Shown here: positions 1 through 64,000 of the stretch, in pieces
How the letters are laid out: each line of letters begins with the position of its first letter
Numbering within the stretch: the first letter of the stretch is position 1
Assembly (NCBI RefSeq): GCF_014201415.1
Contig: NZ_JACHEH010000008.1
Coordinates: 1 to 64,000, forward strand
Reading direction: 5' to 3'
Origin: Chelatococcus composti
GTDB taxonomy: Bacteria; Pseudomonadota; Alphaproteobacteria; Rhizobiales; Beijerinckiaceae
DNA: 64,000 nucleotides
Program-made: the position numbers and the translations under genes
The notes under the pieces: model-generated
Told to the model about the DNA's origin: nothing
Database searches by the model: none
What the model saw: only the letters and a program-made list of their open reading frames with translations

Positions 1-1019
1 GACTTTCCATCAGGTTGAGCTTGAACAACCCGACCCTACCGGAAAAACACTGGTGACCGCCGCTATCCTGCTACACCACGCCCCGGGACATCATCTGGCG
101 AGGCGCATCCGTTTTTTCTGTCTCGCCACCAGATTATGTGCTCGACAGTGCTGTGTGCCGTGCTGCGCGGCCTGATGACGAGTTCGAGGCCGAGGCAGAC
201 AGCGCATGCATGAGCCTTTTCCGCTGAGCGGCCGGCTCTCCGGCTTCGAGGCGGATACCATGCCTTGGCTCATAGGGATTTTCTCTCGGAGAGCACTTTG
301 CGCTAGCCCACTGCCTGCGGGCGCTCGATCCCGTCGCCATCGTGCAGGCGCTACTGCATTTCGGCGCGCTGTCGCGCTTGACGTTCCGCCGTCATCATCC
401 CACGTTTTTGGAATGTTGAATGAATACAGTCGCCTCCATCCGCCGGTGGGCTTTGCCGGCGGGCTGCAGTCGTTGTCCTGCGCCGCGAAGCGGGCTGCGC
501 ATGCCTTGCGCTGCGGGCAGCGCGCCCCTGACCGTTGCGGTGGCGCAAGCATTGCAGTGAAGACCACGGCCTTCGCCGCCTCAAGGACATCGGAACGAGA
601 GGAATGAAAACCTATTCTCTGCCGATGCCACCCCGCGAGCGGCTTCATATTGCGCCGGTGCGCAATCCTGGGACAATCCATGATCGTATAGTGTTGTCCC
701 ACCGCTGCGTCGCCGGCAGGACCGCAGGCTCCCACAAGGCAGGACGCGGTTTCCTGAATCATCCGGACGACAGAATGCGGCCGTGCGCAAAAACCTCGAT
801 CATCGCGCCCACGACGGGCGCCTTGCGCGGGCTGTTGCGAGACCGACGGCGGCTCGCGTCCCGCCGGGCCACGACAGCCCGAGGCTGTCGCAGCAGGCCA
901 CGCGGCAGCAGGAGATCTTGCAGTTCGAGCCAGTTATCCGAAGGCGATAGTTCCCGTCATTTGCGAATTGGCGCCGATGGCTTAAAGACCGGTAGAGGCC
1001 GCTGTTCGCAAGGATGACG
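1..1019. other. About 1 kb with no supported gene
   Basis: I find no reading frame here with a recognisable domain, a good ribosome binding site or the codon pattern of the genes that follow. The stretch looks less GC-rich than the rest of the window. A short hairpin with 7-bp arms sits at 440-462 but has no T-tract. The last 100 bases must carry the leader of the antiporter operon, but I could not assign a convincing -35/-10 pair. It could be decayed coding DNA or an island boundary; nothing seen decides this. Confidence 0.6.
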
Positions 1020-3941
1020 ATGGACTTTTTCGCGCTGGCTCTGATCATAGCGTTGCCTTTCGTGGCGGGCTTGGCTGCGGCCCTGCTCCCGTCGGATTCG
1101 CGCACGCCTGTGACCTGGCTGGCGGGGCTGACGGCGGCTACCTGCCTGGCGTTGACCTTTTCGTTCTATCCCGCGGTCAGCAGCGGACATGTCGTTCGTT
1201 ACCAGATCGACTGGATTCCCCAGCTCGGTCTCGGCTTCACCCTGCGGATGGACGGCTTTGCCTGGGTGTTTGCCTCGCTCGTCAGCGCGATGGCGCTCCT
1301 CGTCGTCATCTACACGCGCTATTACATCTCGCGTGAAGATCCTGTCCGGCGCTTTTACCTGCTCTTTCTTGGCTTCATGGGGTCGATGCTCGGCATCGTC
1401 CTGTCGGGCAATCTCATCCTCCTCGTCGTGTTCTGGGAGCTGACGAGCCTCTTCTCCTTCCTGCTCATCGGCTACTGGCACCACAAGCAGGCGGCGCGTG
1501 ACGGCGCGCGCATGGCGCTGACGATCACGTCCGTCGGTGGGCTTTCGCTGCTCGCGGGCATCCTCGTCATCGGTCACATCGTCGGCAGCTACGATCTCGA
1601 CGCCGTCCTGGCTTCGGGCAACGCTATCCGCGAGCATCACCTGTACGTCCCGGCGCTGCTGCTGTTCCTGCTCGGCGTCCTGACCAAGAGCGCGCAGTTT
1701 CCCTTTCACTTCTGGCTGCCCAACGCCATGGCGGCGCCGACGCCCGTATCGGCCTTCCTGCACTCGGCGACGCTGGTGAAGGGGGGCGTCTTCCTCATGG
1801 CGCGGCTGTGGCCCGTGCTGGCGGGCACGCCCGAGTGGTTCACCATCCTCGGGCTTGCCGGGATGGCGTCCTTCGTTCTTGGCGCCTATCTCGCCATGTT
1901 CCAGCAGGACCTGAAGGGGCTGCTGGCCTATTCCACCATCAGCCACCTGGGGCTCATCACGCTCCTGCTCAGCCTCGGCAGCCCGCTCGCTGCCGTTGCG
2001 GCCATCTTCCACATGCTCAACCACGCGACGTTCAAGGCGTCGCTGTTCATGGCCGCCGGCATCATTGACCACGAGGCCGGCACCCGCGACCTGCGGCAGC
2101 TCTCCGGTCTCTTCCGCTACATGCCGATCACCGGCACGCTGGCCACGGTGGCGAGCGCCGCCATGGCGGGCGTGCCGCTGCTGAACGGCTTCCTGTCGAA
2201 GGAGATGTTCTTCGCCGAGGCGGTCGAGACCCACGCCAACTCGTGGGTGGACACGATCGCCCCCTATGCGGCGGTCCTCGGCAGCACGCTGGCCGTCACC
2301 TATTCCATCCGGCTGATCCACTCGATCTTCCTCGGCGCGCCGCCGCCCGAGAGCTTCCCCCGCGAGCCGCACGAGCCGCCGTTCTGGATGCGGTTCCCCG
2401 TCATGTGCCTCGTGGTCACCTGTCTCGTGGTCGGCATCATTCCGGGGCTCACCATCGGCCCCTTCCTGCGCATTGCCGTCACCTCCGTGCTCGGGGAGGC
2501 GACGCCGGCGTACAGCCTGGCGATCTGGCACGGCTTCACCATCGCGTTCGGCATGAGCGTGATCGCCCTCGTCTGCGGCACGATGCTCTATCTTGTAGCC
2601 GGCAATTATCTCGAACACACCGACAGCCCGCCCGTCTTCGGCCGGATCCAGGGGCAGCGCCTGTTCGAGCGCACGATGGTCGCCATCTCCTGGCGGTGGG
2701 CGCGGTCGATCGAGGAGGTGCTCGGCACGCGCCGCCTGCAGCCGCAGGTGCGCCTGCTCGTCGCCGTCGCCATCGCGGCTGGGGCCATTCCCATCCTGTC
2801 GGCGGGGCTCGACTTCGGGCCTGTCGGCAACGGCATCGACATCGCCTTTACTGGCCTGTGGTGCATCGGGATGGTCTGTGCGGTCGCGGCCGCCTATCTG
2901 GCCAAGTTCCATCGTCTGGCTGCCCTTGCCCTCCTCGGGGGGGCGGGGCTGGTCACCTGCGTGACGTTCGTCTGGCTGTCGGCGCCGGACCTTGCTGCCA
3001 CGCAGCTCGCTGTCGAGATCGTCACAACCGTTCTCATCCTGCTCGGCCTGCGCTGGCTGCCAAAGCGGTGGCGAACGGCGGAGGAGCCGATCGGGGTGTC
3101 CGACCGCCTGCGGCGTCTGCGCGATCTGAGCCTCGCCGTCATGGCCGGTTCGGGGATGACGGTGGTTTCCCTGGCCGTGCTGACGCGCACGAGCCCGGAT
3201 TCGATCGCCGACTTCTTCATCGAGAATGCCTACACCGAGGGCGGCGGACGCAACGTCGTCAACGTCATTCTCGTCGACTTCCGCGGCTTCGACACGCTCG
3301 GCGAGATCACCGTGCTCGGGATCGTCGCGCTCACGGTCTTCGCCCTGCTGCGCCGTTTCCGGCCGGCACCGGACACCATCGAGCGGCCGGAGCAGCAGCG
3401 GATCCAGCAGTCCTATGATGAGGCCGAACCCGACAGGAAGGCCGGCGCCACTGCCACCGAATATCTCTACGTGCCTTCGGTGATCATGCAGTGGATGTTC
3501 CCGGTCGTCATCGTGCTCGCCGCCTACCTGTTCCTGCGCGGGCACGATGCGCCGGGTGGCGGGTTTGTCGCCGGCGTGGCCCTGGCCGCAGGCTTCATCC
3601 TGCAATACATGGCGGCGGGCACCGTCTGGGTGGAGGACAGGCTGCGCATCCTGCCCGTGGTGTGGATGGGCGTCGGCCTGCTGCTCGCGGCACTGACCGG
3701 GGTTGCCTCGATCCTCCTCGGCGATCCTTTCCTGACGTCCTATTTCCAGTATGCCGATGTGCCGGTGCTGGGGAAGATTCCCCTGGCGAGCGCGACCGTC
3801 TTCGACCTCGGCGTCTTCAGTCTCGTGGTCGGCGCAACCGTGCTCATGCTCATCGCCATCGCCCACCAGTCCATCCGCCGCCTGCGCGCCGCGCGCCTCG
3901 AGGAAGCGCGCCAGCTCGAGGAGAAGCAGCAATGGAGCTGA
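1020..3941 (+). CDS. mrpA: Mrp cation/H+ antiporter, fused subunits A and B
   Basis: Largest membrane subunit of a multisubunit Na+(K+)/H+ antiporter, which exchanges cytoplasmic cations for external protons and supports alkali, salt or bile tolerance. The 973-residue protein begins with the complex I-like proton-antiporter core (about residues 60-430), continues through a DUF4040/MbhD-like stretch (about 620-680) and ends with a complete MrpB domain (about 810-960, motif RGHDAPGGGF). The A-B fusion is usual for the rhizobial pha type, so no separate mrpB is expected. I chose the ATG at 1020 because AAGG at 1010-1013 is correctly spaced for it; the ATG at 1014 is in the same frame but too close. 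It overlaps mrpC by 10 bp and is the first of six co-transcribed genes. Confidence 0.95.
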   Translation: MDFFALALIIALPFVAGLAAALLPSDSRTPVTWLAGLTAATCLALTFSFYPAVSSGHVVRYQIDWIPQLGLGFTLRMDGFAWVFASLVSAMALLVVIYTRYYISREDPVRRFYLLFLGFMGSMLGIVLSGNLILLVVFWELTSLFSFLLIGYWHHKQAARDGARMALTITSVGGLSLLAGILVIGHIVGSYDLDAVLASGNAIREHHLYVPALLLFLLGVLTKSAQFPFHFWLPNAMAAPTPVSAFLHSATLVKGGVFLMARLWPVLAGTPEWFTILGLAGMASFVLGAYLAMFQQDLKGLLAYSTISHLGLITLLLSLGSPLAAVAAIFHMLNHATFKASLFMAAGIIDHEAGTRDLRQLSGLFRYMPITGTLATVASAAMAGVPLLNGFLSKEMFFAEAVETHANSWVDTIAPYAAVLGSTLAVTYSIRLIHSIFLGAPPPESFPREPHEPPFWMRFPVMCLVVTCLVVGIIPGLTIGPFLRIAVTSVLGEATPAYSLAIWHGFTIAFGMSVIALVCGTMLYLVAGNYLEHTDSPPVFGRIQGQRLFERTMVAISWRWARSIEEVLGTRRLQPQVRLLVAVAIAAGAIPILSAGLDFGPVGNGIDIAFTGLWCIGMVCAVAAAYLAKFHRLAALALLGGAGLVTCVTFVWLSAPDLAATQLAVEIVTTVLILLGLRWLPKRWRTAEEPIGVSDRLRRLRDLSLAVMAGSGMTVVSLAVLTRTSPDSIADFFIENAYTEGGGRNVVNVILVDFRGFDTLGEITVLGIVALTVFALLRRFRPAPDTIERPEQQRIQQSYDEAEPDRKAGATATEYLYVPSVIMQWMFPVVIVLAAYLFLRGHDAPGGGFVAGVALAAGFILQYMAAGTVWVEDRLRILPVVWMGVGLLLAALTGVASILLGDPFLTSYFQYADVPVLGKIPLASATVFDLGVFSLVVGATVLMLIAIAHQSIRRLRAARLEEARQLEEKQQWS

Positions 3942-4270
3942 CGCTTGCCATCGCCATCGGGGTTCTGACGGGCTCGGGCGTCTGGCTCATCCTGCGCCCT
4001 CGCACCTATCAGCTCGTCATCGGCCTCTCCCTGCTGTCCTACGCGGTGAACCTCTTTATCTTCGCCATGGGTCGCCTGCGCGTCGGCGCGGCGCCCGTGC
4101 TCGCCGACGGTGTGACGAATCCGGCCGACTATGCCGATCCCGTGCCGCAGGCGCTGGTGCTCACCGCCATCGTGATCGGTTTCGCCACGACGGCGCTCTT
4201 GCTGGTGGTTCTGCTCGTGTCGCGTGGCCTGACGGGCAGCGACCATGTTGATGGTCGGGAATCGCGCTGA
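3932..4270 (+). CDS. mrpC: Mrp antiporter subunit C (NuoK-like)
   Basis: Small 112-residue membrane protein with three hydrophobic segments, homologous to NuoK of complex I. It starts at an ATG inside the last codons of mrpA (10-bp overlap), and its stop shares a base with the mrpD start (TGATG), so the three are translationally linked. The segment GLSLLSYAVNLFIFAMGRL and the glutamine-rich QALVLTAIVIG segment are typical of MnhC/PhaC. It is essential for assembly of the antiporter complex in characterised systems. Confidence 0.93.
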   Translation: MELTLAIAIGVLTGSGVWLILRPRTYQLVIGLSLLSYAVNLFIFAMGRLRVGAAPVLADGVTNPADYADPVPQALVLTAIVIGFATTALLLVVLLVSRGLTGSDHVDGRESR

Positions 4271-5907
4271 TGGACTGGACGAGGCATCTGCTGATCGTTC
4301 CGATCCTGCTGCCGCTCGTCACGGGCGCGGCGCTGCTTCTCATCGACGAGACGCGCCATACGCTCAAGGCGTTCATCAACCTCGCCTCGACAGTGCTGTT
4401 GCTCGTCGCGGGCCTCGTGCTGATGCACATGGCGGCGAGCGTGCCCGACGGTGGCGGGGCGCTGGCGTTGTCCTATGCCATTGGCGACTGGCCAGCGCGC
4501 TTCACCATCGTTCTCGTCCTCGACCGGCTGGCATCACTGATGCTGGTGCTCGTGGCGGTGCTGGCGCTCGCCTCGCTGATCTTCTCCCTGGCGCGCTGGC
4601 ACCGGGCCGGCCCGCACTTCCACAGCATCTTCCAGTTCCTGCTCATGGGGCTGGGAGGCGCCTTTCTGACCGGCGACCTGTTTAACCTCTTCGTGTTCTT
4701 CGAGATCACGCTGGCGGCCTCGTACGGCCTTCTGCTGCATGGGGGCGGCGCCTTCCGCGTGCGCTCGGGCCTGCACTACATCTCGATCAACCTGGCGGCC
4801 TCGCTGCTCTTTCTTATCGGTGTCAGCCTGATCTACGGCGTCACCGGCTCGCTCAACATGGCGGATCTCGCGGTGCGCCTGCCGGTGGTGCGCGAGCATG
4901 ACCGCATGCTGCTGCAGGCGGGGGCAGCCATCCTCGGCGTTGCCTTTCTGGTAAAGGCGGGCATGTGGCCGCTCGGCTTCTGGCTCGCACCGGCCTACAT
5001 GGCGGCGGCCGCGCCGGTCGGTGCGGTCTTCGTCGTCCTCACCAAGGTGGGCGTCTACATCCTGCTGCGCCTGACGCTGCTGCTTTTCGGCAGTCCGGCC
5101 GGGGAGCTCACGGGCTTCGGCGGCGTGGCGCTGCTGTGGGGCGGCATCGCCACGCTTATCTTCGCCACATCTGGCGTGCTCGCCTCCCAGGCCATGGGCC
5201 GGCTCGCCGGCTACGCCGTCCTCATCTCGTCGGGAACCTTGCTCGCCGCCGTCGGCCTCGGGGACGCCTCCGTCGTGTCTGGCGCCCTGTTCTATCTCGT
5301 CAGCTCCACCCTCAGCACCGCGGCCCTCTTCATGCTCATCGAGCTCGTCGAGCGTGCGCGCGAGCCGGGTGCCGACCTTCTTGCCGTCACCATCGAGGCC
5401 TATGGCGGCGAGGAGGGCGAGGAAGAGGAGGAGCGCGAAGACGAGGCGGTCGGCGTCGTCATGCCCGGCGCGCTCGCCGTCCTCGGCATCGCCTTCGGCT
5501 GCGTCGCCCTGCTGCTGGCGGGGCTGCCGCCGCTGTCGGGCTTCGTGGCCAAGTTCGCCATCCTCACCGGCATGCTGAACCCCGGAGGGCTCGGCCAGCC
5601 GGGCGAGATCCCGGCTCCGGTCTGGGTGCTGGTCGCGCTTGTCATCCTGTCCGGTTTCGCGATCCTCGTCGCCATGATGCGCACGGGCATGCGCACGTTC
5701 TGGGCGCCGGTCCAGCCGGTGCTGCCACGTGTCCTCGTGGTGGAGGTGGCGCCCATCCTCGCGCTCATCGGCCTGTGCCTGGTCCTGACCGCCGCTGCCG
5801 GCACCGTCGTGTCCTATACGGATGCGACCGCCCGTGCGCTGCACGACCCGGCCACCTATATCGGGGGCGTGCTGGGCGGCGGTGAGACGAGCGGGGGCGT
5901 CCGATGA
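4270..5907 (+). CDS. mrpD: Mrp antiporter subunit D
   Basis: Second proton-channel subunit of the Mrp complex, 545 residues, homologous to NuoM/NuoN with the Proton_antipo_M core over about residues 120-430. The conserved VKAGMWPLGFWLAPAYMAA segment matches the family. A strongly acidic loop, EEGEEEEEREDE, lies near residues 380-391 before the last transmembrane block; related PhaD proteins also carry an acidic stretch here. Start and stop both overlap the neighbouring genes (TGATG with mrpC, ATGA with mrpE). Confidence 0.94.
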   Translation: MDWTRHLLIVPILLPLVTGAALLLIDETRHTLKAFINLASTVLLLVAGLVLMHMAASVPDGGGALALSYAIGDWPARFTIVLVLDRLASLMLVLVAVLALASLIFSLARWHRAGPHFHSIFQFLLMGLGGAFLTGDLFNLFVFFEITLAASYGLLLHGGGAFRVRSGLHYISINLAASLLFLIGVSLIYGVTGSLNMADLAVRLPVVREHDRMLLQAGAAILGVAFLVKAGMWPLGFWLAPAYMAAAAPVGAVFVVLTKVGVYILLRLTLLLFGSPAGELTGFGGVALLWGGIATLIFATSGVLASQAMGRLAGYAVLISSGTLLAAVGLGDASVVSGALFYLVSSTLSTAALFMLIELVERAREPGADLLAVTIEAYGGEEGEEEEEREDEAVGVVMPGALAVLGIAFGCVALLLAGLPPLSGFVAKFAILTGMLNPGGLGQPGEIPAPVWVLVALVILSGFAILVAMMRTGMRTFWAPVQPVLPRVLVVEVAPILALIGLCLVLTAAAGTVVSYTDATARALHDPATYIGGVLGGGETSGGVR

Positions 5908-6389
5908 GCCGCGTGCTTCCGTATCCGCTTCTGGCGCTTGCGCTCCTGGTGATGTGGCTGTCGCTGACATCCTTCTCGCCCGGGCAGGTCCTGCTCGGGG
6001 GCGGCATCGCCGTGGCCGCGGCGCGCGCCATGGCGGCCCTGCATCCCTCGAAGCCGCGCCTGAGGCGCTGGCAGCTCATTCCACTGCTCTTCGGAAGGGT
6101 CACGCTCGATATCGTTCGCTCCAACATCGCGGTCTCCAGCATCGTGCTGGGGCTCGGGCGTCGCGAGCGGAAGTCCGGTTTCGTGCCGATCCCGCTCGAG
6201 CTGCGCGACCGGACGGGCCTCGCCATCCTCGCCTGCATCGTCACAAGCACGCCCGGCACGGCTTGGATCGAGTACGATCCCGACTCTGGTGTACTCCTCC
6301 TTCACGTCCTCGACCTGGTCGAGGAGAAGGAGTGGATCGACACCATCAAGTACCGCTACGAGGCGCTGCTGCTGGAGATCTTCGAATGA
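5904..6389 (+). CDS. mrpE: Mrp antiporter subunit E
   Basis: Membrane subunit of 161 residues with two or three N-terminal hydrophobic helices and a soluble C-terminal part. The VTSTPGTAWIEYD segment and the closing LHVLDLVEEKEW pattern are typical of MnhE/PhaE. It overlaps mrpD and mrpF by 4 and 4 bases (ATGA). MrpE has no complex I counterpart and is thought to stabilise the complex. Confidence 0.93.
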   Translation: MSRVLPYPLLALALLVMWLSLTSFSPGQVLLGGGIAVAAARAMAALHPSKPRLRRWQLIPLLFGRVTLDIVRSNIAVSSIVLGLGRRERKSGFVPIPLELRDRTGLAILACIVTSTPGTAWIEYDPDSGVLLLHVLDLVEEKEWIDTIKYRYEALLLEIFE

Positions 6390-6667
6390 CGGCCGCCATC
6401 CTGCTCTGGAGCGTCTCGATCGCGCAGGCGATGCTCGTCATCGCCATGGGCTGCAACGCCTACAGGCTGATCCGCGGCCCCCGCGCGCAGGACAGGGTGC
6501 TCTGCCTCGACGCCATGTATGTCATCGCGATGCTGCTCATCCTGACGATGGGCATCCGCACCGGCAGCGCCATCTATTTCGAGGCGGCGCTCATCATCGC
6601 GGTGCTGGGTTTTGCCTCCAGCGTCGCGCTCGCCAAGTTCCTCATGCGCGGCGAGGTGATCGAATGA
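6386..6667 (+). CDS. mrpF: Mrp antiporter subunit F
   Basis: Three-helix membrane protein of 93 residues. The segment YRLIRGPRAQDRVLCLDAM is diagnostic for MnhF/PhaF, with the conserved basic and aspartate residues between helices 1 and 2. It overlaps mrpE and mrpG by ATGA junctions. It works only as part of the Mrp complex. Confidence 0.93.
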   Translation: MTAAILLWSVSIAQAMLVIAMGCNAYRLIRGPRAQDRVLCLDAMYVIAMLLILTMGIRTGSAIYFEAALIIAVLGFASSVALAKFLMRGEVIE

Positions 6668-7080
6668 GCCATGCCGCCGAGCTGCCCGTCTGGGCGGCGC
6701 TCCTTACCTCCCTGCTGCTCTTGGTCGGCGCCGGCCTGACACTGCTCGGGGCCGTTGGCGTCCTGCAGTTCCGCAGCTTTTTCGAGCGGGTGCACGCGCC
6801 CACGCTGGGAACGAGCTGGGGCACGGGTGCCATCGCGCTCGCCTCCATCGTCTTCTTTTCCTCCCTCGGCACGCGGCTCGTGGTGCACGAGGTCCTCATC
6901 GGCGTCTTCATCACGGTGACGACGCCGGTCACGCTCATGCTGCTCGCCCGCGCGGCCCTCCATCGCGAACGGGCGGAGGAGAACCCCAACGTGCCGTCCC
7001 GCGCCGTCATGCGCCGGCGGGGGAGCGCGCCCGCGCCGGAGGACGGCGCCGGCGATGCTGCCGGCACGCCCTCGTCCTGA
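6664..7080 (+). CDS. mrpG: Mrp antiporter subunit G
   Basis: Last gene of the antiporter operon, 138 residues, with three hydrophobic segments and the family pattern LGAVGVLQFRSFFERVHAPT. The final 35 residues are polar and rich in Arg, Ala and Pro, a common variable tail. The start overlaps mrpF (ATGA). A GC-rich hairpin follows 18 bases after the stop. Confidence 0.92.
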   Translation: MSHAAELPVWAALLTSLLLLVGAGLTLLGAVGVLQFRSFFERVHAPTLGTSWGTGAIALASIVFFSSLGTRLVVHEVLIGVFITVTTPVTLMLLARAALHRERAEENPNVPSRAVMRRRGSAPAPEDGAGDAAGTPSS

Positions 7081-7098
7081 GGCTTGCAGAAAAGACCG

Positions 7099-7120
7099 GG
7101 CGGCGCCGGAAGGCGCCGCC
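7099..7120 (+). terminator. Strong hairpin after the mrp operon
   Basis: Perfect 9-bp inverted repeat GGCGGCGCC/GGCGCCGCC with a GGAA tetraloop, 18 bases downstream of mrpG. There is no T-tract, so it may be a stabilising 3' end or a weak terminator. About 240 gene-free bases follow before the convergent glycosyltransferase gene. Confidence 0.5.
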
Positions 7121-7363
7121 TGTCCGCCGCGAGCGAGGACCGGTCAGCGTGCGGTGCCTCCGGCGCTGCGGGCCGCCGCGTCGATGACGGGCGACCACCT
7201 TCGGCCGCGTCATGAAGACTGCATGGCTCGCCTCGACTTCGGTGGTCTTCGCGCCGATGCGCCTCGCCATGTCAACAGCATCCTGACCGAAGGCCTTGTC
7301 CTGCGTGGCGAGGACGGCCCAGCATGAACATTCTCGCCAGCCCCTTTCCGCTTGCCGGTTGCG

Positions 7364-8395
7364 TCAGCTCCGCACGCCGGGCCGCGGGAGGCGGATGCCT
7401 CCGCGCCGTATGCGGCGATGCAGGCCATGGGCGACGCGCAGGCACGCCCCGCCGAGGACCGGCAGGGCTGCAGCGCGCAGGATGGCGGCGCCGATCCGGC
7501 GCAGGTGCGGGGGAAGATACGGCAGGAGTTCCCGCAGGCCCTCCTGCGCGTGGGCGGCCGCCTCCCGGTCGCCCGCCCGTTCCGCCATGGCCCAGCGAGC
7601 AAGGAGAGTGCGGCAGAAGCGGGGGGCAATGAGGTCGCGCGAGGGGAACTGCCCTTCCTCGGGCCTGTCGGGAAAGCCGGCGAGGAGCTTTCGCGCATAG
7701 ATCATCAGGGACAGGTCCATGCGCAGGGAGTGCGATGCGCCGCCGGGATGGCTGCGGCGCAGGACGTTGGCCTCCGCGACGTGCAGCCCGTGGAAGCCGG
7801 CGCACATGAGCCGCAGGAACAGGTCGTCGTCCTCGTAGCCGCTGAGGCGCTCGTCGAAACCGCCGATCGACAGGAAGGTCTGGCGGGACACGAGCGAGGC
7901 CGAGGGAAGCACGAACATGTCGTGCGCAAGGCATTCTTCGATGGTTCGCTTCGGGTGCCTGCCCGGCCGGCGCCGCAGGAGGGACGGCTCGACCAGCCGC
8001 CCGGCAGCATCGGTGACGGAGACGTCGCAATAGGCCCAGCCGGTTCGCTCCGTGCCGTTCCCGACCGCCGTTAGCAGCGCGGCTAGGTGCTGCGGCTGCC
8101 ACCGGTCGTCCTGGTCGAGAAAGGCGATCCAGTCACTGCGGGCTTCCGCCACGCCGGCATTGCGGGCTGCGGACTGCCCGCCGTTGATCCTCCGCAGGAG
8201 CTTCAGTGGCAGCCGCCCGGCGAAGCGCTGCACGCGGTCCGGCCCGTCGTCGGTCGAGCCGTCGTCGACGACGATGACCTCTCGCGGCGGCGCGCTCTGG
8301 GCACAGATGCTCTCCAGGGCTTCCTCGATGTGCGCCGCGCCGTTGAACAGGGGGATGACGACGGCCACGGAAGGCCCCTGCGCAATGCCCGGCAT
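7364..8395 (-). CDS. Family 2 glycosyltransferase
   Basis: Cytoplasmic 343-residue GT-A fold glycosyltransferase. It shows the N-terminal nucleotide-binding strand VAVVIPLFNGAAHIEEALES, the VDDGSTD motif, the metal-binding DQDD motif near residue 93 and the downstream GYEDDDLFLRL segment, all typical of GT2 enzymes. I chose the ATG at 8395, directly before the domain; the frame stays open upstream but that part looks non-coding. It faces away from the second glycosyltransferase gene (260-bp gap) and is near the rhamnose operon, so a role in a rhamnose-containing surface glycan is likely. Sugar donor and acceptor cannot be read from the sequence. Confidence 0.88.
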   Translation of the reverse strand: MPGIAQGPSVAVVIPLFNGAAHIEEALESICAQSAPPREVIVVDDGSTDDGPDRVQRFAGRLPLKLLRRINGGQSAARNAGVAEARSDWIAFLDQDDRWQPQHLAALLTAVGNGTERTGWAYCDVSVTDAAGRLVEPSLLRRRPGRHPKRTIEECLAHDMFVLPSASLVSRQTFLSIGGFDERLSGYEDDDLFLRLMCAGFHGLHVAEANVLRRSHPGGASHSLRMDLSLMIYARKLLAGFPDRPEEGQFPSRDLIAPRFCRTLLARWAMAERAGDREAAAHAQEGLRELLPYLPPHLRRIGAAILRAAALPVLGGACLRVAHGLHRRIRRGGIRLPRPGVRS

Positions 8396-8655
8396 CGTTC
8401 CGTCCCACCCTCGTTGCAGCTCGATCGGCAACAGGAATACGGCAATCGCGCCCGCTGTCCATCGGCGGCCACGCTCAGCCACGCGAGCCCCGCATGCCGG
8501 CCTTCTTGCCCGCAGTCGTCCTGCGCAACGTTGCGGCTTGCCCGGTGCAGCGGCCCGGCGTACCTCGGCAGAAAGTGACAAGCGTACGGGTGCGGTGATT
8601 CGGCCGGGCAGCCTCGAGCGAGGTCGCTCGTCCGATATGAATCGCGGGGCGGAGC

Positions 8656-10485
8656 TTGCTGCAATTTCCTCCACTGCCCGGCCGCGGGCGCGTTGTCGAC
8701 CTGCTGCGCCGGGCCGCCAAGTCCATTCCTTTCGCCGTCACGGCCAAGCGCCGGCTCGATGCGCTCGTCGCGCGCCGCTGGGGTGCCGAGACCCGCTATG
8801 CCGCCTGGGTGGCGCGCCACAGCCTGGGACCGCAGGAGAGGGCGCGCATCGCGGCCGACATCGCCGCCATGTCCTCGCCGCCGCTTATCTCGGTGCTGAT
8901 GCCTGTCTACGAGACGGACCCGCGTTGGCTCAGCGCCGCCATCCGGTCGGTCCGTGACCAGCTCTATCCGCACTGGGAACTGTGCCTGTCCGACGATGCC
9001 TCGACGCGTGCCGACGTGCGCGCCACGCTGACCGCTGCCGCGGCGGAGGATGCACGCATCAGGCTGCACCTGCGCGCCGAGCGCGGCCACATCAGCGCCA
9101 ACACCAACACGGCGCTCGCCATGGCCAGCGGCGATTTCGTCGCGCTGGTCGATGCGGACGACGAGCTGCCGCCGGATGCACTCTACTGGGTCGCCCGCGA
9201 GATCGTGGCGCATCCGGACGTGGACATGATCTTTTCCGACGAGGACAAGATCGACGCGGAGGGGCGGCGCTTCTCCCCCTATTTCAAGGGTGACTGGAAC
9301 CCGGCGCTGATGCTGGGCCAGAACGCTTTCTCGCACCTCGGCGTCTTCCGTCGCTCGCTCGTCGAGGCCGCCGGCGGGTTTCGTGAGGGCTTCGAGGGCG
9401 CGCAGGACCACGACCTTGCCCTGCGCTGCGCCGAGCTGACGGAACCGTCGCGCATCCGCCACGTGCCGCGCATCCTCTATCACTGGCGCGCCCTGCCGCA
9501 GTCGACGGCCACCGCGCCGCAGGTCAAGCCCTACGCCTGGCAGGCGGGGCGACGCGCGATCCTCGAGCATCTCGCCCGGCAGGGTATCGCGGCGGAGGTC
9601 GAGCCCGGCGTCGGCGGCTACTACCGCGTGCGCTACGCCCGGCCAGAGGAGTGGCCGCTCGTCTCCCTCGTCGTGCCGAGCCGGCTCGGCGAGGTTGCCC
9701 GCCGCTCGCTCAGCGCGCTGCTCGCCGGCTCCACCTATCCCCGCCTTGAGCTGCTCCTCGCCGTGTCGCAGGAGGATGCCGCCCGGCCCGACGCCGCCGC
9801 CTATCTCGCCGCACACCGCGGCGATGCGCGCCTGCGCCTCGTCACCTACGAGCACACGCCCTTCAACTATTCCTGGGTCAACAACCACGCTGCGCGCCAG
9901 GCGCAGGGGGACTACCTCTGCTTCCTCAATGACGACGTGACCCCGATCACCTCTGACTGGCTGGAGGAGATGGTGGTGCGCGCGCGCCTGCCTGGTGTCG
10001 GCGCGGTTGGCGCGATGCTCTATTACCCCAACGACACCGTCCAGCATGCCGGCGTCATCCTCGGCGTCGGTGGCGTGGCGGACCATGCCCACCGGCACCT
10101 GCGGCGGGGCAGCCCCGGCTACTTCGGCCGCGCGGAGCTCGATCAGGACCTGTCCTGCGTCACCGCCGCGGCGATGGTGATGCCGCGGCCGCTTTTCGAG
10201 GCGCTCGGCGGCTTCGACGAGGCGTTGCCCTGCGCCTTCAACGACGTGGACCTGTGTCTGCGCATCCGGCGTGCCGGCCGGCGCATCCTGTGGACGCCAC
10301 AGGCCGAGCTCTACCATCACGAGTCCCTGACCTTCGGCCCGCACGATTCCGCCGCGCGCAGGGCGCAGTTCCGCAGGGACGTGGCCGAGATGCGGCGCCG
10401 CTGGGGGGCGGAGCTCGACGCCGACCCGTTCTACAACCCCAACCTGTCGCGCGACATCCGGCGGCAGTGGGAGGTGGACGGCTGA
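8656..10485 (+). CDS. Tandem-domain family 2 glycosyltransferase
   Basis: 609-residue protein with two GT2 units. The first starts near residue 78 (LISVLMPVYETDP) and has VDADDE near 170 and FSDEDKID; the second starts near 335 (PLVSLVVPSR) and has FLNDDV and GGFDEALPCAFNDVDLCLR. Such two-domain enzymes often polymerise O-antigen or rhamnan backbones. The only early start codon in the open frame is a TTG at 8656, since an in-frame stop lies at 8638-8640; a GTG near residue 52 is an alternative. The dTDP-rhamnose operon follows 160 bp downstream on the same strand, which supports rhamnosyl transfer, but this is inferred. Confidence 0.85.
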   Translation: MLQFPPLPGRGRVVDLLRRAAKSIPFAVTAKRRLDALVARRWGAETRYAAWVARHSLGPQERARIAADIAAMSSPPLISVLMPVYETDPRWLSAAIRSVRDQLYPHWELCLSDDASTRADVRATLTAAAAEDARIRLHLRAERGHISANTNTALAMASGDFVALVDADDELPPDALYWVAREIVAHPDVDMIFSDEDKIDAEGRRFSPYFKGDWNPALMLGQNAFSHLGVFRRSLVEAAGGFREGFEGAQDHDLALRCAELTEPSRIRHVPRILYHWRALPQSTATAPQVKPYAWQAGRRAILEHLARQGIAAEVEPGVGGYYRVRYARPEEWPLVSLVVPSRLGEVARRSLSALLAGSTYPRLELLLAVSQEDAARPDAAAYLAAHRGDARLRLVTYEHTPFNYSWVNNHAARQAQGDYLCFLNDDVTPITSDWLEEMVVRARLPGVGAVGAMLYYPNDTVQHAGVILGVGGVADHAHRHLRRGSPGYFGRAELDQDLSCVTAAAMVMPRPLFEALGGFDEALPCAFNDVDLCLRIRRAGRRILWTPQAELYHHESLTFGPHDSAARRAQFRRDVAEMRRRWGAELDADPFYNPNLSRDIRRQWEVDG

Positions 10486-10645
10486 TCCGCGGCTGAGGGC
10501 TTGCCCGGATGGCGGCGAGATGCCAGAAAAACCCGCGCCGCGTAGGGAACGCGTATCCGCCCGCTGTCCGCGCAGTTCTGAAACCCCTGTGTGAGCCTTG
10601 CGGAGCGCCCGTTGCGCGAGCGCCCAAGCCGTTTCGGGAGGATCG

Positions 10646-11707
10646 ATGGCACGACGGTTTCTGGTGACGGGCGGGGCCGGCTTCATCGGCTCGGCGGTCG
10701 TGCGGCGGCTCATTTCGCAGACAGAGCACGAGGTGCTCGTGCTCGACAAGCTGACCTACGCGGGCAACCTCGACTCGCTCGCGCCCGTGGCGGGCAGCAA
10801 CCGTTTCCACTTCCTCAAAGCGGATATCTGCGACGGGCCGGCCGTCGCCGCGGCGATGGCCGATTTTTCGCCCGACATTGTCATGCATCTTGCCGCCGAG
10901 AGCCACGTCGACCGTTCCATCGACGGGCCCGCTGCCTTCGTCACCACCAATGTCGTGGGCACGACCACGCTCCTCGAGGCGGCGCTCGCCCACTGGCGCT
11001 CCCTTCCAGAGGGGCGGCGCCGGGACTTTCGCTTCCATCACGTCTCGACCGACGAGGTCTTCGGCTCCCTCGGCCCTGAAGGCTTCTTCACCGAGACAAG
11101 CCCCTACGATCCACGTTCGCCCTATTCCGCCTCGAAGGCGGCGAGCGACCATTTCGTGCGCGCCTTCCACCACACCTACGGCCTGCCGGTGGTGGTGACG
11201 AACTGCTCCAATAACTACGGGCCCTACCACTTTCCCGAGAAGCTCATCCCGCTGATGATCCTCAACGGGCTCGAGGGCAAGCCGCTGCCGGTCTACGGCA
11301 CGGGAGAGAACGTGCGCGACTGGCTCTATGTGGACGACCATGCGCGGGCGCTCATTCTCGCGGCTGAGGAGGGGAACGTCGGCGCTACCTACTGCATCGG
11401 CGGCCACAACGAGCGCCGGAACATCGACGTTGTGCGCGCCATCTGCGCCCTTCTCGACGAGATGGCCCCCGACGCCACGATCGGCCCGCGTGAGCGGCTC
11501 ATCACCTTCGTTGTCGACCGGCCGGGCCACGACCGGCGCTATGCCATCGACGCGGGGAAGATCGCCGCCGAGCTCGGCTGGCGGCCGACCGAGACCTTCG
11601 AGAGCGGCCTCGCCAAGACGGTGCGCTGGTATCTCGACAACCGCGACTGGTGGCAACGCGTGCGCAACGGGGTCTATCGCGGCGAGCGGTTGGGCATGGG
11701 GGCCTGA
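10646..11707 (+). CDS. rfbB: dTDP-glucose 4,6-dehydratase
   Basis: Second step of dTDP-L-rhamnose synthesis: dTDP-glucose to dTDP-4-keto-6-deoxyglucose, NAD-dependent. The 353-residue extended SDR protein has the TGGAGFIG dinucleotide motif at residues 8-15, the STDEVFG segment and the catalytic YSASK (YxxxK). The ATG at 10646 is preceded by GGGAGG five bases upstream and is preferred over an in-frame ATG 48 bases earlier. First gene of rfbBCDA. Confidence 0.96.
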
Positions 11708-11730
11708 AGCGAAAGACGGATCGACCAGGG

Positions 11731-12288
11731 ATGCTGACCATCGAGGAGACCGCCATCCCGGCGGTGAAGATCATCACCTCCCGGCGCTTCGGGGACGAGC
11801 GGGGCTTCTTCACGGAGACCTGGAACCGCCGCCGCTTTGCTGACGCGGGCATCGATCTCGACTTCGTGCAGGACAACCACTCGCTGTCCCGCCCGGCCGG
11901 CACCGTGCGCGGGCTGCACTTCCAGAGCCCGCCCCACGCGCAGGACAAGCTCGTACGCGTCGTGCGCGGCCGCATCCTCGACGTGGCGGTCGACCTGCGC
12001 CGCTCCTCGCCCACCTATGGCCGGCACGTGGCCGTGGAGCTGTCGGCTGAGAACGGCCGCCAGCTGCTGGTGCCGGTCGGCTTCGCGCACGGGTTCTGCA
12101 CCCTCGAGCCTGATACGGAGGTCGTCTACAAGGTCAGCGCCTACTACTCCCCCGAGCACGACCACGGCGTCGCCTTCGACGATCCCGACCTTGGCATCGA
12201 CTGGCCGGTGTCCCGCGCGACGGCCGTCCTCTCGGACAAGGACCGCATGCACCCGCGCCTTTGCGAGCTGCCGGAGTATTTTGCATGA
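11731..12288 (+). CDS. rfbC: dTDP-4-dehydrorhamnose 3,5-epimerase
   Basis: Third step of the pathway: double epimerisation of dTDP-4-keto-6-deoxyglucose at C3 and C5. The 185-residue cupin protein has the conserved [23 protein letters not shown] (active-site His) and VAVDLR segments. It lies 23 bases after rfbB and overlaps rfbD by ATGA. The length matches the family. Confidence 0.96.
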
Positions 12289-13208
12289 GCGCGACGCCGC
12301 TGCGCATCGCCGTCACGGGCCGCGAGGGCCAGGTTGCGCGGGCGCTTGCAGAACGTGGCCCGGCCCTCGGGGCAGAGGTCGTCTGCGTCGGGCGTCCGGC
12401 GCTCGACCTCACCGCGCCCGCCACGATCCTGCCGGCGCTCGCCGCCGCGGCGCCGCAGGTGGTTGTCCATGCGGCCGCCTATACCGCCGTCGACAGGGCC
12501 GAGGGCGAGCCGGATCTGGCCCATGCCGTGAATGTGGAAGGCGCCGGTGCAGTTGCCGCCGCGGCGGCACGGCTTGGTGTGCCGGTGGTGCATCTCTCGA
12601 CGGACTACGTCTTCGACGGGCGCATCGGCCGGCCGCACCGGGAGGACGACGCGCCCGCGCCGGTCAACGTCTACGGCCGCACCAAGCTCGCGGGAGAGGC
12701 TGCGGTCGCCGCTGCGGCGCCGGACCATGCCATCCTGCGCGTCGCCTGGGTCTACAGCCCCTTCGGCCGCAATTTCGTCCGCACCATGCTGGCGCTGGCA
12801 GCAACCCGCAACGCGGTGCGGGTCGTGTCCGACCAGCACGGTGCCCCGACTTCCGCCCTGGCCATCGCGGACGGCGTCATCGCCGTGGCGCGCAATCTCG
12901 TGGCGCGGCCGGACGAGGCGGCGCTGCGTGGCCTGTTCCACATGACCGGCGCCGGGGAGGCCACCTGGGCGGACCTCGCCGAGGCGGTGTTTGCCGAGAG
13001 TGCGAGGCTGGGTGGCCCTTCCGCCCGCGTCGAACGCATCGGAACGGTCGATTATCCGACGCCCGCCGTGCGCGCGCCGGACACGCGGCTCGACTGCAAC
13101 CGGCTCGCGGCTGTGCACGGCGTCGCCCTGCCGCACTGGCGCGTCTCGCTGCCCGAGGTGGTGGCGCGCTGCCTCGCGGGCAAAGAAGAGGAAGGGAGAA
13201 CGCCATGA
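12285..13208 (+). CDS. rfbD: dTDP-4-dehydrorhamnose reductase
   Basis: Final step, NAD(P)H reduction to dTDP-L-rhamnose. The 307-residue SDR protein has the glycine-rich [11 protein letters not shown] start, STDYVFDG and the catalytic YGRTK. It starts in an ATGA overlap with rfbC and ends in an ATGA overlap with rfbA, so translation of the three is coupled. Confidence 0.95.
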
Positions 13209-14083
13209 AGGGCATCATCCTGGCCGGCGGCAGCGGCACGCGGCTGCATCCAATGACGCACGTCGTCTCGAAGCAGCTATTGCCGGTCTACGACAAGCCC
13301 ATGATCTACTACCCCCTGACGACGCTGATGCTCGCCGGCATCCGCGAGATCATGGTCATCTCCACGCCGGCCGACCTGCCGCGCTTCCGCCAGCTGCTTG
13401 GCACCGGCCAGCAATGGGGCCTCTCCCTCCATTATGCGGAGCAGCCCCGCCCCGAGGGGCTGGCGCAGGCCTATCACATCGCGGCCGATTTCGTGGCGGG
13501 TGGCCCCTCCGCCCTCATCCTGGGCGACAACCTCTATTTCGGCCACGGCCTGACCAGCCTTCTGCAGCAGGCGCGCAGCCAGGCGCTGGCCGGCGGGGCC
13601 ACCGTCTTCGCCTATCACGTCAAGGATCCGCAGCGGTACGGCATCGTCGAGTTCGGCAAGGACGGGCAGGCCCTCACCATCGAGGAGAAGCCGGCCCGGC
13701 CGCGCTCCAACTGGGCGGTGACTGGGCTCTATTTCTACGACGCGGACGTGGTGGAGATCGCCCGTGGCCTCAAGCCCTCCGCCCGGGGCGAGCTGGAGAT
13801 CACCGACGTCAACCGCGCGTATCTGGAGCGCGGCAAGCTCTCCGTCCTGCCGATGGGGCGCGGCTACGCCTGGCTCGACACCGGCACGCCCGACAGCCTC
13901 CTGGAGGCGGCGGAATTCGTCCGAACGCTGGAGAAGCGACAGGGATTCCGCATCGCCTGCCCGGAGGAGATCGCCTTCGCCATGGGCTTCATCAACCGCG
14001 AGCACTTGCGCGCCCTCGGCGAGGCGTTGGGCAACAGCGACTACGGTCGATATGTTCTCGCCCTTGCCGAGGCCGACCGGTGA
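13205..14083 (+). CDS. rfbA: Glucose-1-phosphate thymidylyltransferase
   Basis: First enzyme of the pathway, joining dTTP and glucose-1-phosphate. The 292-residue nucleotidyltransferase has the signature [14 protein letters not shown], the KPMIYYPL segment, LGDNLYFG and the [10 protein letters not shown] loop. It closes the operon; the order rfbBCDA is common in proteobacteria. It ends 18 bases before the convergent aldehyde dehydrogenase gene, with no clear terminator between. Confidence 0.96.
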
Positions 14084-14101
14084 GGACCGCCGGCGTCGGC
14101 C

Positions 14102-15571
14102 TCACAGGCCCCCGACGCAGACGTACTTGATGTTCAGGTAGTCGTCGATCCCATATTTCGAGCCCTCGCGGCCGACGCCGGATTCCTTGACGCCGCCGAA
14201 GGGTGCAACCTCGGTAGTGATGAGCCCTTCGTTGATGCCGACGAGGCCGTATTCCAGCGCCTCTGAAACCCGGAAGGCGCGGCCGAGGTCGCGCGTGTAG
14301 AAGTAGCAGGCAAGACCGTATTCGGTATCGTTGGCGAGTCGCACGGCCTCCGCCTCGTCCCTAAAGCGGAAGAGCGGCGCCAGCGGCCCGAAGGTCTCCT
14401 CGCGGGCGACAGCCATGGCGGGAGTCGCATCCGCAATCACTGTCGGCTCGAAGAAGTTGCCGCCTAGCCCCTGGTGGCGCCGGCCGCCGGTGAGCAGGCG
14501 CCCGCCCTTGGCGAGGGCGTCAGCGATATGCTCCTCCACCTTGGCGACGGCCCGTTCGTCGATGAGCGGGCCCTGCACGACCCCTTCCTCGAAGCCGTTG
14601 CCGACCTTCATGGCCGCGGATGCCCGGGCGAGGCGCTCGGCAAAGGCATCGTAGATGCCCTCCTGGACGAGGAACCGGTTGGTGCAGACGCAGGTCTGGC
14701 CGGCGTTGCGGTACTTGGCGACCATAGCCCCCTCGACGGCCCGGTCGAGGTCCGCGTCGTCGAAGACGATGAAGGGGGCGTTACCGCCCAGCTCCATCGA
14801 CACTTTCTTCATCGTGCGCGCCGCCTGCTCCGCGAGCTGCTTGCCGACCTCCGTCGAGCCGGTGAACGTGATCTTCTTGACCAGCGGGTTCGACGTCAGT
14901 TCCGCCCCGATCTGCCGCGCCGCGCCAGTGAGGATGTTGACGACGCCGGCGGGAATGCCGGCTTCCTCGCACAGCACGCCCCAGGCGAGGGCCGAATAGG
15001 GAGTCTGTGAGGCCGGCTTGATGACGATGGTGCAGCCGGCTGCGAGCGCGGCGCCGAGCTTGCGCGCGATCATGGATGAGGGGAAGTTCCACGGCGTGAT
15101 GGCGCCGACGACGCCCACAGGATCCTTGGTGATGAGGATGCGCCGGTTCTGCCATGGCGAGGGGATGACATCGCCGTAGATGCGCCGCCCCTCCTCGGCG
15201 AACCACTGCACATAGGCAGCCGACATGCCGACCTCGCCGCGCGCCTCGGCGAGCGGCTTGCCCTGCTCGGCGGTGAGGATGCGGGCGAGATCCTCCTTGT
15301 TGTCGGTGATGAGCTGGGCGAGGCGGCGAAGGTGGTCAGCCCGCTCGGCCGCGGTCTTCTCACGCCAGGCGGGGAAGGCAGCGTCCGCGGCCTCGATGGC
15401 GCGGGCGGTCTCGGCCCTGCCGGCATTGGGTACGGTGCCGAGGAGCCGGCCTGTCGCCGGGTCCACCACGGCGATGGGCTCGCCGGCGGAGCTGTCCTTG
15501 ACCCATTCCCCACCGATGAGGATGGCGGAGCGGAAGAGGTCGGGACGCTTCAGTTGAGGCTCGGTCTGCAT
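14102..15571 (-). CDS. gabD: NAD(P)-dependent succinate-semialdehyde dehydrogenase family protein
   Basis: 489-residue aldehyde dehydrogenase. Catalytic Glu sits in MELGGNAPF and catalytic Cys in NAGQTCVCTNRF; the TPWNFPSSM and FTGSTEVGK segments and the ending GGVKESGVGREGSKYG are typical of GabD-type enzymes, which oxidise succinate semialdehyde to succinate in GABA breakdown. Close relatives act on glutarate semialdehyde or other aldehydes, so substrate is provisional. I chose the ATG at 15571, which gives the usual family length. It is divergent from an OhrR-like regulator 216 bp away. Confidence 0.88.
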   Translation of the reverse strand: MQTEPQLKRPDLFRSAILIGGEWVKDSSAGEPIAVVDPATGRLLGTVPNAGRAETARAIEAADAAFPAWREKTAAERADHLRRLAQLITDNKEDLARILTAEQGKPLAEARGEVGMSAAYVQWFAEEGRRIYGDVIPSPWQNRRILITKDPVGVVGAITPWNFPSSMIARKLGAALAAGCTIVIKPASQTPYSALAWGVLCEEAGIPAGVVNILTGAARQIGAELTSNPLVKKITFTGSTEVGKQLAEQAARTMKKVSMELGGNAPFIVFDDADLDRAVEGAMVAKYRNAGQTCVCTNRFLVQEGIYDAFAERLARASAAMKVGNGFEEGVVQGPLIDERAVAKVEEHIADALAKGGRLLTGGRRHQGLGGNFFEPTVIADATPAMAVAREETFGPLAPLFRFRDEAEAVRLANDTEYGLACYFYTRDLGRAFRVSEALEYGLVGINEGLITTEVAPFGGVKESGVGREGSKYGIDDYLNIKYVCVGGL

Positions 15572-15735
15572 GGTCGTTCTCTCTGGCTGCTTCCGGCGGG
15601 CCCGCGGTGCGGCGCCGGCGAGGCGGGGGAGATGCGCTGGCCGTATCCTCGGCGGGCAATGTGGCGCCGGCAAGGGCCGTGGCCACAACCTGGCCCCGCG
15701 GTGGCAGATGGGGCAGGCGACGAGTCGTGTCCGTG

Positions 15736-15763
15736 TTGCGATCAAATCGCGCACGATTATATT
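15736..15763 (+). promoter_or_regulatory. Promoter with small palindrome before the OhrR-like gene
   Basis: A -35-like TTGCGA (15736-15741) and a -10-like TATATT (15758-15763) are separated by 16 bp. A palindrome GCGAT-CAA-ATCGC (15738-15750) overlaps the -35 box and spacer, a suitable place for autorepression by the MarR-family product. The start codon is 24 bases beyond, behind a GGAAAGGAAGG ribosome binding site. Confidence 0.5.
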
Positions 15764-15787
15764 GGGCGGGGGAAAGGAAGGCCTGCG

Positions 15788-16249
15788 ATGACCGCCGCCA
15801 AGGATCAGAGGCCTGGGCGCCTCGACGATTTTCTCTGCTTCATGGTCTATTCCACCGGCCTGGCGTTCAACCGCGTCTACAAGCCGCTGCTCGACCGGCT
15901 GGGCCTCACCTATTCGCAGTTCCTCGTGATCATGTCGCTCGCGCAGCAGGACGACCAGACGGTCGGCTCCATCGGCGAGGGGCTCTTTCTCGAGTCGAAC
16001 ACCCTGACCCCGCTCATCAAGCGGCTCGAGGCAGCCGGCTTCGTGACGCGGCACCGCGACCCGGACGACGAGCGTGTGGTGCGCGTGTGCCTGACGCAGG
16101 CCGGCCGCAGGCTCGCCGAGGAGGCGGCCTGCCTGCCGCAGAAGATCCTGGAGGCGACCGGCATGTCGCCGGACGAGGTCGAGGCCGGTCGCCGCTCGCT
16201 CGCGGCCGTGCGCGAGAGGTTGCGCGCTGGCGCCTCCGAGAGGGGCTGA
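15788..16249 (+). CDS. MarR-family regulator, OhrR-like peroxide sensor
   Basis: 153-residue winged-helix repressor. The N-terminal DDFLCFMVYSTGLAFNRVYK segment matches OhrR proteins, including the reactive cysteine (Cys17) next to Phe and a nearby Tyr (Tyr21), followed by YKPLLDRLGLTYSQF. OhrR proteins derepress when this cysteine is oxidised by organic hydroperoxides. No ohr peroxidase gene lies next to it; the divergent neighbour is the aldehyde dehydrogenase and the convergent one (5 bp away) an efflux pump. The recognition helix region NTLTPLIKRLEAAGF is intact. The link to aldehyde or lipid-peroxide stress is inferred. Confidence 0.85.
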   Translation: MTAAKDQRPGRLDDFLCFMVYSTGLAFNRVYKPLLDRLGLTYSQFLVIMSLAQQDDQTVGSIGEGLFLESNTLTPLIKRLEAAGFVTRHRDPDDERVVRVCLTQAGRRLAEEAACLPQKILEATGMSPDEVEAGRRSLAAVRERLRAGASERG

Positions 16250-16254
16250 GCCCG

Positions 16255-17814
16255 TCAGTCGAGCACGGCGTGGTCGGGCTCGCTCTTGCGCGTGCCGGTG
16301 CCTGGCCGGCGCATCATCAGGAGCAGCAGCATCGTCGGCAGGGTGATGAGCAGCATCAGCTTGAAGTCGTTGGCATAGGCGATGATCGCCGCCTGCCGGT
16401 TGATGACCTGGTCGAGCAGGCTGAGCCCCTGCGTCGTGCCGATGTTCCAGTACTCGCGCGCGGCGCCCGACTGGAGCAGCCGGTTGAAGGGCGTGACGTG
16501 CTCGGCCAGCGTCGCGTGCATGATCTGGGTGTTCTGCGACAGGAGGAAGGCCATCACCGAGATGCCGATGGCGCTGCCGATGTTGCGCACCAGGCTGAAG
16601 AGGGCCGCCGCGTCCGTGCGCAGCTCGGGCGCCAGCGTAGCATAGGCCACGACCTGCAGCGGAATGAACACGAAGCCGAGCCCGAAGCCCTGCAGCACCG
16701 TGGTTATGGTGAGCGTCGCGACGGAGACGTCGGGCGTCCAGTAGGTCATGTCCCAGAGCGAGTAGGCCAGCATCAGGATGCCCAGCATCATGATGAGGCG
16801 CGGGTCGAGGCGCGACGAGAGGCGACCTGCGACCATCATGGCGACCATGGTGCCGATGCCGCGCGGCGCCATCAGCAGGCCTGCGGTGGCGACGGGATAG
16901 CCGCCAAGCGTCTGGAGGTACGGAGCCAGCAGGGCGGAGCTGGCGAGCAGGATCATGCCGATGCCGAACATCAGCAGGAGGCCGGACAGGAAGTTGCGGT
17001 CGTAGAAGATGCGCGGCGGGATGAAGGGCTTCTTCGCCGTGAAGAGATGGACGACGAAGAGGTAGATGCCGAGCCCGGCGAGCACCGCCTCGACGACGAT
17101 CTCCGTGGAGCTGAACCAGTCCTTCTGCTCGCCGCGGTCAAGCATGAGCTGGAGGGCGCCGATGCCGAGGCTGAGGACGGCGAAGCCCAGCCAGTCGAAG
17201 CGCAGCGATGTGTTGCGCTCGGTATCCCTAAGGAAGAACACAAGCCCAGCCACGGCCACGATGCCGAAGGGCACGTTGACGTAGAACACCCAGCGCCAGT
17301 TGTAGGCATCGGTGAGATAGCCGCCGAGCGTCGGCCCGAGGATGGGGCCGACCATCACGCCCATGCCCCAGATGGCCATGGCCGAGCCGCGCTGCTCCAC
17401 CGGGTAGATGTCGAGCATCGTGGCCTGCGACAGCGGCACGAGCGCGGCACCGAAGACCCCCTGCAGCAGGCGGAAGATGACCATCTGCGTGAGGGATTCG
17501 GCGAGCCCGCACAGCATCGAGGCGACCGTGAAGCCGACGAGGCAGACGATGAAGAAGCGCTTGCGCCCGAAGCGGCTCGCCAGCCAGCCGACGGGCGAGG
17601 TCATGATGGCTGCCGCGACGATGTAGGAGGTCAACACCCAGGTGACCTGGTCGGTCGTCGTCGACAGCGAACCCTGCATGTAGGGCAGGGCGACGTTGGC
17701 GATGGTCGAGTCGAGCGCCTGCATGAGCGTCGCAATCATCGCGCACAGGGTGATGATGCCGCGATGCCGGCCGAGATCCTCGGCCGGAGCCGTATGGGCG
17801 GGCGGTGCGCTCAT
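16255..17814 (-). CDS. emrB: DHA2-family multidrug efflux MFS transporter (EmrB type)
   Basis: 519-residue inner-membrane proton-drug antiporter with the length and segment pattern of the 14-helix DHA2 family. Motif A appears as GWLASRFGRKRFF, and ALDSTIANVALPYM at the N-terminus is typical of EmrB. It is last in a marR-emrA-emrB unit, 26 bp after emrA, with a GGAGGAGGA ribosome binding site. With EmrA and an outer-membrane factor encoded elsewhere it should form a tripartite pump. Confidence 0.92.
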   Translation of the reverse strand: MSAPPAHTAPAEDLGRHRGIITLCAMIATLMQALDSTIANVALPYMQGSLSTTTDQVTWVLTSYIVAAAIMTSPVGWLASRFGRKRFFIVCLVGFTVASMLCGLAESLTQMVIFRLLQGVFGAALVPLSQATMLDIYPVEQRGSAMAIWGMGVMVGPILGPTLGGYLTDAYNWRWVFYVNVPFGIVAVAGLVFFLRDTERNTSLRFDWLGFAVLSLGIGALQLMLDRGEQKDWFSSTEIVVEAVLAGLGIYLFVVHLFTAKKPFIPPRIFYDRNFLSGLLLMFGIGMILLASSALLAPYLQTLGGYPVATAGLLMAPRGIGTMVAMMVAGRLSSRLDPRLIMMLGILMLAYSLWDMTYWTPDVSVATLTITTVLQGFGLGFVFIPLQVVAYATLAPELRTDAAALFSLVRNIGSAIGISVMAFLLSQNTQIMHATLAEHVTPFNRLLQSGAAREYWNIGTTQGLSLLDQVINRQAAIIAYANDFKLMLLITLPTMLLLLMMRRPGTGTRKSEPDHAVLD

Positions 17815-17840
17815 GGCTGGTCCTCCTCCACCGGCGGCCT

Positions 17841-19025
17841 TCAGAAGAGGTCGCCGAGGCTGCGCCGGTGGCCGGTGTCGATGTCGGCGACGACGCTCAT
17901 GCCGACGCGCAGGGGCGGATCGTCGGGCCGCCGCTCAACAGCGATGCGCACTGGGATGCGCTGCACCACCTTGACCCAGTTTCCGCTGGCGTTCTGGGCC
18001 GGCAGCACCGAGAAGGTGGCGCCGCTCGCCGGGCTGATGCTTTCGACACGGCCCGTCCAGACGTGGCCGGGATAGGTATCCACGGCGATGGAGACGGGGT
18101 CGCCGGGCTTGACGTAGGTGAGGTCCGTTTCCTTGGCGTTGGCGTCGACCCACACCCTGTCGTCGCCGATGAGGCCGAAGGCGGCGGTGTTGGCGGCGAG
18201 ATACTGGCCGGGCTGGAGCTGGTCGACCTGGGTGACGATGCCGTCGAACGGCGCGCGCACCACCGTATGGTCGAGCTGGCGGCGTGCCTCCGCGACCTCC
18301 GCCTCGGCCTGGAGGAACTGGGGATGCTGCTCGATGTCCGCATCCGCCCGGCCGCCGAGTCTGGCGAGCTGCACCGCCGCTTCCTGACGCAGGGAGGCGA
18401 GCTTGCTTTCGGCCGCCTCGAGCGTGAACCGTGCCTCGTCATAGGCGGCGGCGGAGACATTGTTGGTGCGCACCAGGGCGGAATAGCGGTCGAACTGCGC
18501 CCGCGCCTGGTCGACCACGGCCTGCTGGGCGGCGATGTCGCGCTCGATGCGCCTGTAGTCCTGGCGCATGGCCTCGAGCGCGAGGCGCGTTTCCGCCAGT
18601 TTCGCCTCGGCCTTGTCGAGCGCGATGCGGAACTGGCGCGGGTCGAGCCGGAAGAGCACGTCGCCCGCCTTCACGGCCTGGCCCTCGCGCACCCCGACAC
18701 GTTCGACGATGCCGGACATGTCCGTCGAGACGAGGAGCTTGGCCGCCCCGACGTAGGCGTCGTCCACGGACACATAGCGCCCGCCGTTGAGCCAGGCGAG
18801 CAGGGAACCGACGACGACCACCGCGATGCCGCCGAGCATCAGGACCGGACGGGCGAGCCGCTGGCGCGCCTTTGGCGGGCGCTGGGCAGGTGGCGCCGCA
18901 GGCGCGGCCCCCGCGCGCCGCGCCTCTGCGGGCGCGGCCTCGGCGACCTCGTCCGTCCCGGTCCGGTCACGGGCGACGGATGGCGAAGCGGATTGCATCG
19001 ATATGGACTGCGACATGGCGGTCAT
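17841..19025 (-). CDS. emrA: HlyD-family periplasmic adaptor (EmrA type)
   Basis: 394-residue membrane-fusion protein: a proline/alanine-rich cytoplasmic leader, one transmembrane helix near residues 50-70, a lipoyl-like half (GQAVKAGDVLFRLDP), a long coiled-coil hairpin (about 110-210) and the returning lipoyl/beta-barrel part (VRAPFDGIVTQV, RVWVDANAKETDL). It bridges EmrB and an outer-membrane channel. The ATG at 19025 overlaps the upstream marR stop (ATGA); an ATG nine bases later is also possible. Confidence 0.92.
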   Translation of the reverse strand: MTAMSQSISMQSASPSVARDRTGTDEVAEAAPAEARRAGAAPAAPPAQRPPKARQRLARPVLMLGGIAVVVVGSLLAWLNGGRYVSVDDAYVGAAKLLVSTDMSGIVERVGVREGQAVKAGDVLFRLDPRQFRIALDKAEAKLAETRLALEAMRQDYRRIERDIAAQQAVVDQARAQFDRYSALVRTNNVSAAAYDEARFTLEAAESKLASLRQEAAVQLARLGGRADADIEQHPQFLQAEAEVAEARRQLDHTVVRAPFDGIVTQVDQLQPGQYLAANTAAFGLIGDDRVWVDANAKETDLTYVKPGDPVSIAVDTYPGHVWTGRVESISPASGATFSVLPAQNASGNWVKVVQRIPVRIAVERRPDDPPLRVGMSVVADIDTGHRRSLGDLF

Positions 19026-19480
19026 CCTTCGTCCGCGGTTCGGCGCATGCGGGGCATGTCGGCCGCGAGGTTGTTCTTGATCGTGAGAAGTGTGCGCGAG
19101 AGATCGGCCAGGGCCTCTTCCGGAATGCCCTCGGTCACAGTTTCGAGGAGGGCTTTTCTGTAGGCGAGGACCGTCCGCAGGATGGGCTCGGCAGCGGGCA
19201 GGAGGTGAAGCCGCCAGACGCGGCGGTCCTTCGGGTCGCGACGCCGCTCGACAAGCCCGCGGTCGGCCAGCCGGTCGACGAGGCGGCCGATGGAGATGGG
19301 TTCCACCTCGATCAGGTCGGCGAGCTCCTGCTGCGACAGGCCCGGCTGCTGGTCGAGCTTCAACAGGATGATCCACTGCGCGCGGCTCATGCCGTGCTCG
19401 CGGGCGCGCCTGTCGGCATGGGCCCGGATCAGGCGGGCCACGTCGAAAATCTCGCTGAGAAAGGTGTCGTTGCAGGTCAT
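19022..19480 (-). CDS. MarR-family repressor of the emrAB operon
   Basis: 152-residue winged-helix regulator with the MarR core: GMSRAQWIILLKL, SQQELADLIEVEPISIGRLV (recognition helix) and the wing ERRRDPKDRRVWRLHL. It is the first gene of the efflux operon and overlaps emrA. A perfect 9-bp inverted repeat lies 45-68 bases before its start, so it probably represses itself and the pump until a ligand binds. The ATG at 19480 fits the family's N-terminus; the frame is open further upstream but runs into the palindrome. Confidence 0.9.
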   Translation of the reverse strand: MTCNDTFLSEIFDVARLIRAHADRRAREHGMSRAQWIILLKLDQQPGLSQQELADLIEVEPISIGRLVDRLADRGLVERRRDPKDRRVWRLHLLPAAEPILRTVLAYRKALLETVTEGIPEEALADLSRTLLTIKNNLAADMPRMRRTADEG

Positions 19481-19524
19481 GCCGGCGCTCCGGTCGGCGA
19501 TGGGGCGCCGCTCGTCAGGTCGAC

Positions 19525-19548
19525 ATATAATAAGCAGGGTTATTATAT
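19525..19548 (-). promoter_or_regulatory. Perfect MarR-type operator palindrome
   Basis: ATATAATAA at 19525-19533 and TTATTATAT at 19540-19548 are a perfect inverted repeat around GCAGGG. This is an AT-rich island in GC-rich DNA. On the minus strand it contains TATAAT, a good -10 box for the marR-emrAB operon, so a bound repressor would block transcription directly. The rest of the gap up to ccoS (19549-19645) shows nothing else. Confidence 0.75.
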
Positions 19549-19645
19549 CTATGCTGCGGATTGCGTGGCAGCCCTGCGCGCCACGCATGATGGTGCCGGC
19601 GGGTCACACCCCGCCAGCGCCCGATGCGCCGTGATAATGCTGTCG

Positions 19646-19828
19646 TCAGCCCTGGCGGGAAGCGGAGTGCCGCTGCGGCAGGATCGGCACGTCCTCGTCG
19701 GTGATCACCCGCTCGGCAGCGCCGTCGAGGTCCTCGTACTGGCCGCCGCGCAGCGACCAGAGGAAGACGGCAAGACCGATGCAGCCGAGGCCGAGGGACA
19801 GCGGAATGAGATAGAAGAAGTCGCTCAT
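19646..19828 (-). CDS. ccoS: cbb3 oxidase maturation protein CcoS
   Basis: 60-residue protein with one N-terminal transmembrane helix followed by the conserved FLWSLRGGQYEDLDGAAERVI segment that identifies CcoS. It is required to insert cofactors into CcoN in studied bacteria. It starts in an ATGA overlap with ccoI and ends the cbb3 gene block. Confidence 0.95.
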   Translation of the reverse strand: MSDFFYLIPLSLGLGCIGLAVFLWSLRGGQYEDLDGAAERVITDEDVPILPQRHSASRQG

Positions 19829-22089
19829 GCGTGGGCCTCCGAGAGCCGGGCGGCGGCCAGCCGGCCCTGCTCGCGCGCTCCGCCCTCGGCGCGGCCGAGA
19901 CGCAGCGCATTCGCCACCACGATGATCGACGAAGACGACATGGCGATGGCGGCGACGAGCGGCGTCACGTAGCCAAGCACCGCGAAGGGCATGGCGATGG
20001 CATTGTAGATGAGCGCGAGGGCGAGGTTCTGTCGCGTCAGCGCGTGCGCGGCCCGGGAGAGGCGGAGCACGGCGGGCACGGCCTCCAGCCCCTCGCGCAG
20101 GAAGACGAAGTCGGCGGCGTTGCGGCCGATATCGGCGGCGGTGGAGGGCGCCATCGAGGCATGGGCGGCGGCGAGCGCAGGCGCGTCGTTGAGGCCGTCG
20201 CCCACCATCAGCACCTTGCGGCCCTCCGCGGCGAGCGTCGCGAGCCTCACCACCTTGTCGCCGGGCACGAGATCCCCCGCATATTCGTCGATGCCGAGTG
20301 CGCCGGCGAGGCGCTGCACCTCATCGCTGCGGTCGCCGGAGAGCAGGACGATCCTCAGCCCCTCGTCCTTCAGCGTCTGCACCGCCTGCCGGGCGCCCGG
20401 CCGCAGCCGGTCGGCAAAGGCGAAGCGGGCGACGGGACGGCCATTGCACGACAGCACCGTGCCCGTGATGCTGCCGGCATCCCGCAGCGCCCACGCCGCG
20501 CGGCCGAGGCGGTGGACGTCGCTGCCGAGCTTCGCCTCGAGGCCGAGGCCGGGATGTTCGCGGACCTCGTCGAAGACGGGAGCGAGCGGCACCCTGTCCT
20601 GCGCCGCTGCGACGATGGCGCGCGAGTGGGGATGGCGCGAATGGGCGCAGATGCCCGCGGCGACGGCGAGATCAGCCGGGGCAATATCGTCTCCGTTGGT
20701 GAGCACCAGGGTGCCGAGCGTCAGAGTCCCCGTCTTGTCAAAGACGACCGTGTCGACCTCGGTGATGCGTTCCAGCGCGCCGCCGTCCTTCACCATGATG
20801 CCGACCTCGAAGAGGCGGCGGGCGGCGACCACCTGCACCATCGGTACGGCCAGCGCCAGGGCGCAGGGGCAGGTGATGATGAGCACGGCAACGGCGATGG
20901 AGAGCGACTCGTGCCAGCCACCGCCGGCAAGCATCCAGCCGACGAAGGTGACGAAGGCGGCCGTATGGACGACGGGGGCATAGAGCGAGGCTGCGCGGTC
21001 GGCGAGGCGGCGGTAGCGCGAGCGTCCGCTCTCGGCCGCCTCCATGAGGCGTACCATCTCGGCGAGGAAGGAATCCTTGGCCGCGGCCCGCGCCCGCATG
21101 GTCACCGGCCCGGTGAGGTTGAGCGTGCCGGCCTCGACCGTGGCACCCGGGCCGACCTCGCGCGGCAGGCTCTCGCCGTTGACGAGCGAGCAGTCGATGT
21201 CGGACCGGCCGGAGAGAATCTCGCCGTCGACCGGGATGCGCTCGCCCGCGGCCACCATCAGCGTCATGCCGGGCTCGATTTCCGCGAGCGGCAGATATTC
21301 CTGCCGTCCGTCAGGATGGACGACATGGGCGCCGCGCGCTGCGAAGCGCGCGAGACCCTTGACGGCGGTGCGCGCCCGCTCCCGCATCACGTGGTCGAGC
21401 GTGCGGCCGACGAGCAGGAAGAAGATGAGCGATACGGCCGCGTCGAAATAGGCATGGGCGCCGCTGTTGAGCGTGTCATAGAGGCTCATGCCAAAGGCAA
21501 TGAGGATGCCGATGGAGATCGGCACATCCATGTTCGTACGCCGGTGGCGCAGCGCGTTCCAGGCAGAGCTGAAGAAGATGCGGCCAGAATAGCCGATGGT
21601 CGGCAGCGCGATGGCGGCGGAGATGAGGTGGAAGAGGTCCCGTGTGCCCGCCTCGGCGCCCGCCCACACGGCAACCGACATCAGCATGATGTTCATCGCG
21701 CCAAAGCCTGCCACGGCCAGGGCGCGCACGAGGCGGGCGAGTGTCTCGTCCCGCTCGTCGGCGGCAGGGTCGTCGAGATGTGCAGGATAGCCGATCGACG
21801 CCAGCGTCGGGATGAAGGCGCACGGGTTCGCCGACTCCCGCCAGCGCACCGAGACCCGCCGCGTGGAGAGATTGACGCGGGCACCCTCGACCCCTTCCAG
21901 GCGGCCGAGGGTGCTCTCGATGGCGCGCATGCAGGCGCCGCAGTGCACGGCCGGCACGGACAGGTCCGTCTGCCAGAGGCCCTCGCCGATGCGATGGCTG
22001 GCGAGCAGGATCTCCTCGCGCGAGGGGCCCGCTTCCGCGCCCGCGGGCGCGGCGGCGAGAGCGAGCGAAGCCTGCCCGCAGCAGCTCAT
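19825..22089 (-). CDS. ccoI: Copper-transporting P1B-type ATPase for cbb3 assembly
   Basis: 754-residue copper ATPase. From the N-terminus: a cysteine pair (CC at 3-4), a heavy-metal domain with CGAC at 50-53, transmembrane helices, the actuator motif NGES, the CPC metal channel motif (ITCPCALALAVP), the phosphorylation motif DKTGT and the GDGLNDAPAL hinge. In cco clusters this family (FixI/CcoI) provides copper to the CcoN active site. I chose the ATG at 22089 that gives the MSCCG start; the frame extends further but into the upstream gene. It overlaps ccoS by ATGA. Confidence 0.93.
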   Translation of the reverse strand: MSCCGQASLALAAAPAGAEAGPSREEILLASHRIGEGLWQTDLSVPAVHCGACMRAIESTLGRLEGVEGARVNLSTRRVSVRWRESANPCAFIPTLASIGYPAHLDDPAADERDETLARLVRALAVAGFGAMNIMLMSVAVWAGAEAGTRDLFHLISAAIALPTIGYSGRIFFSSAWNALRHRRTNMDVPISIGILIAFGMSLYDTLNSGAHAYFDAAVSLIFFLLVGRTLDHVMRERARTAVKGLARFAARGAHVVHPDGRQEYLPLAEIEPGMTLMVAAGERIPVDGEILSGRSDIDCSLVNGESLPREVGPGATVEAGTLNLTGPVTMRARAAAKDSFLAEMVRLMEAAESGRSRYRRLADRAASLYAPVVHTAAFVTFVGWMLAGGGWHESLSIAVAVLIITCPCALALAVPMVQVVAARRLFEVGIMVKDGGALERITEVDTVVFDKTGTLTLGTLVLTNGDDIAPADLAVAAGICAHSRHPHSRAIVAAAQDRVPLAPVFDEVREHPGLGLEAKLGSDVHRLGRAAWALRDAGSITGTVLSCNGRPVARFAFADRLRPGARQAVQTLKDEGLRIVLLSGDRSDEVQRLAGALGIDEYAGDLVPGDKVVRLATLAAEGRKVLMVGDGLNDAPALAAAHASMAPSTAADIGRNAADFVFLREGLEAVPAVLRLSRAAHALTRQNLALALIYNAIAMPFAVLGYVTPLVAAIAMSSSSIIVVANALRLGRAEGGAREQGRLAAARLSEAHA

Positions 22090-22093
22090 CGGG

Positions 22094-22888
22094 TCATTCC
22101 TCCTGCACGATGGCCTTGTAGGCGTGCCAGGTGCCGTGGCCGAGCACCGGGAACGTGACGATAAGGCCAAGGAGCCCCGTCGCGAGGCTGACGAGGAACA
22201 GCGCGAGGGTGATCGCGCCCCAGACCAGCATCACCGGCAGGTTGCTCCACACCAGCGCCATGCTCTTGCCCATGGCCGTGAAGGCATCAACGCGGCGGTC
22301 GAGCAGCATCGGGATGGAGAAGGCGCTGATGGCGAAGGAGAAGGCGGCGAACAGCGCCCCGACGAGGCTGCCGACGAGCAGCATGGCGAGGCCGAGGGGG
22401 GTGCCGAACAGCATCGCTGCGATGGGGCCGAGGCCGGGCACGAAGGGCTGCCAGCCGAAGAAGAGCGCGTAGATGATGACGGCCGCCCGCATCCACACGA
22501 GCATCAGCATCATCAGGAGTGCGCCGGCGAAAAGGATCTGCCCCTTCGAGGCTGCCCGGACGAAGATCATGCCGAGGAGGCTCACCCGCCGTCCCTCGGC
22601 GAGGCGCCGGCTCTTCTCATAGAGGCCGATGGCGAGCACGGGGCCGACCACCATGAACCCGGCGAGAGCCGGAAAGAGGATGTAGTCATAGCCGAAGGCG
22701 AACAGCCCCCAGATGATGACAACCGACACGGCGAAGACGAGGAAGCCGTAGGCGAGGCTCGCCCCCGGCTGCACCGTGAAGTCCCGCCAGCCCTTCCTGA
22801 GCCAGGTGAAGGCCTCCGATGCCGGCAGTCCCCGGTCGAGATTGACGCGGGCGGGCTTGACCGGCGCTTCGTGCGCAACTGTGCTCAT
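22094..22888 (-). CDS. DUF2189 membrane protein
   Basis: 264-residue integral membrane protein with about six hydrophobic segments, recognised as DUF2189 from its start (LPASEAFTWLRKGWRDF) and the GLLGLIVTFPVLGHGTWHAY ending. Function unknown; such genes are often found near cytochrome oxidase loci. It sits four bases before ccoI in the place where ccoG and ccoH usually stand. The ATG at 22888 follows an AAAGGAC site. Confidence 0.8.
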   Translation of the reverse strand: MSTVAHEAPVKPARVNLDRGLPASEAFTWLRKGWRDFTVQPGASLAYGFLVFAVSVVIIWGLFAFGYDYILFPALAGFMVVGPVLAIGLYEKSRRLAEGRRVSLLGMIFVRAASKGQILFAGALLMMLMLVWMRAAVIIYALFFGWQPFVPGLGPIAAMLFGTPLGLAMLLVGSLVGALFAAFSFAISAFSIPMLLDRRVDAFTAMGKSMALVWSNLPVMLVWGAITLALFLVSLATGLLGLIVTFPVLGHGTWHAYKAIVQEE

Positions 22889-22912
22889 GTCCTTTTCCCT
22901 CGCTCGCTCCGC

Positions 22913-23143
22913 TCAGCAGGACGACTTGGCCGCGCGGAAGGCGCCTTCGCTTCCGCCTGGCGTCTTGAGATGGGTGACGCAGTCCGGCTGCGAGGACAAC
23001 GCCACGATGACGAGATGCGCGTTCGCCCCGATGATGACCGCCGCCGCGACCGCGACGATGAGGAGCGCGGCGACGCGCCCGCGCGACCAGGGCCTGCGGC
23101 TCCGGTTCGTGGCCGGGTTTCCGCCTTGCATGGCCGTTGTCAT
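22913..23143 (-). CDS. Small single-helix membrane protein in the cco operon
   Basis: 76-residue protein with a basic N-terminus (about 25 residues, several Arg), one transmembrane helix (about 26-47) and a short tail ending ALSSQPDCVTHLK...AKSSC, with two cysteines. I do not know a named family for it, although I recall a similar tail in small proteins at the ends of cco operons in alphaproteobacteria. It lies three bases after ccoP with GGAGG before its ATG. By topology it could stand in for CcoH, but this is a guess. Confidence 0.7.
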   Translation of the reverse strand: MTTAMQGGNPATNRSRRPWSRGRVAALLIVAVAAAVIIGANAHLVIVALSSQPDCVTHLKTPGGSEGAFRAAKSSC

Positions 23144-23146
23144 GGC

Positions 23147-24019
23147 TCACTTGCCTCCGAGATCGAGCACGTAGAGCGTGAGGATCTTGCGGTCGACGTC
23201 CGAGAGCCTCTTCTCCCACGCCGGCATGTAGCCCTGGCGGCCGCCCCACACGGTGTCGAAGATCGACTGACGGTCGCCGCCGTAGATCCAGAAGCCGTCC
23301 GTCAAGTCAGGCGCGCCCACCTCGGTACTGCCCTTACCGTCCGGGCCGTGGCACGAGACGCAGTTCGCCTCGAACACCGCCTTGCCGGCGGTGATGGCGT
23401 CCTTCTCCGGCCCATTGGCGAGGGCGGGATTGCTCAGCGACTGCACGTAGGCGACGACGTTGAGCACGGCCGTACGGTCCAGCATCTGGTCGCGGCCGAA
23501 GGCGAGCATCTGAGAGGTGCGGGTCTGCGGGTGGTCGCTGTTGATGCCGACGCGGATCGTCTCGGCCACAGCCTCCGGCGTGCCGCCCCACAGCCAGGCC
23601 TTGTCCGCGAGGTTGGGATAGCCCGGTCCGCCCTTGCCCGAGGTGCCGTGGCAGACGGCGCAGTTGTCGCCGAAGAGCGTACGGCCGGCCTGACGCACCT
23701 TCTGCATCAGCTCCGCGTCCGCCTGGATGGCGGCATAGTCCTCCTGTGCGATGCGCTGCGTCCAGGTGCGCTGGCGCGCGGCCTCGACCACCTTCTCGCG
23801 CACGATCTCGCGCTCGTCGAGGCCGAGCAGACCCTTCGTGTAGGTCACGCCCAGCGGCCAGGCCGGCATCAGCACCCAGTAGACGAAGGCGAACAGGGCA
23901 GTGACGCCGAGGAAGAACCACACCACCTTCGGCACCGGAGTGTTCAGCTCCTTGATGCCGTTCCACTCGTGGCCGGTCAGGCGCTGACCGGTATAGGGAT
24001 CGTAATCGCCTACCGACAT
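23147..24019 (-). CDS. ccoP: cbb3 oxidase diheme cytochrome c subunit
   Basis: 290-residue subunit III of the high-affinity cbb3 terminal oxidase. One N-terminal membrane anchor (about residues 31-52) is followed by two periplasmic cytochrome c domains with CAVCH at 120-124 and CVSCH at 220-224; axial Met candidates are in SQMLAFG and GYMPAW. It takes electrons from cytochrome c or bc1 to CcoO. Its start overlaps the end of ccoQ by 10 bases. Confidence 0.96.
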   Translation of the reverse strand: MSVGDYDPYTGQRLTGHEWNGIKELNTPVPKVVWFFLGVTALFAFVYWVLMPAWPLGVTYTKGLLGLDEREIVREKVVEAARQRTWTQRIAQEDYAAIQADAELMQKVRQAGRTLFGDNCAVCHGTSGKGGPGYPNLADKAWLWGGTPEAVAETIRVGINSDHPQTRTSQMLAFGRDQMLDRTAVLNVVAYVQSLSNPALANGPEKDAITAGKAVFEANCVSCHGPDGKGSTEVGAPDLTDGFWIYGGDRQSIFDTVWGGRQGYMPAWEKRLSDVDRKILTLYVLDLGGK

Positions 24020-24177
24020 GGCGTGTCCTCGTCGTCGATGATGCTCTTGGCCGCTTCGTCGAACCGCTCCTTGTTGGAGGGCCAGAAGGTGTAGGCGACG
24101 ACGGTGAGGGCCATCGCCATGAGGTAGAAGAGGCCGTAGGACTTGGAGAATGCGACGAGCGTGTCGTGGTCGATCAT
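24010..24177 (-). CDS. ccoQ: cbb3 oxidase subunit CcoQ
   Basis: 55-residue protein read directly from the minus strand: one transmembrane helix (YGLFYLMAMALTVVAYTFW) after an acidic start, then PSNKERFDEAAKSI and a short acidic tail ending in CR. This is the CcoQ/FixQ pattern. It starts in an ATGA overlap with ccoO and ends inside ccoP. CcoQ stabilises the complex. Confidence 0.93.
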   Translation of the reverse strand: MIDHDTLVAFSKSYGLFYLMAMALTVVAYTFWPSNKERFDEAAKSIIDDEDTPCR

Positions 24178-24923
24178 GGCTTGGCCCCTTCGGTCGATGC
24201 GGTCTGCTGGTAGGGAGCGTCAGTCAGGCGGCCGAGCACCTGCAGGTAGGCCACGAGGGCGTCCATCTCCGTCAGCCGGTCGGGCTGGCCGTCGAAGGCC
24301 CGCACGTTGGTGGCATCGCCGTAGCGGGCTGTGACGCCGGCCGCGAAGGGGCTGTCCGGCATCGCCTGGCCATAGGCGTCGGCGGCCGCGTTGGCGATCA
24401 TCTCGTCCGTGTAGGGCACCCCGACCTTGCGCTGCGCGGCGAGGTGCAGCGAGAGGTCGTCTACCTTGAGCGGCGTCTCGGCCAGCCAGCGGTAGCCCGG
24501 CATGATCGACTCCGGCACCACGTCGCGCGGGTTGATCAGGTGGGCGACGTGCCAGGCGTCGGAATACTTGCCGCCGACGCGGGCGAGATCAGGCCCCGTG
24601 CGCTTGGAGCCCCAGAGCATCGGGTGGTCGTACTTGGATTCCACCGCCAGCGAATAGGGCCCGTAGCGCTCCACGTCGTCGCGCAGGGTGCGGATCATCT
24701 GCGAATGGCAGGCATAGCAGCCCTCGCGGATGTAAATGTTGCGCCCTGCAACCTCGAGCGGCGTGTAGAGGCGCATGTCCGGTGCTTCCTCGACCGTCTC
24801 GTGGATGGTGAAGAGCGGGGCGATCTCCATGAAGCCGCCGATGCTCGACACCACGATGATGGCGATGACGAAGCCGATGGCATTGCGCTCGAGCTTTTGA
24901 TGGATGCCGAACATCTCACTCAT
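24174..24923 (-). CDS. ccoO: cbb3 oxidase monoheme cytochrome c subunit
   Basis: 249-residue subunit II with one N-terminal membrane helix (about 15-33) and a periplasmic heme-binding domain with CYACH at residues 69-73. The segments GPYSLAVESKYDHP and GSKRTGPDLARVGGKYSD are typical of CcoO. It overlaps both ccoN and ccoQ by ATGA junctions. Confidence 0.96.
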   Translation of the reverse strand: MSEMFGIHQKLERNAIGFVIAIIVVSSIGGFMEIAPLFTIHETVEEAPDMRLYTPLEVAGRNIYIREGCYACHSQMIRTLRDDVERYGPYSLAVESKYDHPMLWGSKRTGPDLARVGGKYSDAWHVAHLINPRDVVPESIMPGYRWLAETPLKVDDLSLHLAAQRKVGVPYTDEMIANAAADAYGQAMPDSPFAAGVTARYGDATNVRAFDGQPDRLTEMDALVAYLQVLGRLTDAPYQQTASTEGAKP

Positions 24924-26572
24924 TCTCCGGCTTGCAGCGACCGGGCGAGGGCCGGGACAACGGGGGCGTCGGGAGCTTCGGCACGCTCGGCGGAAGCCTG
25001 GCGGATCGTCATCCAGACGTTGTAGAGGCCGATGACCGCGCCGACGGCGAAGAAGCCACCGCCGATGGCACGGGCGATGTAGTAGGGCCGCATCGCCACG
25101 AGCGAGTCGATGAAGGAATAGGCAAGCGTGCCGCCCTCGCTATAGGTGCGCCACATCAGGCCCTGGATGATGCCGGAGTTCCACATCGCGAAGACGTAGA
25201 TCAGCGTGCCGGCCAGCGAGAGCCAGAAGTGGGCCTCCACCAGCTTGTTGGAGTACATGGAAGGCTGCTTCCAGATCCACGGCACGACGGCGTAGATGGA
25301 GCCGAAGGTGATGAGCGCCACCCAGCCGAGTGCACCGGCATGCACGTGGCCGACCGTCCAGTCGGTGTAGTGCGACAGCGAGTTGACGGCGCGGATCGAC
25401 ATGAACGAGCCTTCGAAGGTCGAGAGGCCGTAGAAGACGACCGCCAGCATCATGAAGCGCAGCGTGGCGTCGTCGCGCACCTTGTCCCAGGCGCCGTTGA
25501 GGGTGAGCAGCGCATTGGCCGCCGCCAGCCACGAGGGCACGATCAGCATGACCGAGAAGGTCATGCCGAGCGTCTGCACCCACTGCGGCAGGGCCGTGTA
25601 GTGCAGGTGGTGCGAGCCCGCCCACATGTACATGAACGTTATGCCCCAGAAGCCGAGGATGCCCATGCGGTAGGAGAACACCGGCCGGCCCGCGCGCTTG
25701 GGAAGGTAGTAGTACATCATCCCCAGGAAGCCGGCGGTGAGGAAGAAGGCCACCGCGTTGTGGCCGTACCACCACTGCGTCATCGCATCCTGCACGCCGG
25801 CGAAGGCCGAGTAGCTCTTGGCGCTGCCGAAGGAGATCGGCACCGCGAGGTTGTTGACGATGTGCAGGATGGCCACCACGAGGATGAAGGCCATATAGTA
25901 CCAGTTGGCGACGTAGATGTGCGGCTCCTGCCGGCGCATCAGCGTGCGCAGGTAGATCGAGAAGTAAACGACCCACACCACCACGAGCCACAGGTCGGCA
26001 TACCACTCGGGCTCGGCGTATTCCTTCGACTGCGTGATGCCGAGAAGGTAGCCACTGGCCGCGAGCAGGCAGAAGAGGTTGTAGCCGATCAGCACAAACC
26101 ACGGGCTGAACTGGTCGGGCAGGCGGGCCCGCGACGTGCGCTGCAGGACGTGGAACGAGGTGGCGATCAGCGCATTGCCGCCGAAGCCGAAGATGACGCC
26201 CGAGGTGTGCACCGGCCGCAGGCGCCCGAAGCTCGCCCACGCGGCGTCGAAGGTCATTTCCGGATAGACGAGCAGCCAGGCGACCCAGTCGCCCACGCCC
26301 ATGCCGATCACGGCCCAGATCATGGCCAGCACGACACCGGCCTTGGTGGGTGTGTCGTAATACTGGGCAAAGCGCTCCTCGCCCGGTTCCGGCGCGTAGT
26401 AGCCGGAGATGACGAAGAACATCAGGACGACGGCAGAGGCCATGATGAGCCCGCCGTGCACGGCCAGAATGTCTCCCCGGCCGGCGACGGCCAGGGCAAG
26501 GCCGAGGATCGCCACGGCCGTCAGCACGGCAAGGGCCAGCCGCCTCTCGCCCCTCGTCAATTCGGATATCAT
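24920..26572 (-). CDS. ccoN: cbb3 oxidase catalytic subunit
   Basis: 550-residue heme-copper oxidase subunit I of the C family, the site of oxygen reduction and proton pumping. Expected ligands are visible: His in SFHVLQR, GHNAVAFFLT with the copper-site His, SHHLHYTALPQW and HVHAGALGW for the low-spin and high-spin hemes. First gene of the operon. A FixK/FNR-type box lies about 100 bp upstream, so expression should rise when oxygen is low. The start has GGGAG ten bases upstream. Confidence 0.97.
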   Translation of the reverse strand: MISELTRGERRLALAVLTAVAILGLALAVAGRGDILAVHGGLIMASAVVLMFFVISGYYAPEPGEERFAQYYDTPTKAGVVLAMIWAVIGMGVGDWVAWLLVYPEMTFDAAWASFGRLRPVHTSGVIFGFGGNALIATSFHVLQRTSRARLPDQFSPWFVLIGYNLFCLLAASGYLLGITQSKEYAEPEWYADLWLVVVWVVYFSIYLRTLMRRQEPHIYVANWYYMAFILVVAILHIVNNLAVPISFGSAKSYSAFAGVQDAMTQWWYGHNAVAFFLTAGFLGMMYYYLPKRAGRPVFSYRMGILGFWGITFMYMWAGSHHLHYTALPQWVQTLGMTFSVMLIVPSWLAAANALLTLNGAWDKVRDDATLRFMMLAVVFYGLSTFEGSFMSIRAVNSLSHYTDWTVGHVHAGALGWVALITFGSIYAVVPWIWKQPSMYSNKLVEAHFWLSLAGTLIYVFAMWNSGIIQGLMWRTYSEGGTLAYSFIDSLVAMRPYYIARAIGGGFFAVGAVIGLYNVWMTIRQASAERAEAPDAPVVPALARSLQAGE

Positions 26573-26667
26573 GGTGGCGTTGCTCCCGCTCCGCTCCTGG
26601 GTCCCTCGGACGGGCGCACAATCCCACCCGTCCCATCAGCCCATAGGACGAGGCGAGCCCCGGTTGT

Positions 26668-26681
26668 TTGACGTGGATCAA
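26668..26681 (-). promoter_or_regulatory. FixK/FNR-type box for the cco operon
   Basis: TTGACGTGGATCAA matches the FNR/Anr/FixK consensus TTGAT-N4-ATCAA except for one base. With the activator centred 41.5 bases upstream of the start point, transcription would begin near 26633, and TATGGG on the minus strand at 26640-26645 is at the right distance for a -10 box. This predicts activation of ccoNOQP in low oxygen. Confidence 0.85.
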
Positions 26682-26801
26682 ATAACGCGAGGGCGCCTTC
26701 GCTCCGGCGCGCGCTTTTCCAGCCTTTCCGATGCGGCAAAGTGCCCGCCCCGGACGGCCGCAAGGCGCGGAACCGCAGGCCGCGGCTGCCGTTGTCGAAA
26801 A

Positions 26802-26816
26802 TGCAACTCATTTGCA
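26802..26816 (+). promoter_or_regulatory. Mur/Fur-like box 1 before the Mn importer
   Basis: TGCAACTCATTTGCA is a TGCAA-N5-TTGCA inverted repeat, the pattern of alphaproteobacterial Fur/Mur operators. It ends one base before the -35-like TTGCGC at 26818-26823. That box has a 17-bp spacer to TATACC (26841-26846), the likely promoter of the manganese operon. Confidence 0.65.
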
Positions 26817-26852
26817 CTTGCGCGACGGAGGCGGGTTGTCTATACCTGCAAT

Positions 26853-26867
26853 TGCAATTCATTCGCA
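26853..26867 (+). promoter_or_regulatory. Mur/Fur-like box 2 before the Mn importer
   Basis: TGCAATTCATTCGCA repeats box 1 with 12 of 15 identical bases and lies 51 bp downstream, at the expected transcription start. Two such boxes bracketing a promoter suggest tight metal-dependent repression. A near-perfect GGAGGTGA ribosome binding site follows at 26871-26878. Confidence 0.65.
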
Positions 26868-26884
26868 ACAGGAGGTGATGCTTC

Positions 26885-27871
26885 ATGACCGGTGCCACGC
26901 GACGCGGCCTCATCGCCGGAGCTGCTGCGGCTTTGCTCACTTTCGCCGCCGCAGCGGGTCCTGCCGGGGCGCAGTCGCCGCCGGACGGCAGGCTCACCAT
27001 CGTTGCCACCACTGGCATGATTGCCGACGCCGTGCGCCAGGTGGCGGGCGACCGGGCCGAGGTAAAGGCCCTGATGGGCCCCGGCGTGGACCCGCACACC
27101 TATCGCCAGACCCGTTCGGATATCGTGGCCATGACGCAGGCTGATGCCGTCATGTGGCATGGCCTCTACCTCGAGGCGCAGCTCGAGTCCTTCTTCGCCG
27201 ATCTTTCCAGGCACAAGAAGGTTTTCGCCCTCGCCGAGAGCCTGCCCAAGGCCGAGCTGCTGGCGCACGAGGATTACGAGGGCCGTTATGATCCGCACGT
27301 CTGGATGGCGCCGCGCCTGTGGAAGGGCGTCGTCCTGGCCGCGCGCGACGCGCTGATTTCGCTCGATCCGGCCGGCGAGGAGACCTACCGGCGCAATGCG
27401 TCCGCCCATCTTGAGGAGATCGACAGGCTCGCCGATTATGGAGACAGCGTCATGGCGAGCGTGCCGGTCGCCTCGCGCGTCCTCGTCACGGCGCACGATG
27501 CCTTCCGCTACTTTGGCCGCGCCTATGGCTTCGAGGTGCTCGGCATCCAGGGCATCTCCACCGAGAGCGAGGCCGGGCTCAAGCACATCGAGGACCTCGT
27601 CGGCATCCTGGTCGAGCGCAAGATCGGTGCGATCTTCGTCGAGACCTCGGTGCCGGACCGAAACGTCAAGGCCCTCATCGAGGGTGCGGCGGCGCGCGGC
27701 CACAAGGTGGTCATCGGTGGCGAGCTTTTCTCGGACGCCATGGGCCGGCCCGGCACCTACGAGGGTACCTACATCGGCATGATCGACCACAACCTCACGA
27801 CCATCGCCAGGGCCCTCGGCGGCGATGCGCCGTCCCGCGGCTTTCAGGGCAGGCTCGCCCCGGCCGACTGA
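26885..27871 (+). CDS. Manganese-type ABC transporter substrate-binding protein
   Basis: 328-residue periplasmic cluster A-I metal-binding protein with a signal peptide (about 1-29, GAQ cleavage region). The expected metal ligands are visible: His71 (VDPHTY), His138 (YDPHVW), a Glu near 227 (GISTESEAG) and Asp284 (ELFSDAMG). Glu rather than His in the third position matches Mn-binding proteins such as PsaA, and there is no His-rich loop as in zinc-binding ZnuA, so Mn (possibly Fe) is most likely. First of four genes; upstream boxes suggest Mur/Fur control. Confidence 0.9.
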
Positions 27872-27888
27872 AGGGGCCTGACGCCAGG

Positions 27889-28725
27889 ATGCATGACACG
27901 ATGAACGCCCCGACCCTGATCGCCGACCAAGGCCGCACGCTCGGCCAGAACCATCCCGACAGTCCGCTCGCCATCAGCGGGCTGACGGTCAGCTACGGCG
28001 AGAAGCCGGTGCTGTTCTCGGTCGACTTCGTCGTGCCGAAGGGGGCGATGGTCGCCATCGTCGGCCCCAACGGCGCCGGCAAGTCCACGCTCATCAAGGC
28101 GGCGCTCGGCATCGTGCCGCGCATTGCCGGCGAGGTCACCGTCTTCGGCGTGCCCTACGAGAAGGCGCGTCACCGCATCGCCTACGTGCCGCAGCGCGCC
28201 AGTGTCGACTGGGACTTTCCGGCCACGGTCCGCGACGTGGTGCTGATGGGCCTTTATCGCGAGATCGGCTTCCTGCGCTTTGCCGGGCGCCGGCACCGCG
28301 AGAAGGCCCTCGCGTGCCTCGAGCGGGTCGGCATGGCGGCCTTCGCCGACAGGCAGATCGGGCAGCTCTCCGGCGGCCAGCAGCAGCGCGTCTTCCTCGC
28401 CCGCGCCCTCGCGCAGGAAGCGGACCTCTACGTGATGGACGAGCCCTTCGCCGGCGTCGATGCGGCCACCGAGCGGGCCATCATTGCCGTGCTCAAGGAG
28501 CTCAACCGCGCCGGCAAGACCATCGTCTGCGTGCACCACGACCTGGCCACCGTGCCCGAGTACTTCGACCACGTGCTGCTCGTGAACGTGCGCAAGATCG
28601 CCGACGGGCCTGTGGCCACCACCTTCACCTCGCAGAACCTGCAGGCGACCTATGGCGGGCGCCTCGCCGCCGCCCATGTGGAGGAGGTGGCCGTGGTGCG
28701 GGAGGCCGCCGGGGAAGGGCGATGA
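27889..28725 (+). CDS. Manganese-type ABC transporter ATP-binding protein
   Basis: 278-residue ATPase with Walker [10 protein letters not shown], signature LSGGQQQR, Walker B LYVMDEP and the switch His in CVHHDLATV. The [20 protein letters not shown] segment is typical of Mn/Zn ABC ATPases. The ATG at 27889 and another at 27901 are both possible. It overlaps the first permease gene by ATGA. Confidence 0.92.
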
Positions 28726-29933
28726 CGGCGTTCCTCGCGGCTCTTCTGCTCGGCGCAGGCTACAACACCGCCGTCGTCACCATCGGCGCGGCCATTCTCG
28801 GCGGCAGCGCCGGGGCCATCGGCACCTTCATCCTCCTGCGCAAGCGCTCCCTCGTCAGCGATGCCGTCAGCCACGGCACCCTGCCGGGCCTCGCACTCGC
28901 CTTCATCGTGATGGCGTGGCTCACCGGCGACGGGCGTGACATCGTCGCCCTCATGGCGGGGGCGGCCCTAAGCGCCACCCTCGGATTGCTCTGCGTCGAC
29001 TGGATCACCCGCCGCACACGCCTCACCGAGGATGCCGCCATCGGCGCGGTGCTGTCCGTCTTCTTCGGCTTCGGCATCGTGCTGCTGACGGTCATCCAGT
29101 CGCTGCAGACCGGCGGCCAGGCAGGCATCGCCGGCTATCTCCTGGGCTCGACGGCGGGCATGCTGCGCTCGGAGGCGGAGACCATCGCCGTCGCCGCCCT
29201 GCTCACGGGAGCGGTCGTCTTCGCGCTGCGCCGCCCCTTCACGCTGGTGTGCTTCGACGAGGACTATGCCGCCACGCGCGGCATCGACGTGCGCCTCACC
29301 GACCTTGCCATGATGGGCGTGCTGCTCGCCGTCACAGTCATCGGGCTCAAGGTCGCCGGCCTCGTGCTCATCGTCGCGCTCACCATCATCCCGCCGGTGA
29401 CAGCCCGCTTCTGGACCGACCGGCCGGGGCGCATGGTGCTCATCGCCGCCGCCTTCGGCGCTGCCGCGGGCTATGTCGGTGCTGCCATCTCCGCCTCGGG
29501 ACGCGACCTGCCGACGGGGGCGGTGATCGTGCTCACCGCGTCCGCCTTCTTCGCGCTCTCGCTTGTCCTGTCGCCCGTGCGCGGGCTGATGTCGGGCCTC
29601 GTTACGCGTCTGCGCTTCCGGCGCCGGGTGCACGAGCGCCAGGGCCTGCTCGCGCTCGCCCGCGGCGAGGCCATCTATGATCCACTCACCATCAAGGTGC
29701 TGCGCCGGGCCGGACACATCCGCGCCGACGGCGTCGCGACGCTGAAGGGCCGAGCTGCCGCGGCCGCCGCCGTGCGGGAGGAGGCGCTGTGGGCGCTCTA
29801 TCGTCGCCTGCATCCCGACGAGGCTGCGGCGCTCGACCACCAGGGCCTCGTGCCTATCGACAGGGCCCTGCCGCCCGATGTCGTGGCCGATCTTTCCGCC
29901 CGCCTCGAGCCGGCGCTCACGGGAGCACGCTGA
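28722..29933 (+). CDS. Manganese-type ABC permease with C-terminal winged-helix-like extension
   Basis: 403-residue permease. Residues 1 to about 290 are the usual ABC-3 membrane domain ([38 protein letters not shown]). About 110 extra cytoplasmic residues follow. Within them, [16 protein letters not shown] and [18 protein letters not shown] resemble the winged-helix and linker of DtxR/MntR repressors (pattern LT..G...A, R-H-LWE-YL). Fusions of this kind are known, for example chlamydial YtgCR, but here the metal ligands of a full repressor are not apparent. It overlaps the second permease by TGATG. Confidence 0.88.
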
Positions 29934-30907
29934 TGGGAGCCGACTTCGTCGTTCTCAGCCTCGTGCCGATCGCGATCGGCATCCTCGTCTCGGTATCCTG
30001 CGCGCTGCTCGGCAACTTCCTCGTCCTGCGCCGCCAGAGCCTCATCGGCGACGCGGTGAGCCACGTGGTGCTGCCGGGCATCGTCGGCGCCTTCGTCCTT
30101 ACCGGCACCGTCGCCGCCGGGGCCATGCTGCTCGGCGCTGGCATCGCCGCCGTCGTCGCCGTCCTCATCATCGAGGTCGTGCGCCGCGTCGGGCGGGTGG
30201 AGCCGGGAGCGGCCATGGGCGTCGTCTTCACCACGCTCTTTGCGGCGGGTGTGCTACTGCTCGAGCAGTCGGACACCAGCACCGTGCACCTCGACGTGGA
30301 GCACGCGCTCTACGGCAATCTCGAGAGCCTGATCTGGCTCGCCGGCGGCGCCGGCTGGCCGGCGCTGCTCGATGCGGAGGCGCTCGCGGCGCTGCCGCCG
30401 CAGCTGCCGCGCCTCGCGCTCGTCACCCTGGCCGTCGTCGTGTTCCTGCTCGTGTTCTGGAAGGAGCTCGTCATCGGCACCTTCGATGCGACGTTCGCCG
30501 AGAGCATTGGCGCGCGGCCGGGGCTCGTGGGCTTCGCGCTCATCGTCATGGTGGCGGTGGCGGCTGTGGCGGCGTTCGACGCCGTGGGCTCCATCATCGT
30601 CATCGCCATGTTCATCTGCCCGCCCGCTGCCGCACGGCTGATGACGGACCGGCTCGTGCCGCAGCTTGCCTGGAGCGTCCTTTTCGCCGTCGTCTCGGCG
30701 GTGGCCGGTTACGTGCTCGCCGGCTATGGCCCGCTGTGGCTCGGCGCCAGCTACAGTGTCAGCGCCGCGGGGATGATCGCGACGGTGTCGGGGCTCATCC
30801 TGGCGCTCGCCTGCCTCGCCGGTCCGCGGCGCTTCGGCTCGCGCACGGCGGCGAGGCGCCGGGCCCGTCAATCCCAGTCGTCGATGTCGAATTCCTTGCA
30901 GGTATAG
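29933..30907 (+). CDS. Manganese-type ABC permease, second subunit
   Basis: 324-residue ABC-3 family permease (LLGNFLVLRRQSLIGDAVSHVVLPGI; AAFDAVGSIIVIAMFICPPA). It forms a heterodimer with the preceding permease in systems such as SitCD/TroCD. The last 40 bases overlap the convergent small secreted protein gene, so the polar tail after the last helix may be variable. Confidence 0.92.
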   Translation: MGADFVVLSLVPIAIGILVSVSCALLGNFLVLRRQSLIGDAVSHVVLPGIVGAFVLTGTVAAGAMLLGAGIAAVVAVLIIEVVRRVGRVEPGAAMGVVFTTLFAAGVLLLEQSDTSTVHLDVEHALYGNLESLIWLAGGAGWPALLDAEALAALPPQLPRLALVTLAVVVFLLVFWKELVIGTFDATFAESIGARPGLVGFALIVMVAVAAVAAFDAVGSIIVIAMFICPPAAARLMTDRLVPQLAWSVLFAVVSAVAGYVLAGYGPLWLGASYSVSAAGMIATVSGLILALACLAGPRRFGSRTAARRRARQSQSSMSNSLQV

Positions 30908-31176
30908 CCGATGAAGCAGTTCGGCGTGTCCGCCGTGCGCACCCAGGCCGGGCTCGTGACCTGAGTCGGGAAGCAGAAGCTGCCGTTGGCGACATAGCGG
31001 TCGTAGGTCGTCCTGCTCGTGGAGATGACGACGGCGCCGCGCGAGGCGACGATCTGGGCGAGGGCACGGCAGGAGAGCCCGGGCGCATAGGGGCGCGACT
31101 GGGCGAGGGCCTGCCCGGTCGGCGCAGCGAGGGCCGCGGCGGTCAACAGGGCAAGGGTGAGGGTACGGGCTGTCAT
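30868..31176 (-). CDS. Small secreted cysteine-containing protein
   Basis: 102-residue protein with a clear signal peptide (about 1-25, ending GQALAQ). The mature 77 residues contain four cysteines (SCRAL, SFCFP, PNCFIGYTCKEF), which could form two disulfides, and an acidic end. I do not recognise a named function; similar short exported proteins are common in Hyphomicrobiales. Convergent with and overlapping the permease gene by 40 bases. Confidence 0.7.
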   Translation of the reverse strand: MTARTLTLALLTAAALAAPTGQALAQSRPYAPGLSCRALAQIVASRGAVVISTSRTTYDRYVANGSFCFPTQVTSPAWVRTADTPNCFIGYTCKEFDIDDWD

Positions 31177-31293
31177 CGTCCTGTCTCCACATCAGACGTC
31201 AGGCGCCTGAACCGATAAATGATAGCCTGCTTGAAACAGAATGGCCTCGTCGTGCGTTCCCACACCACTCGCAAAGTCAAGGGGTGGAACGCC

Positions 31294-31446
31294 ATGTCCA
31301 CGATACTCATCGTCATACTGATATTGTTGCTCATCGGCGCTCTGCCGAGCTGGCCCTACAGTGCAGGCTGGGGCTACTACCCCAGCGGTCTTCTGGGCCT
31401 CATCCTCATCGTCATTCTCATTCTGGCCTTGACGGGGCGCTTGTAG
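31294..31446 (+). CDS. DUF3309 small membrane protein
   Basis: 50-residue hydrophobic protein: one helix (TILIVILILLLIGALP), a central WPYSAGWGYYPSG loop and a second helix. This is the DUF3309 pattern, widespread in proteobacteria and often expressed under envelope or general stress; function unknown. The ATG at 31294 follows AAGGGG. Confidence 0.85.
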   Translation: MSTILIVILILLLIGALPSWPYSAGWGYYPSGLLGLILIVILILALTGRL

Positions 31447-31538
31447 CCACCCCGCCGTCCGGCGTTCTCGACGCGACCGCCGGTGCATGCCTTGCGCCGG
31501 CGGCTGCATGACATGCAGGGGTCACAGGGAGGCAACAC

Positions 31539-31622
31539 ATGGAGTTGACCATCCAGCTTCTCGGCGTGCTCGGTTCTCTCGTCGTCTTCGTGGCGATCTG
31601 CGCCCTCGAAGGGGTCAGCTGA
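31539..31622 (+). CDS. 27-residue membrane microprotein (candidate)
   Basis: Short frame MELTIQLLGVLGSLVVFVAI then CALEGVS, a single hydrophobic helix with a charged start. AGGGAGG lies seven bases before the ATG, a better ribosome binding site than most in this window, and the next gene is convergent. Downstream of the DUF3309 gene on the same strand. No family recognised. Confidence 0.5.
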   Translation: MELTIQLLGVLGSLVVFVAICALEGVS

Positions 31623-31651
31623 CGGCACCCCTGACACGAAACACAAGCGGT

Positions 31652-32551
31652 TCAGGAGGCGAGCGGCACGCCTTCGCCTCGGCCCAGTGGCCTTGCCGCC
31701 TGCGACAGGTGGTAGAGCACGATCCCGCTCGTCGTCGCCACGTTGAGGGAATCGAAGCCCTTCGCCATGGGGATGGAGACGGTCGAGGTGCGCGCCATGA
31801 CATCGGACGGCAGGCCCGGTCCCTCCGCGCCGAGAAGGATGGCGGCGCGGGCAGGGCGCGCAAGCTCCGCGAGCGGCGTGGCTCCCGACGGGCTGAGCGC
31901 GAAGGGCGCGAAGCCGTTCTCCTCGAGAAGCGCAACGACGTCCTCGTTCCGGCCGATACGGGCCGTGGGCACGACGAGGCTCGCGCCGACGGAAACCCGG
32001 ATGGCCTTGCGATAGAGCGGGTCGCAGCTCACCGCGTCGAGCAGCACGGCCGCGGCGCCGAAGGCGGCTGCGTTGCGGAAGATGCCGCCGACGTTGTCGT
32101 GGTTGGCGATGCCGAGGCCGACGACGACCAGCGCCTCCGCGGGCAGCCGAGCAAGGAGGTCAGCCGCGGGGGGCAACGGCGCGCGTTCGCCCAGCGCCAA
32201 GATGCCGCGGTGGATGTGAAAGCCGACGATGGCGTCCATGACGGCCGGCGCCGCCCGGTAGACCGGCACGCCCGCCGGCACCAATGCGAGAAGGTCGCTG
32301 AGACTGTCGAAGCGGTTGGCCGCCACCAGCAGCGAGCGCGTGCGCGCGGCGGCGCGCGTCAGCAGCACGCGCAGCACCACTTCGCCCTCGGCGATGAAAT
32401 GTCCCTGCCGACCGACGAGATCGCGCTCGCGCACGTCCCGATAGGCGTCGATGCGGGGATCGCCGGCATCAACGATGTCGATGACCTCAACCACCGGCGG
32501 CTCCTGCGTGGCCCTGACTGCAGCAGTCGCCAGCCATGCACCCGGATGCAT
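31652..32551 (-). CDS. TrmH/SpoU-family RNA 2'-O-methyltransferase
   Basis: SPOUT-class SAM-dependent methyltransferase with a trefoil knot. Motif 1 is [20 protein letters not shown] (with Asn and catalytic Arg), motif 2 [10 protein letters not shown] and motif 3 [18 protein letters not shown]. The N-terminal substrate-binding domain contains [16 protein letters not shown]. It modifies a tRNA or rRNA ribose; the target cannot be read. 299 residues from 32551, but a GTG at 32494 is likely the real start because the first 19 residues run through a palindrome (32533-32554) and do not look like the family. Confidence 0.88.
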
Positions 32552-32554
32552 GGC
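32533..32554 (+). promoter_or_regulatory. Stem-loop between trmH-like gene and ilvD
   Basis: GCCATGCA-CCCGGA-TGCATGGC is a perfect 8-bp inverted repeat followed directly by TTTTCC on the plus strand. It lies 110 bp before ilvD, in the leader region, so it could be an attenuator-like terminator or the operator of a divergent regulator. No leader peptide rich in Ile, Leu or Val was found. Confidence 0.45.
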
Positions 32555-32664
32555 TTTTCCTTCTGTTCGCTGGCATTGTCCCTTGCCTCTTTGGAACAGC
32601 CATAAGAAAAAGCCCGCTCACGCTCAAGGACGGCGCCGAAAGGCGCCAGGATATGGAAGATCCG

Positions 32665-34518
32665 ATGCCCAGCTATCGCTCGCGTACCTCGACCCATGGC
32701 CGCAATATGGCCGGTGCCCGCGGACTCTGGCGCGCCACCGGCATGAAGGACAGTGATTTCGGCAAGCCGATCATCGCAGTCGTCAACTCCTTCACCCAGT
32801 TCGTGCCGGGCCACGTGCATCTGAAGGATCTCGGCCAGCTCGTCGCGCGCGAGATCGAGGCGGCGGGTGGTGTCGCGAAGGAGTTCAACACCATCGCTGT
32901 GGATGACGGCATCGCCATGGGCCACGACGGCATGCTCTACAGCCTGCCCTCGCGCGAGATCATCGCCGACAGCGTGGAGTACATGGTCAACGCGCATTGC
33001 GCCGACGCCATGGTGTGCATCTCCAACTGCGACAAGATCACGCCCGGCATGCTGATGGCGGCCCTGCGCCTCAACATCCCGACCGTCTTCGTCTCCGGTG
33101 GCCCGATGGAGGCCGGCAAGGTTGTCCTCGGCGGCAAGAAGAGGGCGCTCGACCTCGTCGACGCCATGGTCGCGGCCGCCGACGACAACGTCTCGGATGA
33201 GGACGTGAAGGTCATCGAGCGCTCGGCCTGCCCCACCTGCGGCTCGTGCTCGGGCATGTTCACGGCCAACTCCATGAACTGCCTCACGGAGGCGCTGGGC
33301 CTTGCCCTGCCGGGCAACGGCTCGATGCTTGCAACCCACGCCGACCGCAGGCGCCTTTTCGTCGAGGCCGGCCATCTCATCGTCGATCTCGCCCGCCGCT
33401 ACTACGAGCAGGACGACGCCTCGGTACTGCCGCGCTCCATTGCCACCTTCAAGGCGTTCGAGAACGCGATGACGCTCGACATCGCCATGGGCGGCTCGAC
33501 CAACACGGTGCTCCACCTCCTCGCCGCCGCGCACGAGGCGGAGGTGCCCTTCACCATGAGCGACATCGACCGCCTCTCGCGCCGCGTGCCGGTGCTGTGC
33601 AAGGTGGCGCCTGCCGTCAGCCACGTGCATGTGGAGGACGTGCACCGCGCCGGCGGCATCATGGGCATCCTCGGCGAGCTCGACCGCGCGGGCCTCATCG
33701 ACACCAGCGTGCCGACGGTGCACAGCAAGACTCTGGCCGAGGCGCTGGATCGCTGGGACGTGCTGCGCACCGACAGCGAGAGCGTGCGCACCTTCTACCG
33801 GGCGGCGCCCGGCGGCGTGCCGACGCAGGAGGCCTTCAGCCAGGATCGGCGCTGGGACGAGCTCGACCTCGACCGTGAGAAGGGCGTCATCCGTTCTGTG
33901 GAACATGCCTTCTCGAAGGATGGCGGCCTTGCGGTGCTCTACGGCAACCTCGCCGAGGACGGTTGCATTGTGAAGACGGCCGGCGTCGACGAATCGATCC
34001 TGACCTTCTCTGGCCCGGCGCGCATCTTCGAGAGCCAAGACGCGGCAGTCGAGGGCATCCTCGGCAACAAGGTCAAGCCCGGCGAGATCGTGCTCATCCG
34101 CTACGAGGGCCCGCGCGGCGGCCCGGGCATGCAGGAGATGCTCTATCCGACGAGCTACCTGAAGTCGAAGGGCCTCGGCAAGCTGTGCGCCCTCGTTACC
34201 GACGGGCGCTTTTCCGGTGGCTCTTCGGGCCTGTCCATCGGCCACGTCTCGCCCGAAGCGGCGGAGGGCGGCACCATCGGTCTCGTCGAGGAGGGGGACA
34301 TCATCGAGATCGACATCCCCAACCGGCGTATCCACCTCGCCGTGCCGGAGGAGGAGATCGCCCGGCGTCGCGCCGCCATGGAGGCCAAGGGCCCCGCCGC
34401 CTGGCAGCCGGCTGCGCCGCGCAAGCGCAACGTGACGGCCGCGCTCAAGGCCTATGCGGCCCTGACGACCAGTGCCGCCCGCGGCGCGGTGCGCGACGTC
34501 AGCGGCCTGCGGCGCTGA
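32665..34518 (+). CDS. ilvD: Dihydroxy-acid dehydratase
   Basis: Third common enzyme of valine, isoleucine and leucine synthesis, dehydrating 2,3-dihydroxy acids to 2-keto acids with an Fe-S cluster. The 617-residue protein has the usual start ([19 protein letters not shown]) and the cysteines expected for the cluster in [10 protein letters not shown] and [17 protein letters not shown]. The ATG at 32665 with GGAAGA just upstream gives the standard family length. Confidence 0.96.
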
Positions 34519-34525
34519 CCCCGCG

Positions 34526-35761
34526 ATGACGGCAACTGCGCCCGCCACCACGCCCGCCGGCGGGCGCAGCTTCTTCATCACCGGCCTCGGCATCGGACAG
34601 ATCTGTTCCTGGGGCTCGCTCTATTACAGCTTTCCGCAGATCGCCGAGGCGATGGGGCGCGAGCTGGGCTGGGACAAGCCACAGCTCTACGGCGCGGCCA
34701 CGCTCGGCCTGCTGCTCAGCGGCCTTGCGGCCTATCCCGTCGGTGCCGCCATCGACCGCGGCCAGGGCCGCGCCGTCATGGCCGGCGGCTCGGTGCTCGC
34801 CGGGCTGCTGTTCCTTTTGTGGTCGCAGGTCGAGAGCCTGCCGGTCTTCTACCTCGCCGTTGCCGGTCTCGGCACCCTCCAGGCGGCGACGCTCTACGAG
34901 GCGGCCTTCGCCGTCGTCGCCCGTCGCACCGGCGCAGGCGCCGCGCGGGCCGGCATCACGGCCGTCAGCCTGTGGGGCGGCTTCGCCTCGACCGTCTTCA
35001 TCCCCTTCGTCGAGCTGCTCATGTCCAGCCTCGGCTGGCGTGGGGCGCTGATGGTCCTCGGCGCCGTCAACCTCGTCGTCTGCACCGGACTCTATGCGGC
35101 GGTCATCGACCCGCGCGCCGACACCGCGCCAGTGCATCACGGTGGCGGGACGCCTCCGCTCGACGGGCGCGCAGCTGTCGCCGCTGCGGCGCGCCGCCCC
35201 GTCTTCTGGGCGCTGGCCCTCGCCTTCACGGCCTATGCGGCCACCTTCTCGGCCTTCACCTTCCACCTCTATCCGCTGCTGACGGAAAGGGGCTTCGCTC
35301 CCGCCGCGGTGGTGGCGGCCATGGCGATCATCGGCCCGGCGCAGGTGGCGGGGCGCCTCCTCGTCTGGCTGTTCGCGGCGCGCGCCTCGGTGCGTGCCAT
35401 CGGCTCGGCGGTCGTCGCCGTCTTCCCGTTCGCCTTGCTGATGCTGGCCGCGCTGCCACCGAGCTTCGCGCTCATCGCCGTGGTCGCCGCTGCCTATGGC
35501 GGCGCCAACGGCATCATGACGATCGTGCGCGGCCTCGCCGTGCCGGAGATGGTGACGCGCGACGCCTATGGCGCCGTGACGGGCGCACTTTCGGTGCCGG
35601 GCACGGTCGCCAAGGCGCTCGCGCCCGCGGGCGCTGCGGTCCTCTGGGCCGCCGCCGGTTCCTACGATGCCGTGCTCGTCGGCATCATCGCGGCTGGCAG
35701 CCTGCTTGCCCTCGGCTTCTGGGTGGCTGCCGCCCTGTCGCGCCGGGAGGGCGCCCGGTAG
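34526..35761 (+). CDS. MFS transporter
   Basis: 411-residue major facilitator protein with about twelve hydrophobic segments, beginning GRSFFITGLGIGQICSWGSL, similar to MFS_1 permeases of unknown substrate. Motif A is weak (AAIDRGQGRAVMAGG). It starts seven bases after ilvD, so it may be co-transcribed, and ends three bases before the convergent sugar dehydrogenase gene. Confidence 0.85.
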   Translation: MTATAPATTPAGGRSFFITGLGIGQICSWGSLYYSFPQIAEAMGRELGWDKPQLYGAATLGLLLSGLAAYPVGAAIDRGQGRAVMAGGSVLAGLLFLLWSQVESLPVFYLAVAGLGTLQAATLYEAAFAVVARRTGAGAARAGITAVSLWGGFASTVFIPFVELLMSSLGWRGALMVLGAVNLVVCTGLYAAVIDPRADTAPVHHGGGTPPLDGRAAVAAAARRPVFWALALAFTAYAATFSAFTFHLYPLLTERGFAPAAVVAAMAIIGPAQVAGRLLVWLFAARASVRAIGSAVVAVFPFALLMLAALPPSFALIAVVAAAYGGANGIMTIVRGLAVPEMVTRDAYGAVTGALSVPGTVAKALAPAGAAVLWAAAGSYDAVLVGIIAAGSLLALGFWVAAALSRREGAR

Positions 35762-35764
35762 CCC

Positions 35765-36757
35765 TTACCGCTCGATGATCGCCTCGAGCAGATGCATCGC
35801 CCGCGCGCCGGCTGCAGCGTCCGGCACGTGGCGTCTCTCGCCCCGCGCCACGGCAAGGAAGTCTCCCAGCAGGGCGTGATAGCCCTTGTGGTCCTCGTTG
35901 GCCGCGACGGTGAGGTTCGGCTCCCACACGAGGGTGTCCTCGCCGTCGACGAGGCTCGCGTCCGTGCGGCTCACCTTGAAGGGTGGGGCGCGGTAGTAGC
36001 GCACCTCGTGCACGTTGCGCACCTCGACGCGCTGGTGATCGGCCATCACCTGCCACCATTCCATGGGGGTGCCGCGCGACTGGTGCGTGCCCATGACGAG
36101 CGTGCCGATGCCACCGCTCGCGAAGCGGAAGTCCACATGCAGCAGCAGCTTGCCGGGCGCGAGCTCGTGCTTGCGCGCGCCGATCTGCGCGACCTCTCCC
36201 ATGAGCCAGGGCACGAGGTCGAGGTAGTGTACGCAGTGGTGCAGGTAGAAGCCCGTGTAGTCGGGATCCTTCTCGAAATATGTCGGCGCCGTCATGTATT
36301 CGCCGAGGAAGCTCGCCGGTGTGCCGAACTCGGGCCTGGCGATAACGTTTGCGGCGATGCGGTTTGCCGTGGAATAGCGCTTCATGAAACCGAGCACGAC
36401 GGGCACGCCCGCGGCCTTCGCAGCCTCGGCCAGCTTCTGCGCATCGCCCGCCGTCGTGGCCGGGGGCTTCTCGATGAAAAGGGGCAGCCTGCGCGCGATT
36501 GCAGCCATGCCGATCGTGAAATGCGCGGCCGGGCCGGTGGCGACGCCGATGGCGTCGATGTCCTGCCGCGCCAGCACCGCCTGCCAGTCGCCCGTCGTGT
36601 CCACGGCCGCGATGCCGTAGCGCGCCGCCGTCCGGGCGAGGCGCGTCGCGTCGGTGTCGCAGAGAGCGGCTATGGTGACGTCGTGACGGATGAGCTGCGG
36701 CAGCAGCATTTCGTTGGCATGCGTGCCGCAGCCGATCCAGCCGATGCGGAGGGGCAT
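35765..36757 (-). CDS. Gfo/Idh/MocA-family oxidoreductase
   Basis: 330-residue NAD(P)-dependent dehydrogenase for a sugar or polyol. The N-terminal Rossmann motif is GWIGCGTHANE and the family EKP motif is LFIEKPPATT near residue 97. The C-terminal domain holds FYLHHCVHYLDLVPW. It is the last gene of a seven-gene carbohydrate operon, three bases after the TIM-barrel gene. Likely oxidises the imported sugar or its derivative. Confidence 0.88.
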   Translation of the reverse strand: MPLRIGWIGCGTHANEMLLPQLIRHDVTIAALCDTDATRLARTAARYGIAAVDTTGDWQAVLARQDIDAIGVATGPAAHFTIGMAAIARRLPLFIEKPPATTAGDAQKLAEAAKAAGVPVVLGFMKRYSTANRIAANVIARPEFGTPASFLGEYMTAPTYFEKDPDYTGFYLHHCVHYLDLVPWLMGEVAQIGARKHELAPGKLLLHVDFRFASGGIGTLVMGTHQSRGTPMEWWQVMADHQRVEVRNVHEVRYYRAPPFKVSRTDASLVDGEDTLVWEPNLTVAANEDHKGYHALLGDFLAVARGERRHVPDAAAGARAMHLLEAIIER

Positions 36758-36760
36758 GGC

Positions 36761-37651
36761 TCAGGCCCTCGCGGCAAAGGCGAGCGCCGCCTTGAGATAG
36801 GCGATGCTGCGGGCGAGCTCGCCATCCTCGTCGCGTTGCGGGGCGCGCCACTGGGCGAGCGGCACCCCCGGCCGCTCGTCGTCTCGGCGGAAGGGTTCGA
36901 GCGTGATCGGGCCCGCATAGCCGATGTCGGCGAGGGCCCGCGCCACGGCCGGCCAGTTGATGTGGCCGGAGCCGACGAAGCCGCGGTTGTTCTCGTTGGC
37001 CTGGAAGTGCACCAGCCGCTTGCCGGCACGGCGGATGGCATCAGGGATCGAGGGATCCTCCATGTTCATGTGGAAGGTGTCGAGCATCACGCCGAGGGCC
37101 GGTGAATCGACCGCCTCGACGATGGCGAGGCCGTGGCGCGTGGTGTTGGCGATGTCCGTCTCGAAGCGGTTGAGCGGCTCGAGGCCGAGGGTGACGCCCG
37201 CATTCCCGGCGCGCCGGCACGCCTTCTTCAGGCCGGAGACGACACGGTCGATTCGCCGCCTGCGCTCGTCCTCCGTGACGGGGGCGGGGGCGCGCCCGGC
37301 AAACACCATCGGCGCCCCGTAGAGCGGCCCGCCGACTATGGTGGCGCCGAGCGCGGTGGCCGTCTCGATGCACGTCTCGAGATAGCGGATGCCCGCCTGC
37401 TGGGCGGCCTCGTCGGCGCTCGAGATGTCGCGGGCCAGGTTGACGCGGGCGGCCAGCACCACGCCAAGGCCGTTGTCGGCGAGCGCCGCCTTCGTCTCGG
37501 CGAGGTCAAGCTCGCCGGGCTCCGGCACCAGCAGCTCGATGAAGTCGCAGCCGGCCTTCTTCGCCCGGGCGAGGGTGGGGAAGTGCTCGCGGCCAAAAGG
37601 CCGGGCATAGAACATCGAGATGACGCCGATCGGGTTTGTTTTCACTGTCAT
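36761..37651 (-). CDS. TIM-barrel sugar isomerase/epimerase family protein
   Basis: 296-residue xylose-isomerase-like TIM barrel (AP-endonuclease 2 superfamily, DTE/IolE-like). Metal-binding positions appear as Glu in LGLEPLNRFE, Asp and His in LGVMLDTFHMNMED, His in HINWPAVARAL and Glu in ITLEPF. Such enzymes isomerise ketoses or dehydrate inositol-type ketones. It starts in an ATGA overlap with the permease gene. Confidence 0.88.
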   Translation of the reverse strand: MTVKTNPIGVISMFYARPFGREHFPTLARAKKAGCDFIELLVPEPGELDLAETKAALADNGLGVVLAARVNLARDISSADEAAQQAGIRYLETCIETATALGATIVGGPLYGAPMVFAGRAPAPVTEDERRRRIDRVVSGLKKACRRAGNAGVTLGLEPLNRFETDIANTTRHGLAIVEAVDSPALGVMLDTFHMNMEDPSIPDAIRRAGKRLVHFQANENNRGFVGSGHINWPAVARALADIGYAGPITLEPFRRDDERPGVPLAQWRAPQRDEDGELARSIAYLKAALAFAARA

Positions 37652-38484
37652 GACTTCACCGCACCGGCCGTGAGACCGCTCACGAGCCGCCGTTGCACGA
37701 GGAGGAAGAGGATGGTGACGGGAATGGCGACGAGCGTTCCGCCCGCCGTGAGCAGGCCCCACTGCACCGTGAACTCGCCGATGAAGAGCTGCAGGGCTAC
37801 CGTGACGGTGCGCACGTTCTGGCCCGACAGCATCATCGCGAAGAGGTATTCGTTCCAGGAGGTGACGAAGATGTAGATGCCGGTCGTCACGATGCCGGGC
37901 ATGACGAGCGGAAGGATGACGAGGCGGATGGTCTGCAGCCGGCTCGCGCCGTCCATGATGGCCGCCTCGTCGAGCTCGGTCGGGATCGCATTCATGTAGC
38001 TCGTCATCATCCAGACCGAGAATGGGATGGCGAAGGTCGAGTGTCCCGCGATGACGCCGATGAAGGTGTCGAGCAGGCCGAGCGAGCGCATCAGGACGAA
38101 GAGCGGGATGATGATGAGCACGATCGGGAACATGTTCACGACCAGGAACTGCACCATCAGCCAGCGTCGGCCGGGAAAGCGGAAGCGCGAGAAGGCATAG
38201 GCGGCCGGCACGCTGACGAGGAGTCCCACCGCGACTGCCCCGACGGCGACGATGAAGCTGTTGAGCAGGTTGCCGGCAAAGGTCGTGCGCGCGAGAAGGT
38301 CGCGGTAGTGCTTCAGCGTGCCCTCGCTCGGCCAGTAGGCCACCGGCCACTGCGCAATCTCCTCGTTGGGCTTGAAGGAGGTGATCACCATCCACGCATA
38401 GGGCGCCAGCGCGAAGAGCACGATGACGAGAACGGGGATCTCCACCTGCAGAATGCGGGCGAGGCGGGAGCAGCGCTCGATCAT
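37648..38484 (-). CDS. Carbohydrate ABC transporter permease (MalG type)
   Basis: 278-residue permease with six hydrophobic segments and the EAA loop ELDEAAIMDGASRLQTIRLV followed by LPLVMPGIVT. CUT1 family. Paired with the upstream permease by ATGA overlap. The matching ATPase (MalK/UgpC type) is not in this operon and may be a shared one elsewhere. Confidence 0.92.
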   Translation of the reverse strand: MIERCSRLARILQVEIPVLVIVLFALAPYAWMVITSFKPNEEIAQWPVAYWPSEGTLKHYRDLLARTTFAGNLLNSFIVAVGAVAVGLLVSVPAAYAFSRFRFPGRRWLMVQFLVVNMFPIVLIIIPLFVLMRSLGLLDTFIGVIAGHSTFAIPFSVWMMTSYMNAIPTELDEAAIMDGASRLQTIRLVILPLVMPGIVTTGIYIFVTSWNEYLFAMMLSGQNVRTVTVALQLFIGEFTVQWGLLTAGGTLVAIPVTILFLLVQRRLVSGLTAGAVKS

Positions 38485-39419
38485 CGGCCGATCTCCCGCG
38501 CCACGCGGCGCACGTAGACGAAGACGACGACGAGCAGCAGCGCCGTGAGCACCAGCGCCAGCGCCGCGCCATAGCCGAATTCCATGCCGCTGTAGGCCTT
38601 GAGGAAGGCGTAGAGCGGCAGCGTGTGCGTGGCATAGCCCGGCCCGCCGCCGGTCATGACGAGGATGACGTCGAGCGAGTTCGCCACCCAGATCGTGCGC
38701 AGGAGGAGCGCGGTGGCGATCACCTCCGAGATCGAGGGCAGCGTGACATAGACGAGCTTCTGGAAGCGGCTTGCCCCGTCGATCTCCGCCGCCTCGTAGA
38801 GCTCGGCGGGGATCGTCTGCAGGCCGGCGAGGACGACGACGGCGAAGAAGGGAAAGCCCTGCCAGATGAGGGCGACGATGACAGCGTAGAAGGCGGTGTC
38901 GGGCCGCGCCAGCCAGGCCACCGGCTCCGAGATGAGGCCGAGCCGGATGAGCCCGTCGTTGATGACGCCGACGTTGAAGTCGTACATCCACGTCCACATC
39001 AGGCCGATGATGACGCTCGGCAGCGCCCACGGCACGACGACCAGTGAGCGCGCCAGGCCCCGCCACCAGAAGCTCTGGTTGAGCAGCAGGGCGGCGCCGA
39101 GCCCCAGCAGGAACTGGAAGCCCACGACGAGCGCGATCCACAGGAAGGAGTGGCCGAGCGAAATCCAGAAGACCTCGTCGTTCCACATGCGCTCGAAGTT
39201 GCCGAGGCCGATGAAGGGCACGTCCCGCGGGCGGAAGAGCACGAAGTCGTGCAGGCTCATCCACGCCGTCTGCAGGACGGGAAAGAGGATGACGGCCGCC
39301 GTGACCACGAGGGCCGGCAGCAGGAAGGCATAGGGTGTCATGAACGCGCGCGAGCGCGCTCCCGCCGTCACAAGGCTCGTCACGGGCCTGAACTCCGGAA
39401 AAGGCAGGGGAGGCGGCAC
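38481..39419 (-). CDS. Carbohydrate ABC transporter permease (MalF type)
   Basis: 312-residue permease of the CUT1 family with the EAA loop ELYEAAEIDGASRFQKLVYV. It starts with GTG at 39419; an internal ATG at residue 27 is possible. It lies 48 bases after the binding-protein gene. Confidence 0.9.
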   Translation of the reverse strand: MPPPLPFPEFRPVTSLVTAGARSRAFMTPYAFLLPALVVTAAVILFPVLQTAWMSLHDFVLFRPRDVPFIGLGNFERMWNDEVFWISLGHSFLWIALVVGFQFLLGLGAALLLNQSFWWRGLARSLVVVPWALPSVIIGLMWTWMYDFNVGVINDGLIRLGLISEPVAWLARPDTAFYAVIVALIWQGFPFFAVVVLAGLQTIPAELYEAAEIDGASRFQKLVYVTLPSISEVIATALLLRTIWVANSLDVILVMTGGGPGYATHTLPLYAFLKAYSGMEFGYGAALALVLTALLLVVVFVYVRRVAREIGR

Positions 39420-39467
39420 GGGCCGCGCTCCGCCCGTGGGGCGCGGGGGCCGCGCCCCCGCCGCCCC

Positions 39468-40730
39468 TCAACCGTGGAAGTGCTTCTCGAAGGCATGCAT
39501 CATCTCGTCGGGGCTGATCTGGCCCAGCAGCGCACGCTGCATGTTGGTGGGCCAGACGGTGCGCACGAAATCCGCCGTCTTTGGACTGTCCGGCAGCACG
39601 CCGGCGATGGCGAGGGACTGTTCGCTCGCTGTGACGAAGCGCTTGGGATGCAGCTTCCAGTCGGCCATGCCCGATGTGGTGACGGTGAGCTGGCCGGTGA
39701 AGCCGTTGAAGGCGACGTTGTTCTCGGCCGTGGACAGGAAGGAGATCCACCTGAAGGCGGCTTCCTTGTTGGGGCTCGCCGAGAAGATGGCGTTCGACTC
39801 GTCGCCGAAGGAGGTCCAGCCGCGACCGTCGGGCGCGCGCGGTACCGGCACCGCCGAGACCTTGTCGCCGAGCGCCTCGACCATCTCGTTGGACGAGCCG
39901 ACGTGGTGGATGGTCATGGCGGTGCGGCCGGCCTTGAAGCCGTCAATGATCTGGCGGAAGCCGTCGGTCGGTGCCGAGGGCGGGAAGACCTTCTCCTTGG
40001 TGCCGAGTTCCACGAACCAGCGGTTGGCGGCAAGGGCCTTCTCGCTCACCATGCCGCCCTTCTCGAAGGTGGCGCCGCCGCCGAGCACGAAGGGTCCCCA
40101 GTGGTCGTGGCCGCCGGCGCCACCGCGCATGCCGAAACCGTAGACGCCGTCCTTGGTGAGCGCCTTCGCCGCCTTGAGGAAGTCGTCGAAGCTGCGCGGC
40201 GGGGCGATGCCGGCCTGATCGAAGAGATCCTGCCGGTAGTAGAGGTAGAGCACCACGTACTGCAGCGGCAGGTAATACTGCTTGCCGTCGCTCGCCCTGT
40301 TGAGCTGCCAGATGTCCTCGGCGATGTCGGAGCGGGCCTCCCAGCCCTTGAGCATGTCGTCGAGCGGCTCGAGCGCCCCCATCTCGACGAGACGGGCCTG
40401 GTTGTTGAGCTTTACCATCGCACAGTCGGGCGCATTGCCCGCGACGAGCGCGGCGAAGAGGCGGGTGTAATAGTCGTTGCCGCCGCCCCACGGGATGCTC
40501 TCGGCGACGATCTTGATGCCGGGGTTCTCCTTCTCGAACTTCGCCACCAGCTCGGCAGGGGAGTGCTGCGGGTTGTCGAAGTGGTACCACCAGCGCACCG
40601 TCACCTCCTGAGCGATGGCGGGGGCGGGAAAGCTGCCCGCGAAAGGCGCTGCGAGGGCGCCCGCGCCGGCGAGCTGAAGGAACCTGCGCCGGCCCAGGCC
40701 CTTCCGGTGGGTCGTGTTCTCCTTGGTCAT
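39468..40730 (-). CDS. Carbohydrate ABC transporter substrate-binding protein
   Basis: 420-residue extracellular solute-binding protein of family 1. The N-terminus has a twin-arginine-type signal (GRRRFLQLAGAGAL) with cleavage after AIA, so export may be by Tat. The mature start VTVRWWYHFDNPQHSP is typical of CUT1 binding proteins. The ATG at 40730 has AGGAGAGG directly upstream. Ligand unknown. Confidence 0.92.
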   Translation of the reverse strand: MTKENTTHRKGLGRRRFLQLAGAGALAAPFAGSFPAPAIAQEVTVRWWYHFDNPQHSPAELVAKFEKENPGIKIVAESIPWGGGNDYYTRLFAALVAGNAPDCAMVKLNNQARLVEMGALEPLDDMLKGWEARSDIAEDIWQLNRASDGKQYYLPLQYVVLYLYYRQDLFDQAGIAPPRSFDDFLKAAKALTKDGVYGFGMRGGAGGHDHWGPFVLGGGATFEKGGMVSEKALAANRWFVELGTKEKVFPPSAPTDGFRQIIDGFKAGRTAMTIHHVGSSNEMVEALGDKVSAVPVPRAPDGRGWTSFGDESNAIFSASPNKEAAFRWISFLSTAENNVAFNGFTGQLTVTTSGMADWKLHPKRFVTASEQSLAIAGVLPDSPKTADFVRTVWPTNMQRALLGQISPDEMMHAFEKHFHG

Positions 40731-40802
40731 GTCCTCTCCTCCGGTTTTCTTGTTTTGTCTTGCGGGGTTCACCCCCGTCTGTGTCGTGTGGCTGGCCGTC
40801 CG

Positions 40803-41747
40803 CTAGCGGCCGAACACCTCCCTGATGTGCGTCGCAGCCGCCGCGATGGCCGCCTGTGCCGCTGGCAGCTCGCGCGTCATGCGCAGGAAGCCGTGGACGA
40901 CGCCGGGAAACACGTCGAGGCGGAAGGGAATGCCGGCGTGTGCAAGCTTCTCGGCGAGCAGCAGCGTGTCGTCGAGCAACGGGTCGAGCCCGGCGGCATT
41001 GAGATAGAGCGGCGGCAGACCCTGGAGCGACGCCCGCAGCGGGGCGGCGAGCGCGGCCGTATCCGCCGGGAGGGGGCCAAGGAAGTTGCCCCAGTACCAC
41101 TGCATGATCGCGGTGCTGAAAAAGAAGCTGCCGTCGCCCAGCCGCTCGTGGCTCGCCGTGTCGAAGATCGGCGCATAGCAGCCGTAGAAGAGGGCCGCTG
41201 TCGGCGGCAGCGTCTGCCTCCGGTCGCGCCGGGCGAGGAGGGCGGCGAGCGCGAGGTTTGCCCCGGCGGAATCGCCGGCGAGGGCGATCCGCCCCATGTC
41301 GACGGGGCGTCCGAGCCCGCCGTCGGCCGCAAAGGCGAGGGCGGCGAGAACGTCGTCGAGCGGCGCGGGAAAGGGGTGCTCCGGCGCCAGCCGGTAGTCC
41401 ATGCCCAAGACGGCGCAGCCCGACGCCTGCGCCAGGTTGCGCATGGTGCCGTCGTGCGTGTCGACGGAGCCGAAGGTCCAGCCGCCGCCGTGGACGTAGA
41501 CGACGAGGCCGTTCGCGAGCGCATCCGCCGCTGGCTCGTAAAGCCGCGCCCGCATCTGGCCGGCGGCGGTGCGCACCGTGAACTCCCGCACGGCCGCAAG
41601 CGCCGGCGCACCCTCGTTCCAGGGCTGCGCCAGCGCCTCGAAGGTCTTGCGTGCCTCGCCGATCGGCATGGCGCGATAGTCGATGGCCGGCGCGGTACGC
41701 ATGCGCTCGTAGATGGGCCGGAAATGCGGGTCGAGAGACGGGGTCAT
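40803..41747 (-). CDS. Alpha/beta hydrolase, HSL-type carboxylesterase
   Basis: 314-residue hydrolase with the oxyanion-hole motif HGGG (YVHGGGWTFGS), the nucleophile GDSAG and likely Asp and His in GLDPLLDD and VVHGFLR. Family members hydrolyse short-chain esters. It overlaps gntR (ATGA) and leads into the sugar ABC genes 72 bases later, so it may deacylate an imported acylated sugar or open a lactone. It lacks a signal peptide and should be cytoplasmic. Confidence 0.9.
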   Translation of the reverse strand: MTPSLDPHFRPIYERMRTAPAIDYRAMPIGEARKTFEALAQPWNEGAPALAAVREFTVRTAAGQMRARLYEPAADALANGLVVYVHGGGWTFGSVDTHDGTMRNLAQASGCAVLGMDYRLAPEHPFPAPLDDVLAALAFAADGGLGRPVDMGRIALAGDSAGANLALAALLARRDRRQTLPPTAALFYGCYAPIFDTASHERLGDGSFFFSTAIMQWYWGNFLGPLPADTAALAAPLRASLQGLPPLYLNAAGLDPLLDDTLLLAEKLAHAGIPFRLDVFPGVVHGFLRMTRELPAAQAAIAAAATHIREVFGR

Positions 41748-42376
41748 GCCGACTGGCGCTCCGAGGAAATGTCGACGATGGTGTCGATGTGATGGCCGAG
41801 CGCCTCGGCGAGGCCGCTGCCGTCGCGCGCGGCGAGGCGCTCGTAGATGGGCCGGTGCCGGCGGGCCGTCTCGAGCAGGGGGCGGCGGTGGCGCGGCTCC
41901 CACAGTTTCTGCCGGTGCGAATGCAGGATGCAGCGCACGAGGATCTGCTCCAGCGCCTGCAGGCCCGCGAGGCGGAAGATGAAAAGGTGAAACTCGGTGT
42001 CGAGCTCGATGAGCTGGTACTGGTCGCCTGCGCCGGCTGCGCGCTCCATCTCGTCCTGCAGGGCGCGCAGCTGCGCGAGGGCCGCATCCGTCACCGCGGC
42101 GGCGGCACGAACGGCGCCGCGCTTCTCGATGCGGCGCCGCAGCGCGAGAATTTCGTCGGCCTCTTCCGGGGCAAGCGGCGTGACCGTGGTGCCGCGATGG
42201 CCGCTGCGGATGACGAGCCCGTCCTCCTGCAGGCGCAGCAGTGCCTCGCGCACGGTGCCCTGGCTGCAGCCGAGCTCACGCGCAAGGCCGAGCTCGGTCA
42301 GCGTGATGCCGGGCTGCAGTTCGTTGAGGATGATACGGCGTTTGACCGCCGAATAGGCTGCCTCGCGCGGACGCAC
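41744..42376 (-). CDS. GntR-family regulator (FadR/FCD type)
   Basis: 210-residue regulator with an N-terminal winged helix (LTELGLARELGCSQGTVREA) and a C-terminal all-helical FCD ligand domain whose metal-binding residues include Asp and His in ELDTEFHLFIF and later histidines. I chose a GTG at 42376 because GGAAAGGA is nine bases upstream; earlier GTG (42400) and TTG (42421) starts run into the operator repeat. It leads a seven-gene sugar operon and probably controls it and the divergent SDR gene. Confidence 0.85.
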   Translation of the reverse strand: MRPREAAYSAVKRRIILNELQPGITLTELGLARELGCSQGTVREALLRLQEDGLVIRSGHRGTTVTPLAPEEADEILALRRRIEKRGAVRAAAAVTDAALAQLRALQDEMERAAGAGDQYQLIELDTEFHLFIFRLAGLQALEQILVRCILHSHRQKLWEPRHRRPLLETARRHRPIYERLAARDGSGLAEALGHHIDTIVDISSERQSA

Positions 42377-42402
42377 GGCCAGAGTCCTTTCCGCATCCAC
42401 GG

Positions 42403-42436
42403 TTATCGATATCAATATCAATATCGATATTGATAA
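42403..42436. promoter_or_regulatory. GntR operator: imperfect palindrome of ATCRAT hexamers
   Basis: A 34-base AT-rich palindrome with three mismatched pairs, made of five head-to-tail hexamers (ATCGAT, ATCAAT, ATCAAT, ATCGAT, ATTGAT) at 42405-42434. It lies between gntR and the divergent SDR gene in otherwise GC-rich DNA. The remaining gap to 42800 holds another AATCGATT at 42590-42597 and no supported gene. Confidence 0.7.
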
Positions 42437-42800
42437 TTTAAGCGGCGCGATCTGGCAAGCCGGCGCAGGGCGCGCGGCTATGGTTGAAGGAGGGGCCGGG
42501 CATCAGCCGCCGGCCTTTTGCCGCTCGCGAGGCTCTCTGGCGACGAACGGGAGTTGGCGTGCGGCGGCATAGGGGATATGAAGGAAATAAATCGATTAAC
42601 AGACGAGTCTGCGCGGCCGCCGGCAGACGGGCCGAGCTTTCCCGAGCCAGGCGGGCTCTGGTCGCCGGCCGCCTGAGGTGCGGGGCCGGAGACGCGCGGT
42701 CTTCGGGGGCGGCTCGCGCCGAACCAACGGGGAAACGATCGCTGGCCGTCCGCGGACGGGCCGTGGTGCCGGCGGTCCAGTCTAGGGAGACGAAACCGAC

Positions 42801-43565
42801 ATGTTGGATGATCTCAAGGGCAAGCGCGTCCTCATCACCGGCGCGAGCACCGGCATCGGCGCGGCCACGGCCATCGAGTTCGGGCGCCTCGGCAGCCATG
42901 TCGTCGTGCACTACAACTCCAGCGAGGACGACGCCAGGGCCGTCGTCGACACCATCCGCAAGGCCGGTGGCAAGGCCGACCTGCTCAAGGGCGACGTCAG
43001 CGTCTCGGCCGAGGCGATCCGCGTCGTCAACGAGGCAGCCGGCATCCTCGGCGGACTCGACGTGCTCATCAACAATGCCGGTGCGCTCGTGCAGCGCTCG
43101 CCGGTAACCGACATCACGGACGAGCTCTTCGACCGGGTGATCGACCTCAACGTGCGCTCGGTCGTCATGGCCTCGAAGGCCGCCGTGCCGCACCTCAGGA
43201 AGGCCGGCGGCGGCGCCATCATCAACACGAGCTCCATCGCCGCGCGCAACGGCGGAGGTCCCGGCGCGGGGCTCTATGCAAGCGCCAAGGCCTTCGTGTC
43301 GAACCTGACGCGCAACATGGCCAAGGAATATGCGGCGGACAACATCCGCGTGAACGCGGTCGCCCCCGGCGTCATCATAACGCCGTTCCACCAGCGTTTC
43401 TCTACGCCGGAGATGCTGGAGGCCATGCGCAAGACCATCGTCATGGGGCGCATCGGCGAGCCGCAGGAGTGCGTCGGCGCCTACGTCTTCCTCGCCTCCC
43501 CGGCGATGAGCGGCTACATCACCGGCCAGGTGATCGAGGTCAACGGCGGCCAGCTGATGCCCTGA
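42801..43565 (+). CDS. SDR-family 3-oxoacyl-ACP reductase-like oxidoreductase
   Basis: 254-residue classical short-chain dehydrogenase: cofactor motif TGASTGIG, NNAG, catalytic Ser in NTSSIAARNG and YASAK (YxxxK). Sugar or polyol dehydrogenases and FabG-like enzymes share this pattern. The position, divergent from the GntR-controlled sugar operon, favours sugar metabolism. GGGAGA precedes the ATG; a good terminator follows. Confidence 0.88.
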   Translation: MLDDLKGKRVLITGASTGIGAATAIEFGRLGSHVVVHYNSSEDDARAVVDTIRKAGGKADLLKGDVSVSAEAIRVVNEAAGILGGLDVLINNAGALVQRSPVTDITDELFDRVIDLNVRSVVMASKAAVPHLRKAGGGAIINTSSIAARNGGGPGAGLYASAKAFVSNLTRNMAKEYAADNIRVNAVAPGVIITPFHQRFSTPEMLEAMRKTIVMGRIGEPQECVGAYVFLASPAMSGYITGQVIEVNGGQLMP

Positions 43566-43606
43566 CGCACCGCCGGAACGCAGGGCATCGCCCCTGCCCG
43601 ATCGGC

Positions 43607-43643
43607 AACGGCCCGCTCCGGAAGGGGCGGGCCGTTCTCCTTT
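43607..43643 (+). terminator. Rho-independent terminator after the SDR gene
   Basis: Perfect 10-bp stem AACGGCCCGC/GCGGGCCGTT (43607-43616, 43627-43636) with a 10-base loop, followed by TCTCCTT. It separates the SDR gene from the convergent Na/Pi gene and may serve both directions. Confidence 0.75.
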
Positions 43644-43662
43644 GCCGGTTGCGGCCTTGCCT

Positions 43663-45324
43663 TCAGGCCATGGCGGCCGTGCCGTCGCTGCGCAGGCGGC
43701 TCTCGCGCAGGGCGCCCGCCTCGTCGAGGATGGGGTAGGCGACCGAGGTGATGTGGGCGTTGATCTGCTTGAGGTCGCGCAGCACGTCCAGGTGCAGCGT
43801 GCTCGACTGGATGCTCTCGATGCGCCCCTCGCGCAGGCGTTCCAGGTGCCGCTCGGCGGACTGGCGCTCCATGTGGCGCACGTTCACCTTCACCTCCACG
43901 AGCTTGCGGGCGAGGTCCATGTCCCGGCTGATGAAGATGCTCTGGGCGATGCGCAGGTTCTCCAGCGTGCGCGCGTGCAGCTCCTCGATCTCCGCCATGC
44001 CCTCGCGCGAGAAGCGCAGCCCGTACTTGATCTTCTTGCCGATCATGTCGAGCAGGCTCTTGTCGATGATGTCGCCGATATGCTCGAGGTTGATGGCGTA
44101 GGAGATAATCTCCGTGGCCTTGCGCGCATCCTCGTCGTCGAGCCCCTCGTGGCCCAGGCGCGAGAGGTAGAGCTTCACCGCCTGCTGCAGCGCGTCCACC
44201 TCGTCGTCCATCTTGGCGATCTCGCTCTTGAGCTTGGCGTCGTTGTTGCGCAGCGCCTCCAGGCTCTTGACCAGCATCACCTCGATCACGTCGCCGATGC
44301 GCAGCGTCTCGCGGGCGGCGCAGCTCAGCGCCACGGCAGGCGTGTCGAGCGACGCCTCGTCGAGATAGCGCGGCCCCATGCGTGTGTCGGGCAGCTGTGG
44401 CAGCAGCCGCTCGGCGATGCGCGCGATGACGCCGACGAGCGGCAGGAAGATCACGGCGAGCGCAATGTTGAAGGCCAGGTGCACGTCGACGGCGAAAGTG
44501 CTCGTCAGCGCCGCAGCATGGGCGAGGTAGCCCTCGGCCGGGCCGATGAATGGCAGGGCCAGCAGGCAGCCGGCGCCGCGGACGGCGAGGTTGCCCAGCG
44601 TCACGCGGCGCGCCAGCGGGCCGTAGCCCGCGGTGGCGAGCGCCGGCGGCACGGCCCCGCCGAGATTGGCGCCGAGGACGAGCGCGACGACAAGCCCCGG
44701 GTCCATGTTGCTCGAGGCGGCGAGCGAGGCAACGAGCAGCACGATGGCAAGGCTGGAGGCGGCAACGAAGGCAAGCACCGCCGCCACCAGCAGGCCGACG
44801 ACGGGCGCTGCGCCGAGTGCGGCGAGCAGGCTCTGCAGCGTGGGGGAGGCGCGCATCGGCTCCGTCGCCCCGCCGATAAGCTGCAGCGACAGGAGCATGA
44901 GGCCGAGGCCGATGATGGCGCGGCCGATGGCCTTGGGCTTGGAGCTGTCGGTCGCCATGAAGGTGGCGACGCCGCACAGGATCAGCACCGGGGACAGCCA
45001 GTGCAGGTCGAGCGCCAGCAGCCGCGTCACCAGCGCCGTGCCCACGTTGGCGCCGATCATGATCGCCTGCGCCATGGCCGTGGTCATCAGCTCGCGGCTG
45101 GCAAAGGAGGCGGTGATGAGGGCCGTGGCCGTGCTGCTCTGCACGGCGATGGTTGCCGCCAGGCCGGCGAAAAAAGCCTTGAAACGGTTGGTGGTGCCGA
45201 GCGCGATCCAGTGCCGGAGGCTGGAGCCGAAGGCGCGGGTGACCCCGGTCTTGACCATGCGCAGGCCCCAGAGCAGCAGGGCCCCGGCGCCCAGAAGGTC
45301 GATCAGCACCAGATTCGCCGACAT
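43663..45324 (-). CDS. Na/Pi cotransporter family protein with PhoU-like domain
   Basis: 553-residue protein. The N-terminal half has the two inverted repeats of the NptA/PNaS family (GLAATIAVQSSTATALITAS; GANVGTALVT; GANLGGAVPPA). The C-terminal half (about 340-540) is helical and PhoU-like (ISYAINLEHIGDIIDKSLL). Such proteins move phosphate with sodium, and some act in phosphate efflux or homeostasis. It lies 90 bases after surE on the same strand with a GGGAG site, so it may belong to the same operon. Confidence 0.9.
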   Translation of the reverse strand: MSANLVLIDLLGAGALLLWGLRMVKTGVTRAFGSSLRHWIALGTTNRFKAFFAGLAATIAVQSSTATALITASFASRELMTTAMAQAIMIGANVGTALVTRLLALDLHWLSPVLILCGVATFMATDSSKPKAIGRAIIGLGLMLLSLQLIGGATEPMRASPTLQSLLAALGAAPVVGLLVAAVLAFVAASSLAIVLLVASLAASSNMDPGLVVALVLGANLGGAVPPALATAGYGPLARRVTLGNLAVRGAGCLLALPFIGPAEGYLAHAAALTSTFAVDVHLAFNIALAVIFLPLVGVIARIAERLLPQLPDTRMGPRYLDEASLDTPAVALSCAARETLRIGDVIEVMLVKSLEALRNNDAKLKSEIAKMDDEVDALQQAVKLYLSRLGHEGLDDEDARKATEIISYAINLEHIGDIIDKSLLDMIGKKIKYGLRFSREGMAEIEELHARTLENLRIAQSIFISRDMDLARKLVEVKVNVRHMERQSAERHLERLREGRIESIQSSTLHLDVLRDLKQINAHITSVAYPILDEAGALRESRLRSDGTAAMA

Positions 45325-45414
45325 TCACCGCTCCCTTGCCGCCTGGCGGCCGTATCCGTCTGCCTCGCTCGGTGTTTCGTCTCCCCGCCGATGTCGCATC
45401 TTACTGTAAGCCGG

Positions 45415-46164
45415 TTATTTCACCATGCCGGCCCAGCCCGCTATGGTTGCATCGTCGAGCGGCGCATGGGCGAACCAGCAGTGCCGCACGATGGTGACAT
45501 GGCCGCAGTCGATGGCCGTGTTCTCGTCGCCCGGCAGCAGGGTGTGCGGCCGCCCGCGACGGATGCGGCAGGTGATGCGGTCCCCGTCCCGCTCCGTCAC
45601 ATCCATCGCCGAGGCGATCTTGTCGCGGCCGATGCGCGCGCCGGCGAGCGGGGCCGGCAGTTCCTTCGGCAGGTTGACGGACAGCCACGTTCCCTCGCTG
45701 TGCCAGTCGCCCCGCGCCGCCCACAGGAGGTCGATGAGAGCCCGCACCGCGTCCCGCTCGCGCCCGCCTGCGGCGCCACCCTTGGTGCGGGAGAAGGCGA
45801 GCGCCGGAAGCCCCCACATGGCCGCCTCGCGGGCGATGGCCATGGTGCCGGAATAGGCCATGTCCTCCCCCACGTTGCGCCCGTCATTGATGCCGGAGAG
45901 GACGAGATCGGGCCGTGCCTCGGCCATCAGCACCGACAGGGCGGCCACGACACAGTCAGCCGGTGCGCCGGAGCAGGCATAGGTCCGCTCGTCCTGCCGG
46001 GTCAGCACGATGTCCCTGTCGAAGGAGAGCTGGTGGCTCGCCGCCGTCCACTTCCGCTCCGGCGCGACGATCCACACCTCGTCCCCCCGCGCCCGTGCCG
46101 CCTCGGCCAGCAGTGCGAGGCCCGGAGAGGTGATGCCGTCGTCGTTGGAGATGAGAACGCGCAT
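45415..46164 (-). CDS. surE: 5'/3'-nucleotidase SurE
   Basis: 249-residue metal-dependent phosphatase, with the signature MRVLISNDDGITSPGL (Asp8, Asp9), APERKWTAASH and LVLSGINDGRNVGEDMAYSG. SurE releases phosphate from nucleoside monophosphates and, in some species, short polyphosphates. It is unusual for surE to stand here, without pcm or serS, ten bases after a metallo-hydrolase gene in an ABC operon. Confidence 0.94.
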   Translation of the reverse strand: MRVLISNDDGITSPGLALLAEAARARGDEVWIVAPERKWTAASHQLSFDRDIVLTRQDERTYACSGAPADCVVAALSVLMAEARPDLVLSGINDGRNVGEDMAYSGTMAIAREAAMWGLPALAFSRTKGGAAGGRERDAVRALIDLLWAARGDWHSEGTWLSVNLPKELPAPLAGARIGRDKIASAMDVTERDGDRITCRIRRGRPHTLLPGDENTAIDCGHVTIVRHCWFAHAPLDDATIAGWAGMVK

Positions 46165-46173
46165 GGAGGCCCT

Positions 46174-47325
46174 TCAGATGTCGAGGCTCGCGCCGGTCGA
46201 AAGGTCGGCGCGCAAGAGGGGGATGTGCGCCGCCAGGGCGCGCAGCGTCGCCGGATCGCAGGAATGGCCGAGGACGACGCGCGCGCCGCTGGCGGCGACG
46301 ATGGCGCGGTTCTCGCCGAGCGTCGGGTGGGTCGGCAGGCGGTTCCAGGCCGCCCGACCGGCCCGTACCATCCTGTCGCCGGGGCTGTCCTTGGGCAGGT
46401 GGCCGGTGAACAGCACCGGATGGCCGCGCTGCTCGGCAAGGGGCAGAATCGTAGCCGCGGGGCCTGACATGCCCATGCCGTCGTGGCAGAGCAGGGCGGC
46501 CTGCGGCAGCGGCTCGCCCTCCCGCCAGTCGCGCGCAGCGGCGAGGCGTGCGGCGAGGCTCCCGCTGACGCCGGGCCGCAGCCATTCGTCGGCAGCGAGC
46601 TGCGCCTCGAGGGAGGCGCGCATGCCGGGGGCGAGGGCAATCGGCTCGGGCAGGATGGCGAGCAGCTCCAGCGAGCGGCCGGCGAGCGGCGTCGGCAGCA
46701 CGCATCCCTCGGGGTGCTCCGCCACGAAGGCGGCCACCTGACGCGCGCGCTCGCGCGCCGGCACGTCATCGTCGCCATAGGAGGCGTCGATGGCGATGGC
46801 GTCGCAGGGCGGCAGCGGGTCCATCATGAACACAGGGCTGTCCGGCACCACGTCTCCGCAATAGGCGAAGCGCCGCTCGCCGTCGTCGATCACGCACCAG
46901 GAGCCGCCGACGATGTGTCCCGAGCGGCCTGTGGTCACGGTGAAGGGGCCGAGCGTCACAGTGCCGCGGGCCGGCAGGGGCTCGACGGCGGCGGCCTTCG
47001 CCCGCGCGCGATCGTCCGGCGCGGCATAGGCCGCCCAGGCGAGATCCGCGTCGCGCGCGGTTTCCGCGCCCATCAGGATGCGGCCGGCAAAGCCGTGTGC
47101 GAGGGCCCAGCCGAGCGCCGTCACATGGTCTTCATGGGCATGGGTGATGATGAGCGCATCGGTGGCGGCGAGCGCGGCCGGAGAGACACGCGGGTAGTAG
47201 TCCGCGTGATCCATGGGCACGCTCGTGTTGATGCCCGCATCGAGCATGAGGCGGTAGCCCTTGCTCTCGATGGCGAGGCTCGTGCGGCCCTTCTCTCCGA
47301 AGCCGCCGAGGAGGTGAATTCGCAT
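46174..47325 (-). CDS. MBL-fold metallo-hydrolase (RNase J-like)
   Basis: 383-residue metallo-beta-lactamase-fold enzyme. The start RIHLLGGFGEKGRTSLAIES and the metal motif THAHEDH near residue 66 resemble the RNase J group; further ligands are HIVGGSW and an Asp in FAYCGDVVPD, with a final GHSCDP. The length is shorter than RNase J (about 550), so a small-molecule phosphodiesterase role is possible. It lies between an ABC ATPase gene (5-bp gap) and surE. Confidence 0.82.
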   Translation of the reverse strand: MRIHLLGGFGEKGRTSLAIESKGYRLMLDAGINTSVPMDHADYYPRVSPAALAATDALIITHAHEDHVTALGWALAHGFAGRILMGAETARDADLAWAAYAAPDDRARAKAAAVEPLPARGTVTLGPFTVTTGRSGHIVGGSWCVIDDGERRFAYCGDVVPDSPVFMMDPLPPCDAIAIDASYGDDDVPARERARQVAAFVAEHPEGCVLPTPLAGRSLELLAILPEPIALAPGMRASLEAQLAADEWLRPGVSGSLAARLAAARDWREGEPLPQAALLCHDGMGMSGPAATILPLAEQRGHPVLFTGHLPKDSPGDRMVRAGRAAWNRLPTHPTLGENRAIVAASGARVVLGHSCDPATLRALAAHIPLLRADLSTGASLDI

Positions 47326-47330
47326 CTGCT

Positions 47331-48407
47331 TCAGCTTTCGGTCGTCGCCGGCAGCACCCAGCCGTCGTTCACGACGATGTCCACGACGTCGCCGGGACCG
47401 TGGTGGAAAGGCTCCGGCACCGCGAGGTGGACGGTGACGTCGGGCGCCCGCACGAGACTGGCTTCGAGCCGGAAGAAGCCGCCCTGGTAGACGGTGCGCA
47501 CGATGTGGGCAGAAAGGCCCGTCTGGCCCGGCCCGGCGATGGCGAGGTCGCGGGCGCGGAGGCATACCTTGGCGTGGCCGGCTTTCTGCAGCGGCGAGGC
47601 GCGCAGCGACACCTCGAGCCCGTAGATGCGGCCGTGGCAGCGGCCCTCGCTGTCGGCGGCGCCGACCTCGGCGGGCAGCACCATGCCCTCGCCGATGAAG
47701 CGGGCCACGGTCTCGTTCGCCGGCTGGCGGAACAGGTCCGACGGCGTCGCGATCTGCAGCAGGCGGCCGCGGTCCATCACCGCGATGCGGTCGGCAAGCG
47801 CCATGGCCTCCGCCTGGTCGTGGGTGATGTAGATCATCGTCGTCGCCGTGCGCTCGTGGAAGCGGGCGAACTCGTCCTCCATCGCCGCGCGCAGGTGCAC
47901 GTCGAGGTTGGCGAGCGGCTCGTCGAGCAGCACGAGCGAGGGTTCGGTGACGAGGCAGCGCGCGAGCGCGACGCGCTGGCGCTGGCCGCCGGAGAGAAGA
48001 CCCGGCCGGCGCTCGGCGAAGGCCTCGAGCCCCACGAGCGCGAGCGCCTCCTTGACGCGGCGCGTCCGCTCCGGGTCCTTCACCCCCGCCACCTTGAGGC
48101 CGTAGGCGACGTTGTCGAACACGCTCATGTGCGGCCACAGCGCATAGGACTGGAAGACGATGCCGACGCGCCGGTGCTCCGGCGGCACATGGCGGCGCGC
48201 GTCGGACACCACCGTGTCGCCGATGCGGATCTCGCCATCGTCGATCTGGTCGAAGCCGGCGATCTGCCGCAGGAGGGTCGTCTTGCCGCAGCCGGAGGGG
48301 CCGAGCACGGCGAGGAACTCCCCGTCCCGCACCTCCATGGAGACGGCGTCCAGGGCGCGGTAGTTGCCGAAAGTCTTGGAGACCCTGTCGATGGTCAGTC
48401 GCGCCAC
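47331..48407 (-). CDS. ABC transporter ATP-binding protein (FbpC/AfuC type)
   Basis: 358-residue ATPase with Walker A GPSGCGKTT, signature LSGGQRQRVALAR, Walker B LVLLDEP and a C-terminal TOBE domain (about 280-355). The group serves ferric iron, sugar-phosphate, phosphonate and polyamine importers. It starts with GTG at 48407 (AGGGAGT upstream), overlapping the permease gene by 13 bases. Confidence 0.9.
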   Translation of the reverse strand: MARLTIDRVSKTFGNYRALDAVSMEVRDGEFLAVLGPSGCGKTTLLRQIAGFDQIDDGEIRIGDTVVSDARRHVPPEHRRVGIVFQSYALWPHMSVFDNVAYGLKVAGVKDPERTRRVKEALALVGLEAFAERRPGLLSGGQRQRVALARCLVTEPSLVLLDEPLANLDVHLRAAMEDEFARFHERTATTMIYITHDQAEAMALADRIAVMDRGRLLQIATPSDLFRQPANETVARFIGEGMVLPAEVGAADSEGRCHGRIYGLEVSLRASPLQKAGHAKVCLRARDLAIAGPGQTGLSAHIVRTVYQGGFFRLEASLVRAPDVTVHLAVPEPFHHGPGDVVDIVVNDGWVLPATTES

Positions 48408-50101
48408 GGCAGCACTCCCTGGGGCAGCTTGCGAGCAAAGAGAAGGGTGGCGAGCATCAGCGCCAGCGTGACGATGACCGTCAGCACCGCGAGCGCCGCC
48501 GCATAGGTGGAATCGCCGCCCTGTTCGAAGGAGAAGACGACGACGCCGAGCGTCTCGTTGCCGGACGACCAGAGGAGGGCCGACACCGTGAGCTCGTTGA
48601 AGGCCGTGAGGAAGACGAGAAGCGCGCCCGCCGTCGCCGCCGGGGCAACGAGCGGCAGGATGATGGTGACGAGCCGGCGCAGGAGCCCAGCCCCCGCAAC
48701 CTGGGCCGCCTCTTCGAGCGTCCGGTCGAGCTGGTGGTAGCCGCTGGCGACGGGGCGCAGCCCGAGCACGAGGAAGCGCGCCACGTAGCAGAAGAAGATG
48801 ATCCAGATGGTGTTGTAGAGCGAGACGCCGAACACCGGCAGCGGCTTGAGGAAGATGAGGATGGCCGCGATGGCCAGCACCACGCCCGGCAAGGCATAGG
48901 GCAGCTCGGCGGCGAGGTTGAGCAGCCGCAGCATGCGCGAGCGCCGCCAGACGAGGAAGTAGGCGAGCGGTACCGACACCACGACGATCACGACGGCGGC
49001 AGCAGCCGACAGCCCGAAGCTGTTGGCGAAGGCGCGCCGCGAGGCCGCGTGGTCGAACATCACGTAGGCATAGTTCTCCAGCGTCGCCGACGCGGCGGTC
49101 AGCGGCACGCCGTAGCTCGGCACCAGCGAGGTGGCGACGAGGCCGGCGAGCGGCACCACGAGGATGACGAGCACAAGCGCCCACAGCAGGATCTCGCTCG
49201 GCAGCCGCCAGCCGCGCAGCTCGAAAGGCCTGGCCGCCGTCGATGTCGTGGTGATGCGGAAGTCGCGACGGCGCAGCATCAGGTCCTGCACGACGATGCC
49301 CGCCATGGCAATGACGCCGATGAGCGTCGAGAGGACGGCCACCTCGGAGAGGGCACTCGGCCCGAGCCCCGACAGGCGCTGGTAGATCAGCGTCGGCAGC
49401 ACGAGGTAGTTCGCGGGAATGCCGAGAAAGGCCGGAATGCCGAAGTTGCCGAGGCTCGAGACGAAGCACAGGGCGATGCCGGCGACGAGCGGCGGTGTCA
49501 TCAGCGGCAGGATGATGGTGCGCAGCACCGTGAGCTTGCCGGCACCGGCGGCTAGCCCGGCCTCGATCAGCTCCTTCGGCAGGGCGCGCAGGCCAGCGCG
49601 CAGCGTGAGGAAGACGAGCGGCGCATACTGGATGCCGAGCAGCAGGATGATGCCCTCGGCCGAATAGAGCGGGTTGCGTGTGCCCAGTGGCGGGGCGAGG
49701 CCCAGCGTCTTCAGCAGGGCGCTTGACGGGCCCGTCACCTGCAGCCAGGCGAGCGCCGTGACCTGCGGCGCGATCATCAGCGGCAGCACAAAACAAAACA
49801 CGAAGGCGTTGCGCGCCCGCATGTCGGTGAGGGCGACGAAACAGGCGACGATGCTGCCGATGACGACGGCGAGGACGGTGCCTCCGAAGGTCGTCACCAA
49901 GCTGTTGCGCACCGCCGTCCAGGTGGTCGGATCGGACAGGACCGCGCCGATCACGCCGGAGGAGAGCGCGCCGCCTGGCGCGATGCCCTCGAGGACGAGC
50001 CGTGCAAGCGGCAGGATGGAGAGAACGGCGACGAGGACCACGAGCCCCCACAGGAGCGTAAGATCCCCGCCGCGCATGGCCTTGGCAGCGCTGCCGCTCA
50101 T
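48395..50101 (-). CDS. ABC transporter permease, two fused domains (FbpB/AfuB type)
   Basis: 568-residue permease with two membrane domains, each carrying an EAA-type loop (LIEAGLAAGAGKLTVLRTI; LEEAAQVAGAGLLRRLVTI). This double-length form is typical of AfuB/FbpB/PhnU-like systems. It lies 22 bases after the binding-protein gene. Confidence 0.92.
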   Translation of the reverse strand: MSGSAAKAMRGGDLTLLWGLVVLVAVLSILPLARLVLEGIAPGGALSSGVIGAVLSDPTTWTAVRNSLVTTFGGTVLAVVIGSIVACFVALTDMRARNAFVFCFVLPLMIAPQVTALAWLQVTGPSSALLKTLGLAPPLGTRNPLYSAEGIILLLGIQYAPLVFLTLRAGLRALPKELIEAGLAAGAGKLTVLRTIILPLMTPPLVAGIALCFVSSLGNFGIPAFLGIPANYLVLPTLIYQRLSGLGPSALSEVAVLSTLIGVIAMAGIVVQDLMLRRRDFRITTTSTAARPFELRGWRLPSEILLWALVLVILVVPLAGLVATSLVPSYGVPLTAASATLENYAYVMFDHAASRRAFANSFGLSAAAAVVIVVVSVPLAYFLVWRRSRMLRLLNLAAELPYALPGVVLAIAAILIFLKPLPVFGVSLYNTIWIIFFCYVARFLVLGLRPVASGYHQLDRTLEEAAQVAGAGLLRRLVTIILPLVAPAATAGALLVFLTAFNELTVSALLWSSGNETLGVVVFSFEQGGDSTYAAALAVLTVIVTLALMLATLLFARKLPQGVLPWRD

Positions 50102-50123
50102 GACGTTTCGCTATCCGGCCGGC

Positions 50124-51122
50124 TCAGTTGCCGAACATCTCGGCGAAGCGCTTCTTGTCCGCCTCGGTCGACTCGACGACCTTGGCGATGTTCGTCGCCA
50201 TCAGCTTGATCTCGGTGCCCTCCGGCAGCCAGTCGGGCTTGGCGACGCCGGCCTTGGCGGGCACGTAGCCCATGGAGGCTGCGAGCTTCTGGCCGTCGTC
50301 GGAGAGGATGAAGTCGACGAACGCCTTGGCGGCCGCCTCGTTCTTCGTGGTCTTGAGGATGGCGACCGGCTCGGTCACGGCCGGCACGCCCTCGGCCGGG
50401 AAGACGAAATCGACCGGCGAACCCTTGGCCTTGGCGTTGAGCGCCATGAAGTCAACGAGGACGCCGTAGGCCTTCTCGCCGCTGGCGACGGACTTCAGCA
50501 CCGCGCCGTTGCCGCGCACGGCCACCGCCTCGTTGGCCTTGAGCCCCTCGTAGAACGACCAGCCGAGGTCGGGATGCTCCACCATCGTGCTCAGCATGAT
50601 GGCGGCCGCGCCGGAATAGAGCGGGCTCGGCATGGAGATCTGCCCCTTGTAGGAGGGTTTGGTCAGATCCTTCCAGGACGTGGGCTTCTCGGCCGCGCCA
50701 GTGTTGTAGGCGATGCCGGTCGTGATGAGCTTGGAGCCGAAATAGGTCTTGTCGGCGTCGTAGGTCTCCTTGTCGAAGCCGTCGACCTTCGCCTCGGGAT
50801 AGGGCAGGAGGCGCCCGTCCTTCTTCAGGATCTCCATGCTCGCGGCGTCGGCGATGAACAGGACGTCGGGGCGCGGGTCGCCGGCCGTGAACTCGGCGGC
50901 GAGCTTGCCCATCACCTCCGTCGTGCCGGAGCGGAAGATTTCCACCTCGACGCCCGGATAGGCCTTCTTGAAGGCCTCCGTCGTCATGCTGGCGTCCTTC
51001 TCGGGCTGCGAGGTGTAGAGCACGAGTTTGCCGGACGGGGCCTGGGCAAAGGCAGGCGCCGCGGCGAGGGCCGCGGCGAGCGCGCCGGCGGCGACAAGGG
51101 TACGGCGGGTCAGCGTGTTCAT
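50124..51122 (-). CDS. ABC transporter substrate-binding protein (AfuA/FbpA family)
   Basis: 332-residue periplasmic protein with signal peptide (about 1-27, ending AFAQA). The mature start KLVLYTSQPEKDASMTTEAF and the segment FRSGTTEVMGKL place it in COG1840, which binds ferric iron, hexose phosphates or phosphonates. I do not see the paired tyrosines typical of ferric-binding FbpA. The downstream phosphatase genes favour a phosphorylated ligand. The ATG at 51122 has GGGAGGA upstream. Confidence 0.88.
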   Translation of the reverse strand: MNTLTRRTLVAAGALAAALAAAPAFAQAPSGKLVLYTSQPEKDASMTTEAFKKAYPGVEVEIFRSGTTEVMGKLAAEFTAGDPRPDVLFIADAASMEILKKDGRLLPYPEAKVDGFDKETYDADKTYFGSKLITTGIAYNTGAAEKPTSWKDLTKPSYKGQISMPSPLYSGAAAIMLSTMVEHPDLGWSFYEGLKANEAVAVRGNGAVLKSVASGEKAYGVLVDFMALNAKAKGSPVDFVFPAEGVPAVTEPVAILKTTKNEAAAKAFVDFILSDDGQKLAASMGYVPAKAGVAKPDWLPEGTEIKLMATNIAKVVESTEADKKRFAEMFGN

Positions 51123-51236
51123 CGTTTTCCTCCCACTGTGGGCCAAGGCTGCGCACGATGCGCGGAGCTGGCATACCTATCGTCTGGTGGTTTTGCTTTT
51201 GTGACGATGGATCCTGTGATTTTTCCGACAGTTAGA

Positions 51237-52490
51237 TCAGATTAGCACCTCCGGGCACTCGATGGCTTCCCTGAGGTCGGCCATGAAGCGCGCGGCCGTC
51301 ACACCGTCTACGATTCGATGGTCCGACGACAGGGAGAAGGTGGCCATCGGCCTCAGCACGATCTGTCCGTCACGGCCGACCGGCGTGTCCACGGTGCGCC
51401 CGACGGCGAGGATGGCGCTTTCAGGCTGGTTGATGATGGCGGTGAAGCTGTCGACCCCGTACATGCCGAGGTTCGAGATCGTGAAGGTGCCGCCGCGCAT
51501 GTCCGCCGGCTGGATGGTGCGGTTTGCCACTGCCTCGCGCAGGCGGCCGAACTCGCGCGTCAGTTCCGCGAGGTTCTTGCCCTCCGCGCCGCGCAGCACG
51601 GGCACCACCAGGTCGCCGTCCCGTTCCATGGCGATGCCGATGTTGACGGTGGGGTGCAGCCGGGCGGCATCCCCCTCGACACTGGCGTTGAGCATGGGGT
51701 GGCGTGGCAGGATGCCGGCGACGACGCGCGCAAGGAGCACCGTCAGGCTCGGCCTGACACCCACCGCCTTTTCGATGCGTGGGCCGACGCGCTTCAGAAG
51801 CGCTTGCAGGGCGCCCATGTCGATCTGCGCCATCATGTAGAAATGCGGCGCAACCCGCATGCTCTCCGAAAGCCGGCTCGCGATGATGCGCCGCACGGGA
51901 CCGAAGGGCACGAGCTCCCCTTCGGTGGGCGCCTCGGCGGGCGCCCGCGCCGCGACGGGCGCCGGCTCGGCAGGCCGCTTCGCCAGATGGGCGAGCACGT
52001 CCTCCTCCGTGATGCGCCCGCGCGGGCCAGAGCCCGTCACCTCGGCGATGGCGATGCCGTGGAGGCGGGCCGTGCGGCGGGCAAGCGGCGTCGCGCGCAC
52101 GCCGCTGTCGAGGGCCCGCGCAGGATGGCCGTTCGAGGCCGGCGCGGTGGAGGCGGCGGCCTCGCCGGAGGGGGAGGCTGGCGGTTGCTGCGCCTGCGGG
52201 GCGGCTGCCGTCTCCGCCGCTGGCGGCGGCGGCGTGTCGCTGGCGTCCTCGCCCTCCAGAAAGATCCACGCCACGGGCGTGCCCACCGCGATTGGCTCGC
52301 CGGAGGCGGGCACGAGGTTGCGGATGATGCCGCTCGCCGGTGCCTCCACCTCCATGACGGCCTTGTTGGTGCCGATCTCGAAGAGGATGTCGCCCTGCTT
52401 GACGAAATCGCCCTCGGAGACCTTCCAGGCCTCGATGGAGCCGGTCTCCATGTCCATGTCGACCTTGGGGAGGATGACCTCGACGGGCAT
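51237..52490 (-). CDS. Dihydrolipoamide acyltransferase E2 of an acetoin-type dehydrogenase complex
   Basis: 417-residue E2: lipoyl domain at 1-80 (lipoyl Lys43 in IGTNKAVMEVEA, with Asn instead of the usual Asp before it), a Pro/Ala-rich linker, a peripheral subunit-binding domain (about 130-168, ATPLARRTARLHGI) and the catalytic domain ending with DHRIVDG (His near 391). It carries acyl groups from E1 to CoA. The start shares a base with the E1beta stop. No E3 gene is adjacent; the housekeeping lipoamide dehydrogenase may serve. Confidence 0.9.
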   Translation of the reverse strand: MPVEVILPKVDMDMETGSIEAWKVSEGDFVKQGDILFEIGTNKAVMEVEAPASGIIRNLVPASGEPIAVGTPVAWIFLEGEDASDTPPPPAAETAAAPQAQQPPASPSGEAAASTAPASNGHPARALDSGVRATPLARRTARLHGIAIAEVTGSGPRGRITEEDVLAHLAKRPAEPAPVAARAPAEAPTEGELVPFGPVRRIIASRLSESMRVAPHFYMMAQIDMGALQALLKRVGPRIEKAVGVRPSLTVLLARVVAGILPRHPMLNASVEGDAARLHPTVNIGIAMERDGDLVVPVLRGAEGKNLAELTREFGRLREAVANRTIQPADMRGGTFTISNLGMYGVDSFTAIINQPESAILAVGRTVDTPVGRDGQIVLRPMATFSLSSDHRIVDGVTAARFMADLREAIECPEVLI

Positions 52491-53512
52491 CAGGCTTCTC
52501 CCCTGGCAAGTCGGCGCGCCGCCTCGAGGATATTCTCCTCCTGCGGCACGGCGGCCTTCTCCAGCACCGGGTTGTAGGGCAGGGGCACCTCTGCGCCGCC
52601 GAGGCGGATGATGGGCGCGTCGAGAAAGTCGAAGACATCGCTCTCGGCGATCATGGCCGAGATCTCGGCGCCGATGCCCATGGTCTTCACGCCCTCGTAC
52701 ACCACCAAGAGGCGGTGCGTCTTGCGCACGCTGGCGGCGATCGTGTCGAAATCAATGGGGCGCAGGCTGCGCAGGTCGATGACCTCGGCGTCGATGCCCT
52801 CCTGCGCCAGCTTCTCGGCGGCCGCCACGGCGCGCACAGCCATGATCGACGAGCCGACGATGGTAAGGTCACGGCCCTCGCGACGCACGGCCGCCTTGCC
52901 GATCGGCACGCGATAGTCGCCCTCGGGCACATGGCCCTTCGTCTTGTAGAGCAGCTTGTGCTCGAAGATGAGGACGGGATTGGGGTCGTCGATGGCCGCC
53001 AGCAGCATGCCCTTGGCGTCGTGCGGGGTCGACGGCTGGATGACCTTGAGCCCCGGCACGTGGGCGAACCAGGCCTCAAGGCTCTGGCTGTGCTGGGCCG
53101 CTGCGCCGGTGCCGGAGCCGCCGGGCAGGCGCACAACCATCGGCACCTTGGCCTTGCCGCCGAACATGAAGCGGATCTTGGCCGCCTGGTTGACGATCTG
53201 CTCCATGGCGAGCGTGACGAAATCCGAGAACTGGATCTCCAGCACCGGCCTCATGCCGGTGATCGCCGCGCCGACGGCCGCCCCCGCGATGCCGAGCTCA
53301 CTGATGGGCGTGTCGATAACGCGGTCGGGGCCGAAGCGGTGCACGAGATCGCCGGAGACGCCGAAGGCGCCGCCGTAGACGCCGACATCCTCGCCGAAGA
53401 GGAAGACGCGCTCGTCCGCCTCCATGGCGATGGCCAGCGCCTCGCGGATGGCCTCGGCATAGGTGAGTTCGCGCACCGCGCTCTCCACGGCGGCCTCAGT
53501 CAGCGTAGACAT
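52490..53512 (-). CDS. TPP-dependent dehydrogenase E1 beta (AcoB/PdhB-like)
   Basis: 340-residue E1 beta subunit with the pyrimidine-binding transketolase domain ([17 protein letters not shown], with the catalytic Glu) and the C-terminal transketolase domain. It lacks the N-terminal lipoyl domain often present in alphaproteobacterial PdhB, consistent with an acetoin- or specialised 2-oxoacid-type complex. It overlaps E1 alpha by 17 bases. Confidence 0.92.
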
Positions 53513-54512
53513 CGCGGGTCAGGTCCTTCGGGTCCGGATCAGGGCTCGCCTTGGCGAATTCGAGGGCGGCGTCGATCTCCGCCTGCGCCGCCTCCTCGAT
53601 GGTCATCAGCTCCTCGGGCGTGAAGCGCCCGTGTGCCACCAGCTCGGCCTCGAGGCGGCGGATGGGGCAGCGGTTGCGCCACTCCTCGATCTCCTCCTTG
53701 GTGCGGTAGAGGTTGCGGTCGCTCTTGGAGTGGCCGCGCAGGCGGTAGGTCTTGCACTCGATGAGCGTCGGCCCGCCGCCCGAGCGCGCCCGCTCGGCCG
53801 CCTCGCGGGCCACGGCCGCCACGGCCGGCAGGTCGTTGCCGTCCACGATGATGCCGGGCATGGCATAGGCCACGGCACGATCGGCGACATTCGGCACCGC
53901 CATGGCGCGGCTGACGTCCATCGACATGCCGTACTTGTTGTTCTCGCAGACGAAGAGGATCGGCAGCTTCCAGATCGAGGCCATGTTGAGCGCCTCGTGG
54001 AAGGCGCCTTCGTTGGACGCCCCGTCGCCGAAGAAGACGACGGCCACCCGGTCGAGCTTCTGCGCCTTGATGCTCATGCCGACGCCGACGGCGATCGGCA
54101 GGCCGCCGCCGACGATGCCGTTGGCCCCGAGGTTGCCGCCCTCGACGTCGGCGATGTGCATGGAGCCGCCGCGGCCCTTGCAGTAGCCGTTCTCCTTGCC
54201 GAAGAACTCGGCGAACATGCGCGCCGGGTCCGCCCCCTTGGCGATGCAGTGGCCGTGACCGCGGTGGGTGGAGAGGATGTAGTCCTCCGCCTTGAGCGGC
54301 AGCGTCGAGCCGACGGCGCTCGCCTCCTGACCGATGGACAGGTGCATGGTGCCGTGGATGAGGCCGCGCATGTAGCTCGCCTCGGCCGCCTCCTCGAACT
54401 TGCGGATGAGGTGCATCTTGCGCAGCACGCCCCGCATCGTCTCGTCGTCGATGGCCGCCAGCTCCGGCCGCTGGTTGGGTCGCTGTGCAGTGGTGTCGGT
54501 GTCAGCTTTCAT
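53496..54512 (-). CDS. TPP-dependent dehydrogenase E1 alpha, acetoin dehydrogenase type (AcoA-like)
   Basis: 338-residue E1 alpha subunit. The TPP motif begins GDGASNEG and ends near ENNKYG. The active-site segment [13 protein letters not shown] matches acetoin dehydrogenase AcoA; housekeeping pyruvate E1 alpha has a different sequence there. Acetoin dehydrogenases cleave CH3-CO-CH(OH)-R between the carbonyl and carbinol, giving acetyl-CoA and an aldehyde. It lies 87 bases after the COG4091 gene on the same strand. Confidence 0.92.
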
Positions 54513-54599
54513 CGCGTTTCCAACTCGCAGCTCATGTCGGCGTCCCGTACCGATGACCCTTTCGCCGCAATGTGGGCGCGGGGGCGCCCGGCGGCACTC

Positions 54600-55943
54600 T
54601 CACTTGCCCTCGAGCCGGGCGATGTAAGCGTCGTGCTCCTTGCGCACCTTCGCAATCATCAGGCTCTCGTCGGGGGCGCAGTTCTCGTAGGTGAGGTACT
54701 CGCCCTTGCGGATGGGCCGGGTAACCTTCGCCCCCTGGGCGAGGCCGATCGGCAGCGCCTTGAGCGCGACCGCGTCGGGCCGGGACAGAGCGATGCCGCG
54801 GTAGCAGTATTCACCGATGGCATCGAGCGTCTCACCCACGGCGAGGTCGCGCTTGGCGACGGCGCCGACTTCCGCGCTCGGCACCGGCAGCGGCCGCATC
54901 AGGCTGCGGCCGTAGATGACGGCATTCGCCGCCGAGAGCGGCACCTCGATGCTGGTTAGGTGATAGGGCCGGTAGAAGGTGTAGTAGGGGCCCTCGCCGA
55001 GGTGCAGGTCCTGCATGCGCTCGCGGATGCGGGGGTGGCGCATCTCAGCGACGACGAAGACGCCCGGTGCAACGCCGCGCGCCACCGAGAAGTCGACGAC
55101 GCCACGGCGCGACAGCAGGCCGCCGTCCTCCTTCGGGCACAGCACCTTGTGCAGCTCCTCGCGCGGCGCGGCCGGCCCGTGCATGCCGGGCACGTCCGGC
55201 ACGAGCCCGGCGGCGTTGGCGATGGCGACCATCTCCACCATCGTCTTCGAGCCGTCGACGAACTCCACCAGCATGCGCGGGTTCATGTTGCGCCGGCGCG
55301 CCTCTTCCTCGTAGGCGTCGGGCGTGGCGTCGACCTTCAGGGGGTTGTTCTTGCCCTTGCCGGCGGCGACGACGGGATAGCCGAGGCTGCGCACAAAGTT
55401 GATGAGCTCCATCGTGCAGCAGGGCTCGTCGCCGGCGGCCAGTGTGTAGACGACGCCCTTCTCGTCGGCCTTCGACGCCAGGTAGCTGCCGATGGTGATG
55501 TCCGCCTCGACATTCATCATCACGATGTGCTTGCCGGCGGCGATGGTGGCGAGCGCAACCATGGCCCCGACATTAGGGTTGCCCGTGGCGTCGATGACAA
55601 CGTCAACGCCCTCGGCCGCGCAGACGGCCTCGTAGGAGGGGGCAACCGCGAGCCGGCCCTCGCTGATGGTCGCCGCAACCTCGCCAGGGCTTGTCGCCGT
55701 CTTCGGCTGCCGCACGCTGCCGCCGGCGATGGCGCAGGCTTCGCTCACCCGCTCCACGATGGCATCGGCCGCGGCGACGATCTCGATGCCGGGCATCTGG
55801 GTGGTTTGTACGACGATGTCGGTGCCCATCTGGCCGACGCCGATGAGGCCGACGCGGACCGGACGGCCCTCGCGCTCGCGGCGCAGGAGGGCCTCGATGA
55901 GGGAATCGTCACTGGCGCGCCCTGCGGGCGTCCTGTTGTCCAT
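54600..55943 (-). CDS. COG4091-type oxidoreductase with SAF domain (DRL-like)
   Basis: 447-residue protein: N-terminal Rossmann domain (VRVGLIGVGQMGTDIV, about 30-170) related to homoserine dehydrogenase, a middle domain with MMNVEADITIG and AAGDEPCCTMELINFV, and a C-terminal SAF domain (about 365-430, VAKRDLAVGETLDAIG). This is the predicted homoserine dehydrogenase family COG4091. From memory, the Brucella DXP-reductoisomerase-like enzyme DRL belongs to this broad family; many members have other unknown roles. The ATG at 55943 follows GAGGGGAG. It leads the leftward unit with acoA-like genes and faces the SorC regulator. Confidence 0.82.
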   Translation of the reverse strand: MDNRTPAGRASDDSLIEALLRREREGRPVRVGLIGVGQMGTDIVVQTTQMPGIEIVAAADAIVERVSEACAIAGGSVRQPKTATSPGEVAATISEGRLAVAPSYEAVCAAEGVDVVIDATGNPNVGAMVALATIAAGKHIVMMNVEADITIGSYLASKADEKGVVYTLAAGDEPCCTMELINFVRSLGYPVVAAGKGKNNPLKVDATPDAYEEEARRRNMNPRMLVEFVDGSKTMVEMVAIANAAGLVPDVPGMHGPAAPREELHKVLCPKEDGGLLSRRGVVDFSVARGVAPGVFVVAEMRHPRIRERMQDLHLGEGPYYTFYRPYHLTSIEVPLSAANAVIYGRSLMRPLPVPSAEVGAVAKRDLAVGETLDAIGEYCYRGIALSRPDAVALKALPIGLAQGAKVTRPIRKGEYLTYENCAPDESLMIAKVRKEHDAYIARLEGK

Positions 55944-55994
55944 GGGCTGCTCCCCTCTGCGTGGCGGCTTGCAAGGTGCCGCCGTTCGCACATT

Positions 55995-56038
55995 TGTACG
56001 TTGCAACGAACATAAATTCATGAACGATTGGACGTCAA
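55995..56038 (-). promoter_or_regulatory. Promoter and SorC-type operator for the leftward unit
   Basis: On the minus strand TTGACG (56033-56038), a 17-bp spacer and TTATGT (56010-56015) form a good sigma-70 promoter. The palindrome TGTACGTTG/CAACGAACA (55995-56012, one mismatched pair) overlaps the -10 box and start point. The octamer ACAAATGT (minus strand, 55990-55997) also occurs in the operator of the rightward unit. Confidence 0.65.
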
Positions 56039-56127
56039 GGCGCATCGGACGGGGCGCCGCGCGCTTGCCTCCGGCCACGCTTTCCGTACTGTCGCGGCCG
56101 ATTGGATGATTGGGAAAATCGTTGCCG

Positions 56128-57090
56128 ATGCGTGCCGAGAAGCTTGCCCGCCACGAGATCCAGCCCTCGTCCGACCTGAAGGTCAGGGCGGCGTGGCTCT
56201 ACTACGTAGAGGGCCTCACGCAGGAACAGATTGCCCAGACGATGAACATCGGTCGGATCAAGGTCGTGCGGCTGCTGGCGGCTGCGCGCGAGGAGGGTCT
56301 GGTCCGCATCCGCATCGAAGCCAAGGGCGCGGAGCAGATCGCGCTGGAGCGCCGCCTCGTGCGCGAGCTCGGCCTCGGGGAGGCGATCGTGGTGCCGGCG
56401 GCTGCCGACGAGGCGGACACCGCGATGCTCGTCGGCCAGGCGGCTGGCAGCTACCTTAACGACCAGGTGCGCGATGGCATGTCCATCGGCATTGGCTGGG
56501 GCGCCACGCTGCACATGAGCCTCAAGGCGCTCGGCAACGGACGCTACGAGAACCTCTCCGTCATCTCCCTGATGGGCGGGCTCACGCACTCGCGCACCAT
56601 CAACCCCTCGGCCGTGGCGCGCCGGGTCGCCGACGCCTTCGGCGCCGAGTGCTACCAGCTCACGGCGCCGATCTTCGTGGCCAACGAGACGGTGCGGAAC
56701 CTGCTCTGGGAGGAGCCGGGCCTCAAGGAGCTGCTGGACAGGGCGCGCCGCGTCGACATCGCCCTCGTCAGCGTCGGCAACGTCAGCGAGGAGGCGACGC
56801 TCTTCCGCCAGGGGCTGCTTCCGCGCTCGCAGCTCGAGAGTCTGCGCGAGGCCGGCGCGGTCGGCGACGTGCTGTGCCATTTCCTCGATGCCGAGGGCAA
56901 TGTTGTCGACCATCCCTTCAACCGCCGCATCATGGCGATCGACCTCGAGGACATCCGGCGCATTCCCAAGGTCGTCGTGGCCGCCGGAGGCTACAGCAAG
57001 GTACGCGCCATCCGCGCCGCGCTGAAGGCGACCGCCGCGAGCGTTCTCGTCACTGACGAGCCGGCGGCGCTCGGCCTGCTCGAGGGCTGA
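56128..57090 (+). CDS. SorC-family sugar-binding transcriptional regulator
   Basis: 320-residue regulator: N-terminal helix-turn-helix (LKVRAAWLYYVEGLTQEQIA, TMNIGRIKVVRLLAAAREEG) and a C-terminal sugar-phosphate-binding domain (IGIGWGATLHMSLKAL, VGNVSEEATLFRQG, GGYSKVRAIRAAL). SorC/DeoR-type proteins such as SorC and EryD control polyol genes in response to phosphorylated intermediates. I prefer the ATG at 56128; an in-frame TTG at 56110 is also possible. It sits between the two units whose promoters carry related palindromes. Confidence 0.9.
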   Translation: MRAEKLARHEIQPSSDLKVRAAWLYYVEGLTQEQIAQTMNIGRIKVVRLLAAAREEGLVRIRIEAKGAEQIALERRLVRELGLGEAIVVPAAADEADTAMLVGQAAGSYLNDQVRDGMSIGIGWGATLHMSLKALGNGRYENLSVISLMGGLTHSRTINPSAVARRVADAFGAECYQLTAPIFVANETVRNLLWEEPGLKELLDRARRVDIALVSVGNVSEEATLFRQGLLPRSQLESLREAGAVGDVLCHFLDAEGNVVDHPFNRRIMAIDLEDIRRIPKVVVAAGGYSKVRAIRAALKATAASVLVTDEPAALGLLEG

Positions 57091-57233
57091 CGGACAGGCG
57101 TTCGAGTGCCGCGACGCACCGGCCGGGCGTCATCGCCACCGCTCCGCGATCCCGCGAATACCGCAAACCGCACCGCTTGCGGGCGACCGGTCGCCCGCGT
57201 GAAAGCGGCCGTGTTGTCGCGGTGTCAAACACA

Positions 57234-57268
57234 TTGACGGCAACGGAAACAAATGTACATTCATTTGT
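57234..57268 (+). promoter_or_regulatory. Promoter and operator of the gutM-PTS operon
   Basis: TTGACG (57234-57239) with a 16-bp spacer to TACATT (57256-57261) forms the promoter. The palindrome ACAAATG-TACATT-CATTTGT (57249-57268) has perfect 7-bp arms and the -10 box as its centre, so binding of a repressor excludes RNA polymerase. It shares ACAAATGT with the operator before the leftward unit. Confidence 0.75.
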
Positions 57269-57308
57269 GCAAGACACGAACAAACGTGCGGCATCAGGGG
57301 AGGACGGC

Positions 57309-57746
57309 ATGAACTTCTGGCAAAGTGCGCTGCTCGTCCTGGGCGTCCTGTGGGCGCTCCAGAGCGTCGGCACCTATCTGCAGATGCGCCACTACCGCCG
57401 CGTGCTCGGCGACATCACCACGCGCTGGGCCGACGGCTATGTCGGCGTCGGCGTTGCCAAGGCGAACTTCGGCCGCGGTGTCATCGCCATCCTTGTCGTC
57501 GGTGCGGACGAGCGGGTGCGCGAGGCCCTCGTCATGGAAGGGCGCAGCGTCTTCGCCAAGTTCGTGTCCCTGCCCGAGCTGGCCGGCGTGCCGGCCGCCG
57601 AGCTGCGTGCGGGCGCGCGCGCCAGCTCAGCCAACCGGACCGCGGCCTTCCGCCAGGCGCTGGAGCAGATCGACCGGCTGCGTGCCGGCGATGAGGAGGC
57701 GCCCGCGTCCGCCCGCATGGCGGGGCCGACCCCGGCCGTTGCCTGA
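57309..57746 (+). CDS. gutM: GutM-type glucitol operon activator
   Basis: 145-residue protein with one N-terminal transmembrane helix (WQSALLVLGVLWALQSVGTY) and the GutM/SrlM segment MRHYRRVLGDITTRWADGYVG. In Escherichia coli, GutM helps activate the glucitol operon; the mechanism is unclear. It has a GGGGAGGA site and is the first gene after the PTS promoter. The membrane helix suggests it may work through the permease. Confidence 0.88.
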   Translation: MNFWQSALLVLGVLWALQSVGTYLQMRHYRRVLGDITTRWADGYVGVGVAKANFGRGVIAILVVGADERVREALVMEGRSVFAKFVSLPELAGVPAAELRAGARASSANRTAAFRQALEQIDRLRAGDEEAPASARMAGPTPAVA

Positions 57747-57758
57747 CGTGCCGGGAAA

Positions 57759-57782
57759 CCCTCGGCGGTGACGCTGCGAGGG
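57759..57782 (+). other. Intercistronic stem-loop between gutM and the PTS IIC gene
   Basis: CCCTCG/CGAGGG arms with an inner GCG/CGC pair (24 bases in all) lie between gutM and the IIC gene, with no T-tract. It may mark an mRNA processing site or adjust relative expression of the regulator and permease. Confidence 0.35.
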
Positions 57783-57821
57783 AACGATGAAGCAAGGCAA
57801 AATGTCTGGGGAGGGTGAACG

Positions 57822-58370
57822 ATGTTGGAATGGCTGGCTGGAGGCGCCGAGGCTTTCATCGGCGTGTTTAACGAGGGCGGCAAGGTTTTCGTCGCCTTCG
57901 TCACGGGTATCCTGCCGACGCTGATCGTGCTCCTGACGGCGGTCTACGCCATCATCGAGCTGGTGGGCGAGCAGCGCGTGCACAAGGTGGCGCGCTATGC
58001 GGCGGGCAACGCTTTCACGCGCTACACCGTCCTGCCGGTACTGGCCGTCTTCTTCCTCACCAACCCGATGGCATACACCTTCGGCGTCTTCCTTGAGGAA
58101 AAGCACAAGCCGGCCTTCTACGACTCGGCGGTGTCCTTCGTGCACCCCATCACCGGCCTCTTCCCGCATGCCAATCCGGGCGAGCTCTTCGTCTGGCTCG
58201 GGGTGGCGGCCGGCATCACCAAGCTCGTCGAGAACGGCACTGCCCCCTTCTCGCTCGCCAAGCTCGCGCTCTTCTACTTCGTGGTCGGCCTCGTGGTGAT
58301 CCTGCTCAAGGGCATCGTCACCGAGTGGATCACGAAGCTTATCGCGCGCCGTGAAGGCGTGACGCTCTGA
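57822..58370 (+). CDS. srlA: PTS glucitol/sorbitol-type IIC subunit
   Basis: 182-residue membrane protein with the GutA/SrlA pattern (AGGAEAFIGVFNEGGKVFV; FFLTNPMAYTFGVFLEEKHK; FPHANPGELFVWLGVAAGI). Forms the sugar channel with the IIC2 domain of the next protein. Good GGGGAGGG site. The substrate of this family is a linear polyol in known cases but may differ here. Confidence 0.93.
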   Translation: MLEWLAGGAEAFIGVFNEGGKVFVAFVTGILPTLIVLLTAVYAIIELVGEQRVHKVARYAAGNAFTRYTVLPVLAVFFLTNPMAYTFGVFLEEKHKPAFYDSAVSFVHPITGLFPHANPGELFVWLGVAAGITKLVENGTAPFSLAKLALFYFVVGLVVILLKGIVTEWITKLIARREGVTL

Positions 58371-58407
58371 GCCGCCGTGCTCGGAACGCGAAGGAAGGAG
58401 CACGGAC

Positions 58408-59412
58408 ATGGCGAACAGGCAGTTCAAGGCCGTCAGGATCGAGCGTGGCGCGCGCGGCTGGGGTGGCCCCCTCGTCATCCAGCCGACGGAGGAGCGTGAC
58501 AAGGTGGTCGCCGTCACCGGTGGCGGCATCCCGGAGGTGGCCCGGCGCATCGCGGAGTTGACCGGCGCGACAGCGGTCGACGGCTTCACCTCGCCGCCGC
58601 TCGAGAGCGAGATCGCCGTCGTTGTGGTCGATTGCGGCGGCACCGCGCGCTGCGGCGTCTATCCGCGCAAGCGCATCCCCACGGTCAATCTCACACCCGT
58701 CGGGCAGTCGGGCCCGCTCGCCCAGTTCATTACGGAGGATATCTACGTCTCCGGCGTGACGGTGGACACGATCCACCCCGCCGACGGCCGCGAGGCGCCG
58801 GCAGCTGCCGGCGCGCAGCCGGCCGGTGCCAACCCCTTTGCCGCGCCGGCCGGGGCCGCCATGCCGGCGGAGGATGCCGGGGGCGTCGTCGGCTTCATCA
58901 CCGGCATCGGCCGCTCCATGGGCCACGTGGTCGGCGTGCTGTTCAACAGCGGGCGGCGCTCGATCGACCAGGTCATCCGCAACGTCCTGCCGTTCATGGC
59001 CTTCGTGACGATGCTCATCGGCGTCATCAACGCCACGGGCATCGGCAACTGGCTGGCGCACCTGCTCGAACCGCTGGCGGGCAACATCTTTGGGCTACTG
59101 GTGCTCTCAGCCATCTGCGGCCTGCCGTTCCTGTCGCCGGTGCTCGGGCCAGGCGCAGTCATCGCCCAGGTCATCGGCGCGGCCATCATCGGCCCGGCCA
59201 TCGGCAACGGCACCATTCCGCCCGCCATGGCCCTGCCGGCCCTGTTTGCCTACAACACGCAGGTCGGCTGCGACTTCGTGCCCGTGGGCCTCGCGCTCGG
59301 CGAGGCGAAGCCCGAAACCATCAAGATCGGCGTGCCGGCGGTGCTGCTCAGCCGCCAGATCATGGGGCCTGTGTCCGTGGTCATCGCCTGGCTCGCCAGC
59401 TTCGCGCTCTGA
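58408..59412 (+). CDS. srlE: PTS glucitol/sorbitol-type IIB-IIC2 subunit
   Basis: 334-residue protein: an N-terminal IIB domain (about 1-120) with the phosphorylation-site motif DCGGTARCG (Cys76, Cys82), an Ala/Pro linker (about 130-155) and a membrane IIC2 domain (about 165-334; NVLPFMAFVTMLIGVINATG). It receives phosphate from IIA and passes it to the incoming polyol. AAGGAG precedes the start. Confidence 0.94.
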   Translation: MANRQFKAVRIERGARGWGGPLVIQPTEERDKVVAVTGGGIPEVARRIAELTGATAVDGFTSPPLESEIAVVVVDCGGTARCGVYPRKRIPTVNLTPVGQSGPLAQFITEDIYVSGVTVDTIHPADGREAPAAAGAQPAGANPFAAPAGAAMPAEDAGGVVGFITGIGRSMGHVVGVLFNSGRRSIDQVIRNVLPFMAFVTMLIGVINATGIGNWLAHLLEPLAGNIFGLLVLSAICGLPFLSPVLGPGAVIAQVIGAAIIGPAIGNGTIPPAMALPALFAYNTQVGCDFVPVGLALGEAKPETIKIGVPAVLLSRQIMGPVSVVIAWLASFAL

Positions 59413-59427
59413 GGGAGGAAGACCGCC

Positions 59428-59811
59428 ATGACGCTGCTCTATCGCACGGTCATCACGACGATCGGGCCCGACGTGGCGGATCTTGCCGAAGGCGGCGTCG
59501 TCATCCTCTTTGCGGAGGGGGCGCCGCCGGAACTTGCGGAAGTCGCCGTGTTGCACCGGGCGGAAGGCGAGGTTGGCGCCGCCCCCCGCCCGGGCGACGT
59601 GCTGCGCATTGGCGGGCGGGAGTTTTCCATCACCGCCATCGGCGAGACGGCGTGGAAGAAGGTGGCCGATATGGGCCACGTCGTCTTCAACTTCTCCGGC
59701 GTCGTGAGCCCTGACCGGCCGGGCGAGATCTGCCTTGAGGCGACAGAGGGGGCGGACGTGCTGCCGCTGCTCGTGCCGGGAGCCGCCATCGAGATCCTGG
59801 CGAGGGCCTGA
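59428..59811 (+). CDS. srlB: PTS glucitol/sorbitol-type IIA subunit
   Basis: 127-residue soluble phosphocarrier with the GutB/SrlB pattern; the likely phosphorylated histidine is His43 in AVLHRAEGE. It takes phosphate from HPr (fused to Enzyme I in the next gene) and gives it to IIB. GGGAGGA site before the ATG. Confidence 0.94.
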   Translation: MTLLYRTVITTIGPDVADLAEGGVVILFAEGAPPELAEVAVLHRAEGEVGAAPRPGDVLRIGGREFSITAIGETAWKKVADMGHVVFNFSGVVSPDRPGEICLEATEGADVLPLLVPGAAIEILARA

Positions 59812-59814
59812 GCA

Positions 59815-61803
59815 ATGGCAGGGCAGGCGGGTATGGAGCAGGTGATGGAAGCCGAGCGGACGGCGATTGTGCAGCTGGAGGAGGGACTGCATGCGCGCCC
59901 GGCGGCGCGTGTCGTCCAGTTCGCCAAGGGATTCGTCTCGGACATCGAAATCGTCAAGGGCGGGCGCTCGGCCAATGCCAAGAGCACGGTCAAGCTCATG
60001 CTGCTGGCCGTGAAGGAGGGCGACGAGATTGTCATCCGGGCCCGTGGCGAGGACGCCGAGGCAGCCGTCGAAGGGCTCGCCGCCATCGTCACCGGCGAGG
60101 CGGATGCGCCGGCCACCCCCGCAGCGCGCGAGGAGGCGGCTGGTGCCGCTCCCACCGCGCTCCCGGCGCAGGAGCCGGCTGCGCCGGGCGAGCTCGTCGG
60201 CGTCGCTGCCAGCGAGGGCGTGGCCGTCGGCCCGGCCTTCGTCTACCTGCCGCACGAGCCACAGCCCCGGCGCACGCACATCGCCGCTGGAGAGGTCGAG
60301 GCCGAGACGCTGCGCTTTCGCCGTGCCGTCGAGGCCGTCTGCGCCATGCTTGAACGCCGCAGCGACGATGACGATGCGGCGGCCGCAACTGCCGCCGACA
60401 TCATGGCGGCGCTGAGGGACGTGGCGCAGGATCCCGAGTTCCTCGAGGCCGTCGAGGCGCGCATCGCGGCGCAGGAGGACCCTGTCGCCGCCGTGCTCGC
60501 CGTCGGCAGGGAGCTTGCCGAGCGTTTCACCCATATCGACGACGCCTATTTCCGTGCCCGCGCCGAAGACGTGCGCGGCGTCGCCCGCCAGGTGGCGAAC
60601 GTGCTGCTCGGACGCGATGGGAGCGATCTTGCGGCGCTTGCCGAGCCCGCGATCCTCGTAGCAGGGCATCTGAGCGCGCTCGATCTTGCCCGCCTGCCGT
60701 TGCGCCTGCTCAGGGGCCTTGTCACCAGCGAGGGCGGGCCGACCTCGCACATCGCCATCCTCGCACGCTCCTTCGGCTTTCCGGCCGTCGTCGGCGTCAA
60801 GGCCGAGGAGGCAGTGCTGCGGGCGGCGAGGACGGTTGCCGTCGACGGCGGGCGGGGCGTTGCCGTCGTCAATCCCGATCCCGCCGTCGCGGCGGCCTAT
60901 GCGGCGCGGCTGGAGAAGGCGGAAGAGGAGCGGCGTGCGCTCGCGGCCTTCACCCATGTGGTGCCGAAAACGCGCGATGGTCGCGTCATCGAGGTGGCGG
61001 CCAATCTCGGCTCGGAGGCGGAGATCGACGGCGCCCTCGGTTTCGGCGCCATGGGCGTCGGGCTCTTCCGCACCGAGTTCCTCTTCATGCACGGCAGGAC
61101 GCTGCCGAGCGAGGACGAGCAGTTCCGCATCTATGCGCGGGTGGTGAAGGCGTTCCGCCCGCACGCGGTCGTCTTCCGCACGCTCGACATCGGCGGCGAC
61201 AAGGCCCTGCCCGGCATCGCGCCCGAGCGGGAGGAAAACCCCTTCCTCGGCTGGCGCGGCATCCGCATGTGCCTGGACCGGCCGCACCTGCTGAAGCCGC
61301 AGCTGCGGGCCATCCTGCGCGCCGCCGCCCTGGGCACGGCGCGCGTGATGTTCCCGATGGTCACAGACATCGCGGAGGTGAGGGCAGCCAGGGCGATCGT
61401 CGACGCCTGCCGGCAGGAGCTTGCGGAGGAAGGGCAGGAAACCGGGCCGCTCGAGGTCGGCATCATGGTGGAGACCCCGGCAGCGGCCCTGTGTGCCGCC
61501 ACCCTCGCCCGCGAAGTGGACTTCTTTTCCATCGGCACAAACGACCTGACGCAGTACACGATGGCCGCGGACCGCACCAACGCCCGTCTCGCGCATCTCA
61601 ACCGGGCCGACCATCCCGCCGTGCTCGCCATGATCGAGATGACCTGCCGGGCCGCGCGGGAGGCCGGCATCAGGGTCGGCGTGTGTGGCGAGGCCGCCGG
61701 CGAGCCGGCCATGATCCCGCGGCTCCTCGGCTGGGGCGTGAGCGAACTCTCCATGAGCCCGTCGCTCATTCCGCGGGCGAAGAAAATCGTCAGCGAGTGT
61801 TGA
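59815..61803 (+). CDS. HPr-Enzyme I fusion protein of the PTS
   Basis: 662-residue phosphotransfer protein. Residues 15-95 are an HPr domain with phospho-His26 in EGLHARPAARV and the GGRSANAKS loop; an Ala/Pro linker follows (about 97-125); the rest is Enzyme I with phospho-His312 in GGPTSHIAILAR, the PEP-site segments GVGLFRTEFLFM and GIMVETPAA, and the Cys in VCGEAAGEP. There is no GAF domain, so it is not the nitrogen-related PtsP. It starts three bases after the IIA gene and completes a self-sufficient sugar PTS. An alternative ATG lies at residue 7 or 11. Confidence 0.95.
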   Translation: MAGQAGMEQVMEAERTAIVQLEEGLHARPAARVVQFAKGFVSDIEIVKGGRSANAKSTVKLMLLAVKEGDEIVIRARGEDAEAAVEGLAAIVTGEADAPATPAAREEAAGAAPTALPAQEPAAPGELVGVAASEGVAVGPAFVYLPHEPQPRRTHIAAGEVEAETLRFRRAVEAVCAMLERRSDDDDAAAATAADIMAALRDVAQDPEFLEAVEARIAAQEDPVAAVLAVGRELAERFTHIDDAYFRARAEDVRGVARQVANVLLGRDGSDLAALAEPAILVAGHLSALDLARLPLRLLRGLVTSEGGPTSHIAILARSFGFPAVVGVKAEEAVLRAARTVAVDGGRGVAVVNPDPAVAAAYAARLEKAEEERRALAAFTHVVPKTRDGRVIEVAANLGSEAEIDGALGFGAMGVGLFRTEFLFMHGRTLPSEDEQFRIYARVVKAFRPHAVVFRTLDIGGDKALPGIAPEREENPFLGWRGIRMCLDRPHLLKPQLRAILRAAALGTARVMFPMVTDIAEVRAARAIVDACRQELAEEGQETGPLEVGIMVETPAAALCAATLAREVDFFSIGTNDLTQYTMAADRTNARLAHLNRADHPAVLAMIEMTCRAAREAGIRVGVCGEAAGEPAMIPRLLGWGVSELSMSPSLIPRAKKIVSEC

Positions 61804-61850
61804 AGGCAGGCGCAACCGTCTGCCGCAAGGTTTCTTCCCCTGACTGGACC

Positions 61851-61882
61851 CCCGCCGGAGCCTTTCCGGCGGGTTCTTTTTT
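61851..61882 (+). terminator. Rho-independent terminator after the PTS operon
   Basis: CCCGCCGG/CCGGCGGG stem (61851-61858, 61866-61873) with loop AGCCTTT, followed by TTCTTTTTT. This is the clearest intrinsic terminator in the window and ends the gutM-PTS transcript. Confidence 0.92.
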
Positions 61883-61901
61883 GCGGGTCAGGCGGAAGGC
61901 T

Positions 61902-62189
61902 TCAGTCGCGCAGAGCGGCCTCGATCTTGTCGAGCACCTCGTCCTTGCCGATGCCGGTGAGGAAGGCGAGCGTCGTGATCACCGGTTTGTCGAGATCCGG
62001 CGGTACCGGCGTCGTCGAGACGACGAGGTCGACGTCGTGGATGAGGCTCGGCACCTCGGTCGCCTTGCACTGGCGGATGTCGACGGTGATGCCGCGCTCG
62101 CGCATCTCCTCCTCGATGGCGTTGGCGACGACCGTCGATGTCGCGACGGCCGTGCCGCAGGCGACGAGGACGACTTTGTTCCTTGGCAT
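61902..62189 (-). CDS. PTS galactitol-type IIB subunit
   Basis: 95-residue phosphocarrier with the GatB pattern; the phosphorylated Cys11 is in VACGTAVATST. VVSTTPVP and AFLTGIGKDE complete the family fold. It converges on the HPr-Enzyme I gene. GGGAGGAAC precedes the start. The polyol specificity is unknown. Confidence 0.93.
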   Translation of the reverse strand: MPRNKVVLVACGTAVATSTVVANAIEEEMRERGITVDIRQCKATEVPSLIHDVDLVVSTTPVPPDLDKPVITTLAFLTGIGKDEVLDKIEAALRD

Positions 62190-62269
62190 CTTGTTCCTCC
62201 CGTGTCCTTTCGGCGATGCTCGCCGCCGTGAGCGGCGAAGGCAAGGCGGACCCTTCCGCCGCCCGCGCG

Positions 62270-62734
62270 TCAGGCGCGCAGCACCGCAAAGATGTCATCC
62301 GGTGATGTCGCGGCGGCGAGGGCTGCGAGCGCCCCCGGCCGCTGGATGAGTTCCGCCACCTCGCGCAGCATGTCGATCTGCGCGTTCTTGTCGGCGAGGG
62401 CCAGCATCATCACGACGCCGACGGGGATCTGCTCGTCGGGGTCGTCCATGCTGCCGAAGCTGACGGGCCGCACCAGCGTGGCGAGCGCGAGCGACGGCGT
62501 CACCACGTGCTCCGGATCGGTGTGCGGCACGGCGATATTGAGGTCGCCGCCGAGCGGCAGGCCCGTCGGCATGCTCGCCTCGCGCGCGAGGACGGCATCG
62601 GCAAAGCTCTCCCGCACGCGGCCGAGGGCAGCGAGGCGCCCGGCAAGAAGGCTGATGACCTCGCGGCCGGACGTGGCCTCGACCCCGAGGCAGATCGCCT
62701 CGGGGTCGAGATGCTGCAAGATGCTGTCGTGCAT
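62270..62734 (-). CDS. PTS IIA subunit (galactitol/fructose superfamily)
   Basis: 154-residue IIA protein with phospho-His71 in IAVPHTDPEHV and the segment LGRVRESFADAVLAREA. Members of this superfamily include GatA and mannitol and nitrogen-type IIA; the neighbours point to the galactitol type. 80 bases separate it from the IIB gene; nothing notable was seen there. Confidence 0.92.
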   Translation of the reverse strand: MHDSILQHLDPEAICLGVEATSGREVISLLAGRLAALGRVRESFADAVLAREASMPTGLPLGGDLNIAVPHTDPEHVVTPSLALATLVRPVSFGSMDDPDEQIPVGVVMMLALADKNAQIDMLREVAELIQRPGALAALAAATSPDDIFAVLRA

Positions 62735-62743
62735 GGGGGCTCG

Positions 62744-64000
62744 TCACTCCGCAGGCGAGGCGGCGGCGCCCTTCGCCTGGGCGGGGGCGGGATCGTCGCT
62801 GCCGGCGAGCCGCTCCCAGGCAGCCGGCCGACGGTGGAAGCCGATGAAGCACAGCGCGATCACCGCGAGCACGGCCAGAAGGCCGACAATGCCGAGCCCA
62901 GATACCGCCTCGACCAACACGTAGGACACCCACAGGAAGCCGTCGACGATGCTCGTGATCTGCGTCGTGCCCTCGGGCAGCGCGAAGCCGGCCGACACCG
63001 CGGCGCTGGTGAAGAGCGGCGCGAGCGCCGTCGCGACATAGAAGCCGACTGCGAGCGTCACCGTGCCGATGATGACCATGCGCAGCACGTTGCCGCCAAC
63101 GACCGGCGCGGCCATGGCGACCAGGAAGGGGATGACTGCGAGATCGGCGAAGAGGATGACGCGGTTGCCGGGCAGGATGATCGACAGGACGATGGCGATC
63201 GGCACCAGGATGAGCGCGCTCGAGATGGCCGCCGGATGGCCGATGAGGATGGCCGAATCGAGCCCGACGAGAATCTCCCGGTCGCCGGCCCGCTTCTGGA
63301 CGAAGCTGCGCGCCGCCTCGGAGACAGGAATGAGCCCCTCCATCAGGATCTTGACCATGCGCGGCAGCAGGAACATGACCGCCGCGAGGTTCATGCCCGT
63401 CTTGAGCACCTTGCTCACCACCGTGGCGGCATCGCCCGCGTCGTAGTAGCCGATGGCGCCGAGCACGAGGCCGATGCCGAGACCGAGAATGACAGGCTCG
63501 CCGAAGACGCCGAGCTTCTTCTGGATGACGTCAGTGTCGAGGTTGATGGCGTTGAGGCCGGGGATGCGGTCGATCACCCAGTTGACAGCAATCGCGATGG
63601 GCAGGATCTGCCCCGAGGCGAGGTGCGGCACCGAGACACCCGGAATCCCATAGAATCGCTGCACAGCTTTGGCCGTCCAGTCGGCAAAGAGCAGGGCGAG
63701 CGCCGCCATCAGCGCGGCTGCGACGAGACCGTAGAAGAGGCTGTCGGTGGCCGCGACGACGAGCGAGCCGATGAAGGCGAAATGCCAGAAGTTCCACACG
63801 TCGACATTGAGCGTGCGCGTCATGCGCGTCATCAGCAGCAGGACATTGACGGCGATGCCGATGGGGATCACCCACAGGCCGACCGAGGAGCCGAAGGCGA
63901 TGGCCGCGGCCGATGGCCAGCCGACGTCCACCACGTCGCGCGTGATGCCGGTGTTCTTCACGATCGCCTGTGCCACGTCGCTGAGGCTCGTGAACATGAG
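62744..64000 (-). CDS. PTS galactitol-type IIC subunit (5' end outside the window)
   Basis: Membrane permease of the Gat family, at least 418 residues in view. It enters the window mid-protein: the ATG at 63995-63997 is preceded by an in-frame Leu codon and aligns with an internal Met of GatC (LM...VVDVGWP), so about 50-60 N-terminal residues lie beyond 64000. Conserved segments are VGWPSAAAIAFGSSVGLWVI, MTRTLNVDVWNFWHFAF and ILPGNRVILFADLAVIPF. An Ala/Pro-rich tail ends the protein. Confidence 0.92.
   Translation of the reverse strand, partial: LMFTSLSDVAQAIVKNTGITRDVVDVGWPSAAAIAFGSSVGLWVIPIGIAVNVLLLMTRMTRTLNVDVWNFWHFAFIGSLVVAATDSLFYGLVAAALMAALALLFADWTAKAVQRFYGIPGVSVPHLASGQILPIAIAVNWVIDRIPGLNAINLDTDVIQKKLGVFGEPVILGLGIGLVLGAIGYYDAGDAATVVSKVLKTGMNLAAVMFLLPRMVKILMEGLIPVSEAARSFVQKRAGDREILVGLDSAILIGHPAAISSALILVPIAIVLSIILPGNRVILFADLAVIPFLVAMAAPVVGGNVLRMVIIGTVTLAVGFYVATALAPLFTSAAVSAGFALPEGTTQITSIVDGFLWVSYVLVEAVSGLGIVGLLAVLAVIALCFIGFHRRPAAWERLAGSDDPAPAQAKGAAASPAE

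Follow-up and report, generated by a model that had tools for sequence, protein, structure and literature searches.

The SorC-family regulator encoded near the end of the analysed stretch of Chelatococcus DNA (genome G000; the window, 64 kb in full) very probably binds two operators, one on either side of its own gene, where it would block RNA polymerase until a phosphorylated intermediate releases it, so that uptake and breakdown genes may be induced jointly. The sorC gene sits between a leftward unit encoding DRL, E1a, E1b, E2 and an ABC transporter and a rightward unit comprising gutM, srlA, srlE, srlB and an enzyme I gene (Table 1). An earlier note on this DNA had proposed that the phosphotransferase system (PTS) and the COG4091-aco genes belong to one regulon in spite of their location on opposite strands. 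This proposal is supported by a sequence motif that was learned from other genera and that picks out both flanks of sorC in the window.

Near-identical SorC proteins occur in C. sambhunathii and C. caeni. The protein matches PF04198 (Sugar-bind) with 234 bits over residues 70–320, and its N-terminal helix-turn-helix (HTH) stretch aligns with DeoR, which places it in the SorC family; with 219 bits it does not reach the cut-off of 420 bits of the NCBIfam DeoR equivalog (NF053881), and hence it is not DeoR itself. The COG4091 protein is assigned to the DRL enzymes by its catalytic domain (PF21135, 230 bits) and a SAF domain (PF08666, 35 bits). The domain of canonical DXP reductoisomerase (DXR) is also present in the same genome. 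The genes downstream of E2, encoding the ABC transporter, a metallo-beta-lactamase-fold protein and SurE, probably form one transcription unit with DRL-E1-E2, and ABC substrate-binding and permease genes still adjoin E2 in related genera. No terminator-like sites were found in the region 55900–57400. On the other side, galactitol-type PTS genes (IIB, IIA, IIC; window 61902–63997, L065:3997–5425) adjoin the glucitol PTS unit, and a second SorC-family gene (G000:C8:64505–65431) lies next to them, directly beyond the window.

Table 1. Genes, promoters and predicted operator elements at the sorC locus (window positions).
Feature	Position	Strand	Remarks
ABC transporter (PhnS2/PhnU2/PhnT2-like), metallo-beta-lactamase-fold protein, SurE	45415–51146	-	Downstream of DRL-E1-E2
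E1 alpha, E1 beta, E2 of thiamine-dependent dehydrogenase complex	51237–54512	-	Pfam and NCBIfam matches
DRL / DXR-II-type oxidoreductase (COG4091)	54600–55943	-	PF21135 DRL_cat, 230 bits; 55% identity to 3upl
Left operator element 1, GTACAAATGTGC leftward	55988–55999	-	13.4 bits; contains octamer ACAAATGT; invariant in two congeners
Left operator element 2, GAATTTATGTTC leftward	56008–56019	-	14.95 bits, best in window; overlaps -10; invariant in two congeners
Leftward promoter	56009–56038	-	-35 TTGACG 56038–56033, -10 TATGTT 56014–56009, spacer 18 bp; consensus scan
SorC-family regulator	56128–57090	+	ATG 56128, TTG 56110 possible; Pfam Sugar-bind, 234 bits; best solved relatives DeoR 8r7y, LsrR
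Rightward promoter	57234–57261	+	-35 TTGACG 57234–57239, -10 TACATT 57256–57261, spacer 16 bp; consensus scan
Right operator element 1, AAACAAATGTAC	57247–57258	+	14.5 bits, second best in window; contains ACAAATGT; invariant in congeners
Right operator weak middle element, ATTCATTTGTGC	57259–57270	+	4.1 bits; 19 bp before right element 2
Right operator element 2, GAACAAACGTGC	57278–57289	+	10.2 bits, fourth best in window; invariant in congeners
gutM, srlA, srlE, srlB, HPr-enzyme I fusion (glucitol-type PTS)	57309–61803	+	Pfam and NCBIfam matches

A consensus scan of positions 55900–57400 returned two sigma-70-like matches, compared with 0.1 expected from shuffles. These are the leftward and the rightward promoter of Table 1, and the -35 box TTGACG that the earlier note had read at both of them is thereby borne out. 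The rightward -10 box reads TACACT in the congeners.

The earlier note had also placed an octamer, in the orientation of transcription, and a palindrome covering the -10 box at each promoter, and both claims hold in part. The octamer ACAAATGT has exactly two copies in 64 kb, at 57249–57256 (+) and 55990–55997 (-), where about 0.21 would be expected from the dinucleotide content; its placement differs, however, as the right copy lies just upstream of the -10 box and the left copy just downstream. The right palindrome (57249–57268, ACAAATG-N6-CATTTGT) is real and is kept in two congeners; palindromes of the same make-up number 23 in the window. The left one (55995–56012) matches in 8 of 9 pairs, a standard that 29 window positions reach, and it covers four of the six bases of the leftward -10 box. 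Both congeners alter it (CAACG to CAATG, with 7 of 9 pairs left), whereas the flanking 12-bp elements are invariant. As an operator it was therefore rejected, being common by chance, altered in congeners, and located astride the spacer between the paired elements. A perfect 20-bp palindrome, GCGGGCGACCGGTCGCCCGC, at 57179–57198, about 90 bp after sorC, was set aside as well; it has no T-run and is not preserved in the congener alignment. The predicted operators are thus corrected to 55988–56019 (left) and 57247–57289 (right), and the putative unit of recognition is a pair of 12-bp elements instead of two palindromes.

This unit emerged from a motif search in which Chelatococcus was left out. 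The training set consisted of 16 DRL upstream regions from other genera with an orthologous SorC (60–63% identical), either adjacent to the locus (L099–L112) or on another contig of the genome (L048, L049). A simple expectation-maximization (EM) procedure was run with four width and symmetry settings and 60 starts each, keeping the best likelihood, and yielded a symmetric 12-bp near-palindrome, GAACATATGTTC. All four settings place their top window sites at the sorC locus. With the symmetric 12-bp weight matrix (PWM), the strong elements of Table 1, two in each flank of sorC, are the four top-scoring distinct sites of the window, and a fifth site follows at 8.9 bits. When the columns of the matrix were permuted, 2 of 1000 matrices put all top four sites in both flanks and 826 put none there; base composition contributes to the result but does not account for it. 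A single element is not specific on a genome-wide scale, as GNACAWATGTNC with at most one mismatch gives 38 strand matches versus 34 for the reversed control; its sole exact match in the genome is the left site at 55988–55999.

The arrangement in pairs is recurrent. Of 39 upstream regions, many of which come from close relatives, 24 have a second element 20 bp from the best one and 5 have it at 19 bp; the range of 12–27 bp holds two other cases, and smaller groups occur at 28 bp (6) and 33 bp (3). A spacing of 53 bp, seen in 10 cases, is due to a third element that the closely related group carries upstream of its promoter. Such an element, GAACATCTGTGC, 53 bp upstream of the best one and before the -35 box, occurs in several loci of the 70%-DRL group (L007 and L010, upstream of DRL). 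A similar, weaker pair (7.1 and 9.6 bits, 19 bp apart) lies in the spacer between IIC and the second sorC gene. Like pairs, 20 bp apart, also precede other genes of the SorC or E1 type in loci that are more distant (L037:5217–5248, L038:11376–11407), which may suggest that the paired 12-bp operator is general for this SorC subgroup.

Conservation points in the same direction. Neither left element differs in the two congeners, and the right block of 43 bp carries a single change, which falls within the -10 box and leaves the strong elements intact; much of the DNA next to the operators differs. Among 30 DRL loci, the motif (at least 8.5 bits) precedes DRL in 20 of the 22 genomes that have a SorC relative (E up to 1e-80) and in 2 of the 8 that have none (Fisher p 0.001, uncorrected for relatedness, with a cut-off picked after the scores had been seen and with some of the counted loci also among those that trained the motif). 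The PTS-linked loci L052–L056 carry elements at both the DRL and the gutM promoters; those at gutM form 20-bp pairs in L053 and L056 and are single or weaker in the rest. In L040 (Rubrobacteraceae) and L041 (an uncultured actinobacterium), gutM, srlA, srlE, srlB, DRL, sorC, E1a and E1b share a strand in this order, and a 19-bp pair precedes gutM. In L042 (DRL-sorC-E1a-E1b-E2) the motif was not found in the available stretch, which does not include the gutM end. The 70%-DRL group has no PTS genes within the available flanks, and the DRL operator is still present. L043–L049 keep ABC substrate-binding and permease genes after DRL-E1-E2 and show no glucitol-type PTS in the available flanks; the ABC system may offer another way of uptake, with a phosphorylated compound as a possible substrate.

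Based on this dataset, we hypothesize that a SorC tetramer (a dimer of dimers) would contact two 12-bp near-palindromes in each operator, by analogy with DeoR and CggR, the elements being separated by about two helical turns at the left operator and three at the right one. At the left operator the protein would sit over the promoter of the DRL-E1-E2-ABC genes, and at the right one over that of the gutM-srlAEB-EI genes. On the left, the elements span the -10 box and the region where transcription presumably starts; on the right, they lie before the -10 box and just after the presumed start. These positions appear compatible with steric repression. Bound SorC would block RNA polymerase, and its release by a phosphorylated pathway intermediate would induce the uptake and breakdown genes on the two strands together. 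Promoters, elements, spacing, conservation and gene linkage are read directly from the DNA; it is from these that we infer binding, repression rather than activation, and an inducer.

It is improbable that a different regulator is the main binder at one or both sites, for instance the second SorC-family protein, or that the two SorC proteins cross-talk. The two proteins are 39% identical, and in view of the pair upstream of the second gene their specificities may overlap; yet the motif was learned beside orthologues of the first SorC and follows their presence at DRL promoters. More specific to the right site is the possibility that SorC controls the DRL unit, while the right operator is a weak or decaying copy and the PTS is controlled otherwise, for instance by GutM or a global regulator. 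The right pair is spaced by an unusual 31 bp instead of the 19–20 bp commonly seen, the partner at 19 bp scores weakly, several PTS-linked relatives have a single or weak element at gutM, and the DRL operator of the 70%-DRL group persists with no PTS genes in the available flanks. These points count against control of both units by SorC; on the other hand, the strong right elements are invariant in the congeners amid diverged DNA, and pairs exist at gutM in L053, L056, L040 and L041, so a decaying right site seems quite unlikely. It is highly implausible that the two promoters, which lie in AT-rich spacers within a GC-rich genome and have short words in common, resemble each other by mere chance: AT-rich motifs do tend to score in intergenic DNA, as the permutations show, and the left palindrome is of a common kind, but the motif comes from other genera, the pairing is fixed at 19–20 bp, and the elements do not vary in congeners.

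If SorC controls both units, this shared regulation would indicate, independently of mere gene neighbourhood, that the DXR-II-type enzyme, the thiamine-dependent dehydrogenase and the glucitol-type PTS belong to a common pathway. We tentatively propose, as a possibility somewhat short of even, that this pathway breaks down 2-C-methylerythritol or a similar branched polyol. The PTS would deliver 2-C-methylerythritol 4-phosphate (MEP), DRL working backwards would convert it to 1-deoxyxylulose 5-phosphate (DXP), and the acetoin-dehydrogenase-like complex would split DXP into acetyl-CoA and glyceraldehyde 3-phosphate; one of the phosphates would be the signal sensed by SorC. A mutant pyruvate dehydrogenase E1 can make DXP in E. 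coli (PMC3424233), which is a precedent for E1-type chemistry on this compound. DXR-II is found both in bacteria that have canonical DXR and in bacteria that lack it (PMC3847144; the word 'catabolic' is absent from its main text). A reversed MEP route is compatible with the components of the regulon and, if true, would explain why bacteria that bear DXR also keep DXR-II. In the open literature, with subscription papers mostly outside the coverage, we found neither a described regulon of such kind nor a bacterial catabolic pathway for 2-C-methylerythritol. The operator as such is of an ordinary SorC/DeoR type, and its value lies in tying DXR-II to a PTS. If the regulon is real, the catabolic role becomes testable, and the paired 12-bp motif could be used for finding members in other genomes.

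Published structures display SorC-family tetramers on two half-operators (PMC11229326), a pair to which the two 12-bp elements seen in the sequence of each Chelatococcus promoter may be compared. The best solved relative of the regulator is DeoR of Bacillus subtilis (8r7y, 159 bits), with 23 of 50 identical residues in the HTH stretch. The DeoR operator of dra-nupC-pdp, its sequence taken from the same paper, likewise combines two 12-bp halves with the pattern GAACA...TGTTC, to which the present motif assigns 11.9 and 17.9 bits. The DeoR halves are 22 bp apart, however, compared with 20 bp (left) and 31 bp (right, strong pair) from centre to centre in Chelatococcus, where there are two operators, one on each side of the regulator gene. 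The lysine of the DeoR VVQLKGG stretch, which we take to be its effector-binding lysine, is Met in Chelatococcus SorC, which is no more than a hint at a different mode of effector binding.

The DRL protein resembles Brucella DRL/DXR-II (3upl, 3upy) with 55% identity. Residues G121, T229, H250, R320 and V351 have been discussed as separating DXR-II from the DLO1 and DLO2 families; in one pairwise alignment the first four are the same, whereas position 351 is Ser in Chelatococcus instead of Val. In a further difference from Brucella DXR-II, the Chelatococcus gene shares a putatively regulated unit with genes for a dehydrogenase complex and transporters, and canonical DXR is encoded elsewhere in the genome. 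The PTS genes correspond to the GutM, SrlA, SrlE and SrlB families of the gut/srl operon of E. coli, and SrlA and SrlE pass the NCBIfam cut-offs. Unlike the E. coli operon, the Chelatococcus locus encodes a GutM that stays below its NCBIfam cut-off (42 of 148 bits), has no glucitol-phosphate dehydrogenase among the genes examined, and adds an HPr-enzyme I fusion, with a SorC-type regulator and the DRL unit alongside.
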